A DNA stretch of 64,000 bases, taken from Pigmentiphaga litoralis (lineage in GTDB: Bacteria > Pseudomonadota > Gammaproteobacteria > Burkholderiales > Burkholderiaceae_B). The translations under genes and the position numbers were made by a program. The DNA is taken from positions 930,001 to 994,000 of the forward strand of contig NZ_JACCBP010000002.1 of the NCBI RefSeq assembly GCF_013408655.1, written 5' to 3'. The notes beneath the pieces were generated by a model. That model worked only from the letters and a program-made list of their open reading frames with translations. It was not told the origin of the DNA and did no database searches. The first letter of the stretch is position 1. Each line of letters begins with the position of its first letter. Below, in pieces: positions 1-64,000 of the stretch.

Positions 1-134
1 GGTCCGCCCACTGGATTGCCGACGAGCGCTTTGCCGAGGCGATCGCCGACTTCCTGGAGCGTGAAACCAAGGGCATGGGGCGGTATCTGGACGAACTCGA
101 ATCTCACACCCCGTTCAAGGCATCGGCCGCCTAG
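1..134 (+). CDS. C-terminal end of a FemAB/GNAT-like acyltransferase (partial)
   Basis: The first 134 bases are the open 3' end of a gene read in the frame that starts at base 3 and stops with TAG at 132-134. The last 43 residues include AHWIADERFAEAIADFLERE-like sequence and end in a DELESHTPFK-type tail. I recognise that ending from the DUF482/COG3146 proteins, which are FemAB- or GNAT-like acyltransferases with no settled substrate. The start lies outside the window, so domain content cannot be checked. It is 48 bases upstream of nadE on the same strand and could share its transcript. The family assignment rests on the tail alone. Confidence 0.6.
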   Translation, partial: SAHWIADERFAEAIADFLERETKGMGRYLDELESHTPFKASAA

Positions 135-182
135 GGCGCGTGCGATAATCGGCGGCGTCAACCACGGTCGGATCTCAGGGCG

Positions 183-1805
183 ATGACAGTCAAAGTCGCG
201 ATTGCACAAATCAACTGCACGGTCGGCGATTTCGCCGGCAATATCGCGCGCATCGTCGCGATGGCCGAGCGCGCGCACGCCCGCGGCGCGGACATCCTGC
301 TCACGCCTGAATTGTCCTTGTGCGGATACCCGCCCGAAGACCTGCTGCTGCGCCCGGATTTCCTGAAGCGCTCGCACGACTTCCTGGGGCAATTGCGCCA
401 TGAACTCGCTACCCTGACTGGCCTGCACGTGATCGTCGGCCACCCCGAACTCGAAGACGGCAAGGTCTACAACTCGGCCAGCGTGCTGATCGACGGCCAC
501 TGCATGGGCGCCTACCGCAAGCACGAACTGCCGAACTACAAGGTGTTCGACGAACAGCGGTACTTCACGCCCGGCGTGCAGCCCTTCGCATTCGACGTCA
601 AAGGCATCCGTTTTGGCATCAACATCTGCGAAGACACCTGGTTTTCGCGCGCGCCCGAAGCCGCCGCCGACCTGGGCGCCGAAGTGCTGCTGGTGCCCAA
701 TGCCTCGCCCTTCCATCTGACCAAACACATGACGCGCGTCGAAACGATGCGGGAACACGTGTCCGAAACCGGCTTGTCGCTGGTGTACGCCAACCTGGTC
801 GGCGGGCAGGACGAGCTGGTGTTCGACGGGGCGTCCTTCGTGCTCGACACCCAGGGCGCCGTGGCCGCGCAACTCCCGGCCTTTGACGAAATCCTGGAAA
901 TTGTCGAGTTCAATGGCGCCGAACCGGTGCGCCAGCCCTATCCCGAACCGCTGTGCGAAGAAGCCCTGGTGTACGGCGCCCTGGTGCTGGGCGTGCGCGA
1001 CTACCTGGGCAAGAACGGCTTTCCGGGTGCGCTGATCGGGCTGTCGGGCGGCATCGATTCGGCCCTGGTGCTGGCCGTGGCGGTGGACGCGCTGGGCGCC
1101 GACAAGGTCCGGGCGGTCATGATGCCGTCGCGGTACACGGCCGACATTTCCTGGACCGACGCCCGCGACATGGCCGAACGCCTGGGCGTGCGCTACGACG
1201 AACATCCCATTGCGCCGATGGTCGATGCGTTCGAAAAGACGCTGGCTGGCGAATTTGAAGGCCGCGCGGTCGACGCTACCGAAGAGAACATCCAGGCGCG
1301 GGTGCGCGGCACGCTGCTGATGGCGCTGTCTAACAAGTTCGGGTCCATCGTGCTCACGACAGGCAACAAGTCTGAACTCGCCACGGGCTACTGCACGTTG
1401 TACGGTGACATGGCGGGCGGCTTCGCCGTCATCAAGGACATCGCAAAGACGCTGGTGTATCGCCTGTGCCGCTGGCGTAATACGGTATCGGACGTGATTC
1501 CCGACCGCATCATCACCCGGCCGCCGTCCGCCGAGCTGCGCCCTGACCAGACCGACCAGGACAGCCTGCCGCCGTACGACGTGCTGGACGCGATCATGCA
1601 GATGTACATGGAAGAGAACCGGTCGGGCGCCGAGATCGTGCAGGCCGGCTACGCCACCGCCGATGTCCAGCGCGTCACGCGCCTGATCCGCATCAACGAA
1701 TACAAGCGCCGCCAGTCGCCGGTCGGCATCCGTGTCACGCACCGGGCCTTCGGGCGCGACTGGCGCTATCCGATCACCAACCGATTCAACGAAGTGTTTG
1801 AGTAA
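183..1805 (+). CDS. nadE: Glutamine-dependent NAD+ synthetase
   Basis: This cytoplasmic enzyme performs the last step of NAD biosynthesis, amidating nicotinic acid adenine dinucleotide with ATP and ammonia taken from glutamine. The 540 residues fit the two-domain glutamine-dependent class. Residues 1-250 are a nitrilase-type amidase with the triad Glu43 (TPELSLCGYP), Lys113 (YRKHELPNYK) and Cys149 (GINICEDTW). Residues 260-540 are the synthetase, with the ATP PP-loop SGGIDSA at 288-294. The ATG at 183 puts the amidase domain right at the N-terminus, as usual. glnB follows after 15 bases, an adjacency common in Burkholderiales that links NAD supply with nitrogen sensing. Confidence 0.97.
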   Translation: MTVKVAIAQINCTVGDFAGNIARIVAMAERAHARGADILLTPELSLCGYPPEDLLLRPDFLKRSHDFLGQLRHELATLTGLHVIVGHPELEDGKVYNSASVLIDGHCMGAYRKHELPNYKVFDEQRYFTPGVQPFAFDVKGIRFGINICEDTWFSRAPEAAADLGAEVLLVPNASPFHLTKHMTRVETMREHVSETGLSLVYANLVGGQDELVFDGASFVLDTQGAVAAQLPAFDEILEIVEFNGAEPVRQPYPEPLCEEALVYGALVLGVRDYLGKNGFPGALIGLSGGIDSALVLAVAVDALGADKVRAVMMPSRYTADISWTDARDMAERLGVRYDEHPIAPMVDAFEKTLAGEFEGRAVDATEENIQARVRGTLLMALSNKFGSIVLTTGNKSELATGYCTLYGDMAGGFAVIKDIAKTLVYRLCRWRNTVSDVIPDRIITRPPSAELRPDQTDQDSLPPYDVLDAIMQMYMEENRSGAEIVQAGYATADVQRVTRLIRINEYKRRQSPVGIRVTHRAFGRDWRYPITNRFNEVFE

Positions 1806-2159
<354 letters not shown>

Positions 2160-2449
2160 TCGCCGTGACCTGTCGTTCCTTGCGGTGAGCAGCAAGCGGT
2201 AAGCGGCAGGCCGACCATGCCGGCCATGCCGGCTTGCCTGCGTGCGTCTGCCTCAAACCCCCCGGGCCGCAGGCGCCGTTTCCCGTCGTTCCTCCCCCTC
2301 ATGCACCGTTCCCGGTGATAATTCCGCCTGATTCACGCACCCGCATGGCCGTCCTCACTCCGCAGCACCGGCTGGGTGCCGTGGACGCGACCCGCACGCC
2401 GTACCCCTTTCGCCGGTACGCGCAAGTGCGAGCGGAACAAGGGAGATCT

Positions 2450-3112
2450 ATGCAGTCGAGTCAGGCGCCAAAGTCCTTCAACCTGCGTGAACAGGTGGTC
2501 CGGCAGGTACGCTCCGAAATCATTACGGGACGCAAGGCGCCCGGGTCGGTCTATACCGTCCCGGGTCTGGCCGCGGAACTGGGCGTCTCGACGACGCCAG
2601 TTCGCGAGGCCTTGCTTGAGTTGAGCCGCAACGGGCTGATGTCGCCCATGCGCAATCGGGGTTTCAGGGTGGAGCAGTTGTCGCTGCAGGCCCTGGACGA
2701 CCTTTTCACCATGCGTGAACTGGTTGAGCGTTTTGCGCTGGAGACCCTGGCACGCGTCGGATTGAAGGACCCGCAGCCCGTGCGCGCACTGGCGGACGCG
2801 GTGGCCGTGGCGGTGGAGCAGGGCGATGTCGCCGGCTACATTGCCAGCGATCAGGCGTTTCACGAAGCGCTGGTGTCCCAGGCAGGCAATCCCTTGATGA
2901 CGCGGATGGTCATGCAATTGCGCGATGACATGCGCCTGTACGGCATCGATTCGGAAGAGGGCGTGCAACGGCAGAAGGCGTCCGTGCAGGAGCACTACCA
3001 GATGATCGATCTGGCCATTCGGCAGGACGTACAGCAGATCGGTGACCTCATCAGCCGGCATATCCTGGCGTGGAAACCCTTGTTCCGGTCTGCGCTGGCG
3101 GGAACGTCGTAA
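2450..3112 (+). CDS. GntR-family transcriptional regulator (FCD subfamily)
   Basis: A 220-residue DNA-binding regulator. Residues 10-75 form the GntR winged helix (LAAELGVSTTPVREALLEL). Residues 80-215 form an FCD effector domain with the usual metal-binding set Asp134, His138, His182 and His204. The frame is open further upstream, but I chose the ATG at 2450 because it follows a GGGAG ribosome site at 2441-2445 and starts directly before the winged helix. FCD regulators generally respond to small carboxylates. It lies just ahead of, and in the same direction as, the molybdoenzyme cluster. Palindromes at 3122-3137 and 3241-3254 in the next gap are its likely operators, so it is probably the local repressor. 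Confidence 0.88.
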   Translation: MQSSQAPKSFNLREQVVRQVRSEIITGRKAPGSVYTVPGLAAELGVSTTPVREALLELSRNGLMSPMRNRGFRVEQLSLQALDDLFTMRELVERFALETLARVGLKDPQPVRALADAVAVAVEQGDVAGYIASDQAFHEALVSQAGNPLMTRMVMQLRDDMRLYGIDSEEGVQRQKASVQEHYQMIDLAIRQDVQQIGDLISRHILAWKPLFRSALAGTS

Positions 3113-3121
3113 GCGCTTACT

Positions 3122-3137
3122 GAGTAGCGCGCTACTC
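3122..3137. promoter_or_regulatory. Perfect 16-bp palindrome, candidate GntR operator 1
   Basis: GAGTAGCGCGCTACTC reads the same on both strands. It lies ten bases after the GntR stop codon. Its core AGTAGCGCGCTACT recurs with one change at 3241-3254, which argues for a protein-binding site rather than a terminator; it has no T-run. Confidence 0.6.
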
Positions 3138-3228
3138 GACGTGTAATTGTTGCGGTCGCTGGTGCTTCTAGCTTCCGCACGCCACTGCCCCCAACAAAGC
3201 GTAGCCCGATCATTCTCGTAAACCCCTG

Positions 3229-3256
3229 TTGTCACGCAGCAGTAACGCGCTACTAT
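3229..3256 (+). promoter_or_regulatory. Predicted sigma-70 promoter of the molybdoenzyme cluster
   Basis: TTGTCA at 3229-3234 and TACTAT at 3251-3256 are separated by 16 bases. The predicted transcription start is near 3263, about 28 bases before the ATG at 3291. The -10 box overlaps the second palindrome (3241-3254), so a bound repressor would block RNA polymerase. The leader shows no good Shine-Dalgarno sequence. Confidence 0.5.
3241..3254. promoter_or_regulatory. Candidate GntR operator 2, over the -10 box
   Basis: AGTAACGCGCTACT differs at one base from the core of the perfect palindrome at 3123-3136. A third, more degenerate copy of the half-site, ACGCGCTAC at 3282-3290, ends exactly at the start codon and has AGTAA at 3271-3275 as a possible partner. 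Two near-identical sites plus a third half-site in 170 bases suggest cooperative repression. Confidence 0.55.
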
Positions 3257-3290
3257 GTGCGCCTTGACCTAGTAATGTGTCACGCGCTAC

Positions 3291-6200
3291 ATGACAACGA
3301 CCACCTTTTCTGGCTATTGCACGCTTTGCCGATCCCGCTGCGGTTCGATCAATGACGTGGTCGACGGACGCCTGGTCAGGGTCTCGCCCGCGCCCGATCA
3401 TCCGACGGGCGGTGCGCTCTGTGCCAAGGGGCGCGCCGCCCCGGAATTGGTCGGGAGTCCGCTGCGGCTGACGCATCCAATGCGCCGGACGACGCCCCGT
3501 GGCGCCGCCCACCCGCAATGGGAGCCGATGACCTGGGATGCCGCCCTGGACGAGATCGCGAGCCGGTTGCTGGCGGCCCGCGACCAGGACGGCGCGGAGT
3601 CCGTGGCATTTGCAGTCACGACGCCCAGCGGCACGCCCATGGTCGACAGCATCGATTGGGTGGAGCGCTTCATCCGCTGTTTTGGCAGCCCCAACCTGCT
3701 GTACGCGGTGGAAGTCTGCGGCTGGCACAAGGACTACGCGCACGCCCTGACCTTTGGACGCGGCATCGGCGTTCCCGACCTCGACCATGCCGACGTGATC
3801 GTGCTCTGGGGCTTCAATCCGGCCCGCACCTGGCTGGCACAGGCCTCGCGTATTGCCGCCGCCAGGCAGCGGGGCGCCAAGGTCGTCGTAATTGATCCGA
3901 AGCAGGATGGTTCCGGCCAGCAGGCCGACTTATGGCTGCCCGTGCGGCCGGGTGCGGATGCCGCGCTGGCGCTGGGGGCGATCCGGCATCTGCTCGAAAC
4001 CGGCAGCTACGATGCCGACTTCGTGCGCGACTGGACCAATGCGCCGCTCCTAGTCGATGCCGAGACCGGCGACCTGTTGCGGGTCAAGGATGTGGACGCC
4101 TCGGCGATCGCGGTGCGGACTTCGGTATCTGCGACGTCAGCCACGACGTCAACCACAACCTCCGCCCAGCCAAGCGCCGCCGCCGGAACGGCTGCCAACG
4201 CCTTCCTCATGTCGACCGCATCGGGCCAGTGGATCGCATTCGACCCCGCACGCCCCACGCCGCCCGACGTTGCCTTGTTTGCCGAGGGCGAGTACCTGTC
4301 CTCCACCGGCCAGCGCCGCCGCTACCGGACCGTATTGTCCGCCTTGCGCCAGCATGTCGCCGACTACACCGTGGAACGGGTTGCGCAACTGACCTGGATC
4401 GCCGAAGACCGCATCGCGCAGTTCAACACGGTGTTCATGGGCGCTCCCCGGTTGGCCTATCACGCGTGGACCGGCGTCGGGCAGCACACCAACGCGACGC
4501 AAACCGAACGCGCCATCGGCACGCTGTACGCATTGACCGGCGCCTGTGACCGCGAGGGCGGCAATCTGTGGACGCGTTCGCCGCCTTACCGTCTGGTCAA
4601 TGAGTACGAATCGCTGCTGCCGGCATCGCAGCGCGCCAAGGCGCTTGGCTTGCACGACCTGCCGCTCGGGCCACCCCGCCTGGGATGGATCACCGCCCGG
4701 GACCTGGCCAAGGCCGTCCTGCACGCACAACCCTATCGGGTGCGGACGCTTGTCAGCTTCGGCAGCAATCTGCTGGTGACCCAGGCCGACGCGGAACGCA
4801 ACGCGCGGATGCTGCGCGCGCTGGACTTTCATGTGCATGTGGATGTGTTCATGAACCCCACGGCGGACCAGGCCGACATCGTCCTGCCGGCCAACCTGCC
4901 GTGGGAACGCGAGGCCCTGAAGCTGGGGTTCGAAATCTCCCAGCAAGCCGTCGAACACGTGCAGCTGCGTCCCCGCATGGTCGAGCCGCCCGGCGAGTCG
5001 CGTGCCGATTACGACATCGTCATGGCGCTGGCGACCCGCATGGACATGGAGGACGCGTTCTTTGGCGGCGACATCGAAGCAGGCTGGAATCACCAGCTGG
5101 CGCCCTTGGGCATTGGTGTCGACGATCTGCGTGCGCAGCCGGAAGGGCGGCGCTTCCCGCAGCCCTTTGACACCCGCAAGTACGCGGTAATGTCGCCTGA
5201 TGGCACGGTCGCAGGTTTTGCCACGGCGTCGCGCCGTGTCGAATTGCACTCCAGTGCGCTGCAGGACATCGGTCAGCCGCCCTTACCCATGTTTGTCGAG
5301 CCCGCGCAGCACCCGGGCAGCGACCCGGCGTTTCCAGTCGTGCTGACCACGGCCAAAAGCGGCTGGTATGTGCATTCCTCGCACCGTCACATTGCGTCGT
5401 TGCGTCGCAAGTCCCCCATGCCGCGCGTGCAGATCGGCGCGGGCCTGGCCGACCGCCTTGGCATCGACGACGGCGCGTGGGTGCGGGTCGTCACGCGCAA
5501 GGGCGCGACGCGGCTGAAGGCGTTGATAGCCCGCACGCTGCATGACCAGGTGGCCGTTGCCGAATTCGGCTGGTGGCAGGGCTGCGAGGCACTCGGGCTG
5601 GCGGATGGCGCCGCCTGGGGCACCTCAAGCGCCAACATCAACGCCGTGCTGGATGACGACGAACGCGATCCGGTCAGTGGCAGCGTGCCCCTGCGCGCCA
5701 CGCTCTGCCGCATCGAAGCGGACCCCGAGGCGAATCGCGGCCACTGGACCGGCATGCGTGCGTTCCAGCTTGTCGAGCGCACTCAGGTGACCGACGACGT
5801 GCAGCGCCTCGAACTCGTGCCGGTCGATGGCAAGCCCCTGCCGGACTTTCTGCCCGGCCAGCACGTCATCGTGACGCTGCCCGACATGGACTGCCGGCGC
5901 GCCTATTCGCTGGTCGGCCCGAACCATCGGCCAGATCGCCTGGCCATTGCCGTCAGGCTGGCGTTGACGCCCGGCGAGGCCCCTGGCCGCGTGTCGTCGC
6001 GCCTGCACAGGGCGGACCTGGGCGTCACGCTGCACCTGTCACCGCCCGCCGGCGTCTTCACCATTCCAACGGAGACGACGCGCCCGATCGTGCTGGTGGC
6101 CGGCGGCATCGGCATTACACCGTTTCTGGGCTATCTGGAGGCCCTGGCCCAGCGCAAGGCCGATGGCCTGTCGACGCCGCCCGTCCTGCTGGTGCATGGC

Positions 6201-6815
6201 GCGCGGCCCGGCTCGCCGCATCCGTTTGCGGACACGCTGGCCGCCCTGGCCGCATCGATCGGCAATGTCGAGCTTATGTTTGTTCACGGCCCGGTCCTGG
6301 CCAATCTGGAGCGCCTGTCGACCCAGTTGGTCGCACGCCGCCCCTTGGCCTACCTGTGCGGCGCGCCGGGTTTCCTGACCGAGGTCAGGCAGGCCTTGTG
6401 CGCGCATGGCATGCCGGACTTCGACATTTTCGACGAGACCTTTTCGTCCGAGGTCACCATCCCGCGCACGCTTGCACCCCAGCGGGTCGGGATCGAGGAA
6501 GCGAACGCCGGGCCCGGCACCGGTCCGGGTGTGCACGTGTCCGCGGACGCCTTGGCGCAAGGGTCCGACACCCTGCCTTCCACGCCCTCCGTCCATTTCG
6601 ACTGGGCACCCGCGATGGGCACTTTGCTCGACGCGGCCGACCGTGCCGGCGTTCCCTTGCCCAGCGGCTGCCGCGTAGGGCAATGCGAGAGCTGCATCAT
6701 GTCCGTCGTCGACGGCAAGGTCGCGCATCTGGCGCCCTACGACGGGCCTCCGGACCGCTGCCTGACCTGCATTGCGGTGCCTTTGACACCCGTCACCTTG
6801 CGGCGATCGCCGTAG
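3291..6815 (+). CDS. Fused molybdopterin oxidoreductase / flavin reductase / 2Fe-2S ferredoxin protein
   Basis: A 1174-residue cytoplasmic protein without signal peptide. Residues 1-790 are a DMSO-reductase-family molybdopterin oxidoreductase with an N-terminal 4Fe-4S site (Cys10, Cys13, Cys17, Cys44). Cys143 in VEVCGWHKDYA sits where formate dehydrogenase and assimilatory nitrate reductase have their Mo ligand. Residues about 810-1070 resemble phthalate-dioxygenase-type reductases, with flavin motif RAYSLVG and NAD motif GGIGITPF. The C-terminus is a plant-type 2Fe-2S domain (Cys1127, Cys1132, Cys1135, Cys1160). The layout suggests electrons passing between NAD(P)H, flavin, iron-sulfur clusters and molybdenum in one chain. 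The substrate is unknown. The ATG at 3291 is forced by an in-frame stop at 3273-3275, and it lacks a clear ribosome site. Confidence 0.85.
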   Translation: MTTTTFSGYCTLCRSRCGSINDVVDGRLVRVSPAPDHPTGGALCAKGRAAPELVGSPLRLTHPMRRTTPRGAAHPQWEPMTWDAALDEIASRLLAARDQDGAESVAFAVTTPSGTPMVDSIDWVERFIRCFGSPNLLYAVEVCGWHKDYAHALTFGRGIGVPDLDHADVIVLWGFNPARTWLAQASRIAAARQRGAKVVVIDPKQDGSGQQADLWLPVRPGADAALALGAIRHLLETGSYDADFVRDWTNAPLLVDAETGDLLRVKDVDASAIAVRTSVSATSATTSTTTSAQPSAAAGTAANAFLMSTASGQWIAFDPARPTPPDVALFAEGEYLSSTGQRRRYRTVLSALRQHVADYTVERVAQLTWIAEDRIAQFNTVFMGAPRLAYHAWTGVGQHTNATQTERAIGTLYALTGACDREGGNLWTRSPPYRLVNEYESLLPASQRAKALGLHDLPLGPPRLGWITARDLAKAVLHAQPYRVRTLVSFGSNLLVTQADAERNARMLRALDFHVHVDVFMNPTADQADIVLPANLPWEREALKLGFEISQQAVEHVQLRPRMVEPPGESRADYDIVMALATRMDMEDAFFGGDIEAGWNHQLAPLGIGVDDLRAQPEGRRFPQPFDTRKYAVMSPDGTVAGFATASRRVELHSSALQDIGQPPLPMFVEPAQHPGSDPAFPVVLTTAKSGWYVHSSHRHIASLRRKSPMPRVQIGAGLADRLGIDDGAWVRVVTRKGATRLKALIARTLHDQVAVAEFGWWQGCEALGLADGAAWGTSSANINAVLDDDERDPVSGSVPLRATLCRIEADPEANRGHWTGMRAFQLVERTQVTDDVQRLELVPVDGKPLPDFLPGQHVIVTLPDMDCRRAYSLVGPNHRPDRLAIAVRLALTPGEAPGRVSSRLHRADLGVTLHLSPPAGVFTIPTETTRPIVLVAGGIGITPFLGYLEALAQRKADGLSTPPVLLVHGARPGSPHPFADTLAALAASIGNVELMFVHGPVLANLERLSTQLVARRPLAYLCGAPGFLTEVRQALCAHGMPDFDIFDETFSSEVTIPRTLAPQRVGIEEANAGPGTGPGVHVSADALAQGSDTLPSTPSVHFDWAPAMGTLLDAADRAGVPLPSGCRVGQCESCIMSVVDGKVAHLAPYDGPPDRCLTCIAVPLTPVTLRRSP

Positions 6816-6893
6816 CGTCATGGCGCCGCCTGTTTCACGTCTTTCCTGCTTTGCGACTTCTCTCACCCTTCAGCATTCAACACGGGAAATGGT

Positions 6894-8345
6894 ATGACTC
6901 ATTCGCAGATCCGGCCGGAATCGCCGACGCCCGACACCCGCCTCATGGCGCGCGTATCGCAAGTCATCGTGTCCTGGGCCGAAAAGTGGTTCCCCGATGC
7001 CTACGTGTTCGTGGTGGTTGCCTGCCTGGCCGTCGCCTTGGGCGCCGCATTCCACAGCGGCGATCCGATGGCGGTCAGCAAGGCGTTCGGTGACGGTTTC
7101 TGGAGCATCATCCCGTTCACCATGCAGATGGTCATGGTCGCCATCACCGGTTATGTCCTGGCCATGTCGCGCCCGGTCGCCGCGCTGCTGCGCCGGATTG
7201 CCCGGGTTCCGTCCACGTCGCGCGGCGCCATCGTATTCATCGGTGTGCTGAGCATTCTGCTGTCATTGGTCAACTGGGGCCTGAGCCTGATCTTCTGCGG
7301 GCTGCTGGTGCGCGAAATGGCGCGGCGCACCGACCTGTCGCTCGACTACCGCGCTGCGGGGGCGGCCGCCTACCTGGGCATGGGCTGCGGCTTTACGCTG
7401 GGCATGAGTTCATCGGCTGCGCAGCTGCAGGCGACGGTGTCCAGCATCCCGTCGTCGCTGCTGCCCATCACGGGTGTGATCGGTTTCGACCAGACCATCC
7501 TGACCTGGCAGAACCTGGTAGTCATCGTCCTGGTCACGGTGCTGTCGGCGCTGATCTGCTACTGGACCGCCCCCGGGCGGGATGCCACGCGTACCGCCGC
7601 CGACCTGGGCGTGGATCTGGACGATGACCAGCCGCCAGTGCTGACGCGGCAGCGCAAGGGCGACTACTTCGAGTACAGCCCCATCCTGACCATCGTAGTG
7701 GTGCTGCTGGGCGCGGGCTGGCTGTACAACGCGTTTCGCAGCGGCAATCCGCTGATCACGATGTCGCAGCTCAACACCTACAACTTCGTGTTCCTGATGC
7801 TGGGACTGTTGCTGCACTGGCGGCCGCGCAGTTTCCTGGACAGCTTCGTGCGGGCCATGCCCAGCGTGGGTGGGGTGCTGCTGCAATTCCCGTTCTATGG
7901 CGGCATCGGGTACATGCTGACCAAAGTCGCCAATGCGCAAGGCGTGACGCTGTCCGACCAGATCGCCCATTGGTTCGTGAACGTGGCGAATGATTCCGGC
8001 GTGTTTTCGGTCCTGGTCAGCGTGTACTCGGCGCTGCTGGGCTTCTTCATTCCGTCAGCAGGGGGCAAGTGGGTGATCGAAGCGCCCTACATCATGACCG
8101 CCGCCAATCAGCTGGAAGCGCATCTGGGCTGGACCGTCATGGTCTACAACATTTCCGAGACGCTGCCGAACTTCATCAATCCGTTCTGGATGTTGCCCTT
8201 GCTGGGGATCCTCAAGCTGCGCTCCAAAGACCTGGTGGGCTACACCTCGCTCCAGTTCTTCATCCATACCCCCATCGTCATCCTGGCCGCGGCGCTGCTC
8301 ATGCCGACCTTCACCTATCTGCCGCCCGTGATTCCCGGCCGGTGA
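6894..8345 (+). CDS. AtoE/TIGR00366-family short-chain fatty acid transporter
   Basis: A 483-residue inner-membrane permease with about twelve hydrophobic segments. Examples are VFVVVACLAVALGAAF near residue 40, FIGVLSILLSLVNWGLSLIF near 120 and LLGFFIPSAGGKWVIEAPYI near 390. The SAGGKW stretch and overall length match the short-chain fatty acid transporter family typified by E. coli AtoE, which imports acetoacetate and butyrate-like acids. It starts 78 bases after the molybdoenzyme gene, behind a GGGA ribosome site at 6884-6887, and the next gene follows after 22 bases. It therefore probably imports the substrate of the cluster, a small carboxylic acid. The real substrate cannot be read from sequence. 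Confidence 0.87.
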   Translation: MTHSQIRPESPTPDTRLMARVSQVIVSWAEKWFPDAYVFVVVACLAVALGAAFHSGDPMAVSKAFGDGFWSIIPFTMQMVMVAITGYVLAMSRPVAALLRRIARVPSTSRGAIVFIGVLSILLSLVNWGLSLIFCGLLVREMARRTDLSLDYRAAGAAAYLGMGCGFTLGMSSSAAQLQATVSSIPSSLLPITGVIGFDQTILTWQNLVVIVLVTVLSALICYWTAPGRDATRTAADLGVDLDDDQPPVLTRQRKGDYFEYSPILTIVVVLLGAGWLYNAFRSGNPLITMSQLNTYNFVFLMLGLLLHWRPRSFLDSFVRAMPSVGGVLLQFPFYGGIGYMLTKVANAQGVTLSDQIAHWFVNVANDSGVFSVLVSVYSALLGFFIPSAGGKWVIEAPYIMTAANQLEAHLGWTVMVYNISETLPNFINPFWMLPLLGILKLRSKDLVGYTSLQFFIHTPIVILAAALLMPTFTYLPPVIPGR

Positions 8346-8367
8346 CCTTCCTGATTCGGTAGCTGAC

Positions 8368-9975
8368 ATGATCTCCACCTCTTTGCGCAACGAACCCATG
8401 CTGTCCTATGCAGCCGGCTCCCCCGAACGCACCGACATCCGCGCTGCCCTGGATGCGCACGCCGGGCAGGTCATCGATATCCCCCTGGTCATCAACGGCC
8501 GCCGGCATGCGGGAGGCGGGACACTGCCCCTGCATGCGCCCCATGCGCATCGCCGCCAGCTGGCGGCGGTCAGCCAGGCCGACGTGGGCGACATTGCCCA
8601 GGCGATCGTGGCCGCCACCACCGCCCAGCGTGCGTGGGCGGCCATGGATTTCGAAAGCCGGGCCGCGATCTTCCTGCGGGCGGCCGACCTGCTCGCGGGC
8701 CCGTGGCGGCAACGGCTCAACGCGGCGACCATGCTCGGCCAGAGCAAGACCGTGGTCCAGGCCGAGATCGATTCCGCGTGCGAGCTGATCGACTTCCTGC
8801 GGTTCAACGTTGCCTTTGCCCGGACCTTGCTTGCCCATCAGCCGCATTCGCCCGACGGCATGCGCAACGCATTGGACTACCGGCCGCTGGAAGGGTTTGT
8901 CTACGCCGTCACGCCATTCAACTTCACGGCGATCGCGGGCAACCTGCCTTGCGCCCCGGCCTTGCTGGGCAACACGGTGATCTGGAAGCCCGCCTTTACC
9001 GCGTCGCTCAGCAACTATCTGTTCATGGAACTGCTCGAGGCAGCCGGCTTGCCGCCGGGCGTCATCAACTTCGTTCCAGGCTCGGCGGCTGCCGTGTCCG
9101 ACACGGTGCTGGCGTCCCGGGACTTTGCCGGTCTGCACTTCACGGGATCGACCGAGGTCTTCGATGCCCTATGGCAACAGGTGGCGCGCCGACTGCCGCA
9201 GTACCGCAGCTATCCCAGGCTGGTGGGAGAAACCGGCGGCAAGGACTTCATCCTGGCGCATGCGTCGGCCGACGCAGAGGCGGTTGCCGTGGCCCTGCTG
9301 CGCGGCGCCTTCGAATATCAAGGCCAGAAGTGCAGTGCGGCGTCGCGCGCTTATCTGCCGGCCTCCTTGTGGCCGCGGATCAAGGAACGCTTGCTGGACG
9401 ACCTGGCCACGCTGCGGATGGGAGATGTCGAGGATTTCGGTAACTTCATGGGTGCGGTCATCGACCTTAAGGCCTTCGATCGGGTGTCGGGCTACATTGC
9501 CGGCGCGCAGACCGCGGGCCACCAGGTGCTGGCCGGTGGCCAGTGCAATGACCGTGACGGCTACTTCATTGCCCCCACCGTGATCGAGGTGTCCGATCCC
9601 AAGGCGGTCACGATGCGCGAAGAAATCTTCGGGCCGGTGCTGTCGTTGATTGTCTATCCCGACACGGCCTGGGAAACCATGGTTGCCGAGGTGGACGACA
9701 CCAGCCCGTATGCATTGACGGGCGCCGTCTTTGCCACCGACCGCCAGGCGATCGCGTATGCGAGCGCCCACCTGCGCGCCAGCGCCGGCAACTTCTACAT
9801 CAACGACAAGCCGACGGGCGCCGTGGTGGGGCAGCAGCCCTTTGGCGGCGCGCGGCGCAGCGGCACCAATGACAAGGCCGGGTCTGTCCTTAACCTGCAA
9901 CGCTGGACGTCCCCCCGCACGATCAAGGAGACTTGGGTTCCCGCGACCGATTATCGCTACCCGCACATGGCCTGA
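8368..9975 (+). CDS. L-glutamate-gamma-semialdehyde-type aldehyde dehydrogenase
   Basis: A 535-residue NAD(P)-dependent aldehyde dehydrogenase of the delta-1-pyrroline-5-carboxylate dehydrogenase group. Motifs include VTPFNFTAIAGNLPCAPALLGN, the general base Glu288 in VGETGGKDF and the catalytic Cys322 in GQKCSAASR. The ending with INDKPTGAVVGQQPFGGARRSGTN is a P5C dehydrogenase hallmark. The nearby putA carries its own dehydrogenase domain, so this is a second, stand-alone enzyme and probably serves a different semialdehyde. An in-frame ATG at 8398 is a less likely start. It sits 22 bases behind the transporter and 56 bases ahead of the ornithine-cyclodeaminase-family gene, consistent with one operon. 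Confidence 0.88.
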   Translation: MISTSLRNEPMLSYAAGSPERTDIRAALDAHAGQVIDIPLVINGRRHAGGGTLPLHAPHAHRRQLAAVSQADVGDIAQAIVAATTAQRAWAAMDFESRAAIFLRAADLLAGPWRQRLNAATMLGQSKTVVQAEIDSACELIDFLRFNVAFARTLLAHQPHSPDGMRNALDYRPLEGFVYAVTPFNFTAIAGNLPCAPALLGNTVIWKPAFTASLSNYLFMELLEAAGLPPGVINFVPGSAAAVSDTVLASRDFAGLHFTGSTEVFDALWQQVARRLPQYRSYPRLVGETGGKDFILAHASADAEAVAVALLRGAFEYQGQKCSAASRAYLPASLWPRIKERLLDDLATLRMGDVEDFGNFMGAVIDLKAFDRVSGYIAGAQTAGHQVLAGGQCNDRDGYFIAPTVIEVSDPKAVTMREEIFGPVLSLIVYPDTAWETMVAEVDDTSPYALTGAVFATDRQAIAYASAHLRASAGNFYINDKPTGAVVGQQPFGGARRSGTNDKAGSVLNLQRWTSPRTIKETWVPATDYRYPHMA

Positions 9976-10031
9976 CACGACGGCTCCGTAACGGGGCGCC
10001 TGCCGCAGCGTCTTATTTGCAAGGACACCGC

Positions 10032-10976
10032 ATGAAGATCCTGGATAGCGCGGCCACGATTGGCCGCCTGCCATTCCCCGCACTGATTGCCGCGCTGGAC
10101 GACATGTTCCGCGCGGACGTGACTGTTCCGCGCCGCCATTTCCACATTCTGTCCGACACGCCGCCCGATGCCGGCAGTCTGCTGATCATGCCCGCCTGGC
10201 AGCCGGGCAGGTACCTGGGGATCAAGCATGTCACGATCTTTCCGGGCAATGGCGAACGGGGCCTGCAGGGCCTGCATTCCACCTATACCCTGTTCGATGC
10301 GCGCACGGGCGTGCCCGTTGCGTTGATCGATGGCGATGCGATCACCGTGCGGCGCACGGCGGCGGCGTCGGCACTGGCCGCGCGGTCGCTGGCGCGGGCG
10401 GATTCGCGCAGGCTGCTGATCGTGGGCGCCGGCAAGGTGGCCGCGGCGCTGGCGCCAGCCTATGCAGCGGTCCGGGACATTGCAGAGATCGACGTCTGGA
10501 ATGTCCGGGCGGACAAGGCCGAGGCGCTGGCGGCGCGTTTGCGCGCTGACGGGTTCAGGGCGACGGCCATCGATGACCTGGAAGCCGGCGTGCGCCGCGC
10601 CGACATCGTCACGTGCGCCACCTTGTCGCAAGCGCCCCTGGTGCGTCGGGCCTGGCTGCAGCCCGGTGTCCATGTGGATCTGATCGGCGGGTTCACGCCG
10701 CAGATGCGCGAGAGCGATGACGCGACGTTTGCCGATACGTCGGTGTTCGTGGACACGCGTGAAGCGCTGGACAAGGCCGGGGATGTGCTGTCGCCGATCG
10801 CTGCAGGGGTGTTTGCGCCAGAGGGCGTGCGGGCGACGCTGGAAGATCTGTGCCGCGGCGCGCATCCCGGCCGCGAGCACGACGACGAGATCACTGTTTA
10901 CAAGGCGGTGGGCACCGCGCTGGAGGATCTGGCGGCCGCGATTCTGGTGTACGAGGCGGGCGAACCGGTAGCGTGA
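10032..10976 (+). CDS. Ornithine cyclodeaminase / mu-crystallin family protein
   Basis: A 314-residue NAD(P)-binding protein. Residues 60-115 carry the family blocks LGIKHVTIFPGN and ITVRRTAAASALAAR. The Rossmann loop LLIVGAGKVAAAL lies near residue 125. Members include ornithine cyclodeaminase, alanine dehydrogenase and reductases of delta-1-pyrroline-2-carboxylate or other cyclic imino acids. Without the ornithine-specific residues being checked I would not call it a true cyclodeaminase. The start at 10032 follows AAGGA at 10021-10025; an upstream in-frame extension lacks this. Last gene of the cluster. Next to a glutamate-semialdehyde-type dehydrogenase it hints at a cyclic imine or proline-like intermediate. 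Confidence 0.8.
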   Translation: MKILDSAATIGRLPFPALIAALDDMFRADVTVPRRHFHILSDTPPDAGSLLIMPAWQPGRYLGIKHVTIFPGNGERGLQGLHSTYTLFDARTGVPVALIDGDAITVRRTAAASALAARSLARADSRRLLIVGAGKVAAALAPAYAAVRDIAEIDVWNVRADKAEALAARLRADGFRATAIDDLEAGVRRADIVTCATLSQAPLVRRAWLQPGVHVDLIGGFTPQMRESDDATFADTSVFVDTREALDKAGDVLSPIAAGVFAPEGVRATLEDLCRGAHPGREHDDEITVYKAVGTALEDLAAAILVYEAGEPVA

Positions 10977-11050
10977 AGGAAGTTTTTCTCCGCCATTGAT
11001 TGCCGTCGCGTGGCAAGGGGACGACGGCAGCAGCGACGGCAACTGAAACT

Positions 11051-11074
11051 GCAACCGCAACCGCAACCGCAACC
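11051..11074. repeat. Four tandem GCAACC hexamers between convergent genes
   Basis: Four perfect copies of the hexamer GCAACC lie in the 117-base gap between the convergent cyclodeaminase-family and Lrp genes. No terminator with a T-run is visible there. A slippage-prone microsatellite is the simplest reading. Confidence 0.7.
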
Positions 11075-11093
11075 GCTTTGACTCGCACCTGCG

Positions 11094-11588
11094 TCAGAGC
11101 TGCAGCCGTGCCGGCGCCAGATCCAGGTGGGTCGAATGTTTCACTTCTTCCATCACCGCGTAGCTGCGCGTCTCCCGCACCCCGGGCAGTTGCCATAACA
11201 CCCTGCCGGCAAAGTCGCGGTAGCCGTCCATGTCGGCGTGCCGGGTCTTGAGCAGGTAGTCGAATCCCCCGGCCACCATGTGGCATTCCATGATTTCCGT
11301 ACGCACCTGCACCGCGGCTTTGAACTCGTCGAAGACGTTGGGCGTCGTGCGATCCAGCAGCACTTCCACGAACACCAGCAGCCCGGCGCGCAACTTGCGA
11401 GGGTTGAGCCGCGCTTCGTATCCCAATATCAGATTGTCTTTGGTCAGGCGCTGAACGCGAGCCAGCACGGCGGTTGGGGACAAGTGCACGGCCTCGGCCA
11501 GCCGGGTGTTGGCAATGCGACCGTCCTGCTGCAGCAGCGCCAGAATCTGCAGGTCGGTCTTGTCGAGGTCTTGGCTGTCGGGCGGCAT
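11094..11588 (-). CDS. Lrp/AsnC-family transcriptional regulator, likely putA activator
   Basis: A 164-residue regulator. Residues 8-60 form the Lrp helix-turn-helix (LDKTDLQILALLQQDGRIAN, then LAEAVHLSPTAVLARVQRL). Residues 70-150 form the RAM/AsnC ligand domain. It is transcribed away from putA with a 101-base gap, the arrangement seen for PutR/BkdR-type regulators that activate proline dehydrogenase when proline is present. The neighbouring PutA lacks the ribbon-helix-helix autorepressor domain, so an outside regulator is expected. Its own ribosome site is weak. The role is inferred from family and position. Confidence 0.87.
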   Translation of the reverse strand: MPPDSQDLDKTDLQILALLQQDGRIANTRLAEAVHLSPTAVLARVQRLTKDNLILGYEARLNPRKLRAGLLVFVEVLLDRTTPNVFDEFKAAVQVRTEIMECHMVAGGFDYLLKTRHADMDGYRDFAGRVLWQLPGVRETRSYAVMEEVKHSTHLDLAPARLQL

Positions 11589-11689
11589 GATGTTTCGCTA
11601 GTTTGACGCCAAAATATAGCAAATAACTCAGCGGCAGGGCCGGCATCATTGTCGAAAGTCCACGACCCACCTTGATCGGAACCTCCGCG
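11589..11689. promoter_or_regulatory. Divergent lrp-putA control region
   Basis: The 101-base gap contains an AT-rich patch around 11608-11632 (GCCAAAATATAGCAAATAACTC) in otherwise GC-rich DNA. Lrp/AsnC proteins favour such bendable sites, and both promoters must lie here. I cannot define exact -10/-35 boxes. Confidence 0.4.
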
Positions 11690-14600
11690 ATGTCTGTCAC
11701 CCCGCTTGCCCCAGCCGCCGCCACAACCCACCCAGGCATCGACGCTGCCGATGCTGCGCATGCCGGCGAGTCCATCGCTTCCCCTGCCATCGCCGCGCGT
11801 GCTGCGGACAGCGGCCCGCTCGATACCGCCGGCAGCGATGCGATCACGCCCTTGCCGCGCCGATCTTCGCTGCGCAAGGCCATCACCCGGGCGTGGCGCC
11901 TGAGCGAACCCGAGGCCGTGCCGCCTTTGCTGGCGGCTGCCCGCGTTAGCCCGGTGTCTGCCGAACGCATCACGACCCTGGCGCGCCGCATTGCCCAAGG
12001 TCTGCGAGACCAGCCCGCCGCGCCGGGCAAGTCAGGTCTCGTGCAGGGGCTGCTGCAGGAATTTTCCCTGTCCTCTCAAGAAGGGGTGGCGCTGATGTGC
12101 CTGGCCGAGGCGCTGCTGCGTATTCCCGACAGCGCCACGCGTGACGCGCTGATCCGCGACAAGGTCCGCGGCGGCAACTGGAAGGACCACGTCGGCCAAA
12201 GCCCGTCGGTATTCGTGAACGCCGCGGCCTGGGGTCTGATGCTGACCGGCAAGCTGGTCGCCACGCATAACGAAGCGGGGATGGGATCGACGCTGAGCAA
12301 CGTCATGCGCAAAGGTGGCGAACCCTTGATCCGCAAGGGCGTGGACGTGGCAATGCGCCTGATGGGCGAGCAATTTGTGACCGGCGAGACGATTGGCGAG
12401 GCGCTGCGCAACGCCCGTCATCGAGAGGCTGCCGGCTACCGCTATTCCTACGACATGTTGGGCGAGGCCGCACTGACCTCGTCCGACGCTGCCCGCTACT
12501 TCGCGGACTACGCGCAGGCGATCCATGCGATCGGCAAGGCATCGGCCGGGCGCGGCATCCAGGAAGGACCCGGCATTTCGATCAAGCTGTCGGCCTTGCA
12601 TCCGCGCTACAGCCGCGCGCAGATCGACCGGGTGCACGACGAACTCTATCCGTCGGTGCTGCAGCTGGCCGAAGTGGCATGCCAGTACGACATCGGCCTG
12701 AATATCGACGCCGAAGAAGCCGACCGTCTGGAACTGTCGCTGGACTTGCTGGAACGCTTGTGCGCCGAGCCGTCGTTGCGCGGCTGGCAGGGCATTGGCT
12801 TTGTCATCCAGGCCTATCAGAAGCGATGCCCGGCCGTAGTGGACTACTTGGTCGACCTGGCCCGTCGCAGCGGCCGCCGGTTGATGGTCCGGCTGGTCAA
12901 GGGCGCCTATTGGGACAGCGAAATCAAACGCGCGCAGATCGACGGGCTGGACGACTATCCCGTGTACACCCGCAAGCCCTATACCGACCTGTCGTACATC
13001 GCCTGCGCCCGCAAGCTGCTGGCCGCGCCGGACCAGATCTATCCGCAGTTCGCCACGCACAACGCGCATACCCTGGCGGCCATTTACGAGCTGGCAGATC
13101 CTGCAGCCTGGAAGCCCGGGCAATACGAATTCCAGTGCCTGCACGGCATGGGTGAATCCCTGTACGACCAGGTGGTCGGCACCGGGCCGGACACCCTGGC
13201 CCGACCCTGCCGCATCTATGCGCCCGTCGGCACGCATGAAACGCTGCTGGCCTACCTGGTGCGCCGCCTGCTGGAAAACGGCGCGAACTCGTCGTTCGTG
13301 AATCAGGTGGCGGACCCGTCCATTCCGTTGGACGCGCTGGTGCAGGACCCGGTGGCGCAGGTGGACGCCATGACGGTGGAGGAGGGCCGCACCGGGTTGC
13401 CGCACCCCGTTATTCCGCTGCCTGCGCATCTGTACGGCCATGCGCGCGCCAATTCCCGGGGTATCGACCTCGCCAACGATGACACCTTGGCGCATCTGGC
13501 TGGCACGCTGCGCCAGCACGCGGCTGATGCGCTATGCGCCGGACCCATGTTGGCATCACATGACGCGAATGACGAGGCAGCGCCATCGCGGCACCCGGCA
13601 AAAGGCAGCCTGGAAAGCACCTTTGTGGATGACCTCGATCAAGTCGCCGACGATACGCGACGCGGCATGAGTGATATGCCTGCATCCGTCGTCGACGTCA
13701 TCAACCCCGCCGATCATCACGACCTTGTCGGCAAGGTCCGCCACGCAACACCCGCCGACGTCGACGCCGCCTTGGCCGCCGCCGCCAACTTCGCCCCGAC
13801 CTGGGCCAGTGTCCCGCCCATCGAACGCGCCTTCGCCCTCGAACGCGCAGCCGACGCTCTGCAGTCCGACACTGAACGACTGATCGGCATCCTGGTGCGC
13901 GAGGCCGGCAAGACCTACGCCGCCGCCGTCGCCGAAGTGCGCGAAGCCGTCGACTTCCTGCGCTATTACGCCTGGCAGGTCAGCACCACGTTCGACAATG
14001 CCACGCACCGGCCTTTGGGACCCGTGGTCTGCATCAGCCCGTGGAATTTCCCCCTGGCCATCTTTACCGGCCAGATCGCCGCGGCGCTGGCCGCGGGCAA
14101 TACCGTGCTGGCCAAGCCGGCCGAACAAACTTCGTTGATCGCGGCAGAAGCCGTCCGCGTGTTGTGGGATGCCGGCATTCCGCGCGCCGCGTTGCAGATG
14201 CTGCCCGGCTCGGGCCAGGCGCTCGGCCCCTTGCTGGTGGACGATCCGCGCGTGCAAGCTGTGATGTTTACCGGGTCGACCGCCGTCGCCCGGCAGTTGC
14301 AGCGCAGTTTGGCCACCCGCCTGGGCGCCAGCGGCAAACCCATTCCCCTGGTGGCAGAGACCGGCGGGCAAAACGCGATGATCGTGGATTCATCCGCCCT
14401 GGCCGAGCAGGCCGTGCAGGACATCGTGCAGTCCGCCTTCGACAGCGCGGGGCAGCGGTGCTCGGCATTGCGGGTGCTGTATGTGCAGCACGACGTGGCG
14501 GATCGCCTGATCGGCATGCTGACAGGCGCCATGAAAGAGTTGCGCCTGGGCAATCCCGCCAGGCTGCACACCGACGTCGGCCCCGTGATCGATGTCCGCG

Positions 14601-15703
14601 CCCGCGACACGATCCAGAACCACATCGACGCCATGCGCGCCAAGGGGTTCGAAGTGGTGCAGGCCGCCTGGGGCGACGCCGTCGCCCGGGAAGCCGCGAT
14701 GGAGCAGGGCACCTTCATCCCGCCCACCCTGATCACCCTGCCGTCCTTGCGCGAACTGAAGCAGGAGGTGTTCGGCCCGGTGCTGCACGTCATCCGCTAT
14801 CGGCGCGAGGACCTGGATGCCGTCCTGCGGGACATCGCCGCGACCGGCTACGGGCTGACCATGGGCCTGCATACCCGCATCGACGAGACGATCGCGCAAG
14901 TGGCGCGGCAGGCGCATGTCGGCAATCTTTATGTGAACCGGAACATGGTGGGCGCGGTGGTGGGCGTGCAGCCGTTCGGCGGGGAAGGGCTGTCGGGCAC
15001 CGGCCCCAAGGCGGGCGGACCGCTGTACCTGCTGCGCCTGCTGGCGGACAGGCCGGATAACGCGATCGATCTGGCGTTGCAGGGGCTGGTTAAGGAAGAG
15101 GCGGACGCCACGTCGCCCAAGGCCGCCGAACCACGCGCAGAGCGTCGCAGCGCCGTCGCGTCAGGCCCTGCCGCCGCGCTCGGGCACTGGTGCGCTCAAC
15201 AAGGCTTCGGGACGCCCACGCCACTCGACCTGCCAATGGATGCCATGTTCGTCCTCGCCGGCCCGACCGGCGAACGCAACACCTATCGCCTTGTGCCGCG
15301 CGTAGCGGTGCTGTGCGTCGCAATGGAACCAACTGCGCTCCTGGCAATAACTGTTTCCGTACTGGCAGTCGGATCCCGAGCCGTCTGGGACGCAGGCAGC
15401 CCAAACGCCGCCAGCCTGCACCAGAGCCTGCCGCCGGAAGTGCGTGCTCACATCACGCTGCAAAAAGAAGGGGCTGAAGACGCAGGCAGCCCGCCGATCG
15501 CATCAGCGATCCATCAGGGCACCGACACCTCGCTGCTGACCTTGCTGGCCCGCATGGCCGCGCGCGACGGCGCCATCGTGCCCGTCTACGCGATCACGGA
15601 AGACGCACCGTCGGTGCCATTGGAATCGTTGGTGATGGAACGCGCCGTCAGCACGAACACGGCCGCAGCCGGCGGCAATGCTAGCCTGATGACGATGACG
15701 TAA
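11690..15703 (+). CDS. putA: Bifunctional proline dehydrogenase / P5C dehydrogenase
   Basis: PutA oxidises proline to glutamate in two steps with FAD then NAD. From the ATG at 11690 it has 1337 residues. Residues about 1-60 are low-complexity Ala/Pro. A helical region follows, then the proline dehydrogenase barrel at about 190-480 (KLSALHPRYSRAQIDRV, HGMGESLYDQVVG). The aldehyde dehydrogenase domain is at about 660-1130 with Cys924 in GQRCSALRV and Glu in VAETGGQNAM. A long, poorly conserved C-terminal extension ends the protein. There is no N-terminal ribbon-helix-helix domain, so it should not bind DNA. A TTG at 11672 is an alternative start, but the ATG seems likelier. It is faced by an Lrp/AsnC gene. 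Confidence 0.95.
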   Translation: MSVTPLAPAAATTHPGIDAADAAHAGESIASPAIAARAADSGPLDTAGSDAITPLPRRSSLRKAITRAWRLSEPEAVPPLLAAARVSPVSAERITTLARRIAQGLRDQPAAPGKSGLVQGLLQEFSLSSQEGVALMCLAEALLRIPDSATRDALIRDKVRGGNWKDHVGQSPSVFVNAAAWGLMLTGKLVATHNEAGMGSTLSNVMRKGGEPLIRKGVDVAMRLMGEQFVTGETIGEALRNARHREAAGYRYSYDMLGEAALTSSDAARYFADYAQAIHAIGKASAGRGIQEGPGISIKLSALHPRYSRAQIDRVHDELYPSVLQLAEVACQYDIGLNIDAEEADRLELSLDLLERLCAEPSLRGWQGIGFVIQAYQKRCPAVVDYLVDLARRSGRRLMVRLVKGAYWDSEIKRAQIDGLDDYPVYTRKPYTDLSYIACARKLLAAPDQIYPQFATHNAHTLAAIYELADPAAWKPGQYEFQCLHGMGESLYDQVVGTGPDTLARPCRIYAPVGTHETLLAYLVRRLLENGANSSFVNQVADPSIPLDALVQDPVAQVDAMTVEEGRTGLPHPVIPLPAHLYGHARANSRGIDLANDDTLAHLAGTLRQHAADALCAGPMLASHDANDEAAPSRHPAKGSLESTFVDDLDQVADDTRRGMSDMPASVVDVINPADHHDLVGKVRHATPADVDAALAAAANFAPTWASVPPIERAFALERAADALQSDTERLIGILVREAGKTYAAAVAEVREAVDFLRYYAWQVSTTFDNATHRPLGPVVCISPWNFPLAIFTGQIAAALAAGNTVLAKPAEQTSLIAAEAVRVLWDAGIPRAALQMLPGSGQALGPLLVDDPRVQAVMFTGSTAVARQLQRSLATRLGASGKPIPLVAETGGQNAMIVDSSALAEQAVQDIVQSAFDSAGQRCSALRVLYVQHDVADRLIGMLTGAMKELRLGNPARLHTDVGPVIDVRARDTIQNHIDAMRAKGFEVVQAAWGDAVAREAAMEQGTFIPPTLITLPSLRELKQEVFGPVLHVIRYRREDLDAVLRDIAATGYGLTMGLHTRIDETIAQVARQAHVGNLYVNRNMVGAVVGVQPFGGEGLSGTGPKAGGPLYLLRLLADRPDNAIDLALQGLVKEEADATSPKAAEPRAERRSAVASGPAAALGHWCAQQGFGTPTPLDLPMDAMFVLAGPTGERNTYRLVPRVAVLCVAMEPTALLAITVSVLAVGSRAVWDAGSPNAASLHQSLPPEVRAHITLQKEGAEDAGSPPIASAIHQGTDTSLLTLLARMAARDGAIVPVYAITEDAPSVPLESLVMERAVSTNTAAAGGNASLMTMT

Positions 15704-15891
15704 ACAAAGCCGCGCGGAAAAAAGCCGCACAGGGCATGGCAGCTCCGGAAGACCAAAGAACCATCCAGGGCGGAGGTTCACCTTCGGTCGGTCAAGCCTG
15801 GAATGTTGCTTATGGGACTGACGGGCTCAAAGCATCCCGGCAGGAAGGGCCAACACCAGCAAAAAGGGCCAAAGCCGGCATGCCCCAGCCA

Positions 15892-16545
15892 TCACACCCG
15901 AGCGCCCTTCAACAACACCAGCACGACACCCGCTCCGCCGTCGTTCGGCGGCGCTTCGACAAAGGCCAGCACCTCTTCCTTCTGCACCAGCCAGCGCCGC
16001 ACCTTCTCTTTCAGCACCGGGGTCCGATTGACGGACCCCAAGCCCTTGCCGTGAATCACACGCACGCAGCGAAATTCCATCTTCACGCAGCCGCGCAAAA
16101 ATTCCGCCAGGGCTTCACGCGCCTCGTCCACCCGGTAGCCATGCAGGTCCAGCTGCGACTGGATCGTCCACTGCCCGCGGCGCAGCTTGCGCACCACGTC
16201 GTGGCCCAGACCCTGGCGACGGTAGGACAGCGTCTCGTCCGTCTCGATCAGCCAGTCGGCGCCGTACTCGTCAGAGATTGACTCCTTCAGCACCTGCTTG
16301 TCGTCTTCCCAGCGCTTGAACGGGAAGGGCGCGGGCGCCGCCACGGGCTTTTCCACCCGCGGCGCCAGCTTCAGCGGTTTGACCGCACCGACCAGGCTGC
16401 GGAATTCGGCCGCGGCCTTCCGGGCCTCCTCGGCCGCCCGCGCTGCTTCGCGCGCACGGGCTTCGTCCACGCGCCGCTGTTCCTCAAGCTCCTGTTTCAG
16501 GGACTTGAGGTCAGCCAGGCTTTTGCGGCCAGGTTTCGTGGCCAT
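15892..16545 (-). CDS. Smr-domain protein (MutS2-like small nuclease domain)
   Basis: A 217-residue protein. Residues 10-55 are a charged helical, probably coiled-coil segment rich in Ala, Glu and Arg. Residues about 130-215 are a Smr domain with LDLHGYRVDEAREAL and the signature VIHGKGLGS. Smr domains occur at the end of MutS2 and in stand-alone proteins, and several have endonuclease activity on DNA or RNA; the cellular role of the stand-alone bacterial forms is unsettled. The start follows a GGAG on the minus strand. It lies 34 bases downstream of trxB on the same strand, so the two are probably co-transcribed. Confidence 0.9.
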   Translation of the reverse strand: MATKPGRKSLADLKSLKQELEEQRRVDEARAREAARAAEEARKAAAEFRSLVGAVKPLKLAPRVEKPVAAPAPFPFKRWEDDKQVLKESISDEYGADWLIETDETLSYRRQGLGHDVVRKLRRGQWTIQSQLDLHGYRVDEAREALAEFLRGCVKMEFRCVRVIHGKGLGSVNRTPVLKEKVRRWLVQKEEVLAFVEAPPNDGGAGVVLVLLKGARV

Positions 16546-16579
16546 GGTCGAACTCCGGGTTCAGGGCAAACAACGCGGC

Positions 16580-17590
<1,011 letters not shown>

Positions 17591-17701
17591 TCAAGGCATT
17601 GCAATGGAAAGATCGATTATAAGTAGCGGTTTGTTGCACTGTGCTTGAGTTTATCTATCACGACGATAGCGCCCGCTCCGTCGGGCATGCTGCGTCGCAC
17701 A

Positions 17702-17707
17702 TATAAT
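17702..17707 (+). promoter_or_regulatory. Perfect -10 box seven bases from the ftsK start
   Basis: TATAAT at 17702-17707 ends seven bases before the ATG at 17715. A transcript started from it would begin at or within a base of the start codon. No convincing -35 element is present at 16-18 bases, so strength is uncertain. Confidence 0.4.
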
Positions 17708-17714
17708 CACCGCC

Positions 17715-20069
17715 ATGGCTCGTACCGCAACTGCCGGGAATTCCCGCAAGTCTCCTCCCCCCAGCACCAGTACCGGCGCGCTGCCGGGTCGCCTGTCTCG
17801 ACTGTTTCGCGAGGCACGCTGGATCCTGTTCGCCGCGCTCGCGGTCTACCTGACGCTGGTCCTCGCTACCTATCACACGGCCGATCCCGGCTGGTCCCAC
17901 GCGGTCAACACCGACCGCGTGTTCAACAGCGGCGGGCGCTTTGGCGCCTGGCTGGCGGATCTGTCCTTGTTCCTGTTGGGCGTGTCCGCCTGGTGGATGG
18001 TCGTCTTGCTGCTGCAACGCGTCTATGCCAGTTACCTGCGGCTGGCCAATCACCTGCTCAAGACCCCCAATGAAAGCGATGCCCCGGTCCGCGTGAAGTG
18101 GGAACAGGGTTTCGGTTTTGGCGCGATGCTGCTCGGCTCGGTCGGACTGGAAGCGCTGCGCCTCAAGTCCTTTGGTGCGTCCTTGCCGCACGGCAGCGGC
18201 GGCATGATCGGCGAAGCGATCGCTCGCTACGCCGCCAACGCCTTTGGCTATACCGGCGCCACCTTGTTGCTGCTGGTGTGTTTTGCCATCGGCGCCAGCC
18301 TGTTCTTCGGCTTTTCGTGGCTGGCCCTGGCCGAACGCGTCGGCTTCCTGCTCGAATCCAGCATCCGCCGCACCAAGGTCGCCGTCCAGGCCCGTGAAGA
18401 CCGCCGCGCCGGTGAAGTCGCCCTGCAAGCCCGTACCGAAGTGGTCGTGGCCAAGCAGGAAAAGCTGGTCCACGAACAGCCCGTGCGTATCGAACCTGCC
18501 GTGACGGTGGTGCCGAAATCGCCGCGCGTGGAAAAGGAAAAGCAGCAGACGCTGTTTGTCGACCACCGCAACGAAAGCGCCAGTGGCGATCTGCCGGCGC
18601 TGAGCCTGCTCGATCCCCCGCCGCCCGTGCAGGAAACGGTGTCGAGCGAAACCCTGGAATTCACGTCGCGCCTGATCGAAAAGAAGCTGGCCGACTTTGG
18701 CGTGCAGGTATCGGTTGTGGCGGCGCAGGCCGGCCCGGTCGTGACCCGCTACGAAATCGAGCCGGCGGTGGGCGTCAAGGGCAGCCAGATCCTGAACCTG
18801 GCGAAAGACCTGGCGCGCTCATTGAGCCTGGTCAGCGTGCGGGTGGTGGAAACCATTCCTGGCAAGAACCTGATGGGCCTGGAACTGCCGAACATGCGCC
18901 GCCAGACCGTCAAGCTGTCGGAAATCCTGGGGTCGCAGGCCTTCCACGACAATGCGTCCTACCTGACGATGGCGCTGGGCAAGGACATTGCCGGCAAGCC
19001 GGTGGTGGCCGATCTGGCCAAGATGCCGCACTTGCTGGTGGCCGGCACGACCGGTTCGGGCAAGTCCGTCGGTATCAACGCGATGATTCTGTCGCTGCTG
19101 TACAAGGCCGATCCGACCCAGGTCCGGATGATCCTGATCGACCCGAAGATGCTGGAAATGAGCGTCTATGAGGGCATCCCCCATCTGCTGGCGCCGGTCG
19201 TGACCGACATGCGCCAGGCCGCCAACGCACTCAACTGGTGTGTGGGCGAGATGGACAAGCGCTATCGCCTGATGAGCAAGCTGGGCGTGCGGAACATGGC
19301 GGGCTACAACGCCAAGATTGCTGAAGGCATCCGCAAGGAAGCGCCGATCCCGAATCCGTTCTCGCTGACGCCCGACGCGCCTGAACCGCTCAAGCCGCTG
19401 CCCATGGTCGTCGTGGTCATCGACGAACTGGCCGACCTGATGATGGTGGTCGGCAAGAAGATCGAAGAACTGATCGCCCGTCTGGCGCAAAAGGCGCGGG
19501 CGTCGGGCATCCACCTGATCCTGGCCACGCAGCGCCCCAGCGTGGACGTGATTACCGGTCTGATCAAGGCCAACATTCCCACCCGGATCTCGTTCCAGGT
19601 GTCGTCCAAGATCGACTCGCGGACCATTCTGGATCAGATGGGCGCCGAAGCCCTGCTGGGCCAGGGCGACATGCTCTACATGCCGCCCGGTTCCGGTCTG
19701 CCAACGCGTGTTCACGGCGCCTTCGTGACCGACGAGGAAGTCCACCGGGTAGTCGAGCAGCTCAAGCTGCAGGGCGAACCGAACTACGAAGACGGCATTC
19801 TGGATGGCTCAGGCGAAGGCGACACCGGCGACGGCGTCAGCAGCGTCACCGGGATGGCGGATGCGGAATCCGACCCCATGTATGACCAGGCTTGCGAGGT
19901 GGTGCTCAAGCACCGCCGCGCGTCGATCTCGCTGGTGCAGCGCCATTTGCGTATCGGTTACAACCGTGCCGCGCGCCTGCTGGAACAGATGGAACAGTCG
20001 GGTATCGTGTCTTCCATGCAGTCCAACGGCAACCGCGAGATCCTCGTGCCTGCCACGCAGGGCGAATAA
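17715..20069 (+). CDS. ftsK: DNA translocase FtsK
   Basis: A 784-residue septal DNA pump that resolves chromosome dimers and moves the terminus region at division. Four membrane segments occupy about residues 35-210 (for example [19 protein letters not shown]). A short charged linker follows. The motor domain has Walker A GTTGSGKS at 444-451 and Walker [14 protein letters not shown]. The C-terminal gamma winged helix (about 715-780, [21 protein letters not shown]) recognises polar KOPS motifs. The linker is short compared with E. coli FtsK (1329 residues), as in many betaproteobacteria. It is followed by lolA and rarA in the conserved order. Confidence 0.97.
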
Positions 20070-20143
20070 GCCCGGCGTTGTGTCCGGCCTGCCGAGCGCC
20101 CGAGCGCTTCGCAGGCCGCGCACGAATCCTTCGGATGTTGGAC

Positions 20144-20167
20144 GCGGTGCTACGGCGCCGTTTTTTT
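20144..20167 (+). terminator. Intrinsic terminator after ftsK, touching the lolA ribosome site
   Basis: GCGGTGC (20144-20150), loop TACG and GCGCCGT (20155-20161) pair with two G-U wobbles around a UNCG-type tetraloop, followed by a seven-T run to 20167. The T-run ends three bases before the lolA Shine-Dalgarno GGAG at 20170-20173. Confidence 0.65.
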
Positions 20168-20179
20168 ATGGAGATGTCT

Positions 20180-20872
20180 ATGACCGCTACCGCTTCTTTC
20201 CCCTTCATGCGGTTTCCGGCGCTGCGCAAGGCCGCGCTGCCCCTGCTGGTCAGCGCCCTGATGCTGCCCGCCGGCGCGTGGGCGGCCACCGCCGCCGAGC
20301 AGTTGCGCGCGTTTGTCAGCGGCACCCAGTCGGCCACCGGCAGCTTTACCCAGACCACCAAGGCCACGACGGGGCAGGGCGCGCCCAACCAGTCCGGCAC
20401 GTTTTCCTTCCAGCGGCCGGGCAAGTTCAAGTGGCAGGTCGTGAAGCCCTACGAGCAGTTGATCGTCTCGGATGGCAAGCAGTTGTATCAGTATGACCCC
20501 GACCTGATGCAGGTCACCGTGCGCGCCGTGGGTGAGGCGATCGGATCGTCACCGGCTTCCATCCTGTTCGGATCGGGTTCGCTGGAACAATCCTTCAACG
20601 TCGCCCCGATGCCCGCGAAAGAGGGCGTCGAATGGCTGCGCGCCACCCCCAAGTCGCCCGACGCCGGGTTTTCGCGCGTCGACATCGGTTTTCGTGATGG
20701 CTTGCCCGCCCAGCTTGAACTGCTTGACGCCTTCGGCCAGACCACCCAGGTGACGTTCGCCAACATGGTCCGCAACCCGGCCGTGTCCGCCGACAGCTTC
20801 CGCTTCGTGGCGCCCAAGGGCGTGGATGTGGTCCAGATGAATCAGCAGCCCGGGCAAGCTGCGCCGCGTTGA
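20180..20872 (+). CDS. lolA: Outer-membrane lipoprotein carrier protein LolA
   Basis: A 230-residue periplasmic chaperone that takes lipoproteins from LolCDE to LolB. Residues 1-36 form a signal peptide with charged start, hydrophobic core [14 protein letters not shown] and cleavage after AWA. The mature part matches Lol[18 protein letters not shown], the [13 protein letters not shown] block and YDPDLMQVT. Three in-frame ATGs lie close together (20168, 20174, 20180). I chose 20180 because GGAG at 20170-20173 is optimally spaced from it. It sits between ftsK and rarA, its usual place in Burkholderiales. Confidence 0.94.
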
Positions 20873-20975
20873 TGGGCGGCAGCCTGCCGACGTTGGATTT
20901 CCTTCACGTTCGGTAAACGCCGATCATTGACCCTCTTTCGCCATCCATTGCTATTGCCCCTGACCGCTGACCATC

Positions 20976-22280
20976 ATGGCTGACCTGTTCGACGCCGCGC
21001 CCACCGCGCCCCTGGCCGAAGCGCTTCGGCCTTCCACCCTGGACGAGGTGATCGGGCAGTCGCACCTGATCGGCCCGGGCAAGCCCCTGCGGCTGGCCTT
21101 TGAATCCGGCAAGCCGCATTCGATGATCCTGTGGGGCCCGCCCGGCGTCGGCAAGACCACGCTGGCGCGCCTGACCGCCACCGCCTTCGGCTACGAATTC
21201 ATCGCCTTGTCGGCCGTGTTTTCCGGCGTGAAGGAAATCCGCGCGTCCATGGAACGGGCCGAGCACAACCTCGCGCTCGGCAAAAAGACCATCCTGTTCG
21301 TTGACGAAATCCACCGCTTCAACAAAAGCCAGCAGGACGGCCTGCTGCCCTTTGTCGAATCCGGCCTCGTCACCTTCATTGGCGCGACCACCGAAAACCC
21401 ATCCTTCGAAGTCAACTCGGCCTTGCTGTCTCGCGCGCAGGTGTACGTGCTGCAGGTGCTGACCGACGACGAACTGCGCCTGCTCGTGCAGCGCGCGCAA
21501 GACAAGGTGTTGACGCACCTGAAGCTGGAAGACGCTGCCATCGACACGCTGGTCGGCTATGCCGACGGGGATGCCCGTCGCCTGCTGAACCTGGTCGAAC
21601 AGACCGATACCGCAGCCCGGGCGGCCGGCGTCGATCTGGTCACCCCGGACTTCCTGCAGAACGCGCTGACCCTGAACGCCCGCCGCTTCGACAAGGGGGG
21701 CGACAACTTCTACGACCAGATCTCGGCCCTGCACAAGTCCGTACGCGGCTCGCATCCCGATGCCGCCTTGTACTGGCTGACCCGCATGCTGGACGGCGGC
21801 GCCGACGCCAAGTATTTGTCCCGCCGCATCGTGCGGATGGCGTGGGAAGACATCGGCCTGGCCGACCCGCGCGCCATGCAGATCGCCAATGACGCCGCGT
21901 CCACCTTCGAGCGGCTCGGCTCGCCCGAAGGCGAATTGGCCCTGGCCCAGGCCGTGATCTACCTGTCGATCGCGCCCAAGAGCAACGCCGGCTACATGGC
22001 CTACAACCAGGCCCGCGCCTCCATCAAGAAAGACAAGTCGCGCGAAGTGCCCGTGCACCTGCGCAACGCGCCGACCAAGTTGATGAAGGAACTGGGGTAT
22101 GGGCACGAGTACCGGTATGCGCACGACGAGCCCGAAGCGTATGCAGCGGGGGAGACGTACTTGCCGGAAGGCATGCCGGAACCGGGGTGGTATCAGCCGG
22201 TGCCTAGAGGCTTGGAACTGAAGATTGCGGACAAGCTGGCGCGGTTGCGGCAGATGGATGAGGACGCGGGCGACGATTGA
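20976..22280 (+). CDS. rarA: Replication-associated recombination protein RarA
   Basis: A 434-residue AAA+ ATPase related to the clamp loader, acting at stalled replication forks (also called MgsA). The N-terminus PLAEALRPSTLDEVIGQSHLIGPGKPL is diagnostic. Walker A GPPGVGKTT is near residue 55 and Walker B ILFVDEIHRFNKSQQD near 108. The C-terminal half has the family block AALYWLTRMLDGGADAKYLSRR and a YAHDEPEAYAAGE-type tail. It starts 103 bases after lolA, in the conserved ftsK-lolA-rarA order. serS, normally next, is displaced by the LysR/amidohydrolase pair. Confidence 0.95.
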   Translation: MADLFDAAPTAPLAEALRPSTLDEVIGQSHLIGPGKPLRLAFESGKPHSMILWGPPGVGKTTLARLTATAFGYEFIALSAVFSGVKEIRASMERAEHNLALGKKTILFVDEIHRFNKSQQDGLLPFVESGLVTFIGATTENPSFEVNSALLSRAQVYVLQVLTDDELRLLVQRAQDKVLTHLKLEDAAIDTLVGYADGDARRLLNLVEQTDTAARAAGVDLVTPDFLQNALTLNARRFDKGGDNFYDQISALHKSVRGSHPDAALYWLTRMLDGGADAKYLSRRIVRMAWEDIGLADPRAMQIANDAASTFERLGSPEGELALAQAVIYLSIAPKSNAGYMAYNQARASIKKDKSREVPVHLRNAPTKLMKELGYGHEYRYAHDEPEAYAAGETYLPEGMPEPGWYQPVPRGLELKIADKLARLRQMDEDAGDD

Positions 22281-22342
22281 CGCCGGATGCAGTCACATCG
22301 CGGCTTGGTCTTGCGAAGCTCGCGCCTGATTCAGGCTCCACC

Positions 22343-22365
22343 GCAGCGGCTGCCGCAGCCGCTGC
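22343..22365. terminator. Perfect hairpin between convergent rarA and lysR
   Basis: GCAGCGGCT (22343-22351) and AGCCGCTGC (22357-22365) form a nine-pair stem around a five-base loop in the 91-base convergent gap. There is no T-run, so it is at most a Rho-assisted or weak terminator. Confidence 0.4.
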
Positions 22366-22371
22366 TAACTG

Positions 22372-23310
22372 CTAGCCGACCCGCGTTTCCAACGCTGGCA
22401 TCGTCGTCAGCTGCTCCGGCATATGCCGGCTTGCCCGCCGCACCAGATCACAAAAATATTCCGCCGCCGGCGTCAACGGCAACGAGGCACGCCGGACCAT
22501 CACAATCGCCGGCGCGCCTATCTTTTCCTTGATCGGCACTTCCTGTATCCAGCCTTGCAGCGGCGCGAACGCCAGCCACTGGCGCGGCACGATCGCCAGG
22601 ATGTCCGCGTGCAGCACGAACACGATCTGCCCCAGAATGCTGCCGCCAAAAGTCCGCGACGCCGGCACCGGCAAACCGTGCCGCTGGAAGAGAGCGGCGA
22701 ATTCTTCGTCGTCAAAGGCTGGGCTGCTCATGGACCAGCGGTCGTCCATCAGCGCTTTCAACGAGGTGGCCTCGGCCTGCGGATGCCCCTTGCGGCAGAC
22801 CACGCAGCGTTCGTTGTCGAACAGCTTTTCCAGCACGAACTCGCCGGGCAGGGAATGGCTGGGGCCCAGGCCAATATAAAAATCGATCTCGCCGTCGCGC
22901 ATGGCGGTTTCTGCGGCGCTGAAACCCAGGCCTTCCACCACCGATAACTGCACGCGCGGATAGCGTTCCAGGAATTGCGGCAGCACCTCGGGCAGCAGGG
23001 CCATGTGCGGCACGGTGGACAGGCAGGCCACGACCCGGCCATCCCCACCACCCAGGTGCTGCTGGATCTCTTCGCGGGCGCGGCTCAGTTCGCCAGTGGC
23101 GACGCGAGCCCGTTGCACGAACAGGGCGCCCAGCGGGGTCAGGACGGTGCCGCGTTGCTGTCGTTCAAAGATCGGCGCGCCGATTTCCTTTTCCAGGTAT
23201 TGAATGCTCTTGGTCATCGTCGATTGCGACAAGCCCGACTTGCGCGAGGCGGCGCGCAGGCTGCCGGCTTCGGCCACGGCAATGACGTCCCGCAGGTGAT
23301 GCAGTTTCAA
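22372..23310 (-). CDS. LysR-family transcriptional regulator with a TTG start
   Basis: A 312-residue regulator. Residues 1-60 form the LysR helix-turn-helix (KLHHLRDVIAVAEAGSLRAA, then SGLSQSTMTKSIQYLEKEIG). The rest is the periplasmic-binding-protein-like effector domain. I start at the TTG whose first base is 23310: it gives the standard Met-Lys-Leu-His-His-Leu beginning, and AGGA lies six bases upstream (minus strand of 23317-23320). The frame extends 25 codons further, but that segment has no homology-like features. It is divergent from the exported amidohydrolase with a 155-base gap and is its probable regulator. Confidence 0.85.
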   Translation of the reverse strand: MKLHHLRDVIAVAEAGSLRAASRKSGLSQSTMTKSIQYLEKEIGAPIFERQQRGTVLTPLGALFVQRARVATGELSRAREEIQQHLGGGDGRVVACLSTVPHMALLPEVLPQFLERYPRVQLSVVEGLGFSAAETAMRDGEIDFYIGLGPSHSLPGEFVLEKLFDNERCVVCRKGHPQAEATSLKALMDDRWSMSSPAFDDEEFAALFQRHGLPVPASRTFGGSILGQIVFVLHADILAIVPRQWLAFAPLQGWIQEVPIKEKIGAPAIVMVRRASLPLTPAAEYFCDLVRRASRHMPEQLTTMPALETRVG

Positions 23311-23465
23311 GGTGATTCCTGGCAGCGATCGCTGAGCAAATATTGGCATCTTCTGGCGTTCGGGGCGTGCTGACAAGATAGGCATCCCCTAGTCCCCCAG
23401 CGGGCGGCCTGGAATCGGACACCTTCGATCCGACCTGCCGCCCGCTGCCATGAGATCGAGACACC

Positions 23466-25262
23466 ATGGACCACCCCTTTATTTTCCGCGCGCGCGCTGG
23501 CGCCCTTGTTCTGTCCTGCCTGTTCGGTGTGCCGGCGTTTGCCGCGGATCCGGCCGACCGCATCCTTGTCAACGCCGAAGTCCTGACCATGGACCCGGCC
23601 CGGCCCACGGCCGCCGCCTTGGCCATTCGCGGCACCGACATTGCCGCTGTGGGCAGCCGTGCCGACATCCTGAAACTGAAAGGTCCGCGCACCGAAGTCA
23701 TCGACGTCGGCGGCCGCACCGTGGTGCCGGGGCTGATCGACAGCCACATCCACGCCATCCGCGGCGGGCAAAGCTTCACCTTCGAAAGCTACTGGTACGA
23801 CAAGACCACCCTGGCAGATGCACTGGCATCGCTGAAGCAGGAAGCCAACACGCGCGGCGCGGGCAAGTGGGTGGCCGTGACCGGCGCCTGGCACCCTGAC
23901 CAGTTCGACGAACACCGCGCGCCCACCGTGGCGGACCTGACCGCGCAACTGCCCGACAATCCGGCCTACGTGCAATACCTGTATGACTACGCGCTGCTCA
24001 ACGCCAAGGGCATCGAAGTCCTCCAGCTGGACAACAACGGCCAGGTCCCGGCGGGCGTGACGGTGGAACGCGACGCGCAGGGCAAGGCAACCGGCAAGCT
24101 GCTGGGCGGCATCGGCCCGTTTTCGGCGCTGTTCGCGCGCATCGGCGCCCGGTCGGCCACCGACTATCGGGATAGCCTGCGCGCGTTCTTCTCGGAAATG
24201 AATCACCTGGGCGTCACGGGCCTGATCGATCCGGCCGCCGGGGACCGCAACGCCTTCAACCCCTTGTACGCCTTGTGGCAAGACAAGGCATTGACCGTGC
24301 GGGTCGGCTGGCGCGCATCGTCCTTCCAGCGCGACAACGAACTGGAATGGTTCAAGACCACGCTCGCCTACATTCCGCCCCGATCGGGCGACGACATGCT
24401 GCGATTCGTCGGCCTGGGCGAATCCGTGGTCGGCGGGATGAATGACGGCGTGCGCCAGGCGCCGGGCTTTTCACCCCCGCAGGTTGCGCGCGACGAACTA
24501 TTCAAGGTCGCTACCTGGGCGGCCGAAAACCGCTATCCGCTGGAAATCCACGCCTACACCGACGACTCCGCCAACCTGATCCTGAACGAGTTCGAAAAGG
24601 TCGCGCAAAAGACGCCGCTGAACGACTTGCGCTGGACCATCACCCACATCAACACCGGCACCGCCGCCACGCTGGACCGCATGCGCCGCCTGGGCATTTC
24701 GTATTCAGTGCAGATGGGTCCGTACTTCGAAGCCCAGGTCATCAAGGACACCAATGGCCAGGCGGTTGCCGAGGCATCGCCCCCCACCCGGCTGGCGCTG
24801 GACAAGGGGATGATGGTCGCGGGCGGCACCGACTCGACGCGCATTGGCATGATCAACGTCTGGCGGGCCATCGAGTACCACGTGACGGGCCGGTCGGTGG
24901 GCGGCATGGTGCAACGCCGGGCCGATCTGCAGTTGTCGCGCGAAGAGGCCTTGAAGCTGTACACGGCCAACGCTGCGTGGATCTCGTTCGACGAACAACG
25001 CCGCGGTGCGATCAAGCCCGGCATGCTGGCGGATGTGGCGGTGCTGGATGCGTCGTACCTGCGGGTGCCGGCCAACCAGATCCACGCGATCCGGTCGGTG
25101 ATGACGCTGGTGGGCGGCAAGGTGGTGTACGGGGCGACGCCGTTGCGCGGCGCGTCGTCGAAGGCGTCGGCGTGGTCGTCGTCCGGCGAGGGTAGCAGGG
25201 CGGCATCGGGAAACAAGGAAGTTATCTTGAAGGCGATGGCCGCGGCTGACCACGCGCACTAG
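23466..25262 (+). CDS. Exported YtcJ-like metal-dependent amidohydrolase
   Basis: A 598-residue amidohydrolase of the YtcJ/AepA type. A signal peptide is likely at residues 1-26 (core AGALVLSCLFGVPAFA, cleavage before ADPADR). The metal site begins with His94-Ile-His96 in GLIDSHIHAIRGG. Later ligands are the His in LEIHAYTDD, the His in WTITHINTG and the Asp in GGTDSTRIG. The C-terminal block GAIKPGMLADVAVLD is the usual small beta domain. Family members hydrolyse amide or imine bonds in varied small molecules, and the substrate here is unknown. LysR regulator divergent upstream. The pair interrupts the expected rarA-serS neighbourhood and may have been inserted there. Confidence 0.85.
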   Translation: MDHPFIFRARAGALVLSCLFGVPAFAADPADRILVNAEVLTMDPARPTAAALAIRGTDIAAVGSRADILKLKGPRTEVIDVGGRTVVPGLIDSHIHAIRGGQSFTFESYWYDKTTLADALASLKQEANTRGAGKWVAVTGAWHPDQFDEHRAPTVADLTAQLPDNPAYVQYLYDYALLNAKGIEVLQLDNNGQVPAGVTVERDAQGKATGKLLGGIGPFSALFARIGARSATDYRDSLRAFFSEMNHLGVTGLIDPAAGDRNAFNPLYALWQDKALTVRVGWRASSFQRDNELEWFKTTLAYIPPRSGDDMLRFVGLGESVVGGMNDGVRQAPGFSPPQVARDELFKVATWAAENRYPLEIHAYTDDSANLILNEFEKVAQKTPLNDLRWTITHINTGTAATLDRMRRLGISYSVQMGPYFEAQVIKDTNGQAVAEASPPTRLALDKGMMVAGGTDSTRIGMINVWRAIEYHVTGRSVGGMVQRRADLQLSREEALKLYTANAAWISFDEQRRGAIKPGMLADVAVLDASYLRVPANQIHAIRSVMTLVGGKVVYGATPLRGASSKASAWSSSGEGSRAASGNKEVILKAMAAADHAH

Positions 25263-26944
<1,682 letters not shown>

Positions 26945-27027
26945 CGTAGAAGTTACACACGGTTTTGGGGGGCGTGTAAGCTTTGCTGGCACATACACAC
27001 CCCGTTCATCACCCGAAGGAGCACGCC

Positions 27028-27201
27028 ATGTTGAAGTGGGCCATCATCTTCTTAGTCATTTCGATCATCGCCGGTATTTTCGGTTTCACGGGCATCGCAG
27101 CGGGTTCCGCCGCCATCGCCAAGTTCCTGTTCTTCGCCGCGCTGATCCTGTTCGTGATCTTCCTGGTCCTGGGCGTCACGATCTTCAAAAAAATAACGTA
27201 G
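27028..27201 (+). CDS. Small DUF1328/YtjA-family membrane protein
   Basis: A 57-residue protein made of two hydrophobic helices ([20 protein letters not shown] and [20 protein letters not shown]) ending in a lysine pair. This matches the short DUF1328 (YtjA) inner-membrane proteins, whose function is unknown. AAGGAG at 27016-27021 sits six bases before the ATG at 27028, which decides the start over an in-frame CTG/ATG further up. Sits between serS and tRNA-Ser. Confidence 0.88.
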
Positions 27202-27312
27202 TCGGCACCCGCGGAGGGGCACATCCAACACTTGCCACGAAATTCCTGATATACTTTTTGACTGTCGCGATTGCCCAACCACTCGGGCCGTTGCGAGCGT
27301 CGAAAGATGCAC

Positions 27313-27403
<91 letters not shown>

Positions 27404-27432
27404 TACCATCGCCAGTTTCTGGCGTTCAATGA

Positions 27433-27455
27433 AGCCCGCCTACGCGGGCTTTTTT
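27433..27455 (+). terminator. Rho-independent terminator after tRNA-Ser
   Basis: AGCCCGC (27433 A included in the stem base) and GCGGGCT form a seven-pair stem around the loop CTAC, followed by a T-run at 27450-27455. It ends tRNA-Ser transcription and could also serve the convergent phage-type gene on the other strand. Confidence 0.85.
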
Positions 27456-27483
27456 GTTTTCTGGCGGGGGCTGGCTTTAAGGC

Positions 27484-28224
27484 TCACCGGTCCAGTTGGC
27501 GAAACGCCACGACCCATACCCACGGATTCAACGACCAACTGCCAGCGCCGTTGATCGACTCCCAAACGTTACGGTAAGCCAAGATGACTGACGGCCCGCC
27601 AGCATTGATTGCCGCGCCCCTTGCTGAAGCCTCCTTGTCACTAGTGGCGCCTATTCCCAACGCCTCGCGGCCGGCCCCTGACACCTCAGCATCTGCACCG
27701 ATCCCCTCGGCCACGGCATCCTGCTCGCTACAGTCATTCAACCGCTCGATGCGAGTCGCGACGATTTCCAACGTGATCCGGCTTGCCATGCGCGGCATGA
27801 ACAGCGCCGATCGCTTATGCCAGCCCGGCGCGGCATCGCGCCTCGTCGACAGCGGAAAGTCATTACCGCTCGCCGCGTAGTGGTAGGACCGGCCGGTCTC
27901 GATCGTCATGTCGACGAAGCGCCATTCGTCGCGCTGCAGTGTCTTGCTGTAGCGTGTTTCCCAGCGGCCGTAGGCGAAAAAGGTTTCGCGCACCCTTAGT
28001 CTATCTCCCGGTACGCCATACGGGCAGGTGATGACTCGTCCTGCCGGGTGGTCGCTATCGTTGATCGACATGCGGGTATCAGGCGTTCCGTCCGGCAGCC
28101 GCACACCACATTCACTCACGAACCCCGTCGGCTGCGGCTTTACCACGCGGCGCGTCTGTGTCTTGGCGCCGGCCAGCAGCGCGCGAACCATGGGTCCGCT
28201 GAAAAGAATGGCCCGTTCCTTCAT
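27484..28224 (-). CDS. Phage-type 'morphogenetic' / ASCH-like protein
   Basis: A 246-residue protein beginning KERAILFSGPMVRALLAGAK then TQTRRVVKPQP. This start is typical of proteins found in many prophages and annotated as morphogenetic or ASCH-domain-like; their function is not established. CPYGVPGDRLRVRETF and the WxxSINGAGSWSLNPWVWVVAF end fit the same family. Its DNA looks somewhat less GC-rich than its neighbours (by eye). It sits 39 bases downstream of the helicase gene on the same strand and directly beyond a tRNA gene, a favoured integration site. It is probably a phage-derived leftover. No integrase or other phage gene is visible. Confidence 0.7.
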   Translation of the reverse strand: MKERAILFSGPMVRALLAGAKTQTRRVVKPQPTGFVSECGVRLPDGTPDTRMSINDSDHPAGRVITCPYGVPGDRLRVRETFFAYGRWETRYSKTLQRDEWRFVDMTIETGRSYHYAASGNDFPLSTRRDAAPGWHKRSALFMPRMASRITLEIVATRIERLNDCSEQDAVAEGIGADAEVSGAGREALGIGATSDKEASARGAAINAGGPSVILAYRNVWESINGAGSWSLNPWVWVVAFRQLDR

Positions 28225-28263
28225 TGCCGTTCCTGCATTGCCGACGCCAGAGGCGGCGACGCG

Positions 28264-30234
28264 TTAAAACCGCCGCCGAACCGGCGCAGGCCGATACCAC
28301 GCCGCCTTACCCGCCGTCCGAGCCGCCCCCTGCCGCGCATGCCCGCGCAAGTGCAAGTCGACCGCCTCCACCCACGGCTCCAGCAATTCCCGCGCGTCCT
28401 CCGCCATCGGAAAGCTGTCCGGCAGCCGATACGACAGCCACAGGTACGCCCACAACTGCTGCACGGCCATCTCCGCCTTGTCCAGCGCGGCATTTTCCGG
28501 ATAGCCCCTTAAAAACTCCAGCCCGACCGGCACGTCGCGATTGACCTTGCGGACCCAGTCCGTCCACGTCGCGCCCAGGACCTCATGCTGCGAGCTCAAG
28601 GGCACCATCGCCAGCAGGTGCTTGGTCTGCAGCGTTAAATTTTGCATGGCATCGAGCAGGGACGCGCGGTCCAGCATTTCTTGCGGGACGTGGGCGCGGA
28701 AGAAGCCGTCGCCCTGGTCGGCGTGCTGCTCGTAGGCGGCGAGCAGGGCTTCGAGGCGTTCCGTATTGGCCAGTTTGGACAGCCGTTCCAGATAGGCCTG
28801 GCTGGGCGCGATCAGGAAGCCGCGGGCGGGCAGGGGCGGTTGCTGGGCCTGCATCAGTTCGACGACGACACGATGTTCGTTGGGGGTCAGGCCGACGACG
28901 ATGCCGTCCTTGGTTTGCTTGCCCTTGGACAGAGGCTGGTGACCGTAGCGGCCGGCCCGTCCGCCGATCTGCTGGAGCATGGCGACGTCGAGCCGCTGGA
29001 CGTCTTCGCCGTTGAACTTGGTGACGGACGTGAAGACGACGCGCTGGATGGGCAGGTTCAGGCCCATGCCGATGGCGTCGGTGGCGACCAGGATGTCGGC
29101 GTCGCCGTCGGCGAAGCGCTGGGCTTCGCGCTCACGCACTTCGGGGCTCAGCATCCCGTAGACGCAGGCGACGGACATGCCGCGCGCCAGGAAGTCGTCG
29201 CGCAGCGTCAGGGCATTGCGCCTGGAAAACACGACCCATGCGTCGCCTTTACGGGCTTGCCGCAGGCCCGCAATGGGGTCGCCGGCCAGCGCGTTCTGCG
29301 CGACGGTCAGCGGGTGTTTGCGTTCTTTGTAGTGGACTTCGAGTTCCAGGCCGAGCCGGGATGCCAGTGCCCTGACGGCCGCCTCTGCGGACAGCGCGCC
29401 GAGCAGCCAGACTTCGCCGGCATTCGCGCCAATGACGGCCTGGGTCCAGGCCCATCCTCGGTCGGGGTCGAGCAGCATCTGGATTTCGTCGATGACGGCG
29501 ACGTCGACCTGTCGATCGGGGTTCAACATTTCGATGGTGGATGCCGTCACCCGGGAGCGCGCGACATCGCGCCGGTCTTCACCGGTCAGCAGGGACGTCG
29601 GCACCTTGAATTCATCGTTGAGGCGGTTGAACGCTTCCAGCGCCAGCAGCCGCAGCGGGCCGAGGTAGACGCCGCTGTCGGCTTTCGCCAGGCGTTTGAA
29701 TGCGTCGTAGGTTTTGCCGGAATTGGTCGGGCCGAGCACGGCAATCAGCCGGCGTTTGCGCCCGTGCGCGCGGAAGGATTCGGGATAGTCTTCGAGCCGG
29801 ACGGCCTGGCGGATGGCGTTGCCCATGGCCTCGCGCGTTTTTTCGACGCGCAGAGACGACAGGGCGTGCTCAAGAATCCTGGGAAGGTCTACCAGGTTGA
29901 CGCCGTCGGCAAGGTGCTCTTCCAGATCGTCGGCCAGGTCCAGCAGGCCTTCGGCGTCGGCAGCCCCCAGGAATGCCTGCAGGCGCCCGGCGGCGATGTC
30001 CAGGGCGCCTTGCAGCCCCGGCAGCAGCTTTTTGGCTGCGTCACGTTGATGCTGCTTGCGATCCTTGAGCGTCATGGCCGCGAACTTCCGGCTGTCGCCC
30101 AGCTTGGACGCGTCGGTGTAGCCGTACACGACCCACTGCTGATCATTGAAGTCGACGGTGAGTCGGGCCGCCAGCCAGGCTGAACGGGTACCGACGATTA
30201 ACTTGGTGGCTTCTGGAGCCTGGGATGGAAGCAT
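28264..30234 (-). CDS. Suv3-like DEAD/DEAH-box helicase
   Basis: A 656-residue superfamily 2 helicase. Walker A lies in LIAVLGPTNSGKTYDAFKRL (near residue 165), motif II is DEIQ in VIDEIQMLLDPDRGWAW, and motif VI is QIGGRAGRYG. The blocks GVYLGPLRLLALEAFNRLN and FLIAPSQAYLERLSKLAN match the Suv3 family, known as the mitochondrial RNA helicase of the degradosome. Bacterial members are found in several proteobacteria, but their substrate is not defined. The N-terminal 150 residues are helical and family-specific. Runs on the minus strand toward the phage-type gene. Confidence 0.88.
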   Translation of the reverse strand: MLPSQAPEATKLIVGTRSAWLAARLTVDFNDQQWVVYGYTDASKLGDSRKFAAMTLKDRKQHQRDAAKKLLPGLQGALDIAAGRLQAFLGAADAEGLLDLADDLEEHLADGVNLVDLPRILEHALSSLRVEKTREAMGNAIRQAVRLEDYPESFRAHGRKRRLIAVLGPTNSGKTYDAFKRLAKADSGVYLGPLRLLALEAFNRLNDEFKVPTSLLTGEDRRDVARSRVTASTIEMLNPDRQVDVAVIDEIQMLLDPDRGWAWTQAVIGANAGEVWLLGALSAEAAVRALASRLGLELEVHYKERKHPLTVAQNALAGDPIAGLRQARKGDAWVVFSRRNALTLRDDFLARGMSVACVYGMLSPEVREREAQRFADGDADILVATDAIGMGLNLPIQRVVFTSVTKFNGEDVQRLDVAMLQQIGGRAGRYGHQPLSKGKQTKDGIVVGLTPNEHRVVVELMQAQQPPLPARGFLIAPSQAYLERLSKLANTERLEALLAAYEQHADQGDGFFRAHVPQEMLDRASLLDAMQNLTLQTKHLLAMVPLSSQHEVLGATWTDWVRKVNRDVPVGLEFLRGYPENAALDKAEMAVQQLWAYLWLSYRLPDSFPMAEDARELLEPWVEAVDLHLRGHARQGAARTAGKAAWYRPAPVRRRF

Positions 30235-30361
30235 TCAAACCTTTGCGAGCGGCTAACGAATGTTCGTTCGTCAGTGTCGACCTGTAGCAGGGCCATACGG
30301 TGCCGCTGATGACATTAATAACAAGAAACGCCATTTTGGCGTGTTGTCACCCTGCAGGCCA

Positions 30362-32308
30362 CTATCGCACTGTCGGCAACCACAATAAGAAACACGTGCC
30401 CCGACCCGCTGACGTCCACCTGACACGCGCCCCGATCGCCTTAGCCCGCCGCAGCTGATTCTGCAGCCCGCTCCCGCCAGACTGCCGTGCTGGCGCCAGC
30501 GCGAACCCCACCCCGTTGTCGATGATGGTCAGCCTGATGCCATCTGCGGTCTCGGCTGTCGCCACACAAATCTCGGTGGCGTGAGCATGCTTGATGATGT
30601 TGGTGAACGCCTCTAGCAGGATCCGCAGAATATGCAGCGACACGCGCGGCGCCAGGCGATCCCGTGAACCCACGTCCTTCACTTCCCACCGCAAGGCAAT
30701 GCCTAGCTTGTCCAATCGGGGGCCGAGACGAAAGCGCAGTGTGTCGAGCAACAGCAGCAGATCGGCGTCTACCGACTCCGATGAATCGATCGATAGCTTC
30801 AGGTCTTCGACGCATTCCTTCAGGATGTCGGCAACATCCGCCGAATCCAGTTGCCCGCATTCCACCGGCCCCACCGCGCTGGTCCGGGCTGCGTCCAGGC
30901 CAGGGCGCATCTCCCGCTTCCTGCGGCGTCCATCGCTCGGCGATCCGCGTTGTTCGATGACGCGCAGGCGCGGCTGGCCATCGCTGGTATCGACTTCGAC
31001 GACGTTGTCGATTGCGGCCATATAGCGTTGGAGCACCAGATACATCAGGATCAAACAGGCTCCGACGTTGACGAAGGCGCCAAGCAGCAAGTGATCGATG
31101 TCGACAAGGTTGTTATGCATGAGCCAGTCGTGCACGCCTAACGTGACGCCCAGCAGGCCCCAGGCGGCGACGAGCATGCCGGGGTTGGAATGCCCCGATC
31201 TGGCGTCCCATATGCCGGTGCCGAAGACAAGCAGCCCCAGCAGCAGCAACGGCAGGTAGATCAAGGGTCCGACAATGCCCACGTAAGGCATCGCTAGAAC
31301 GAACGGCAGGGTCAGCAAGCTGCTCGCAACGGTCGTCACGATCAACGTGCGTTGCAACAAGGGGCGGGGTCGGCCATGCAACTCCACCAGGATCAGGTGG
31401 GCCAGAAAAACGACGACAAAGCGGGCGGTGACGTCGGCCCAGGTGAACCAGGCGTCGTCCAGGGGAATCCAGTCGGAGCCGACGTAGTAGCGCAGCGAGC
31501 GGACATAGACGGCGACCGACATCAGGGCGAACAGCAAATACAGCTTTTCGGACCGGTTCCGTCGCCACACGAACAGCACGAAGATACCCATCGCCAAGAA
31601 GGCTACGCTGCTGGCAAGCGGCAGGCGGTTCTGCAGCCAGTTGCGCCATTGATAGCGCCACCTTAGGGCGTCCGCAGTACCCACCCACACAGTGGACAGG
31701 GCGCTGTCGAGGTTGCGCAGGTGCTGGATGCGGAGGGTGACGGTGTCGGGGGGTGATGCGTCGCCGAAGTTGTCCAGCGGGATCCAGATGGGGGCATTCA
31801 GTGGGGTCGACAGATTGAAGTCGGATTGGTACAGCAGGCGCGAATCGGCGTAGATGGCGATGCGACCGGCGGCTTTCCAGCGGGGAATGTAAAGGTAGCG
31901 CGGGCCTTTGATCGGGGTGAACGGGGCGGTCTGCAGGCGGTACCAGGTGATGGTGGTGGAGGCGAGGTTTTCATTGGGCCTCGGAGCCGGCTTCAAGCGC
32001 GAGTACGGGGAGGCATGGGGAAGGTTGACGTCGGTCCAACCGCCAGGAGGGGCATCTGCTGGAAGCGAATCGGATAGACGAACGTCCGGCTCAATCGTAG
32101 TGGGTGCGATCGCGACGCCCGGATCGGCACGGGGGTCAATCGTGTAAGGTGCCGGCGAAAACCCGATGCTGGGCTGGTCCAGCTTCTGCGCTTGCCGCAC
32201 ATTCAGACTGCCTGGCTCCAAAAACGGGTCAGGCGCCGACGCATATCTATCCAGACCCAGCGCCGCGACGATCAACAGGGCTGCGAGCACGGCGAGGCGG
32301 TTCATCAT
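30362..32308 (-). CDS. 7TM sensor histidine-kinase paralogue A, phospho-acceptor His lost
   Basis: A 648-residue membrane protein. A signal/anchor segment, a periplasmic all-beta domain (residues about 25-230) and roughly seven membrane helices (about 235-430) precede a cytoplasmic HATPase domain. It is a close paralogue of the next gene upstream (32378-34309). The ATP-binding boxes remain (EAFTNIIKHAHAT, IIDNGVGFAL). The H-box is degraded: the paralogue's MHDGLGASL is MRPGLDAAR here, so the expected His is Arg468 and the Asp after it is Pro. The helical linker before it is also eroded. It may be a pseudokinase, a phosphatase or a heterodimer partner. Its 5' leader is a copy of the response-regulator leader. 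ATG at 32305 is an equally good start. Confidence 0.8.
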   Translation of the reverse strand: MMNRLAVLAALLIVAALGLDRYASAPDPFLEPGSLNVRQAQKLDQPSIGFSPAPYTIDPRADPGVAIAPTTIEPDVRLSDSLPADAPPGGWTDVNLPHASPYSRLKPAPRPNENLASTTITWYRLQTAPFTPIKGPRYLYIPRWKAAGRIAIYADSRLLYQSDFNLSTPLNAPIWIPLDNFGDASPPDTVTLRIQHLRNLDSALSTVWVGTADALRWRYQWRNWLQNRLPLASSVAFLAMGIFVLFVWRRNRSEKLYLLFALMSVAVYVRSLRYYVGSDWIPLDDAWFTWADVTARFVVVFLAHLILVELHGRPRPLLQRTLIVTTVASSLLTLPFVLAMPYVGIVGPLIYLPLLLLGLLVFGTGIWDARSGHSNPGMLVAAWGLLGVTLGVHDWLMHNNLVDIDHLLLGAFVNVGACLILMYLVLQRYMAAIDNVVEVDTSDGQPRLRVIEQRGSPSDGRRRKREMRPGLDAARTSAVGPVECGQLDSADVADILKECVEDLKLSIDSSESVDADLLLLLDTLRFRLGPRLDKLGIALRWEVKDVGSRDRLAPRVSLHILRILLEAFTNIIKHAHATEICVATAETADGIRLTIIDNGVGFALAPARQSGGSGLQNQLRRAKAIGARVRWTSAGRGTCFLLWLPTVR

Positions 32309-32312
32309 TGGG

Positions 32313-32383
32313 GTTCCTGCGGTGTGAGGACCCGCTGCCGCGATTATGCCCGACCGGACTAGCGATGGATGAGTAAATTATCC
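32313..32383 (-). promoter_or_regulatory. Second copy of the response-regulator leader, in front of kinase A
   Basis: Read on the plus strand, CGCGATTATGCCCGA (32339-32353), GGATGAG (32367-32373) and ATTATCC (32377-32383) recur at 35103-35117, 35131-35137 and 35142-35148 with near-identical spacing. The GGAAC ribosome site (minus strand of 32313-32317) is also shared. The copy runs into the stop codon of kinase B. It probably gives kinase A its own promoter. Confidence 0.65.
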
Positions 32384-34309
32384 CCGCGCCGTCGGCAACC
32401 ACAACACAAAACACGTTCCGCGATCCGCCGGCGTCCACTCGACACGCCCGCCGATCGCCTCGGCCCGCCGCAGCTGATTCTGCAATCCCCGGCCGCCCGC
32501 CAGGCGTGCCGGCTCCAGCGCGAAGCCCACCCCGTTGTCGATGATCGATAGCGTGACGCCATCCGCAGTTTCGGCCGTCACCACCCGAATCTCGGTGGCG
32601 TGGGCATGCTTGATGATATTGGTGAACGCCTCTTGCAGGATCCGCAGAATGTGCAGCGACATCCTGGGCTCCAGCCAATCCAGCGGGCGCACGTCCTTCA
32701 CTTCCCAGCGCAGCGCAATGCCCATGTTGTCGAGCCGAGGCCCGATGCGAAAGCGCAGGGTGCCGAGCAACAGCAGCAGGTCGGCTTCGACAGGTTCCAG
32801 CGAATCGATCGACAGCTTCAGGTCTTCGACGCAGTCTTTCAGGATCTCGGCAACGTCGGACGAATCCAGCTGCCCGCGTTCCACCGATCCCAATGCGCTG
32901 ATCAACGAGGCGCCCAGGCCGTCGTGCATGTCTTGCGTCATGCGGCGCCGTTCTTCGTTCAGCATTTCGCGTTGTTCGATGTCGCGCAGGCGTTGATGGC
33001 TGGCGGTCAGCTCCGCTTCGCGGATGTGCAGCCGGCTTTCGAGCCGCGCGTTGGCCTGGGCGACATCGTCGATGGCGACCATGTAGCGTTCGAACACCAG
33101 GTACATCAGGATCAGGCACGCGCCGACGTTGACGAAGGACCCGAGCAGCAGGTGTTCGATGTTGACCAGGTTGTTCTGCATCATCCAGTCATGCACGCCA
33201 AAGACGACGCCAAGCAGGCCCCAGCCGGCCACCAGCATGGCGCGTTTCGAGTGACGCTTTCTGGCGTCCCCCATGCCGATGCCGAAGACGAGCAGCGCCA
33301 GGACCAGCAGCGGCGGGTAGATCAGGGGCGCGACGATGCCTGCGTGCGGCATCGACAGAAAGAAGGGCAGGGTCAGCAGGCTGCTGGCGGCGGTGAATGC
33401 GATCAGGGTGCGCTGCAACCAGGGGCGGGTTCGCCCGTGCAGTTGTTCCAGGATCCGGTGCGCCAGATAGATGATGACGAAGCGTGCATTGACGTCGGCC
33501 CAGTTGAACCAGGCGTCGTCCAGCGGTACCCAGTCGGGGCCGACGTAGTAACGCAGCGAGCGGATGTAGACGGCGATCGACGTCAGAGTGAACAGCAGGT
33601 AAAGCGTTTCGGACCGGTGCCGCCGCCACACGAACAGCACGAAGACGCCAATCGCCAGGAAGGCGGCGCTGCTGGTCAGGGGCAGGCGGTTCTGCAGCCA
33701 GCTGCGCCATTGGTAGCGCCAGCTCAGCGCGTCGGCGGTGCCGACCCAGACCGTGGACAGGGCGCTGTCCAGGCCGCGCAGGTGCTGGATGCGGATGGTG
33801 ACGGTCGTGGGCGGGGACGCGTCGCCGTAGTTGTCCAGCGGGATCCAGAGGGGTTCATTCGACGGGGTCGAGTACAGGTTGGAGTTGGATTGGTACAGCA
33901 GGCGCGCGTCCGCATACACGGCGATGCGTCCGGCGGCTTTCCATCGGGGAATGTACAGGTAGCGCGGCCCGCTGATCTGGGCCAACTGACCCGTCTGCAG
34001 GCGATACCAGGTGAGTGTGGTGGGCGTGAGGCTTTCGCTGGGCCGCATGGCGCGTTTCAGGCGCAGATAGGGCGATGCGTGGGGCAGGCTGACGTCGGTC
34101 CAGGATCCGCCGGGCGCATCCGGCGAACGCGGATCGGGGTCGATGGTGTAGGGCGCCGGGGAAAATCCCGTGCTGGGCTGATCCAGTCTCTGGGCCTGGG
34201 TCAGGTGCAGGCTGCCCGGCGGGGCGGCCGGATCCTGCGCTGACACGAAGCTGCCCAGGCCCAGCGCCACGACGATGCAACACGCGGCCAGCAGGGCAAG
34301 GCGCGTCAT
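32378..34309 (-). CDS. 7TM sensor histidine kinase B (NarX/DesK-type, intact H-box)
   Basis: A 643-residue membrane kinase. An N-terminal anchor (LLAACCIVVALGLGSFVSA) is followed by a periplasmic beta-rich domain to about residue 220, then about seven membrane helices (residues 225-420). A coiled-coil linker leads to a HisKA_3-type H-box with the phospho-acceptor His462 in QDMHDGLGASLISAL. The HATPase domain has EAFTNIIKHAHATEI and SIIDNGVGFAL. This layout resembles 7TMR-DISM receptors, which sense small ligands in the periplasm. Its ATG overlaps the response-regulator stop by four bases, so the two are translationally coupled partners. Kinase A follows after 69 bases. Confidence 0.88.
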   Translation of the reverse strand: MTRLALLAACCIVVALGLGSFVSAQDPAAPPGSLHLTQAQRLDQPSTGFSPAPYTIDPDPRSPDAPGGSWTDVSLPHASPYLRLKRAMRPSESLTPTTLTWYRLQTGQLAQISGPRYLYIPRWKAAGRIAVYADARLLYQSNSNLYSTPSNEPLWIPLDNYGDASPPTTVTIRIQHLRGLDSALSTVWVGTADALSWRYQWRSWLQNRLPLTSSAAFLAIGVFVLFVWRRHRSETLYLLFTLTSIAVYIRSLRYYVGPDWVPLDDAWFNWADVNARFVIIYLAHRILEQLHGRTRPWLQRTLIAFTAASSLLTLPFFLSMPHAGIVAPLIYPPLLVLALLVFGIGMGDARKRHSKRAMLVAGWGLLGVVFGVHDWMMQNNLVNIEHLLLGSFVNVGACLILMYLVFERYMVAIDDVAQANARLESRLHIREAELTASHQRLRDIEQREMLNEERRRMTQDMHDGLGASLISALGSVERGQLDSSDVAEILKDCVEDLKLSIDSLEPVEADLLLLLGTLRFRIGPRLDNMGIALRWEVKDVRPLDWLEPRMSLHILRILQEAFTNIIKHAHATEIRVVTAETADGVTLSIIDNGVGFALEPARLAGGRGLQNQLRRAEAIGGRVEWTPADRGTCFVLWLPTARG

Positions 34310-35073
34310 TCGGCCGTTTGCCGGCTTGCCTTGCCCGCCGCGCCGCCGAGCAGGCCCTGTGCGTACCCTTCGTAGATCGCTTCGGCCTTGGATTTGACCT
34401 TGAGTTTGGCGTACACACGGCGCACGAAGGTGGTGACGGTGTGGTTGGAAATCTGCATCAGCCCGGCGATCTCGCCGTAGGTGAAGCCCTTGGTGATCAG
34501 CTCCAGCACTTCGTGTTCACGTGTGGACAGCGTGGGGTAGGGCATGGCCGGGACCGCGGCGGGGGGCGGATACGGCAACACCGATGCCGGCAGCGGGACG
34601 GCCGGGGTTCGGACCGGCGCCACGGCATCCTGCCCCCGGAACCGCCTCAGGATCTGCCGGGCGATCAGCGGGCTGACCGGGCTGCCGCCGCTTTGCAGGC
34701 TGCGGATGGCATCGGCCATGTTCTGCGGCGAGTTGCCCTTGAGCAGGTAGCCTGACGCACCGGCTTCGATGGATCGCAGCACGTGGGCTTCGTCGCCGAA
34801 AACGGTGCTGACCATGATGCCGCAGTCTGGCCACTTGCCCGCCGCGGCGTGGATCACGTCGATGCCGGATCCGTCGGGCAACCCCAGGTCGACCAACAGC
34901 ACATCGGCCGCCGGACCGTCGAGCAGGCGTAAGCCTTCGTCGCGCGTCCGGGCCAAGCCGGTCAAGCGGATTTCATGCGACGTGTTCAATGCGGATACCA
35001 GCGCATCCGAAAAGAAAATGTCGTCTTCTACCAAGGCAACGTGGATGAAGGGCAGGGAGTCGGGGGACGTCAT
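34306..35073 (-). CDS. NarL/FixJ-family response regulator
   Basis: A 255-residue two-component regulator. Residues 8-125 form the receiver domain, with acidic pair Glu16-Asp17-Asp18 and phospho-acceptor Asp62 in LLVDLGLPDGSG. A Pro/Ala-rich linker (about 145-180) is longer than usual. Residues about 183-245 form a LuxR-type helix-turn-helix (LSTREHEVLELITKGFTYGE, then IAGLMQISNHTVTTFVRRVY). It overlaps kinase B by ATGA and so is its cognate partner. It is divergent from the giant autotransporter gene with a 177-base gap, which makes that adhesin an attractive target. The regulatory link is inferred from position only. Confidence 0.9.
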   Translation of the reverse strand: MTSPDSLPFIHVALVEDDIFFSDALVSALNTSHEIRLTGLARTRDEGLRLLDGPAADVLLVDLGLPDGSGIDVIHAAAGKWPDCGIMVSTVFGDEAHVLRSIEAGASGYLLKGNSPQNMADAIRSLQSGGSPVSPLIARQILRRFRGQDAVAPVRTPAVPLPASVLPYPPPAAVPAMPYPTLSTREHEVLELITKGFTYGEIAGLMQISNHTVTTFVRRVYAKLKVKSKAEAIYEGYAQGLLGGAAGKASRQTAE

Positions 35074-35250
35074 GGTGGGTTCCAGTGGCGATGACCCGCC
35101 GTCGCGATTATGCCCGAGGGAACTACATAAGGATGAGCAAGATTATCCGGGCTGTTGCGAATACTGCCATGTCACCTGTTCTGGGGACATACACGCCGGA
35201 AGCGGTTGCGTAGGGTGCAAGCCTCCCTATCTTCAGTTGCCGAGACGTTT
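35074..35250. promoter_or_regulatory. Divergent control region of response regulator and giant autotransporter
   Basis: This 177-base gap holds the regulator leader (35079-35148), whose blocks are repeated in front of kinase A. On the minus strand GGATAAT and GCATAAT lie about 30 bases apart and are conserved in both copies; either could be a -10 box. On the autotransporter side there is a weak TGTC-N12-GACA inverted repeat around 35168-35188. No strong plus-strand promoter stands out. Confidence 0.45.
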
Positions 35251-38200
35251 ATGAACCATGCCTACCGTGTTGTCTGGAATGTGAGCCTTGGCGTGTGGCA
35301 GGCCGTCTCGGAACTGGCGCGCGCCTCGGGCAAAAGCAGTGGCGGCGCGGCGCGCAAACGGGCACGCCTGCTGGCGGCGGCACTGCTGCCCCTGGGGGCG
35401 GTGGGCCTGGCCTTGGGCACGGCGTCGTTCGATGCCAGTGCGACATCCGTCACGACCGGCCAGAATTACTACGTGCCGACCCGCAGCACCTATCTGTTCG
35501 GCGCGGCCGGGACGGCGGGCCAGAATGCGGACGGCCATGGCGGCAAGTGCCATCACGGCCCGATTCCGGGCAGCGCGGGCGCCAATGGCAGCACGGTCAA
35601 CCAGACGGTGACCTATTCGCCGACGACCCATCCGTTCAACGGCACGATCGTCGTGGCGGGCAGCACCGGCGGCACGGGCGGGGCCGGAGGCAGCGGCGAT
35701 CCGCAAGGCGAATGCGGCAAAGGCGACTTCTACGGCATGGCTGGCGGAGCCGGTGGCAACGTGACCCTGGTCGTCAACCCGGGCACCACTGCCCCGGCAG
35801 CGGGCTATACGGTCACCAATACCGGCATTGTGGCCCTGAGCCATGGCGGCAACGGCGGCGCGGGCGGTGACAACACGCGGGCCCGGGACAACTACAGCGC
35901 CGGGGATGGCGGCGCTGCCGGCAACGCGGGCGAGGTGACCGTGACCAATCATGTGTCGTTCAACGTGACGGGCGGAGCGTCGGCCTTCGGGATCGTCGCC
36001 CAGAGCGCGGGCGGCCAGGGCGGCGAAGGAGGCACGGCGCCAAACGGCAAGGCCAAGGGCGGCAGCGGATTGCCAGGCGGCACGGGTGGCGCAGCGAAGG
36101 TCACGAACACGGGCAACATCACGACCGCGGGCGGCATCGCGATCGCGGTCCAGGGGATTGGCGGATTCGGTGGAGATGCGGGCACCAACACCAAGGGCTA
36201 TGGCGGGGGCGGCGGCTACGGCGGCAACGGGGGATGGACCTGGGCCAACAACAGCGGCGCCCTGCAGGTGGGGTCGGCCGGCGCCGCCACCCCGGCGGGG
36301 GGCATCGGTCTGGCTGTGCAGTCCGTGGGTGGGGGCGGCGGCAATGCAGGCGCCGCCGCGGGCCTGAATGCGCTGGGCGCGGCGGGCGGCACCGCGGGGC
36401 ATGGCGACAACGCGTCGGCTACCAACAGCGGGTCGATCAAGGTGTATGGCGAGTCGAGCATCGGCGTCTTCACCCAGTCCATTGGCGGCGGGGGCGGCAG
36501 CGGCGGCATGGCGGTATCGTCGGGCAAACACACCACGGCCATCGGCGGTAGCGGCGGCGACGGCGGCAATGGCGGCCACGTCTCGGTCATTAATACCGGC
36601 GATGTCTGCACCGGCCTGGCGTGCACGTCGGAGGCGGCCAGTGACGAGACGGCGGGCGGCGCGGTGGGCATCCTGGCCCAGTCGATCGGCGGGGGAGGCG
36701 GCATCGGCGGGTATGCCAAGGCCCGGGGGCACACCAATTCGATCTTCGGCAATACGTCGGCGTTGGCGCTGGGCGGCGAAGGCGGGGCCGGCGGAACGGG
36801 CGGCCGGGTGATCGTCAGCAATACCGCCGACATCAAGACAGCTGAAATCGCGTCGGCCGGCATCATGGCCCAATCGATCGGCGGCGGCGGTGGCGCAGGC
36901 GGCGGCGCCGTCGCGTTTTCCACCGCCATCCTGGGCGCGTCGGGGGCAATGGCCTTTGGCGCCTCGGGCGGGGGCGGGGGATCGGGCGGCGCGGTTGGCG
37001 TCAACTGCAATTCCTACAGCGGCTATTCATCAGGCTTCAGCGCGTGCAGTGGCGAGCCTGCGCTGGCCGCACGGTCGCCCAACTCGGACATCCTGACTGC
37101 CGGCCTGGCATCGCCCGGCATCGTCGCCCAGTCGATTGGCGGTGGCGGCGGCGCCGGGGGGTATGCCACGGCCTTGTCGGGCAGCCTGCTGGGCTCGCTG
37201 GCCATGGGCTTTGGTGGCAAGGGGGGCGCGGGCGGCGCAGGTGGCGCCGTGTTTGCCGGAACCAATGGCGGCACGATCCACACCACGGGCAACTATTCGC
37301 AGGGCTTGCTGGTGCAGTCGATCGGCGGTGGGGGCGGCAGCGGCGGCAGCAGCATGGACCTGAGCCTGGCGGCGGTGGGCTCATCCGCCTCGGTATCGGT
37401 AGGCGGATCGGGCGGGTCGGGCACCCACGGCGGCGCCGTGTCCATTTACAACCCGGGCGGCAGCATCACCACTGCCGGCGACGGCTCGCAAGGCATCGCC
37501 GCGCAGTCCATTGGCGGCGGCGGCGGCAACGGCGGCGCGGCGGTGTCCGTATCCGCGACCACCGGCTATTCCGCGTCGGTGTCGGTGGGCGGATCGGGCG
37601 CGACCGGCGGCGCCGGCGGCAGTGTGCAGATCGTCAACTTCAGCAACCTGTACGACCCGACTTTTGGCGCGGCCGCGATCACCACGACCGGCTATGGCGC
37701 CAGTGCCATTCTTGCCCAGTCCATCGGCGGGGGCGGCGGTCATGGGGGCTATTCGGTCGCCAAGACGGCGGGCTATATGGGCGCGGCCGCGGCGGCCATC
37801 GGCGGGTCGGGTGGTTCGGGCAACAACGCCGGCACCGTGACCGTGAACAACTATGGCGCGCTGACGACGCAAGGCGGCGGCGCGGCGGCGTTGCAGGTGC
37901 AATCCATCGGGGGTGGCGGCGGATCTGGCGGCTATGCCTATGCCGCATCGATCAGCGATTTTCTGGGGATCAGCATTGGCGTGGGCGGTGCCGGCGGCGC
38001 GGGCGCGGCCGGCGGAACGGTCTCTGTCAACAACCACGCGACGATCTCTGTCGATGCGCCAACCGGCAACGCGCCCGGCATCCTGGCGCAATCGATCGGC
38101 GGCGGCGGCGGGTCGGGTGGCTTTGCGGCGGCGGGCGTGGCCTCTATCGGTGGCGCCGTGTCGGTCGCGATTGGCGGCGGTGGCGGCAACGGCGGCACGG

Positions 38201-41200
38201 CGTCCACGGTCACCGCGGTCAATTCGGGCGAAATGAAGGTCAGCGGGGACATGTCCCCGGGGGTGGTCGCACAAAGCATCGGCGGCAACGGGGGCACGGG
38301 CGGATTTGCGGTGTCGGCGGCCCTGGGCGGCGTGGCCGGCATGTCGGCATCGGTGGGTGGGGGTGGTGGCAAGGGCGGTACGGCCAACGTCGTGAATGTC
38401 AGCACGACAGGCAGCAAGACCATTGCCACGACAGGCACGCAGTCATCGGCGCTGATTGCACAGTCCATTGGCGGCAGCGGGGGCACGGGCGGGTGGACGG
38501 TGGCGGCCGCCACGGGCCTGGCGGCAGCGCCTGCGGTCAGCCTGGGCGGTGCGGGCGGCGCAGGGGGACGCGGCGGCGCGGTCGTCGTGGACTCGGCCCA
38601 GAACCTGGATACCGGGGGCACCTTGTCGCCCGCCATCCTGGCGCAATCGATCGGGGGCAGTGGCGGGTCGGGCGGCTTCAGCGCGTCCTTGTCGGCCAGT
38701 TCGATCGTCGCCCTGGGCCTGTCCTTGGGCGGCCCCGGGGGCACGGGCAGCGCCGCCGGCACGGTACAGGTGTCGTCCACGGGCGGCATCCGGACCGGGG
38801 CGGATCAGTCCACCGGCATCGTCGCGCAGTCCATTGGCGGGAACGGCGGCAATGGCGGATCGGCCATGTCGGCCAGCCTTGCGCTCGGCAATCCGGAATC
38901 GAAGGTGTCGGTGGGTGCGTCGTCGACCATGGGGGGCACGGCGGGCACGGGTCAGGCAGGCCAGGCCGTCACCGTCATCAATCGCGGCTCGGTACAGACC
39001 GATGGCGCGCGGTCGCTCGGCATCATTGCGCAATCTGTGGGCGGCGGAGGCGGCAACGGCGGCAACAGCGCCGCCTTCAGCGCCTCGGCCGCACCCGGCA
39101 GCAGCACGTCGGCGTCCGTGGCGCTGGGCGGCAAGGGCGCGGCAGGCGGCAACGCGTCGGCCGTGCAGGTGCTGTCCACCGGCAACATCACGACCGGCAC
39201 GCAGACCACGCTGGCCGCTGCGGCGGCCGGGGCCTCCAACAGCGATCAGTCCATCGGCATCCTGGCGCAGAGTATCGGCGGCAGCGGCGGCAATGGCGGA
39301 TCGGCCATGGCCCATGCCGTGTCCGGCACGGCGTCGATGTCGGTGGCAGTGGGCGGGGGTGGCGGTGCGGGCAGCAATGGCGGATCGGTCGCGGTCGGCT
39401 TTGACGGCCTGGAATACATCGCCAGCTATTCGGACCTGATCCGGGCCTACGGCGCCGATGCGGCAGCCGGCCTCAGCCATTACGTCAGCACCGGCATCAA
39501 CGAAGGGCGCACGCCCGATGGCTTCAACGCCGCACAATACCTGGCCAATTACTCCGACCTGCGGACCGCCTACGGGACGGACCTGACGGCCGCGGCCAGT
39601 CATTTCATCACCAGCGGCTACAAGGAAGGGCGTACGGACAAGGCGCCGTCCACGGGCGCGGCGACGGCCATGCCCGGCCCCGGTAGCGTCACCACCTGGG
39701 GCGATCAGTCCGCTGCCATCGTGGCGCAATCGATCGGCGGCGGGGGCGGCAACGGGGGGGCTTCCAGCGCCAGTTCCACCAGCAACAAGTACGCCGGCGC
39801 GGTGGCCATCGGCGGTTTTGGCGCGGGCGGTGGCAACGCCGGGGTGGTGGTCGTGGCGACGCATGACACGTTGACGACCCATGGCGCGCAATCCACTGCC
39901 ATCGTGGCCCAAGCCATTGGCGGGGGTGGCGGCAGCGGCGGATCGGCCTCGACCTCGTCGGCAGGCGCACCGGGCGCCGTCCTGGAAGCGGGGGCGGCCG
40001 CCTTCAGCGGCTATGTCGGCAAGACAGTCGGCAACGCCACACTGACAGTGGCCAAGAAATTCACGCAGAGCGATAGCGCAGGATCATCCGAAAAGAAGAG
40101 TGACAACGGTGCGGGGGCATCCCTGAGTATCGGCGGCGCGGGCGGAATGGGTGGCACCGGCAACGCGGTTGCGGTGTCGACCAGCGGCACGGTACGCACC
40201 AGCGGTGACCTGTCGAACGGCGTGTTTGCGCAGTCGGTCGGCGGTGGCGGCGGCAACGGCGGGTCGACCAGTTCGAACGCCAGCGGCGCCAATGCGTCAG
40301 CCTCGCTCAGCCTGGGTGGCTCGGGCGCGACCGGCGGCGGTGCGGCGCAAGTGACCGTGCGCAACGATGGCGATATCGGCACGCTGGGCTCGCAGTCCAT
40401 GGGGGTCATTGCGCAATCGATCGGCGGCGGGGGCGGCAATGGCGGGTCGGCCCACAGCACGTCGGAAGCCGGCGGCAAGGCGGCCGTGTCGGTCGGCCTG
40501 GGCGGCACCGGGGGCGGGGGCGGTTCGGGCGGCGCGGTCAACGTGATCAATACCAACCTCATCACGACCGCGGGCAGCCACTCGGCAGGCGTGTTCGCGC
40601 AATCGGTCGGTGGGGGCGGGGGCAATGGCGGCGCGGCGTCCAGTGCGGCCAAGGCGGCGTCGGCCGAAGAAGCCGAGTCGTCGGGCGGCACGCATGCGTC
40701 CACGGGCGCGGTATCCAGCACGTCGGGCCCGTCCAATTCCAGCAACTCGGCCGCCGCCGGCACGGCGTCGGATGGCGGCAAGGCCTCGGGTGCGGGATCC
40801 GATGGCGGCTACGCGGCGGGCCTGAGCCTGGGCGGTGCGGGGGGTGGCGGCAACCATAGCGGCGACGTCACGGTCAGCAACAGCGGCAGCATTCGCACCG
40901 GCACCCTGACTGCGCCCGACACGGGGGCGCAGTCGGCAGCGATCTTTGCCCAGTCGGTGGGCGGCGGCGGCGGCAATGGCGGCGCCAGCAGCGCGAATGC
41001 CGATGCGGGCAAAGCCAGCATTGCCCTGTCATTGGGTGGACTGGGCGGCGGCGCGGGCGCGGCCGGGGTCGTGCAGGTCAGCACGTCGGCAGGCAGCCTG
41101 ACGACCTATGGTCACGGTTCAGCCGGCATCTTTGCGCAGTCGGTGGGCGGGGGCGGCGGCAACGGCGGGTCGGCTTCGTCCACCACGGGTGATGGCGGGT

Positions 41201-44200
41201 CCGTGTCGGCGGCGCTGGGGCTGGGCGGCGCCGGCACGGGCGGTGGCGCGGGCGGGGCGGTGCAGGTCTGCGCCACGGTCTCCGGCAGCCATTGCGCCAG
41301 CGGCAACGTCAGCACCATCGAAACGTTTGGTGCGCAGTCGTACGGCGTGCTGGCGCAATCCGTGGGCGGCGGCGGCGGCGCGGGCGGGTCGGTCACCACG
41401 GCGGCCACCGCGGGCAAGAGTGATGACGGGGGCAGCAATTCCGCGTCCAGCGGCTCCGGCGGGTCCAATTCGGCCACCGCGGCCAAAGGTGTGGCGGTGT
41501 CGGCCGGACTGGGCGGCAGTGGCGGCGGCGGCGGCGCCGGCGGCACGGTGGCTGTTTCCCAGGTCGGGAGCATCACGACCCACGGCGACCAGGCCACGGC
41601 CCTGATCGCGCAATCGATCGGGGGCGGGGGCGGCATCGGCGGGTCGAGCAGCACCAATGCCAACAGCGGCGCCTATGCGGTCAGCCTGGCCCTGGGCGGC
41701 ACAGGCGGCAGTGGCGGGGCGGGCGGTGCTGTCACCGTGGACACCGATACGAAGGCAGCCCTGAGCACCACGGGCGCATTGGCGTACGGCATCCTGGCCC
41801 AGTCGGTCGCAGGCGGTGGCGGCCTGGCGGGATCGGCCAGCAGTACGTCGGCAGACGGCGGCAAGGCGTCGGTATCGATGGCCGTGGGCGGCGCCGGAGG
41901 CGGGGGCTGGCTGGACGGCGGCACGGTCAAGGTCACGCACGCGGGCACCATCGACACCAAAGGCTTTGGCGCCGACGGCATCCTGGCGCAGTCGATTGGC
42001 GGCGGCGGGGGCGCAGGGGGGTCCAGCGCCAGCAGCGCATCCAATGACGACGTGGCCGTCTCCCTGGGCGTCGGTGGCAACGGCGCGTCGGGTGGCAACG
42101 GCGGACTGGTCACGGTCAAATTCAGCAATGCCGTCGTCACGCATGGCAACAGCGCGACCGGCATCCTGGCGCAATCGATCGGCGGTGGCGGGGGCTCGGG
42201 CGCGTCGGCCACGTCGACCACGGAACTGGGCAATGACAGCGGCAGCACACCCGCATTGGCGTTGTCGTTGGGCGGCGCGGGGCATGGTGGCGGCTACGGC
42301 AACGACGTGACCGTGACCGGGACGGCCAAGACCGGGGCCGCCGTGAATGACGCCAAAGGCACCCTGCTGTACACGGCATCCGTCGTGACCGACGGCAGCG
42401 ACGCCGCGGGCATTCTTGCCCAGTCGATCGGGGGCGGTGGCGGACGGGCCACCTCAGCCAGCAGCACGGCAAAGTCGGGTGGCAACAATGCCCTCAGCCT
42501 GGCCCTGGGTGGCGCGGGCGCGACCGGCGGTCCGGCATTGAAAGTCACGGTTGACCTGACCGGGGCGGGCATCCTGACCCGGGGCACTCACTCGCAGGGC
42601 ATCGTCGCGCAATCGATCGGCGGGGGCGGCGGCATCGGCGGCAGTGCGAACACGGCGGCCGATTCCAACGGCGGCAACGGCGGCACCGCGCTGGCAGCCA
42701 GTCTGGGCGGCACCGCGGGCAATGGCGGCTATTCCAGCGCGGTCACGGTCAGTTCGGCTGTTGTCGTGCAAACCCACGGCGACCTGTCGACCGGCATCCT
42801 GGCGCAGTCGATTGCCGGCGGCGGCGGCGCCAGCGGCAGCACCGTGTCCACAAGCGACGCACGCCAGTCGCTCAGCGCAGGCCTGAACGTGGGCGGCTCC
42901 GGCGGCTCGGGTGGCACGGCCAACGCCGTCACCGTGAACCTGAACAAAGGCAGCCTGGACAAGGCGGACGCCTCGTTGTCGACCTTCGGCATCAACGCCC
43001 AGGGCGTGGTCGCGCAATCGATTGGCGGCGGAGGCGGCGTGGCGGGACTTGCCAGCACGGGATCCAAAACGGCCAGCGCCGGCGCCCTCAATGGCACCCT
43101 GGGCGCAACCGGCGGATCCGGTGGCGACGGCGGCACCGTCATCCTGAACAGCGCGCAGGCGGTCCAGACCTGGGGTGCGCAGTCGATCGGATTGCTGGCG
43201 CAAAGTATCGGGGGCGGGGGCGGATTGTCTTCTGCGTCCACGGCCAGCGCGGGGGGCTTCACCGGCGACATGCGGCTGGGCAGTGCCTTCGGCAGCTCCG
43301 GCAAAGGCGGCGCCGTCACGGTCACCACGTCGGCAGGCAGCGTGTCCACCGACGCAGACCTGTCGCCTGCCATCGTGGCCCAAAGCATCGCGGGCGGCGG
43401 CGGCGCAAGCCTGACACGGGTCAGCAACGTCAAATTGGGAGAGACCAGCGGCGGCAGCGCCTCGGCGATCGTTGTCTCGAATGCCGCCACCATCACTACC
43501 AAGGGCAACGGGTCTGTCGGCATCGTGGCGCAAAGCATCGGCGGGGGCGGCGGGCTGGCCTACGCGACATCGACCGGGACACTGGGCGGCTCGTCTCAAG
43601 GGTCGAACGCCAGTACGGTATATGTCAGCAGCAACGCCAGCATCACCACGTCGGGCATCAATGCCTTCGGCATTCTTGCGCAAAGCGTGGGCGGCGGTGG
43701 CGGGGCGGTGCTGTCCACGGGCAATGCCGTGACTGCATCGGCGCTCACCTACGGCTACGGCAACTCTGGCGACGTAACCATCAAGATCAACGCGCCCATC
43801 ACCACCACCGGCGCCGGAGCCCACGGCGTGGTGGCTCAGTCGGTACGTGGTGGCGGGGGATCGATCACCAACGGCACGACCACCACGTTCTACAACGGCA
43901 ACAAGGGCACCAGCGGTGTCGTGCACATTAGCCAGAACGCCAACATCCTGGTGTCGGGTGCGGGCGCCAGTGCGATCAAGGCGGGATCCTCGACCGATCC
44001 CATCGTTGAGATCGCCGCTGGCGTCTCGGCCATAGGCGGCGTGGGTGGCGCTGCGCTGGACTTCGAAAGCCCTCTCAACGAAGTGCACAACAACGGCACC
44101 ATCGGCACGGTCGACGGCGCCGCCGGCATGGCCGTGCGGACCTTGTCGGGCGACACCTCCATCACCAACAGCGGCACGATGATAGGCAATATCAAGCTGT

Positions 44201-45783
44201 CCAGCGACGGCAGCAACCTGGTGCACAACACAGGCACCGGCACGTTGATCGCCGGGGCATCGCTGGATCTGGGCATCGGCACGCTGCGCAATGACGGTGT
44301 GCTGACCAGCGGCAACGCCGCCGGGTCGGTCACCCGCATTACCGGTTCGCTTGCGCAGTCGGCCAGCGGCACGATGGCCTTGCAGGTGGACCATGCCAAT
44401 GCCCGCGTCGACAGCTTCGAGGTCAGCGGATCCGCCACGCTGCTGGGCAGCCTGCGGCCGTCATTGGCCAACGCCGGCCTGATTGCCCCGGGCAAAATGG
44501 CCCTGGGTACCTTCCTGAAGGCCTCCGGCGGCGTGGATACGTCAGGTCTGGCGATGGGGGGTGACACCGCCATCATGAAGTTCGCTGTCCTGCAGACCGG
44601 CGGTGAACTCGCCCTGTCGTCCACCGCAGACTTCAATCCGGCAGGCCTGAACGCCGACGGCCACCGGATTGGCGCCGTGATCGCACAAGCGCAAACGCAG
44701 GGCGCCACCACCTTCCGCACCCTGGTCGCACGGCTGGTCGACGTGCCCACCGTCGCGCAGCTCAGCCAGGCCTACTGGAACGTCAGCGGCGCCGCGGCAT
44801 CGACCGTATCGGTATCGGCCGAGCGCATGGCCACGGCATTCAACCGCGTCCTGCTCCAGCAGGCCGGCGATGCACCCGGCAGCCGGATCGCATCGGCCCG
44901 GCCGCAGGCGCAAGCGGGGGCCGATGGCACCTGGCTGGACGAACGCAACACCACCTGGGCGCAGGTCTACGGCGACAACACCCGCATGGGACTGGACGCC
45001 TCGCGCAGCACGGGCGACCTGTCCGCCAACAGCCTGGGGCTCGCGTTGGGCCACGACCGCAAGGTCACGGCCGACACCACGGTCGGGCTGGCGCTGGGCA
45101 GCAGCATAGGCCGCACCAACGTGTCCGACCAATTCAGCGCGCGCAGCAACGCGCTGCAACTGGGCGGCTACGGCATCACCCGATCAGGCGCAGCCTACGC
45201 TTCGGCCGCCGCGTCGTACTCGCTGTACCGCATGAAAACCGATCGCTCCCTGGCGGCCACCCAGTCGTCCTATGGCGCGTCGTTCGACGCACACAGCCTG
45301 TCCACCCGCCTGGAAACGGGCTACCGCCTGGGCAGCGCCACGTTCGCAGCCACGCCGTACGCCGCCCTGCAACTGCAGCGCGTCATCACGCCGGGCTACA
45401 GCGAAACCGCCACCAGCGCCAACGCGGCGGGCCTGGCGCTGGACTACGAACGCCGGTCGGTCAATTACGTGCGGACCGAGTTGGGCATGTCGGTCGACAA
45501 GACCTTTGCGTTCAACGGCAACACGGCGCTGGCCTTGCGCACGACCGCGGCATGGGTGCACAACCGGTCAAGCAATCCGGACCTGCGGTCGTCGTTCAGC
45601 GGATTCGCGGCGGGCGACTTCACGCACTCGGCAGTGATTTCGGCCGTGAACCATGCCCGGGTGTCGGCGGGCGCGGACTTCACGTTCGCCAAAAAATGGT
45701 CGCTGGGCATGAATGTGTATGGCGAGTTCGGCAAGGCAACCCGGACGGTGGCGGGGGGAGCGTCGTTGCGGCATCAGTTCTGA
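35251..45783 (+). CDS. Giant glycine-rich autotransporter adhesin (type Va secretion)
   Basis: A 3510-residue surface protein. It starts with an extended signal peptide (ESPR) MNHAYRVVWNVSLGVWQAVSELAR, a charged stretch and a hydrophobic core. That fixes the start at the ATG 35251 although the frame opens 32 codons earlier. The passenger (about residues 60-3200) is made of about 39 units of 60-100 residues, each with a QSIGGGGGxGG-type turn, which should fold as a long beta-helix. A different motif is embedded at residues 1384-1464. The C-terminal beta-barrel runs from about 3235 (TWAQVYGDNTRMGLD) to the final Phe of GASLRHQF, the BAM signal. The ligand is unknown; adhesion or biofilm is the likely role. 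It is divergent from a two-component operon and convergent with a cyclic-di-GMP phosphodiesterase. Confidence 0.92.
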   Translation: MNHAYRVVWNVSLGVWQAVSELARASGKSSGGAARKRARLLAAALLPLGAVGLALGTASFDASATSVTTGQNYYVPTRSTYLFGAAGTAGQNADGHGGKCHHGPIPGSAGANGSTVNQTVTYSPTTHPFNGTIVVAGSTGGTGGAGGSGDPQGECGKGDFYGMAGGAGGNVTLVVNPGTTAPAAGYTVTNTGIVALSHGGNGGAGGDNTRARDNYSAGDGGAAGNAGEVTVTNHVSFNVTGGASAFGIVAQSAGGQGGEGGTAPNGKAKGGSGLPGGTGGAAKVTNTGNITTAGGIAIAVQGIGGFGGDAGTNTKGYGGGGGYGGNGGWTWANNSGALQVGSAGAATPAGGIGLAVQSVGGGGGNAGAAAGLNALGAAGGTAGHGDNASATNSGSIKVYGESSIGVFTQSIGGGGGSGGMAVSSGKHTTAIGGSGGDGGNGGHVSVINTGDVCTGLACTSEAASDETAGGAVGILAQSIGGGGGIGGYAKARGHTNSIFGNTSALALGGEGGAGGTGGRVIVSNTADIKTAEIASAGIMAQSIGGGGGAGGGAVAFSTAILGASGAMAFGASGGGGGSGGAVGVNCNSYSGYSSGFSACSGEPALAARSPNSDILTAGLASPGIVAQSIGGGGGAGGYATALSGSLLGSLAMGFGGKGGAGGAGGAVFAGTNGGTIHTTGNYSQGLLVQSIGGGGGSGGSSMDLSLAAVGSSASVSVGGSGGSGTHGGAVSIYNPGGSITTAGDGSQGIAAQSIGGGGGNGGAAVSVSATTGYSASVSVGGSGATGGAGGSVQIVNFSNLYDPTFGAAAITTTGYGASAILAQSIGGGGGHGGYSVAKTAGYMGAAAAAIGGSGGSGNNAGTVTVNNYGALTTQGGGAAALQVQSIGGGGGSGGYAYAASISDFLGISIGVGGAGGAGAAGGTVSVNNHATISVDAPTGNAPGILAQSIGGGGGSGGFAAAGVASIGGAVSVAIGGGGGNGGTASTVTAVNSGEMKVSGDMSPGVVAQSIGGNGGTGGFAVSAALGGVAGMSASVGGGGGKGGTANVVNVSTTGSKTIATTGTQSSALIAQSIGGSGGTGGWTVAAATGLAAAPAVSLGGAGGAGGRGGAVVVDSAQNLDTGGTLSPAILAQSIGGSGGSGGFSASLSASSIVALGLSLGGPGGTGSAAGTVQVSSTGGIRTGADQSTGIVAQSIGGNGGNGGSAMSASLALGNPESKVSVGASSTMGGTAGTGQAGQAVTVINRGSVQTDGARSLGIIAQSVGGGGGNGGNSAAFSASAAPGSSTSASVALGGKGAAGGNASAVQVLSTGNITTGTQTTLAAAAAGASNSDQSIGILAQSIGGSGGNGGSAMAHAVSGTASMSVAVGGGGGAGSNGGSVAVGFDGLEYIASYSDLIRAYGADAAAGLSHYVSTGINEGRTPDGFNAAQYLANYSDLRTAYGTDLTAAASHFITSGYKEGRTDKAPSTGAATAMPGPGSVTTWGDQSAAIVAQSIGGGGGNGGASSASSTSNKYAGAVAIGGFGAGGGNAGVVVVATHDTLTTHGAQSTAIVAQAIGGGGGSGGSASTSSAGAPGAVLEAGAAAFSGYVGKTVGNATLTVAKKFTQSDSAGSSEKKSDNGAGASLSIGGAGGMGGTGNAVAVSTSGTVRTSGDLSNGVFAQSVGGGGGNGGSTSSNASGANASASLSLGGSGATGGGAAQVTVRNDGDIGTLGSQSMGVIAQSIGGGGGNGGSAHSTSEAGGKAAVSVGLGGTGGGGGSGGAVNVINTNLITTAGSHSAGVFAQSVGGGGGNGGAASSAAKAASAEEAESSGGTHASTGAVSSTSGPSNSSNSAAAGTASDGGKASGAGSDGGYAAGLSLGGAGGGGNHSGDVTVSNSGSIRTGTLTAPDTGAQSAAIFAQSVGGGGGNGGASSANADAGKASIALSLGGLGGGAGAAGVVQVSTSAGSLTTYGHGSAGIFAQSVGGGGGNGGSASSTTGDGGSVSAALGLGGAGTGGGAGGAVQVCATVSGSHCASGNVSTIETFGAQSYGVLAQSVGGGGGAGGSVTTAATAGKSDDGGSNSASSGSGGSNSATAAKGVAVSAGLGGSGGGGGAGGTVAVSQVGSITTHGDQATALIAQSIGGGGGIGGSSSTNANSGAYAVSLALGGTGGSGGAGGAVTVDTDTKAALSTTGALAYGILAQSVAGGGGLAGSASSTSADGGKASVSMAVGGAGGGGWLDGGTVKVTHAGTIDTKGFGADGILAQSIGGGGGAGGSSASSASNDDVAVSLGVGGNGASGGNGGLVTVKFSNAVVTHGNSATGILAQSIGGGGGSGASATSTTELGNDSGSTPALALSLGGAGHGGGYGNDVTVTGTAKTGAAVNDAKGTLLYTASVVTDGSDAAGILAQSIGGGGGRATSASSTAKSGGNNALSLALGGAGATGGPALKVTVDLTGAGILTRGTHSQGIVAQSIGGGGGIGGSANTAADSNGGNGGTALAASLGGTAGNGGYSSAVTVSSAVVVQTHGDLSTGILAQSIAGGGGASGSTVSTSDARQSLSAGLNVGGSGGSGGTANAVTVNLNKGSLDKADASLSTFGINAQGVVAQSIGGGGGVAGLASTGSKTASAGALNGTLGATGGSGGDGGTVILNSAQAVQTWGAQSIGLLAQSIGGGGGLSSASTASAGGFTGDMRLGSAFGSSGKGGAVTVTTSAGSVSTDADLSPAIVAQSIAGGGGASLTRVSNVKLGETSGGSASAIVVSNAATITTKGNGSVGIVAQSIGGGGGLAYATSTGTLGGSSQGSNASTVYVSSNASITTSGINAFGILAQSVGGGGGAVLSTGNAVTASALTYGYGNSGDVTIKINAPITTTGAGAHGVVAQSVRGGGGSITNGTTTTFYNGNKGTSGVVHISQNANILVSGAGASAIKAGSSTDPIVEIAAGVSAIGGVGGAALDFESPLNEVHNNGTIGTVDGAAGMAVRTLSGDTSITNSGTMIGNIKLSSDGSNLVHNTGTGTLIAGASLDLGIGTLRNDGVLTSGNAAGSVTRITGSLAQSASGTMALQVDHANARVDSFEVSGSATLLGSLRPSLANAGLIAPGKMALGTFLKASGGVDTSGLAMGGDTAIMKFAVLQTGGELALSSTADFNPAGLNADGHRIGAVIAQAQTQGATTFRTLVARLVDVPTVAQLSQAYWNVSGAAASTVSVSAERMATAFNRVLLQQAGDAPGSRIASARPQAQAGADGTWLDERNTTWAQVYGDNTRMGLDASRSTGDLSANSLGLALGHDRKVTADTTVGLALGSSIGRTNVSDQFSARSNALQLGGYGITRSGAAYASAAASYSLYRMKTDRSLAATQSSYGASFDAHSLSTRLETGYRLGSATFAATPYAALQLQRVITPGYSETATSANAAGLALDYERRSVNYVRTELGMSVDKTFAFNGNTALALRTTAAWVHNRSSNPDLRSSFSGFAAGDFTHSAVISAVNHARVSAGADFTFAKKWSLGMNVYGEFGKATRTVAGGASLRHQF
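39400..39645 (+). repeat. Embedded pair of 41-residue repeats inside the autotransporter passenger
   Basis: Residues 1384-1424 (FDGLEYIASYSDLIRAYGAD and so on to EGR) and 1425-1465 (FNAAQYLANYSDLRTAYGTD to EGR) are two copies of one 41-residue unit. They are helical and tyrosine-rich, unlike the surrounding Gly/Ser beta-helix. The unit resembles repeats I recall from large bacterial surface and calcium-binding proteins with YIASxxDL...GxxEGR. Confidence 0.8.
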
Positions 45784-45796
45784 TCTGGAACCGACG

Positions 45797-45821
45797 ACGG
45801 CGCGGGCATGCCCCGCGCCGT
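45797..45821. terminator. Strong GC hairpin between convergent autotransporter and EAL gene
   Basis: ACGGCGCGGG (45797-45806) and CCCGCGCCGT (45812-45821) pair perfectly over ten bases around the loop CATGC. It starts 14 bases after the autotransporter stop. No T-run follows on either strand. Confidence 0.55.
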
Positions 45822-45856
45822 TCGACTTGCCGACGCCTGCGGTGTGAAGACGCAAC

Positions 45857-47506
45857 TTACGCCCCCTTCACCTCCCGCCAGGCCTCCACCCGCACGAACG
45901 CCAGAAAATCCTCCACCGGCATCGCCTTCGCATACAGCCACCCCTGCGCGAACTCGACGCCGTGCGCCTTCAGGTACTCCGCCTGCGCTTCGGTCTCCAC
46001 CCCTTCCGCCACCACCTTCAGGCCCACCGTCTTGGCCATGTCGATAATGTGCGAGATGACCGAACTCGTCGCGACGGTCCGGCCGATCGCTGCAATAAAA
46101 CACTTGTCGATCTTGAGTGCATCCGTGGGTAGCCGCTCCAGATACTGCAGGCTGGAATAGCCCGTTCCGAAATCGTCAATGGCGATGCCGAACCCCAGCG
46201 CGCGGGCCTTGGCCAGGTTCGTGCTGGCAGCCTCGATATCGATAAAGCCGCGTTCAGTCGCCTCCAGCCAGATCTGCTCATTGTGGATACCGGTGCCTTC
46301 CAGCGCCTTCTGCACCACGCTCAAGAAGCGTCCCGTGGTGATGTCCTTCGCGCTCAAGTTGATGGCGACATGCAACGATCGGTCGACTACCAGCAGTTCG
46401 CGCAGATCGCGCACGCAGGTTTCGACAACCTGATCCGTGATCGGCAGGATCAGGCCGCTTTCTTCGGCCAGCGGAATGAACAGGTCCGGCGGCACCATGG
46501 TGCCGTCGGGGCGGCGCCAGCGCACGAGCGCTTCGGCTCCAATGCAGGCACCTGTCGTCAGGTTGATGATCGGTTGATAAAACACCACGAATTCGCGTTG
46601 CTGGACCGCGATGGTCAGCTCGGCCAGCGGCGACAGGCGTTTGCGCAGCAGGCGGATGACGAGCGCCACGATCACGCAGCTGATGATGATGCCGATAGGC
46701 AGCAGCCACAGCAGTTCCTTGAGCAGGCTGGTGCGCAGGTTGCCGTGGGGTTCCAGCACCACGGCGGTCCAGGCGTCTTGCCGGGCGACGGCATACAGGT
46801 AGCGGCTGTCGTTGATGGGCGTGGTCGATGCCGCAACGGCCGCAATGAAGTCGGTGTCAGCGGCGCGCAGTGTACTGACGACCTTGCCGCCGTAGGCGAC
46901 GCCCAGTTGTACACGGTCGTCGACGATGACATCGGAAAGGCGGCTGGTGTTGATCAGGACATAGATATTGTTTCGTTGCAGAACCGTGACGGGGTCGCCG
47001 CCCGTGATTCCAGGATAGGTCCGCAACGTGATGCGAAAGCCGTCGGGAAGCTCGGCGTCGGGAGCTTGAACGCGTGGCGTGCCGGGGGCGTTGGCGAACA
47101 CGCCCCAGGACGAGCATCGCGGTTGCCCGTTGTCCAGATAGCCCACCTGTTCGGTGTAGCGGGAATTGATGGCGATACGCCGCATCTGTTCGACGTGCTC
47201 GGCGGAGCAGGGCGTGCCGCGCCAGCTTTCCATTTCGGTCACCGCCCGCCGGCCCTGGTCCAGCGTGTTGGTCACATTCCGCAGCGCCCGGGCCGCATAG
47301 CCATCGAGCAGGCTCTGTTCCTGCGATACCGCACGCGCCCACGACGCGTAAGCAGCAACGGCAAGCGGCAGCAGCGCCCCAAGGGCGGCCAGCAGCAGCG
47401 CCGTCACGATGATGCGTGACCGATTCACGAGGATTCCTGTCGTGTTGATTGCTGTGAGCATTTGCGAGACTTGGACGATACCGTACTTGCCCTCGATTGC
47501 GTGCAT
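45857..47506 (-). CDS. CSS-motif EAL-domain cyclic-di-GMP phosphodiesterase
   Basis: A 549-residue inner-membrane enzyme that should hydrolyse cyclic-di-GMP. A membrane helix at about 33-53 is followed by a periplasmic CSS domain (55-265) with Cys100 and the CSS motif at Cys131-Ser-Ser133 in RCSSWG. A second helix spans 267-287. The EAL domain (300-549) has Glu325-Ala-Leu in GAEALVRW, NLSAKDITTG, the metal pair in IDDFGTGYSSL and KIDKCFI, so catalysis looks intact. In known CSS-EAL enzymes the periplasmic cysteines sense DsbA/DsbB redox state and control activity. The start is uncertain (47506 or 47461). Convergent with the adhesin, whose biofilm role it might oppose. Confidence 0.92.
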   Translation of the reverse strand: MHAIEGKYGIVQVSQMLTAINTTGILVNRSRIIVTALLLAALGALLPLAVAAYASWARAVSQEQSLLDGYAARALRNVTNTLDQGRRAVTEMESWRGTPCSAEHVEQMRRIAINSRYTEQVGYLDNGQPRCSSWGVFANAPGTPRVQAPDAELPDGFRITLRTYPGITGGDPVTVLQRNNIYVLINTSRLSDVIVDDRVQLGVAYGGKVVSTLRAADTDFIAAVAASTTPINDSRYLYAVARQDAWTAVVLEPHGNLRTSLLKELLWLLPIGIIISCVIVALVIRLLRKRLSPLAELTIAVQQREFVVFYQPIINLTTGACIGAEALVRWRRPDGTMVPPDLFIPLAEESGLILPITDQVVETCVRDLRELLVVDRSLHVAINLSAKDITTGRFLSVVQKALEGTGIHNEQIWLEATERGFIDIEAASTNLAKARALGFGIAIDDFGTGYSSLQYLERLPTDALKIDKCFIAAIGRTVATSSVISHIIDMAKTVGLKVVAEGVETEAQAEYLKAHGVEFAQGWLYAKAMPVEDFLAFVRVEAWREVKGA

Positions 47507-47633
47507 TGACAGTCACTTCATTAGCCGTCTAAGCTGAATTCACAACAAGGAACGGCGTTCCGTATATAGGAACGGCGAATCAGACGGGCCGGCGCACCGC
47601 TTTTCAAGGCGGGTGTCAGGCTCAGGAGACGAC

Positions 47634-48647
47634 ATGATGAAACGTTGGGCCCTTGCTTCCCGTGCGAAGCTGGCATTCGCCGTGGCCGCCTGTAGCGCGG
47701 CTTGCATGGCAGCGGCGCAGTCACCGCCATCCCCGCCGCTCCAGCCGCCGTGGCCCACCAAGCCCGTCCGTGTCATCGTCCCCTACGCCCCGGGCGGCGG
47801 GTCGGACACGCTGGGGCGCATCGTGTCGCGACGTCTGTCCGAGGTCTTCAAGCAGACCTTCGTGGTCGAGAACCGGTCGGGCGTGGCGGGCGTGATCGGC
47901 TCTCAAATGGTGGCCAAGGCCGATCCTGATGGCTACACGCTGGTGGTGTCGGGCATCGGGTCGCACGTGGTGGCGCCGATGGTGAACGACAACACCTTCG
48001 ATCCCATCAAGGACTTCACGCACATTGCCTTTCTGGGCGGTCCGCCCACGGTGCTGGTAGTGGCCCCGGACTCGCCCTACAGGGACTTGAAGGGTTTTGT
48101 CGATTACGCCAAGGCCAACCCGGGCAAGATCAGCTGGGGATCACCCGGCCAAGGCACGCACGGCTACATGATCGGCGATGCCTTCGCCTCCACGGCCGGC
48201 ATCAAGATGGTCACCATCAACTACAAGGGCGGCAACCCCGCCATGACGGACTTGCTGGCGGGGCATATCACCGCGGCATTCATGTCCTTCGGCACCACCA
48301 CGCCCTACATCCAGTCGGGCAAGCTGCGCGCGCTGGCGATCACGTCCGACAAGCGCGCGGACGACTTTCCGCAACTGCCGACCTTTACCGAGCAGGGCTA
48401 TCCGGCGCTGACCGGCACGACCTGGTTTTCATTGTCCGGGCCGGCGAATATGCCGCCCGCGATCGTGGAACGGCTGAACACCGAAGTCCGGCGCGCGTTG
48501 CGGTCGCCCGAGATCGTGGCCGAGATGCGCCGCCAGAACATGGAAACGCTGGACATGGACGTGCCAGCTTTCAATGCCTATGTGCGGTCCGAAATCCAGC
48601 ATTGGAAACCGTATGTGGCGCCCGCGCAGGCCGACGCCAAGCCGTGA
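47634..48647 (+). CDS. Bug-family periplasmic solute receptor 1
   Basis: A 337-residue tripartite-tricarboxylate-type binding protein. A signal peptide ends near AAAQS (residues about 30). The mature protein begins with WPTKPVRVIVPYAPGGGSDTLGR, the two ligand-loop signature of Bug proteins, which bind carboxylates and other small molecules through two water molecules. YKGGNPAMTDLLAGHI and PTFTEQGYPALTGTTWFSLSGP are further family blocks. AGGAG at 47624-47628 supports 47634 or 47637 as start. No tctA/tctB membrane genes are near. It is 11 bases upstream of a ThDP enzyme gene, and the pair is repeated downstream. Confidence 0.9.
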   Translation: MMKRWALASRAKLAFAVAACSAACMAAAQSPPSPPLQPPWPTKPVRVIVPYAPGGGSDTLGRIVSRRLSEVFKQTFVVENRSGVAGVIGSQMVAKADPDGYTLVVSGIGSHVVAPMVNDNTFDPIKDFTHIAFLGGPPTVLVVAPDSPYRDLKGFVDYAKANPGKISWGSPGQGTHGYMIGDAFASTAGIKMVTINYKGGNPAMTDLLAGHITAAFMSFGTTTPYIQSGKLRALAITSDKRADDFPQLPTFTEQGYPALTGTTWFSLSGPANMPPAIVERLNTEVRRALRSPEIVAEMRRQNMETLDMDVPAFNAYVRSEIQHWKPYVAPAQADAKP

Positions 48648-48658
48648 AGGAACCCTGC

Positions 48659-50401
48659 ATGAACATTGAACGACCGGTCGGCGCCCTGGCGTCGGAAAGG
48701 CAGTGGGGCAGCGACTATCTGGCCGACCTGATCCGCCAGCTCGACCTCAACTACCTGGCGATCAATCCGGGCGCCAGCCTGCGTGGCCTGCATGACAGCC
48801 TGGTCAACTACCTGGGCAATGACGATCCCCAGTTGCTGCTGTGCCTGCATGAAGAGCACGCCATCGCCATCGCGCACGGCTATGCCAAGGTCACTGGCAC
48901 GCCCATGGCGGTGGCCGTGCACAGCAACGTCGGGCTGATGCATGCGTCGATGGCGATCTACAACGCGTGGTGCGACCGGGTGCCGATGGTCATCGTCGGC
49001 GCCACCGGCCCGGTCGACGCCGCGCAGCGCCGGCCCTGGATCGACTGGCTGCATACCGCGCGCGACCAGGGCAAGCTGGTGCGCGACTTCATCAAGTGGG
49101 ACGACCAGCCCGCGTCCTTGCAGGCGGCGGGCGAAGCGGCGCTGCGGGCGCAGCGGATCGCGACCACCGCGCCGCAAGGCCCGGTCTATCTGTGCTTTGA
49201 CGTGTCGCTGCAGGAACAGGCCTGCGATCCCGCGTTGCCGTTGCCCGACCCGGCCCGGTTCGCGCAACCGGTGGCGGCCTACCCGGACCCGGATGCGGTC
49301 CAGCGGGTGGCGCAACTGCTGGCCCGCGCCAAGCGGCCGGTGATCCTGGCGGGGCGCTTGTCCCGCCACCCCGATGCCTGGACTCGCCGCGTGGCGTTGG
49401 CCGAACGGTTGGGCGCCACGGTGATCACCGACCTGAAGCAGGCGGCCGCGTTTCCGACACGTCACCCCTTGCACGTGCCGTTCACGGTCGGCCAGGATGG
49501 CGCGCAGGCCTTGCGCGATGCCGACGTGATCCTGGCGCTGGACTGGCTGGATCCGGCGGGCACGGTCAAGGTCGTGGGCGAGCGCGGCGCAGCCGTCACG
49601 GCGGCCATCGTGAACTGTTCTCCCGAGCAGTATTCGCACCGGGGCTGGAGCATGGACCATCAGGCTTTGCTGCGGGCGGATCTGCATTTCCTGTGCGAGC
49701 CGGAAGCGCTGGTGGATGCCTTGCTGGCCTTCGATGACGCGTCGCCGCGGTTCCAAAAGCGGGAACGTCAGCCAATACCGGCGCGCGTGCGCAAGGTCGA
49801 TCCCGCACCTTCAGACGACGCGGCATTGAGCATCCGCGTGCTCGCTCAGGTGCTGCGCGACACCACCAAAAACATCCTTACCTCTCTCATCAAAGTGCCG
49901 CTGGGCTGGTCCAACGAAGTGTGGGACTACGACGCCCCGCTGGACTTCCTGGGCAAGGATGGCGGCGCGGGGATCGGCTCGGGTCCGGGCATGGCGATAG
50001 GCGCCGCGCTGGCGCTGCAGGGCAGCGGCCGGCTGCCGCTGGCCGTGATTGGCGATGGCGATTTCATGTTCAGCGCCAGCGCCTTCTGGACCGCCGCGCG
50101 CTACCGCCTGCCGCTCCTGGTCGTTGTCGCCAACAACAGTACCTATTTCAACGACGAGATCCACCAGGAACGCATCGCCCGCCGCCGCGGCCGCACGACC
50201 GAGAACAAGGCGATCGCGCAGACCATGACGGATCCCGCCATCGACATCCCCGCGATCGCCCGCGCACAAGGGGCGCATGCCGGCCCGACCGTGCGCACCG
50301 CGGCAGAACTCAATGCGGCCATGCCGGACGCGATCGCACGCGTTCGCGGGGGCGCGTTGTGTGTGATCGATGCTCAGGTCCTGCCGGGCTACGAGTCCTG
50401 A
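48659..50401 (+). CDS. Thiamine-diphosphate enzyme 1 (acetolactate synthase/decarboxylase-like)
   Basis: A 580-residue cytoplasmic ThDP enzyme. Residues 15-185 are the pyrimidine-binding domain with the expected catalytic Glu65 (LCLHEEHAIAIAHGYAK). The central domain is at about 205-345. The pyrophosphate domain is at about 420-575 with GDGD at 465-468 and the downstream Asn pair (VVANNSTYF), which together bind Mg2+ and diphosphate. The family covers acetolactate synthases and 2-oxoacid decarboxylases, and the substrate cannot be read from sequence. The ATG at 48659 follows AAGGA at 48647-48651. Tight linkage to the Bug receptor suggests it acts on the imported acid. Confidence 0.86.
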   Translation: MNIERPVGALASERQWGSDYLADLIRQLDLNYLAINPGASLRGLHDSLVNYLGNDDPQLLLCLHEEHAIAIAHGYAKVTGTPMAVAVHSNVGLMHASMAIYNAWCDRVPMVIVGATGPVDAAQRRPWIDWLHTARDQGKLVRDFIKWDDQPASLQAAGEAALRAQRIATTAPQGPVYLCFDVSLQEQACDPALPLPDPARFAQPVAAYPDPDAVQRVAQLLARAKRPVILAGRLSRHPDAWTRRVALAERLGATVITDLKQAAAFPTRHPLHVPFTVGQDGAQALRDADVILALDWLDPAGTVKVVGERGAAVTAAIVNCSPEQYSHRGWSMDHQALLRADLHFLCEPEALVDALLAFDDASPRFQKRERQPIPARVRKVDPAPSDDAALSIRVLAQVLRDTTKNILTSLIKVPLGWSNEVWDYDAPLDFLGKDGGAGIGSGPGMAIGAALALQGSGRLPLAVIGDGDFMFSASAFWTAARYRLPLLVVVANNSTYFNDEIHQERIARRRGRTTENKAIAQTMTDPAIDIPAIARAQGAHAGPTVRTAAELNAAMPDAIARVRGGALCVIDAQVLPGYES

Positions 50402-50425
50402 CCCTATCCCCTGAATGAGGTCTTC

Positions 50426-51421
50426 ATGACGCGCTTCGTTTCCTGTGTCGCCGGTCTGGTCATGGCAGGCGTGCTGTCCACGGCCGCCACGGCAACTGCC
50501 TTTGCCGCCGACGCGGCGTGGCCTCGCAAGCAGATCCGCCTGATCGTTCCCTATCCGCCCGGCGGCAGCGCCGACACCCTGGGCCGCGCGCTGGCGCAGT
50601 CGTTGACCGGGTCCTTGAACCAGACCGTGGTGGTCGAAAATCGTGCGGGCGCAGCCGGCTTTATCGGGTCGCAGGCGGTGGCGCGCGCCGAGCCGGATGG
50701 CTACACGCTGGTCGTGTCCGGCATCGGGTCGCATGTGATCGCGCCTTTGCAGAACCCCAATGCCTTCGACCCGCTCAAGGACTTCACGCACATTGCGTTT
50801 CTGGGTGGCCCGCCCGCGGCGTTGATCGTCAATGCCGACAGCCCGGTCAAGGATCTGGCCGGCTTCATCACCTACGCACGCGGCCTGCCGAACGGCGTCA
50901 GCTGGGGATCGCCAGGGCAGGGCACGCATGGTTCCTTGATCGGTGACGCGTTCAAGGACACCACCAAGCTGAAGATGGTGCACGTGGCCTACAAGGGCGC
51001 CAACGCCGCCGTGACCGACCTGATCGCCAACCAGATCCAGGCCGCGTTCATTACCTTGAGCAGCGCCACCGCCGGCATCAAGTCCGGCCGTATCCGCGCG
51101 ATCGCATTGACAGCCGACAAGCGGCTGGACGACTTTCCGGATGTCCCGACCTTTACCGAGCAGGGCTATCCGAAGCTGACGGGAACAACCTGGTTTTCCT
51201 TGTCCGGACCGGCGGGCATGGACCCGGCCGTGACCACCAAGCTCAACGCGGCGGTGCGGCAGGCCATGCGCACGCCCGAGATCCAGCGTGAACTGCGCCA
51301 GCAGAACATGGTGACCGAAGACTGGGATGCCGCGACGTTCACCCGCTATGTGGGCACGGAAATCACGCACTGGTTGCCCTACCTGCAGGCGGCGGACGTG
51401 CCGAGCGGCAACAAACCCTGA
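50426..51421 (+). CDS. Bug-family periplasmic solute receptor 2
   Basis: A 331-residue paralogue of receptor 1, with a signal peptide cleaved after TAFA (about residue 29). WPRKQIRLIVPYPPGGSADTLGRAL carries the family loop, and SHVIAPLQNPNAFDPLKDFTHIAFLGGPP closely matches receptor 1 (SHVVAPMVNDNTFDPIKDFTHIAFLGGPP-type). The strong likeness, GSPGQGTHG block included, points to tandem duplication rather than two unrelated receptors. TGAGG at 50416-50420 is a fair ribosome site. It lies 24 bases after ThDP enzyme 1 and 40 bases before ThDP enzyme 2. Confidence 0.9.
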   Translation: MTRFVSCVAGLVMAGVLSTAATATAFAADAAWPRKQIRLIVPYPPGGSADTLGRALAQSLTGSLNQTVVVENRAGAAGFIGSQAVARAEPDGYTLVVSGIGSHVIAPLQNPNAFDPLKDFTHIAFLGGPPAALIVNADSPVKDLAGFITYARGLPNGVSWGSPGQGTHGSLIGDAFKDTTKLKMVHVAYKGANAAVTDLIANQIQAAFITLSSATAGIKSGRIRAIALTADKRLDDFPDVPTFTEQGYPKLTGTTWFSLSGPAGMDPAVTTKLNAAVRQAMRTPEIQRELRQQNMVTEDWDAATFTRYVGTEITHWLPYLQAADVPSGNKP

Positions 51422-51461
51422 CGGCCGCCGCAACGGCGTCCCATCGAATCGAAGGAACAGC

Positions 51462-53246
51462 ATGAACGTGGAAAAACCGGTCGTCGACGAGTCGGTCGCC
51501 CTGGAATGGGGCAGCGATTACCTGGCCGACATCATTCGCCAACTGGACCTGAAGTACCTGAGCATCAACCCGGGCGCCAGCCTGCGTGGTCTGCACGACA
51601 GCCTGGTCAATTACCTGGGCAACGACGATCCGCAGATGCTGCTGTGCCTGCACGAAGACCACGCGGTCTCGATCGCGCATGGCTATGCCAAGGTCACCGG
51701 CAAGCCCATGGGCGTGGTGGTCCACAGCAATGTGGGGTTGATGCACGCGTCGATGGGCATCTTCAACGCGTGGTGCGACCGGGTGCCCATGGTGGTGATC
51801 GGCGCCACCGGTCCGGTCGATGCGGCGCAGCGCCGCCCGTGGATCGACTGGATCCACACGTCACGCGACCAGGGTGCGCTGGTGCGCGACTTCATCAAGT
51901 GGGACGACCAGCCTGCCTCCTTGCCGGCCGCGGCCGAATCGTTGATACGTGCAACCATGATTGCCAATACCGCGCCGCGCGGGCCGGTGTACGTGTGCTT
52001 CGACGTGTCCCTGCAAGAAGCCCGGCTCGATGCCGGCGTCAGCCCGCCCGACATCTCCGGCTACAGCCAGCCCGTCACGCCCTACCCCGACCCGGCCAGC
52101 GTGCGGCAGATCGCGGCCTGGCTTGCTGCGGCCCAGCGACCGGTGGTGATGGCCGGGCGTTCGTCGCGCGACGAAGCGGCCTGGGCCAAACGCGTCGACT
52201 TGTGCGAACGCCTTGGCGCCAAGGTCATGTCCGACCTGAAGCTGCCTGCCGTCTTCCCGACCGACCATCCGCTGCACGTCGCACCCCCTGCGTTTTTCAT
52301 GGGCGACGACGGCATTGGCCTGCTGCGCGATGCCGATGTCGTGCTGAGCCTGGACTGGCTGGACCTGGGCGGTGCGCTCAAGGTCGCGTCGGCCAAGGGC
52401 GCCGTCACGGCGCGCGTCGTCCATTGTTCGCCCGATCAATACTCGCACAAGGGCTGGAGCATGGATCATCAATCCTTGCCCCCGGTGGAAACGCATCTGC
52501 TGTGTGAACCCGACGCCCTGGTCGATGCGCTGCTGCGGCTCGATGACCAGGAAGGGTGTTTTGCCGCCAGGACACGTGCTGCCTACTCACCGGTGCCCGT
52601 GGCCGCGCCGGCCGATCCTGGTGCGGTCCCCATCAGCTTGCAGGTCCTGGCGTCGGTCTTGCGCACAGCGACCCTGGACCACGACGTTTCGCTGCTGCGC
52701 ACGCCGCTCGGCTGGCCCGGCAACGCCTGGCATTTTCGGCATCCCCTGGATTTCCTGGGCAAGGACGGCGGCGCAGGCCTCGGCTCCGGGCCAGGCATGT
52801 CGGTCGGTTGCGCCCTGGCATTGCAAGGGACCGGACGCCTGCCCTTGGCCGTGATCGGAGACGGCGACTACATGATGGGCGTCAGCGCCATCTGGACCGC
52901 CGCCCGCTACAAGGTGCCCGTGCTTTTCGTGGTCGCCAACAATCTGGGCTATTTCAACGACGAATTGCATCAGGAAAAAGTGGCGCGCACCCGCTCGCGC
53001 ACGACCGAGAACAAGGCCGTCGCCCAGCACATCGGTGACCCCGACATCGACATCGCCGGCATCGCGCGTGCGCAAGGTGCTGTCGGGTATGGACCGGTGC
53101 ACGATGCGGCGGAGCTTGCAACGGTGATGGCCCAAGCCATTGCGGATGTCCAGGCGGGCAAAGTCTGCGTGATTGATGTGCGGGTGGTGCCGGGCTACGA
53201 CTCGCTTATGACCAAAGGCCTGCTGCGCGAGGTCAAGGCGGGGTAA
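51462..53246 (+). CDS. Thiamine-diphosphate enzyme 2, paralogue of enzyme 1
   Basis: A 594-residue ThDP enzyme. Its first 80 residues are nearly the same as enzyme 1 (WGSDYLADIIRQLDLKYLSI against WGSDYLADLIRQLDLNYLAI), with the same Glu65 in LCLHEDHAVSIAHGYAK. The C-terminal GDGDYMMGVSAIWTAARYKV and VVANNLGYFNDE motifs are intact. The middle domain and the region around residues 370-430 differ most, which is where substrate contacts lie in this fold. The ATG at 51462 follows AAGGA at 51452-51456; the frame is open upstream but lacks this site. Both copies look functional, so they may handle different substrates. Confidence 0.86.
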   Translation: MNVEKPVVDESVALEWGSDYLADIIRQLDLKYLSINPGASLRGLHDSLVNYLGNDDPQMLLCLHEDHAVSIAHGYAKVTGKPMGVVVHSNVGLMHASMGIFNAWCDRVPMVVIGATGPVDAAQRRPWIDWIHTSRDQGALVRDFIKWDDQPASLPAAAESLIRATMIANTAPRGPVYVCFDVSLQEARLDAGVSPPDISGYSQPVTPYPDPASVRQIAAWLAAAQRPVVMAGRSSRDEAAWAKRVDLCERLGAKVMSDLKLPAVFPTDHPLHVAPPAFFMGDDGIGLLRDADVVLSLDWLDLGGALKVASAKGAVTARVVHCSPDQYSHKGWSMDHQSLPPVETHLLCEPDALVDALLRLDDQEGCFAARTRAAYSPVPVAAPADPGAVPISLQVLASVLRTATLDHDVSLLRTPLGWPGNAWHFRHPLDFLGKDGGAGLGSGPGMSVGCALALQGTGRLPLAVIGDGDYMMGVSAIWTAARYKVPVLFVVANNLGYFNDELHQEKVARTRSRTTENKAVAQHIGDPDIDIAGIARAQGAVGYGPVHDAAELATVMAQAIADVQAGKVCVIDVRVVPGYDSLMTKGLLREVKAG

Positions 53247-53256
53247 GGAGGGAACT

Positions 53257-54357
53257 ATGCGACCATGGCTTTTTCCTTGTCCGGTGCAGAACGCCATGCG
53301 GCACACTTTCCATTGGATCAAAGCCGCGAGCGCCGCGGCTGCGCTGGCCGGGTGCGTGGCCGGCCACGCCAGCCAGGCCGCAGCACCGGCGGCGACGCCA
53401 TCACCCTACCTGTCCGCCAGGCCAGGTGACGTGTTCCAGGTCAGCATCGGCCAGCTGCGCCCGACGCAGGCCGTGGTCGGCTACGACCAGATCTACGCCC
53501 AGCTGGGCCGCAAGCAACCTGACTTCACCCGCTACGCCCCCACCGCCGCCGGCTACCTGGGCGACGATGACACCGACAACTACTCGCGCTACCTGTTTCG
53601 CACCGAGTTTGAACGGGTCGACGATTACTGCGCCGACATGGGCCAGACCGGCGCCGACCCCGCTGCCTACACGCCTCGAGCCGTCAGGCTGATCGACCCG
53701 TCGACCTATCGTTGCACAGGGCCTGCACCGGCTGCCGGGTCGGCTGCGGCGGGCTCGCTCAAGACCGTCGTGATCGGCCCGCAAGGCGCACTCTATCTGA
53801 CCGACGGGCATCACACGTTCACCACGCTGAATGAATTGGCCGACGGCGGCCCCAAGCTGCCCGTGTGGGTGCGCGTCGTGGCGAACTACAGCGCGACTCG
53901 GGACACCGCCGACTTCTGGAAACGGATGACCAGCGCCGGCTACGCCTGGCTGCGCGACGCCAACGGCAAGGGCATCGCCCCATCCGCGCTGCCGCCGCGC
54001 GTCGCCTTGGCAGCGTTCCAGGACGACCGCTATCGGTCCCTGGTGTACCTGGTCCGGGACCTTGGCTACGACAATGCCAAGGTGTCCGAGTTTGCCGAGT
54101 TCTATTGGGGCCACTGGCTGCGCAACAACGGCATCGACCTTGTCGAATACAACCTGCGCAATCTGGCGCGCAGCCGAATTGCCGTCACCAACGGCACTGC
54201 CGTGCCCCGTACCGGCGACAGCACCACCAGCTACCCCGCCGCGGTCAGGGACGCCGCCCTGCGCATGATCGCGCTCAACGGCAGCACGCTGGTCGGCCCG
54301 GGGCGCACCGCCGCGCAACTCGGCAAGCTCGGCCCACCCGCCACGGCGGGCGCCTGA
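53257..54357 (+). CDS. Exported ParB-like (ParBc_2/DUF) lipoprotein, probably cut short by an in-frame TGA
   Basis: A 366-residue protein. Its early segment HWIKAASAAAALAGCVAGH has a lipobox (Leu-Ala-Gly-Cys33), so it is likely an outer-surface or periplasmic lipoprotein. The mature part matches the ParB-like nuclease family I know as PF08857, with VGYDQIYAQLGRK near residue 72 and LYLTDGHHTFTTLNEL near 185. These proteins are not plasmid ParBs, and their biochemical role is unclear. AGGAGGG (53247-53253) precedes the ATG; an internal ATG at 53296 would give a shorter signal. The stop TGA at 54355-54357 is followed in frame by 50 protein-like codons (see next entry). Ten bases after ThDP enzyme 2. 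Confidence 0.78.
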   Translation: MRPWLFPCPVQNAMRHTFHWIKAASAAAALAGCVAGHASQAAAPAATPSPYLSARPGDVFQVSIGQLRPTQAVVGYDQIYAQLGRKQPDFTRYAPTAAGYLGDDDTDNYSRYLFRTEFERVDDYCADMGQTGADPAAYTPRAVRLIDPSTYRCTGPAPAAGSAAAGSLKTVVIGPQGALYLTDGHHTFTTLNELADGGPKLPVWVRVVANYSATRDTADFWKRMTSAGYAWLRDANGKGIAPSALPPRVALAAFQDDRYRSLVYLVRDLGYDNAKVSEFAEFYWGHWLRNNGIDLVEYNLRNLARSRIAVTNGTAVPRTGDSTTSYPAAVRDAALRMIALNGSTLVGPGRTAAQLGKLGPPATAGA

Positions 54358-54510
54358 AATGACAAGCTGGAAGACGACGTGTGGCGCAGCGACACCAATA
54401 GTTCGAACCGCTACCGCACCGCCGGCGCGGCCTGGTACGCGGTCAAGTACCGGCAGTGCGGCGGGCCCGCGGCCACGCAGCCGGCGTGCTGGTTGCGGCC
54501 GGCGCGGTAG
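54358..54510 (+). pseudogene. In-frame continuation of the ParB-like gene after its stop codon
   Basis: Directly after the TGA the same frame stays open for 50 codons to TAG at 54508-54510. It reads NDKLEDDVWRSDTNSSNRY, then RTAGAAWYAVKYRQCGG and ACWLRPAR. Composition and wording look like the C-terminal end of the same secreted protein, with a conserved-looking Trp/Tyr/Cys core. The simplest view is that a nonsense change cut off the last part of the gene. Confidence 0.55.
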
Positions 54511-54667
54511 CCCGACCCGCTCGATTTCGCCTTCACGATGGCGGCGCCGCCTGCGATCTGCAGCCTCTCTACGTAGAGTCTCGTCTATGCCCGGCGGGGT
54601 GGCGCGCGTAGGTTCTTGGCCTCAGATCGCCAACCGTCATGCGTATCGCCCGCGCAAAGGCCCCTCC
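54511..54667. other. Gap before the hydrolase lipoprotein gene
   Basis: This 157-base stretch is non-coding on present evidence and presumably holds the promoter of the next gene. CTCTCTACGTAGAGTCTCG around 54564-54583 includes the ten-base palindrome CTCTACGTAGAG, the only notable sequence. Confidence 0.4.
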
Positions 54668-56104
54668 ATGAAGCACCTCATCGCAGTCCTATCCCTCCTG
54701 CTCTTGCTGAGCGCTTGCGCCAACAGCCGCAGGCTCGCCAACGAAGAACAGGCACTTGGAACGGACGGGCCCATCACGCACCAGTTCCACAGCGCGCTTT
54801 ACTATCCCTTTGAATTGACGCCCCGGTTCGATGGTTACCTGGTCGGGATCGAGAAGGTGAAGCGGCCGGCTGACCATTCGGTGCGCATCAAAAAAACGGA
54901 CAACGTCAACATCGGCGCCAGCGCGCTGGACCGCAAGTTCAACGACGGCAAGGTCATGGCCATCACGCATATCATTCGCCACTCGGCGGATGCGCGCATC
55001 AACGACAATTGCACCGTCTTCAATGCCTATGTGCAGCCGGGCCAACCGGCCGAGCGACAGCTCATTTCCCCATTCCATCCACCGCACGTACCGCTCCACC
55101 CGGCGAACGCCTACAGCAACAGCTGGGAGGCCCTCGGGGCTCTCCAGGCCAACCTCGGAAATCGCATCAAGGACGCACGGTCGCCTGGCGCCCTGCACGC
55201 AACGGCTGAAGCACAGAAACCGTACTCGCACATCCTGGTGATCGTGATGGGATGGAACACCGTGCAGGAAGAGGCGGTCCGGAACGTCAATTCCATCACC
55301 TGGAATCTGTGGCGGGCCTATCGCGCTACGGCGGCTGCAGGCACCGTCGCCGGCTTCCACCCGCTGGTCATCACCGTGACATGGCCTAGCCAATGGAGCA
55401 GCGCCTGGATCGACCCGGCCATCAAGATCGTCAGCTTCCCCACCAAAGCCGAGGACGCGGACGAAGTCGGTTTGTCATGGCTTGGGCAACTGCTGCATGG
55501 AACATTGCCTGCCGCACAAAATGCGGCGAGCCCGGGCACGACGTTGCCAGTTGTCGTGGTGGGCCACAGCTTCGGCGCCAAGGCGGCATCCGTGGCGGCG
55601 TGCGTTGGCCCGGTCATCGTGAAGCAAGATGGCGATCAGCCCATGGCATTGCAACGCATCGATACGGTCGTCAATCTGCAGCCAGCCTATCTGTCTGAAC
55701 GCCTGCTTGGCGCGTTCGACAGGTCAAGCAACATGGTCTATCGCAATCACTGCAGCACCGTGGATCGTTTCGTGATGACGGCATCGAAAAGGGACCAGGC
55801 CGTGCCGTTGCCCGTCTGGGGCCTGTACGCCGGTGATGCAAAGAGTTTTGACTCAGTGTGCGGCGCTGGCACGCCACAGCAAAGCCACGTCCGTTGCGCA
55901 AAGGCAAGCGCTGCCGGCGAAGTGACGCTGCAGCGTGCCGGATCGACACGCGTGACCTACGTCGACGCCTCGGACCTCATCTCTGAAAACGCGTTCGGCA
56001 CCAGCGGCGGGTCGCATAGCGACATCTATCGGCTCGAACACGGCATCATGCTGCGCGACATCATCCAGGGCAATGTTGGATTTGCTTCGACGCCTCAGCA
56101 ATAA
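54668..56104 (+). CDS. Lipoprotein with alpha/beta-hydrolase (esterase-like) domain
   Basis: A 478-residue protein of unrecognised family. Its lipoprotein signal is clear: KHLIAVLSLLLLLSAC with lipobox Leu-Ser-Ala-Cys17. Residues about 180-420 look like an alpha/beta-hydrolase: the strand ILVIVMGWNTVQEEAV, then VVVVGHSFGAKAAS with the nucleophile elbow Gly-His-Ser-Phe-Gly. A His near GGSHSDIYRLEHG close to the end could complete a triad. The ATG at 54668 follows AAAGG at 54656-54660; the frame is open far upstream but only this start gives a signal peptide. It follows another exported lipoprotein gene. Substrate unknown. Confidence 0.72.
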   Translation: MKHLIAVLSLLLLLSACANSRRLANEEQALGTDGPITHQFHSALYYPFELTPRFDGYLVGIEKVKRPADHSVRIKKTDNVNIGASALDRKFNDGKVMAITHIIRHSADARINDNCTVFNAYVQPGQPAERQLISPFHPPHVPLHPANAYSNSWEALGALQANLGNRIKDARSPGALHATAEAQKPYSHILVIVMGWNTVQEEAVRNVNSITWNLWRAYRATAAAGTVAGFHPLVITVTWPSQWSSAWIDPAIKIVSFPTKAEDADEVGLSWLGQLLHGTLPAAQNAASPGTTLPVVVVGHSFGAKAASVAACVGPVIVKQDGDQPMALQRIDTVVNLQPAYLSERLLGAFDRSSNMVYRNHCSTVDRFVMTASKRDQAVPLPVWGLYAGDAKSFDSVCGAGTPQQSHVRCAKASAAGEVTLQRAGSTRVTYVDASDLISENAFGTSGGSHSDIYRLEHGIMLRDIIQGNVGFASTPQQ

Positions 56105-56106
56105 AA

Positions 56107-56138
56107 AAAAGGCCGCGGCGTCTCCGCTGCGGCCTTTT
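56107..56138. terminator. Bidirectional intrinsic terminator
   Basis: AAAAGGCCGC and GCGGCCTTTT pair around an inner GCG/CGC step, giving A-runs and T-runs on both sides. It sits two bases after the hydrolase stop and before the 3' end of paoC, serving both convergent units. Confidence 0.88.
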
Positions 56139-56175
56139 CCATGCTCAATCGCGTCCGAGCATTACCTCAAGCTGA

Positions 56176-58383
56176 TCACGCCATCGCCGGCATCTTGTCC
56201 AGCAACTTGTCCAGCGTGATCGGGTACTCCCGCACCCGGATGCCCGTCGCGTTGTAGATCGCGTTGGCCACGGCAGCGCCTACGCCGCAGATGCCCAGCT
56301 CGCCCACGCCCTTGGCCTTCATGGGCGACGACTGGGGATCGGTCTCGTCCAGGAAGATCACGTCCTGATGCGGAATGTCGGCATGCACCGGCACTTCGTA
56401 CCCGGCCAGATCGTGGTTCACAAAAAAGCCCCGGCGCGTGTCTACGGCCAGTTCTTCCATCAGCGCCGCGCCGGCACCCATTGTCATTGCACCAATCACC
56501 TGGCTGCGCGCCGACTTGGGGTTGATGATGCGGCCAGCCGCGCACACGGCCAGCATGCGGCGGATGCGGACTTCGGCGGTGGCCATGTCCACGCCGACTT
56601 CCACGTAGTGGGCGCCGAAGGTGGACTGCTGCATCTTCTTGCTCAGGTCGCCGAATTCGATCTTGTCTTCGGCAACGATGTCGGCTGACCGTGCGGCCGT
56701 GGCCAGCGACTGGCTGCGGCCGCCGGCACGCACCTGGCCGTCCACGAATTCCGCCGTGGCGGGGTCCAGGCCCAGCTTGCGGGCGACGGCTTCGCGCAGC
56801 TTGACGCATGCGGCGTACACGCCGGCGGTCGAACTGTTGGCGCCCCATTGGCCGCCCGATCCGGCGGACACCGGGAAGCTGGAATCCCCCAGGCGCACCA
56901 TGACCTTGTCGAGGGGCAGGCCCATCATTTCGGCGGCGGTCTGCGCGATGATGGTGTAGGTGCCCGTGCCGATGTCGGTCATGTCGGTCTCAACGGTGAC
57001 GATGCCGCGCTTGTCCAGCCGCACGCGTGCGCCCGACGTCATCGTCAGGTTGTTCCGGAAGGCCGATGCCACGCCCATGCCGACCAGCCAGCGGCCGTCG
57101 CGCAGGGTGGCCGGCTTGGCGCTGCGTTTGCTCCAGCCGAACTGCTCGGCGCCAATGCGCATGCATTCGTTCAACTGGCGTTGCGAGAACGGACGCTTCG
57201 GGTCTTCAGGGTCGACCTGCGTATCGTTCAGTACACGGAAGGCCACCGGGTCCATGTTGACCTTTTCGGCCATTTCATCGATCGCGATTTCCAGCGCCAT
57301 CAGGCCAGGCGCTTCGCCGGGCGCGCGCATGGCGTTGCCCTCGGGCAAGTCCAGCAAGGCCAGGCGCGTCTGGGTCATGCGGTCGGCGCCGGCATACAGC
57401 AGGCGGGTCTGTTGCACGGCTTCTTCGGGCGATCCGCCTTCCAGGTTGCCTGACCAGGTCTCGTGACCGATGGCAGTGATCTTGCCGTCGGGTGTCGTGC
57501 CGATACGGATGCGCTGGATGGTGGCCGGGCGGTGCGTGGTGTTGTTGCCCATCAGGGGGCGTGTCAGCGCGACCTTGACCGGACGCTTGACGGCGCGTGC
57601 GCCCAGCGCGGCCAGAATGGCGTCGGCGCGCACGAACAGCTTGCCGCCAAAGCCGCCGCCAATGTAGGGCGAGATCAGGCGCACATCGTCTTTCTTCAGG
57701 CCCAGGGTCTTGGCCACGTCGCCGGCGCCCCACGCGATCATCTGGTTGGACGTGTAGACCGTCAGCTTGCTGCCTTGCCACACGGCGATCGACGCGTGCG
57801 GTTCCATCATTGCGTGCGAGTGATCGGGCGTGTGATAGGTGGCGTCGAGCTTGACGGGGGCCGCATCAAACGCCGACGCAAAGTTGCCGACGGCCGTGTC
57901 GGGCTTTTCGCTTTGTTTGGGCGACGGCTTGGTCGCCGATGCCTTTTCGGCTTCCAGGTCAAACTTGCCGGCGGACGCGGCGTAGTCCACTTTGATCAGG
58001 TAGGCCGCGGCGCGTGCCTGCTCGAAGGTCTCGGCCACCACCAGGGCAATTGCCTGGTGATAGTGGTCGACCTCAGGTCCGCCCAGCAGCTTGGCGACGT
58101 TGTAGTCACCCTTTTCCAGCTTGCCCGCGTTGTCGGCGGTAATGATCGTCAGCACGCCCGGCGCGGCCTTGGCGGCGGCCAGGTCCATGCGCGTGATGCG
58201 GCCTTTCGCAATGCCTGCGCCCACCACATAGCCATAGGCCTGGTTGCGCATGCTGTCATGCCACTCGTACGCATACGGTGCGCTGCCGGTGGTCTTGAAC
58301 GGGCCGTCGATCCGGTCGGTCGGCTTGCCCACGACCTTCAACTGGTCGATGGGATTGGTCGTTGCGGGAGTATCGAATTTCAT
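56176..58383 (-). CDS. paoC: Periplasmic aldehyde oxidoreductase, molybdenum-binding subunit
   Basis: A 735-residue large subunit of the xanthine-dehydrogenase family. The N-terminus (NPIDQLKVVGKPTDRIDGPF) and C-terminus (MKAKGVGELGICGVG, ITLDKLLDKMP) match E. coli PaoC (YagR) from memory almost throughout. Glu695 in GVGELG is the catalytic base. The cofactor in this group is molybdopterin cytosine dinucleotide. Other blocks are ISPYIGGGFGGKLF and GSGGQWGANSS. PaoABC oxidises aromatic and other aldehydes in the periplasm. The subunit has no signal of its own and travels with the Tat-exported PaoA. Two bases separate it from paoB. No paoD/xdhC-type chaperone gene is in the window. Confidence 0.95.
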   Translation of the reverse strand: MKFDTPATTNPIDQLKVVGKPTDRIDGPFKTTGSAPYAYEWHDSMRNQAYGYVVGAGIAKGRITRMDLAAAKAAPGVLTIITADNAGKLEKGDYNVAKLLGGPEVDHYHQAIALVVAETFEQARAAAYLIKVDYAASAGKFDLEAEKASATKPSPKQSEKPDTAVGNFASAFDAAPVKLDATYHTPDHSHAMMEPHASIAVWQGSKLTVYTSNQMIAWGAGDVAKTLGLKKDDVRLISPYIGGGFGGKLFVRADAILAALGARAVKRPVKVALTRPLMGNNTTHRPATIQRIRIGTTPDGKITAIGHETWSGNLEGGSPEEAVQQTRLLYAGADRMTQTRLALLDLPEGNAMRAPGEAPGLMALEIAIDEMAEKVNMDPVAFRVLNDTQVDPEDPKRPFSQRQLNECMRIGAEQFGWSKRSAKPATLRDGRWLVGMGVASAFRNNLTMTSGARVRLDKRGIVTVETDMTDIGTGTYTIIAQTAAEMMGLPLDKVMVRLGDSSFPVSAGSGGQWGANSSTAGVYAACVKLREAVARKLGLDPATAEFVDGQVRAGGRSQSLATAARSADIVAEDKIEFGDLSKKMQQSTFGAHYVEVGVDMATAEVRIRRMLAVCAAGRIINPKSARSQVIGAMTMGAGAALMEELAVDTRRGFFVNHDLAGYEVPVHADIPHQDVIFLDETDPQSSPMKAKGVGELGICGVGAAVANAIYNATGIRVREYPITLDKLLDKMPAMA

Positions 58384-58385
58384 GG

Positions 58386-59336
58386 TCAGACCCTCGCTTC
58401 CGTCAGCACGGATTGCAGCGTGCGTTCGACCAGCTTCAGTTTGAAAGTGTTGTCCTGGGTGGGACGCGCGTTGGCAAACAACTGCGCGGCCACGGCTTGC
58501 GCGCCTTGCGGCAGTTGCGCGTCGGCGGCGTCCACGCGCCAGGGCTTGGGAGCGACACCGCCCACGGCGACACGGCCCGAGCCATCACGCTGAACGATCG
58601 CGCCCACCGAAATCAAGGCAAAGGCATAGGACGCGCGGTCGCGCACCTTGCGATAGACCTGCACGCCGCCCACGGGCTGGGGCAGGGTGACCGACGTGAT
58701 GAACTCGCCGGCTTCCAGCGCATTTTCGATATGCGGGGTGTTGCCCGGAAGCTTGTGAAAGTCAACGATCGGGATGCGGCGCTGCGAACCGTCGGGCTTG
58801 ACGGTGTCGACCACGGCATCCAGCGCGCGCATGGCAATGGCCATGTCGCTGGGGTGCGTGGCGATACAGGCGTCGCTGGTGCCGACCACACCCAGCTGGC
58901 GCGTCACACCACCAATGGCCGAACAGCCGCTGCCAGGCTGGCGTTTGTTGCAGGCTTGGTTGGTGTCATAGAAGTAAGGGCAGCGCGTGCGTTGCAGCAG
59001 GTTGCCGGCCGTCGTGGCCTTGTTGCGCAACTGACCCGATGCACCCGCCAGCAGCGCGCGCGACAGCAGCGCATAGTCGCGGCGCACGCGGTCGTTGGCA
59101 GCCAGGTCGGTATTGCGGACCAGGGCGCCGATGCGCAGGCCGCCTTCAGGGGTCGCGGTGATCTCGTCCACACCCAGGCGGTTCACGTCGATCAGGTGCA
59201 CCGGCGTTTCGATCTGCAGCTTCATCAGATCGAGCAGATTGGTGCCGCCCGCAATGAACTTGGCGCCCGGCGTGGCGGCGGCCGCAGCCGCGGCGGCGGC
59301 AGGCGACGTGGCGCGTTCGTATGTGAAGGCTTTCAT
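58386..59336 (-). CDS. paoB: Periplasmic aldehyde oxidoreductase, FAD (and 4Fe-4S) subunit
   Basis: A 316-residue FAD subunit that carries electrons from the iron-sulfur clusters of Pao[21 protein letters not shown] near residue 30 is the FAD-binding loop. [20 protein letters not shown] then [14 protein letters not shown] carries the extra cysteine cluster that binds a 4Fe-4S centre in E. coli PaoB, absent from most xanthine-dehydrogenase FAD subunits. An unusual run of alanines (residues 13-24) extends the N-terminus. Its ATG overlaps the paoA stop by four bases, so translation is coupled. Confidence 0.94.
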
Positions 59337-60007
59337 GCGGCGCTCCCTGCGACGTCGGTCATCGCATCGACAATGTTCGAATAGGCCCCGCAGCGGCAGA
59401 TGTTGCCGCTCATGCGTTCACGCATTTCATCGGCGCTCAGCAGGGGGCGCGCGTTCAGGTCGGTCGTCACGTGGCTGGGAATGCCGCGCTTCATTTCGTC
59501 CAGCACCGACACGGCCGAACAGATCTGGCCAGGCGTGCAGTAGCCGCACTGGTAGCCGTCGTGTTTGACGAACGCGGCTTGCATCGGATGCATCTTGCCG
59601 GGCGTGCCCAGGCCTTCGATCGTCGTGACCTCGTCGCCATCATGCATGACGGCCAGCGTCAGGCACGAGTTGATGCGCTGCCCGTTGACGATGACCGTAC
59701 AGGCGCCGCATTGACCGTGGTCGCAGCCCTTCTTGGTGCCGGTCAGCATCAGGTGTTCGCGCAGGGCGTCGAGCAGTGACGTGCGCGTTTCGACATTGAG
59801 CGTACGCGCCTTGCCGTTCACCTTGAGCGAGACCGAGGCAGGCACCGGTGCGCCATTGGCGGCCGAGCCAGGGGCCGGCGCAGGGCGCTTGTTCGCGCCC
59901 GTCGCCTGCGCGTGGCCGGTCAGCGGCATGCTGACAGCCGCTGCCGACGCCGCGCCTGCGATCAGCACGTTGCGCCGGCCCGTGTTCAGGTCGTCGATTT
60001 TTTCCAT
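59333..60007 (-). CDS. paoA: Periplasmic aldehyde oxidoreductase, 2Fe-2S subunit with Tat signal
   Basis: A 224-residue small subunit. A twin-arginine signal ([18 protein letters not shown], cut after HAQA) exports the folded complex. [20 protein letters not shown] holds the plant-type 2Fe-2S ligands. [11 protein letters not shown] and GNICRCGAY hold the second cluster. The frame opens 41 codons earlier, but [10 protein letters not shown] at 60007 follows AAGGA and puts the Tat motif at the usual place. First gene of paoABC. A palindrome at 60188-60201 upstream is a candidate control site. Confidence 0.94.
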
Positions 60008-60420
60008 GGGGAAATCCTTTGTTGTTCGTGATGAACGGACGGCTCCGCAAGCCGTCGTTCCAATGGGGCCGCGAGGCGACACATGCGGGCAAAAACACGC
60101 AGCGGTATCCCACGCTGGCGGTGCATCCATCCTAACTGTCGCGCACGCATTTGATTAGGTAGCCGGAAGTGCATGGGACTATGAAGCGGTTTCATGAAAC
60201 CAAAGGTGCGAAAGGCGCGTTTCTCGCATGATTCGGTCGGACGCTTCCTGCCGCAGAGCCAATGCTGGCGCGGCTCTTGGGTGGATTGGCCGTGCGAGCG
60301 TTTGGTTACTTTCGTGACCATGAGATTTCGGTGACATCCGTTCGCGCACGAACTTTGCGACAGATGGTGCATCAACGGCCCCTTGCAGCGGGGTCGTTCA
60401 ACGCACTTCATGAGGAAGAC
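60008..60420. promoter_or_regulatory. Divergent gap between paoA and the YetF-like gene, with a 14-bp palindrome
   Basis: A 413-base gap. It contains the perfect palindrome GGTTTCATGAAACC at 60188-60201, the best operator candidate. Overlapping it, ATGAA-N5-TTCAT forms a second inverted repeat from 60181. The right part (60262-60420) is open in the YetF-like frame but I consider it leader because a better start exists at 60421. No other gene is seen. Confidence 0.5.
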
Positions 60421-60939
60421 GTGGAAGACATCCAGGACATCTTGGCGCTTGATGCAGGCTTTGTAGAAATGTTTACGCGGGGCACGGCGATCTATTGGGC
60501 GCTGTTCATTCTGTTGCGTCTGGCCGGCCGGCGCGATGTCGGGTCGATGGGCGTTGCCGACTTCCTGGTGCTTGTGCTGGTGGCGGACGCCGCAGGCAAT
60601 GCGATGGCGGGCGACTCCACGTCGGTGGGGGACGGCATCATCGTGGTGGCGACCATCGTCGGGTGGAGCGTCGTGGTCGACCGTCTGGGCTACAGCTCGC
60701 CGCTGCTGCGCAAGTGGCTGGAACCGCGCCGCGTGCTGCTGGTCAGGAACGGGCGGATCGTGGCGCGCGGCATGCGGCAGGAACACGTCACGCGCACCGA
60801 GCTGATGGCGCAACTGCGCCTGCTGGGCATTGGCCGGCTCGACGAAGTGCAGCGCGCCTACATCGAGTCCGACGGACAGGTCAGCGTGATTCGCATGTCG
60901 GAACGCACCGATGGGGAAACGTCCACGCTTGAAGAATAG
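60421..60939 (+). CDS. YetF/DUF421-family membrane protein
   Basis: A 172-residue inner-membrane protein. Three hydrophobic segments (IYWALFILLRLAGRR, VADFLVLVLVADAAGNAM, GIIVVATIVGWSVVV) precede a cytoplasmic DUF421 domain (RRVLLVRNGRIVARGMRQEH, LGIGRLDEVQRAYIESDGQV). The function of the family is unknown; Bacillus relatives are spore-associated. I start at GTG 60421 because AGGAAG (about 60412-60417) is well placed and the length then matches short family members. An ATG at 60364 or 60262 in the same frame is possible. It is divergent from paoABC. Confidence 0.78.
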   Translation: MEDIQDILALDAGFVEMFTRGTAIYWALFILLRLAGRRDVGSMGVADFLVLVLVADAAGNAMAGDSTSVGDGIIVVATIVGWSVVVDRLGYSSPLLRKWLEPRRVLLVRNGRIVARGMRQEHVTRTELMAQLRLLGIGRLDEVQRAYIESDGQVSVIRMSERTDGETSTLEE

Positions 60940-60961
60940 GGGACGTCGGCAACGACTTGCT

Positions 60962-61024
60962 GGAATCCATCAACTCGTTGGCGGACTCCATCAACACGTT
61001 GGTGGACTCCATCAACGATCCCCT
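60962..61024. repeat. Three tandem 21-base repeats after the YetF-like gene
   Basis: Units start at 60962, 60983 and 61004, each GGAMTCCATCAAC plus eight bases, with the third diverging at its end. In the plus-strand frame they read ESINSLADSINTLVDSIN, a seven-residue pattern. The stretch lies in the 126-base gap between the YetF-like and lysR genes, 22 bases after a stop codon. Confidence 0.75.
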
Positions 61025-61065
61025 GGATGCTGCGATCGACGGGTGTTGCGATCGACGCGTCCTGC

Positions 61066-61986
61066 CTACAGGGTGATCACTTCCGCGAACACTTCGCGCG
61101 TCACCTTCAGGAAACCCTCGGCGGCGGGGGACAGGGTCCGGCCTCTGGTGTTCACGTACGAGATGTCCATGGGCACCCGCGGCGATGTCAGGCGGCATCG
61201 CCACAGATTGTCGTGCTGCGTTTTGGCGACCAGGGACGACGCCCAGATCGTCACGCCCAGGCCGCCTGCCGTCATCCACAGCGCGGACGACAGGAAGTTC
61301 ACTTCATGGCCGATGATCAGCCGCACGCCGGCATGGTCGGCCGCCGCATCCAGCTTGCGGCGCATGCCGTAGCCCAGGCCCGTCCGCACCGCGATCAGGG
61401 GGTAGGGCGCCACGTCGGCCCAGGTCACGTCGTCGCGGCCGGCCAGCGGGTGATCGTCGGCGCACACCAGGCACAGGTGGTCGTGCAGCAAGGGCACAAG
61501 CTCCAGCTGGGGATCATCGGACTCGGGCGTGCCGATCCCGAAATCGACATGGTCGGCCGCCACCCGCGTCAGGAATTGATCGGGGGCGCAGTCGTCCAGA
61601 ATGATCTTGACGTCGGGGTAGACGGCGCTGAAGCGGCGCACCACGGCCGGCATCAGCACCGCGGCCACGGTCGCCGTCACGACGATGTGGACCCGGCCCC
61701 GCCGCAGGTCGCTCAGCGCTTCGAAGTGGCTGCCCAGACGCGCCACGTCCTGCAGGATGCGTTCGGCGACCGCAATGGTGTCGTGCGCCGCCTGGGTCGG
61801 CGTCAAGGCGCGCGACGTGCGATCGAACAGCGCCAGGTTCAGCGTGGCTTCGATCTGGCGCAGCATGGTGCTGACCGCCGACTCCGTCACCGACAGCCGG
61901 GTGGCCGCCAGGCTCAGCTTGCCCGACCGGTAGACGGCCACGAAGGCGCGAAGTTGCTTGAGGCTGAGCTGGCTTTCTATCGACAT
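61066..61986 (-). CDS. LysR-family transcriptional regulator
   Basis: A 306-residue regulator. Residues 5-65 form the helix-turn-helix (LSLKQLRAFVAVYRSGKLSL, then ATRLSVTESAVSTMLRQIEA). The remainder is the effector-binding domain (RGRVHIVVTATVAAVLMPAV). It is transcribed away from the class II aldolase gene with a 200-base gap and probably controls that gene and the Bug receptor behind it. The start is set by the ATG at 61986 with a weak GA-rich ribosome site. Confidence 0.9.
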   Translation of the reverse strand: MSIESQLSLKQLRAFVAVYRSGKLSLAATRLSVTESAVSTMLRQIEATLNLALFDRTSRALTPTQAAHDTIAVAERILQDVARLGSHFEALSDLRRGRVHIVVTATVAAVLMPAVVRRFSAVYPDVKIILDDCAPDQFLTRVAADHVDFGIGTPESDDPQLELVPLLHDHLCLVCADDHPLAGRDDVTWADVAPYPLIAVRTGLGYGMRRKLDAAADHAGVRLIIGHEVNFLSSALWMTAGGLGVTIWASSLVAKTQHDNLWRCRLTSPRVPMDISYVNTRGRTLSPAAEGFLKVTREVFAEVITL

Positions 61987-62110
61987 TGAAGCTTTCTTGT
62001 AGGGTGCTGCAGTTTTTTTCGATTGGAATCGATAGTGTCCGGCGGTTCAATGGGCGCATTCCCGGGGCGGCATGCGCTGGCCCCCAGCCCGACACGTCGG
62101 GCCCCCGCGT

Positions 62111-62170
62111 GTTCAGCACACGCACATTCAGCACGCTCATATTCAGCACACAGAACATCAGCATACTCAT
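62111..62170. repeat. Four 15-base imperfect tandem repeats in the aldolase leader
   Basis: GTTCAGCACACGCAC, ATTCAGCACGCTCAT, ATTCAGCACACAGAA and CATCAGCATACTCAT follow one another without gaps. The core WTCAGCA recurs every 15 bases. The array ends six bases before the GGAG ribosome site of the aldolase gene, inside the divergent LysR control region. Confidence 0.75.
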
Positions 62171-62186
62171 CACCTGGAGACGTCCG

Positions 62187-62993
62187 ATGAAAGCCGAGAA
62201 CCCCGTCTACATCCGCCCCGACGCCGTCGCGTCATCCATCAGCGCCGAAGAATGGCAGACCCGGGTCGACCTGGCCGCCTGTTACCGGCTGCATGCGCAC
62301 TACGGGTGGACCGACCTGATCTACACCCACATCTCGGCCCGGGTGCCGGGCGCCGAAGAACACTTCCTGCTCAACCCGTTCGGACTGATGTTCGACGAGA
62401 TCACCGCATCCAACCTCGTCAAGATCGACCTGGACGGCAACGTCGTCAGCCCGACGCCGCACCCGATCCACCGCGCCGGCTTCGTGATCCACAGCGCCAT
62501 CCATGGCGGCCGGCCCGATGCCCAATGCGTCATCCACGCTCACACCCGCGCCGGCATGGCCGTGTCAGCCATGGAATGCGGACTGCTCCCGCTCACGCAA
62601 CACGCCATGCTCTTCCACGGCAAGATCGGCTATCACGACAGCGAAGGCCTGGCCAATCAGTTGGGCGAGCGCGAACGGCTGGTGCGCGACATCGGCGACA
62701 AGCCGGTCATGATTCTGCGCAATCACGGCACGCTGGTGGCGGGCAAGACGATCGGGCAGGCCTTTGCCATGATGTGGCACCTGGAAATGGCGATGCAGGC
62801 CCAGGTCGATGCGCTGGCCAGCGGGCAGAAGCTGACCTATGGATCGCCCGAACTGGCCACCCGCATCGCCAGCAACAGCTTTCGCGAACCCGGGCAGCCG
62901 CGGGCCGACGGGTCGATCAGCCCGCTCGGCCACATGGAATGGCCCGCGCTGCTGCGCCGCATGGACCGGCTGGACCCGTCGTTCCGGCAGTAG
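62187..62993 (+). CDS. Class II aldolase/adducin-family protein
   Basis: A 268-residue metal-dependent enzyme of the fuculose-phosphate-aldolase fold. His117 and His119 in CVIHAHTRAG and the His in MILRNHGTLVAG are the metal ligands. LIYTHISARVPG near residue 45 is the usual N-terminal block. Family members cleave or epimerise sugar phosphates or decarboxylate hydroxyacids, and many Burkholderiales members of this exact type are unassigned. The ATG at 62187 follows GGAG at 62176-62179; the upstream frame would include the repeat array and is unlikely. A LysR gene is divergent, and a Bug receptor follows after 112 bases. Confidence 0.87.
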   Translation: MKAENPVYIRPDAVASSISAEEWQTRVDLAACYRLHAHYGWTDLIYTHISARVPGAEEHFLLNPFGLMFDEITASNLVKIDLDGNVVSPTPHPIHRAGFVIHSAIHGGRPDAQCVIHAHTRAGMAVSAMECGLLPLTQHAMLFHGKIGYHDSEGLANQLGERERLVRDIGDKPVMILRNHGTLVAGKTIGQAFAMMWHLEMAMQAQVDALASGQKLTYGSPELATRIASNSFREPGQPRADGSISPLGHMEWPALLRRMDRLDPSFRQ

Positions 62994-63105
62994 GCGCGGT
63001 CACGGCGGCCTGACCGCACTGGACGCAGGACCCGCGACGGGACCACTCGCCGCGACGACGCATAACGAGATCGAGGCCAGACCACTGGCCCGACGAGGAG
63101 ACACC

Positions 63106-64000
63106 ATGTTCAAGACTTTCGCGCCGCTGGCCCGTCTGCGCGCCAGGACGTTCGCTTCAACCGACCGGGCATCAACCAAGCAGCGTTCGGCAACGCCACG
63201 GTCGGCCACCCTGGCGCCGACATGTTTCGCGACCCTCCTGGCTGCCACCTGGCTCGCGGCGGCCGCTCTCGCGACATCCCCCGCTGCCGCCCAGACCTGG
63301 CCCGACCGCCCGATCCGCATCATCATCCCCTTCGCGCCCGGTGGCGGCGCCGACGGTGTCGCGCGCCTGCTGGCCGTGCAACTGGAAAAAGACCTGGGCC
63401 AGCCCGTTGTGGTGGAATCCAAGGCGGGCGGCAACACCGTCATCGCCGCGCAGACCGTGGCGCGGGCCGCCCCCGACGGCTACACCCTGTTGATGACGGG
63501 CGGGTCCACCATGTCGCTGCTGCCGCTCACGGCCAGCACGCCGCTGCCTTATGACCCGTTCAAGGATTTCTCGCCGATCGGCATGCTGTCCAAGGGGCCC
63601 TACCTGGTGGCGGTGTCGTCGTCGTTGGGCGCCGACACCCTGGCCGACGTGCTGACCCTGGCGCGCACCAGGCCCGGCGCGGTCGCGTATGCGTCGAACG
63701 GCATTGGCGCGTCGGCCCACATCGGCATGGAACTGCTGGCCCAGCGCGCCGGCGTGCAAATGACCCATGTGCCGTACAAAGGGTTCGCGCCTGCCCTGGG
63801 CGACGTCGTGTCGGGGCGCACGCCACTGACGATGATCGACCTGGCCACCCTCGGCGGTTTCGCCAGGTCGGGGCGCATCAAGATCCTGGCATCGACCGCC
63901 GCGCAGCGCTCGCCCATGTTCCCCGAGGTGCCCACGGTGGCCGAGCTGGGCTATCCGGGTTACGAGGTCGAGACGTGGTTTGCGTTGTACGCACCGGCCC
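63106..64000 (+). CDS. Bug-family periplasmic solute receptor 3 (runs past the window end)
   Basis: The first 298 codons of a tripartite-tricarboxylate receptor. A long N-terminal region with several Arg/Thr/Ser residues precedes a hydrophobic core (LLAATWLAAAALATSPAAA) and cleavage before QTWPDRP, so the signal is unusually long at about 63 residues. The family loop IIIPFAPGGGADGVARLL, HVPYKGFAPALGDVVSGR and PEVPTVAELGYPGYEV are clear. GAGGAG at 63095-63100 supports the ATG at 63106; an ATG further inside would give a shorter signal but none is well placed. It is likely co-transcribed with the class II aldolase gene and may deliver its substrate. Confidence 0.88.
   Translation, partial: MFKTFAPLARLRARTFASTDRASTKQRSATPRSATLAPTCFATLLAATWLAAAALATSPAAAQTWPDRPIRIIIPFAPGGGADGVARLLAVQLEKDLGQPVVVESKAGGNTVIAAQTVARAAPDGYTLLMTGGSTMSLLPLTASTPLPYDPFKDFSPIGMLSKGPYLVAVSSSLGADTLADVLTLARTRPGAVAYASNGIGASAHIGMELLAQRAGVQMTHVPYKGFAPALGDVVSGRTPLTMIDLATLGGFARSGRIKILASTAAQRSPMFPEVPTVAELGYPGYEVETWFALYAPA

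Follow-up and report, generated by a model that had tools for sequence, protein, structure and literature searches.

A probable catabolic gene cluster around a molybdopterin-reductase fusion protein, located ahead of putA in Pigmentiphaga litoralis

Introduction

Acetylene hydratase, the closest structurally characterized relative of the protein discussed here, is a non-redox hydratase in which an Asp at the 4Fe-4S motif is catalytic. Across the DMSO reductase family, oxygen-atom transfer is the commonest chemistry, and the NAD+-linked formate dehydrogenases show that electron flow from pterin to NAD+ works. Phthalate dioxygenase reductase combines flavin, NAD and 2Fe-2S domains, with 2Fe-2S last, and its class normally draws electrons from NADH.

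Reductases of the ornithine-cyclodeaminase (OCD) superfamily that act on Delta1-pyrroline-2-carboxylate (P2C) are described for trans-3-hydroxyproline catabolism in extracts of PMC4113996. Pyrrole-2-carboxylate, the lead substrate considered below, is acted on by a monooxygenase and by decarboxylases of the HudA type, according to parts of PMC6165268, PMC12899673 and PMC10176493; an extract of PMC12899673 describes its metabolism by microbes as known, though poorly understood. Word-based searches of an open-access library, directed at the gene set, its fusion protein, relatives of acetylene hydratase and the degradation of pyrrole-2-carboxylate, list no publication on the present gene set and no reductive route for pyrrole-2-carboxylate. 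The initial annotation, which had called the gene set a candidate undescribed operon, is in agreement with those searches.

The locus and the extent of the module

The window is a stretch of 64,000 nt from Pigmentiphaga litoralis (GCF_013408655.1, contig NZ_JACCBP010000002.1, positions 930,001-994,000 of the forward strand), and it holds five successive + strand genes ahead of putA. The first encodes a GntR/FCD-type regulator (2450..3112; Pfam FCD 80.3 and GntR 46 bits, both above the cut-offs), whose start codon is uncertain, the frame being open from 2234. After a gap of 178 bases comes the gene for a fusion protein of 1174 residues, here called MOF (3291..6815). It is followed at intervals of 78, 22 and 56 bases by genes for an SCFA_trans/AtoE-family permease (6894..8345), a stand-alone L-glutamate gamma-semialdehyde (P5C) dehydrogenase of the PruA/ALDH4 type (P5CDH, 8368..9975) and an OCD-family protein (10032..10976). 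The start of putA (11672..15703, also + strand), for the trifunctional proline dehydrogenase / P5C dehydrogenase / regulator (NF008772 1948, cut-off 1750), lies 695 bases beyond the OCD gene. Scans for promoters (2 against 1.3 in shuffled sequence) and terminators (6 against 6.1) stay at the shuffle level.

The initial annotation had proposed a five-gene catabolic operon with gaps of 22-78 bases behind the fusion gene. The coordinates confirm the succession on one strand and the gaps, and the idea of a catabolic cluster around the molybdenum-reductase fusion stands as probable, but a single operon inherited as five genes is ruled out. The congener G193 keeps nadE, OCD and putA in the window's order without the other four genes, and two further genomes with MOF, permease and P5CDH (G051 and G073) give no OCD-like match at E <= 1e-30. 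From the arrangement in G193 it follows that the GntR, MOF, permease and P5CDH genes form a separate module, at about 2247..9993 (about 7.75 kb, ends approximate), placed before an OCD-putA pair. By blastn, window 1-2246 corresponds to 7908-10153 of the congener's locus L131, and window 9994-19808 to L131 10149-19898. Because a 98% identical gene precedes putA in the congener, the window's OCD gene goes with putA rather than with the module. The module shows no foreign composition (G+C 0.659, flanks 0.64 and 0.662), and the only terminal repeats at its ends are short, chance-like matches.

The fusion protein

The N-terminal part of MOF (about residues 1-810) is a 4Fe-4S and Mo-bis-pterin domain, and the C-terminal part (about 820-1174) contains flavin, NAD and 2Fe-2S domains in the order of phthalate dioxygenase reductase. 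Six Pfam domains exceed their cut-offs. Molybdopterin (143.8 bits, cut-off 24), Molydop_binding (65.5, cut-off 26.8) and Molybdop_Fe4S4 (35.2, cut-off 22.7) place the protein in the DMSO reductase (bis-pterin Mo/W) superfamily, while FAD_binding_6 (825-923), NAD_binding_1 (935-999) and a C-terminal Fer2 (1104-1164) with CX4CX2C at 1127 make up a module of the phthalate-dioxygenase-reductase type. The 4Fe-4S cysteines are C10, C13, C17 and C44, and the 2Fe-2S motif consists of C1127-C1132-C1135 with C1157/C1160. These domains and the AlphaFold model (mean pLDDT 86.7, pTM 0.87) bear out the earlier description of a single-chain Mo-pterin / FAD / NAD / 2Fe-2S protein, which would hold an electron chain from NADH to molybdenum within one polypeptide.

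As the putative molybdenum ligand we propose C143, within E-V-C-G-W-H-K-D. This residue aligns with the acetylene hydratase Cys and is invariant in both family alignments; the surrounding signature is E-[IV]-C-[GN]-W-H-K-D with a few variants. Acetylene hydratase is also the nearest PDB structure to the molybdenum domain, by sequence and by fold. MOF might be imagined as a similar hydratase, acting on an alkynoic or related acid, with the fused reductase only keeping the metal in a reduced, active form. We consider this very unlikely: the residue that follows the second 4Fe-4S Cys is Asp in the hydratase but Arg14 in MOF, and this Arg is near-invariant in the family alignment; a permanent NADH chain would hardly be needed; and alkynoic acids leave P5CDH, the OCD protein and putA unexplained.

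At E <= 0.001, MOF has 2697 relatives among 7991 candidates scored, and both Mo-pterin and 2Fe-2S domains are present in all of the best 120 of these. Their names are generic, many being the JGI label 'anaerobic selenocysteine-containing dehydrogenase/ferredoxin-NADP reductase', and one plasmid record uses nasC. Such names, together with a formate-dehydrogenase-like alpha subunit and FdhD encoded upstream of MOF at locus L127, would suit a nitrate reductase of the usual assimilatory kind, or a common NAD-linked formate dehydrogenase, that happens to lie beside unrelated genes. However, MOF is below the cut-off of every one of the 25 NCBIfam models shown, and scores 134.2 against the NasC model (cut-off 1100) and 225.6 against Fdh-alpha TIGR01591 (cut-off 666.25). 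The formate dehydrogenase His that follows the Mo-ligand Cys/Sec is replaced by Gly in the window's MOF and by Gly, Asn or Thr (L073) across the fused proteins included in the tree. Neither a nitrite reductase nor a nitrate transporter was seen among the annotated neighbours at the plasmid loci or in the subset of neighbours scanned with Pfam. On curated scores and active-site residues, both identities, which the initial annotation had named as refuting its proposal, are judged highly improbable.

Permease and regulator

The permease scores 283.1 bits against Pfam SCFA_trans (cut-off 27), is under the TIGR00366 (AtoE-type) cut-off (275.9 against 575.75), and is the genome's sole match at E <= 0.001. 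A permease gene adjoins MOF on the same strand at 27 of the 52 fused MOF loci in the comparison. The divergence of the two proteins is correlated, with r = 0.93 over 15 loci and r = 0.45 over 19 when four loci are added whose permease branch is only about 28% identical; mere joint inheritance of linked genes would equally lead to such a correlation. The 19 loci come from the 27 after setting aside L013, L016, L049 and L050 (permeases unaligned), L015, L125 and L127 (absent from the MOF tree) and L069, a record in two frames that was excluded from both the tree and the matrix test. The neighbourhoods of three permease homologues without MOF give no clear hint of substrate. A related GntR/FCD regulator is encoded no more than about 3.3 kb from MOF at L009, L010, L015, L052, L053, L055, L125 and L127, with a weaker match at L065, and farther away at L064 and L071.

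Enzymes of proline and P5C metabolism

P5CDH passes the equivalog model TIGR01236 (786.4, cut-off 613.6); its best PDB match is 4idm, a P5C dehydrogenase, and within the genome PutA comes next, with 34% identity. The OCD protein passes the equivalog NF004793 (437.9, cut-off 322), the model for P2C/Pip2C reductase, and its PDB matches include the P2C reductase 6t3e, so that it is probably a Delta1-pyrroline-2-carboxylate/Delta1-piperideine-2-carboxylate reductase. The families given earlier for permease, dehydrogenase and OCD protein thus hold under SCFA_trans, TIGR01236 and NF004793. The P2C/Pip2C-reductase model is matched by each of the 16 MOF-linked OCD proteins scanned and gives the best E-value among the 13 families found, the protein-by-protein ranking covering the window's member. 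The OCD alignment uses 16 of 18 members, leaving out L013 and L105.

These enzymes would also accommodate MOF working in the opposite direction, as an NAD+-linked dehydrogenase that oxidises a cyclic amino acid, such as D-proline or a proline substituted at N, and so supplies P2C/P5C to the OCD protein and P5CDH. D-proline would in this way give L-proline through P2C, and the formate dehydrogenases provide a precedent for the electron flow. Yet the reductase part of MOF has the domain order of a class normally fed by NADH, we know of AtoE-type permeases for anionic acids and not for zwitterionic amino acids, and passing from proline to P2C and back would be wasteful except for the D form. A dehydrogenase therefore seems quite unlikely to us.

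Co-occurrence in other genomes

The expectation that the five families occur together elsewhere is largely borne out: besides the adjoining permeases, an OCD gene of the P2C/Pip2C type lies in MOF's run at 18 of the 52 fused loci, or at 17 of 51 if a locus that was found through OCD is set aside. Such runs show six gene orders, Rhodococcus included. In Rhodococcus opacus 1CP the order is MOF-OCD-permease, and genes for PruA and proline dehydrogenase follow some 5-6 kb later; in G815 an OCD-MOF pair is followed by a gene nearest to L-pipecolate oxidase AmaA, under that model's cut-off. At L009, L010, L052 and L053 the order is MOF-permease-P5CDH. The lack of an OCD-like match at E <= 1e-30 in two of the corresponding genomes, G051 (L009) and G073 (L052), is what one would expect if P5C were the product of MOF in them.

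The module could also be a chance neighbour of OCD-putA, its closeness having no meaning. The congener with OCD-putA and no module fits this, as does the window's own MOF clade, in which an adjacent P2C-type OCD gene is found only here. In the other clade, however, the same OCD type adjoins MOF in five different gene orders, and MOF and OCD share a run in 7 of 20 MOF-bearing genomes of the family, where a random site would, by our estimate, bring them together well under once in 100. We regard a chance association as distinctly improbable. Across whole genomes the link between OCD and MOF is weak, an OCD match being present at >= 250 bits in 14 of 20 family genomes with MOF and in 14 of 27 without it (the latter hand-picked and rich in one genus); the argument is one from adjacency.

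An adjacent permease is absent at 25 of the 52 fused loci and an adjacent P2C-type OCD gene at 34, a few loci being cut by contig ends. The neighbours are quite different at the Klebsiella, Sphingobium and Ti-plasmid loci, and seven stand-alone relatives of 800 residues have no OCD or permease match at their loci. Because so many loci lack these partners, the wider MOF family must do other things too.

Proposed route

Our best reading is that the module is catabolic, serves a small monocarboxylic N-heterocycle, and lies before proline-catabolic genes. The earlier proposal of an acid permease, of enzymes acting on a semialdehyde or a cyclic imine, and of a putA able to finish the pathway, is supported by the gene content and the curated models. 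Judging from its family and its recurrent partnership with MOF, the permease would import the acid. The flavin of MOF, a soluble single-chain enzyme, would accept hydride from NADH and pass single electrons through the 2Fe-2S and 4Fe-4S clusters to the Cys-ligated Mo-bis-pterin site, where a two-electron reduction would turn the acid into a cyclic imine with a five-membered ring, P2C and/or P5C. P5C, or glutamate semialdehyde, would then go to glutamate via P5CDH, and P2C to L-proline via the OCD-type reductase and on to glutamate via PutA; curated models identify these enzymes, and the flux through them is our proposal. Either the substrate or an intermediate would be the signal for the GntR/FCD protein. 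We give slightly less than an even chance to the idea that an imported N-heterocyclic acid is reduced to P2C/P5C; both the substrate and the direction of the molybdenum reaction are proposals from gene content.

As lead substrate we tentatively favor pyrrole-2-carboxylate, since addition of 2H across C2-C3 would lead to P5C and addition across C4-C5 to P2C, the products that match both partner genes. That MOF is a self-sufficient, NADH-driven molybdoenzyme de-aromatising this acid in one two-electron step, to P2C or P5C depending on the clade, is a possibility we put at the same tentative level. It counts against the reductive reading that acetylene hydratase, the nearest solved relative, does no redox chemistry, and by our own estimate NADH may come close to its thermodynamic limit in reducing an aromatic pyrrole. 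The window, having PutA, P5CDH and OCD together, does not itself discriminate between P2C and P5C as the product.

The imine product that suits an OCD partner could also come from an NADH-dependent N-O (or S-O) reductase, which would turn an oxime, nitrone or N-hydroxy acid into an imino acid for reduction to an amino acid. Pyruvic oxime and proline nitrone are examples, the latter able to yield P2C or P5C, and the oxygen-atom transfer would be typical of the enzyme family. On the other hand, an alanine-type product leaves P5CDH and putA unexplained, proline nitrones are, to our knowledge, rare in nature, and MOF is far under the cut-offs of the bisC (106 against 1018) and dmsA (160 against 778) models. 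We consider this reading rather unlikely.

The MOF family is large and has generic names only, and the recurrent partners narrow the search for its substrate to acids that give P2C, P5C or a six-membered analogue. If MOF does de-aromatise pyrrole-2-carboxylate, it would open a reductive path by which an aromatic N-heterocycle reaches the metabolism of proline and glutamate, with a new reaction for the DMSO reductase family and a new enzyme architecture, spread horizontally among Proteobacteria and as far as Rhodococcus. For pyrrole-2-carboxylate, entry by reduction would itself be new.

Comparison with known systems

MOF shares with acetylene hydratase of Pelobacter acetylenicus (PDB 2e7z), its best match, a Cys-ligated bis-pterin domain and one 4Fe-4S cluster, and differs from it in the fused NADH-flavin-2Fe-2S reductase, the Arg in place of the hydratase Asp and the signature around the ligand. 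The catechol dehydroxylases of gut bacteria and the metallopterin ergothioneine synthase are named as near systems too, since both act on aromatic rings; the comparison by sequence covered acetylene hydratase. The C-terminal part resembles phthalate dioxygenase reductase and the BenC-type ferredoxin reductases in its flavin, NAD and 2Fe-2S domains, but those serve an oxygenase, whereas in MOF the reductase is covalently joined to a Mo-pterin protein. Similarly, the window's OCD protein passes the model named for the activity of the trans-3-hydroxyproline P2C reductases, although its partner is MOF and theirs is a hydroxyproline dehydratase or epimerase. Finally, pyrrole-2-carboxylate monooxygenase and the HudA-type enzymes are oxygenative or decarboxylating, whereas the route proposed for MOF would be reductive.

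Gene run in the window

Six successive open frames on the plus strand, spaced by 178, 78, 22, 56 and 695 bases, encode a GntR/FCD regulator (2450-3112), a 1174-aa single-chain Mo-pterin/flavin/NAD/2Fe-2S fusion protein (MOF, 3291-6815), an SCFA_trans permease (6894-8345), a Delta1-pyrroline-5-carboxylate (P5C) dehydrogenase (8368-9975), an ornithine-cyclodeaminase-family (OCD) protein (10032-10976) and PutA (11672-15703). Pfam and NCBIfam bear out the gene assignments of the initial annotation and make two of them more precise: the aldehyde dehydrogenase scores above the cut-off of the P5C-dehydrogenase equivalog TIGR01236 (786.4 vs 613.6), and the OCD protein above that of the NCBIfam equivalog named Delta1-pyrroline-2-carboxylate (P2C)/Delta1-piperideine-2-carboxylate (Pip2C) reductase (437.9 vs 322). 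The permease is an SCFA_trans member, yet falls under the TIGR00366 cut-off. MOF is under the cut-off in all 25 NCBIfam families shown of 38, including Fdh-alpha (225.6 vs 666) and NasC (134 vs 1100).

Elsewhere in the window, a 3542-aa frame (35155-45783, plus strand) carries an ESPR (extended signal peptide, type V secretion) and is otherwise without a Pfam match at 1e-10; it is perhaps a large autotransporter. A second molybdenum enzyme, unrelated to MOF, is represented by a xanthine-dehydrogenase-type Mo-cofactor-binding subunit (56176-58383, minus strand).

A separate four-gene block

The OCD protein was used as a query against ten other genomes of the genus, which was also searched for putA. 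OCD copies are found in G193 (98% identity), in G189 (49%) and in five further congeners (36-38%); the remaining three gave no match at E <= 1e-30. PutA of G193 is about 85-87% identical over most of its length, so that these neighbours are unevenly diverged. G193 keeps the order nadE, OCD, putA without the four intervening genes, and its locus L131 is collinear with the window on both sides (window 1-2246 with L131 7908-10153; window 9994-19808 with L131 10149-19898). Thus, the stretch from ~2247 to 9993, with the GntR, MOF, permease and P5C dehydrogenase genes, is a block distinct from OCD-putA. The initial annotation had treated the five genes from the regulator to OCD as one unit; the run is present in the window, and it is OCD that separates from the rest, together with putA.

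In the MOF tree, the window protein clusters with P0002 and with P0003, P0007 and L010 from Cupriavidus, not with the other members of its own family. This would favour a gain of the module on the window's side rather than its loss from G193, but the base composition of the module carries no mark of foreign origin. Its right-hand boundary lies ~38 bases ahead of the OCD start; since OCD now follows the P5C dehydrogenase gene by 56 bases and is cut off from its G193 upstream sequence, its expression is likely driven from the module, whose own co-transcription and regulation are putative.

Distribution of MOF and its partners

At E <= 1e-100, 20 of the family's 268 genomes carry a MOF relative, as do 7 of 399 in the order sample, 5 of 398 in the phylum sample and 13 of 347 in another order of the phylum, some of the last without the reductase part. 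In the order sample, the six matches besides the window's own genome all stop at residue 810, that is, without this part. Plasmids gave 39 records at E <= 1e-50, from which 14 loci were read, plus L093, reached via an OCD match.

The comparison covers 52 fused MOF loci; a split gene and seven relatives that stand alone are not counted. The stand-alone relatives (L096-L101, L103) are 800-aa Mo-domain proteins nested, with midpoint rooting, in the fused tree, so repeated losses or gains of the reductase part are possible. L103 adjoins an Ldh_2-family dehydrogenase. In Diaphorobacter aerolatus (L015), the MOF relative is broken across several frames, through either decay or sequencing error.

Partners recur beside MOF in other genomes: a same-strand permease at 27/52 loci, a P2C-reductase-type OCD in one run with MOF at 18/52 (17/51 without L093; at L013 the OCD gene occupies two frames) and permease followed by P5C dehydrogenase at 5/52 (the window, L009, L010, L052 and L053), counts that include many related loci and are not independent events. 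Six gene orders are seen: permease-MOF-OCD, MOF-OCD-permease, MOF-permease-OCD, MOF-permease-P5C dehydrogenase-OCD, MOF-OCD and OCD-MOF. In the actinobacterium Rhodococcus opacus 1CP, MOF-OCD-permease is separated by ~5-6 kb from the proline dehydrogenase gene and pruA; in G815, the gene after OCD-MOF encodes a product closest to L-pipecolate oxidase AmaA (455.7 vs cut-off 600). The P2C/Pip2C-reductase model is matched by all 16 OCD proteins aligned and gives the lowest E-value of any family found in the scan, which reports members matched and best E-value, not per-member ranking or cut-off. Within the window's family, 7 of the 20 MOF genomes have MOF and OCD in one run; genome-wide, OCD presence is not clearly tied to MOF presence. 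The gene set is real and more than chance, and the first proposal stands in outline, save that OCD-putA is distinct from the four genes.

MOF and permease identities correlate at 0.93 over 15 loci and at 0.45 over 19, the added four having a permease branch only ~28% identical; none of 2000 label shuffles reached 0.45. Linked genes inherited jointly would correlate alike, so the correlation reflects constancy of partnership rather than function. Four loci recruited a different branch of this transporter family, which points to a small AtoE-type acid as the substrate.

The wider MOF family occurs in other contexts (Klebsiella and Enterobacter plasmids, a Ti plasmid, Tritonibacter, Sphingobium), as do second copies in genus g396, and the reading proposed below is therefore limited to permease-, OCD- or P5C dehydrogenase-linked members. 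On a Klebsiella quasipneumoniae conjugative plasmid, a relative of ~40% identity lies beside cueR, lpxC and def; several further enterobacterial plasmid records match part of MOF only. At two g396 loci (L125, L127), GntR is divergent from MOF-permease and an OCD-family gene lies on the regulator's strand; in L127 this gene is an ornithine cyclodeaminase by PRK07589 (564.5 vs 350), and further upstream the locus encodes a formate-dehydrogenase-like alpha subunit as well as FdhD.

Proposed function

Beyond the observed gene content, domain order, co-occurrence and separate block, the product side of MOF is most likely defined by its partner enzymes. The substrates that these partners require are P5C/glutamate semialdehyde for the P5C dehydrogenase, P2C (or the six-membered equivalent) for the OCD reductase and proline for PutA. 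G051 (probably L009) and G073 (L052) have MOF-permease-P5C dehydrogenase and, in a genome search at E <= 1e-30, no OCD-like gene; the product there must join the pathway as P5C or take another route. In G099 (L053), OCD is present, but elsewhere in the genome. Among OCD-bearing loci besides the window, the stretches read hold no strong P5C dehydrogenase match, Rhodococcus excepted.

By our chemical reasoning, pyrrole-2-carboxylate could account for both partner types as a single parent: two-electron reduction, the putative electron direction, would give P5C at C2-C3 and P2C at C4-C5. As a monocarboxylate, this putative substrate would suit an AtoE-type permease. In the open-access literature searched, we found neither a description of the MOF gene set nor a reductive route for pyrrole-2-carboxylate. 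Its microbial metabolism is described in PMC12899673 as known but poorly understood, and PMC6165268, PMC12899673 and PMC10176493 cite monooxygenase and decarboxylase routes. Support for the pyrrole-2-carboxylate reading comes from relatives of acetylene hydratase, which, according to PMC7028382 and PMC9516567, act on aromatic rings.
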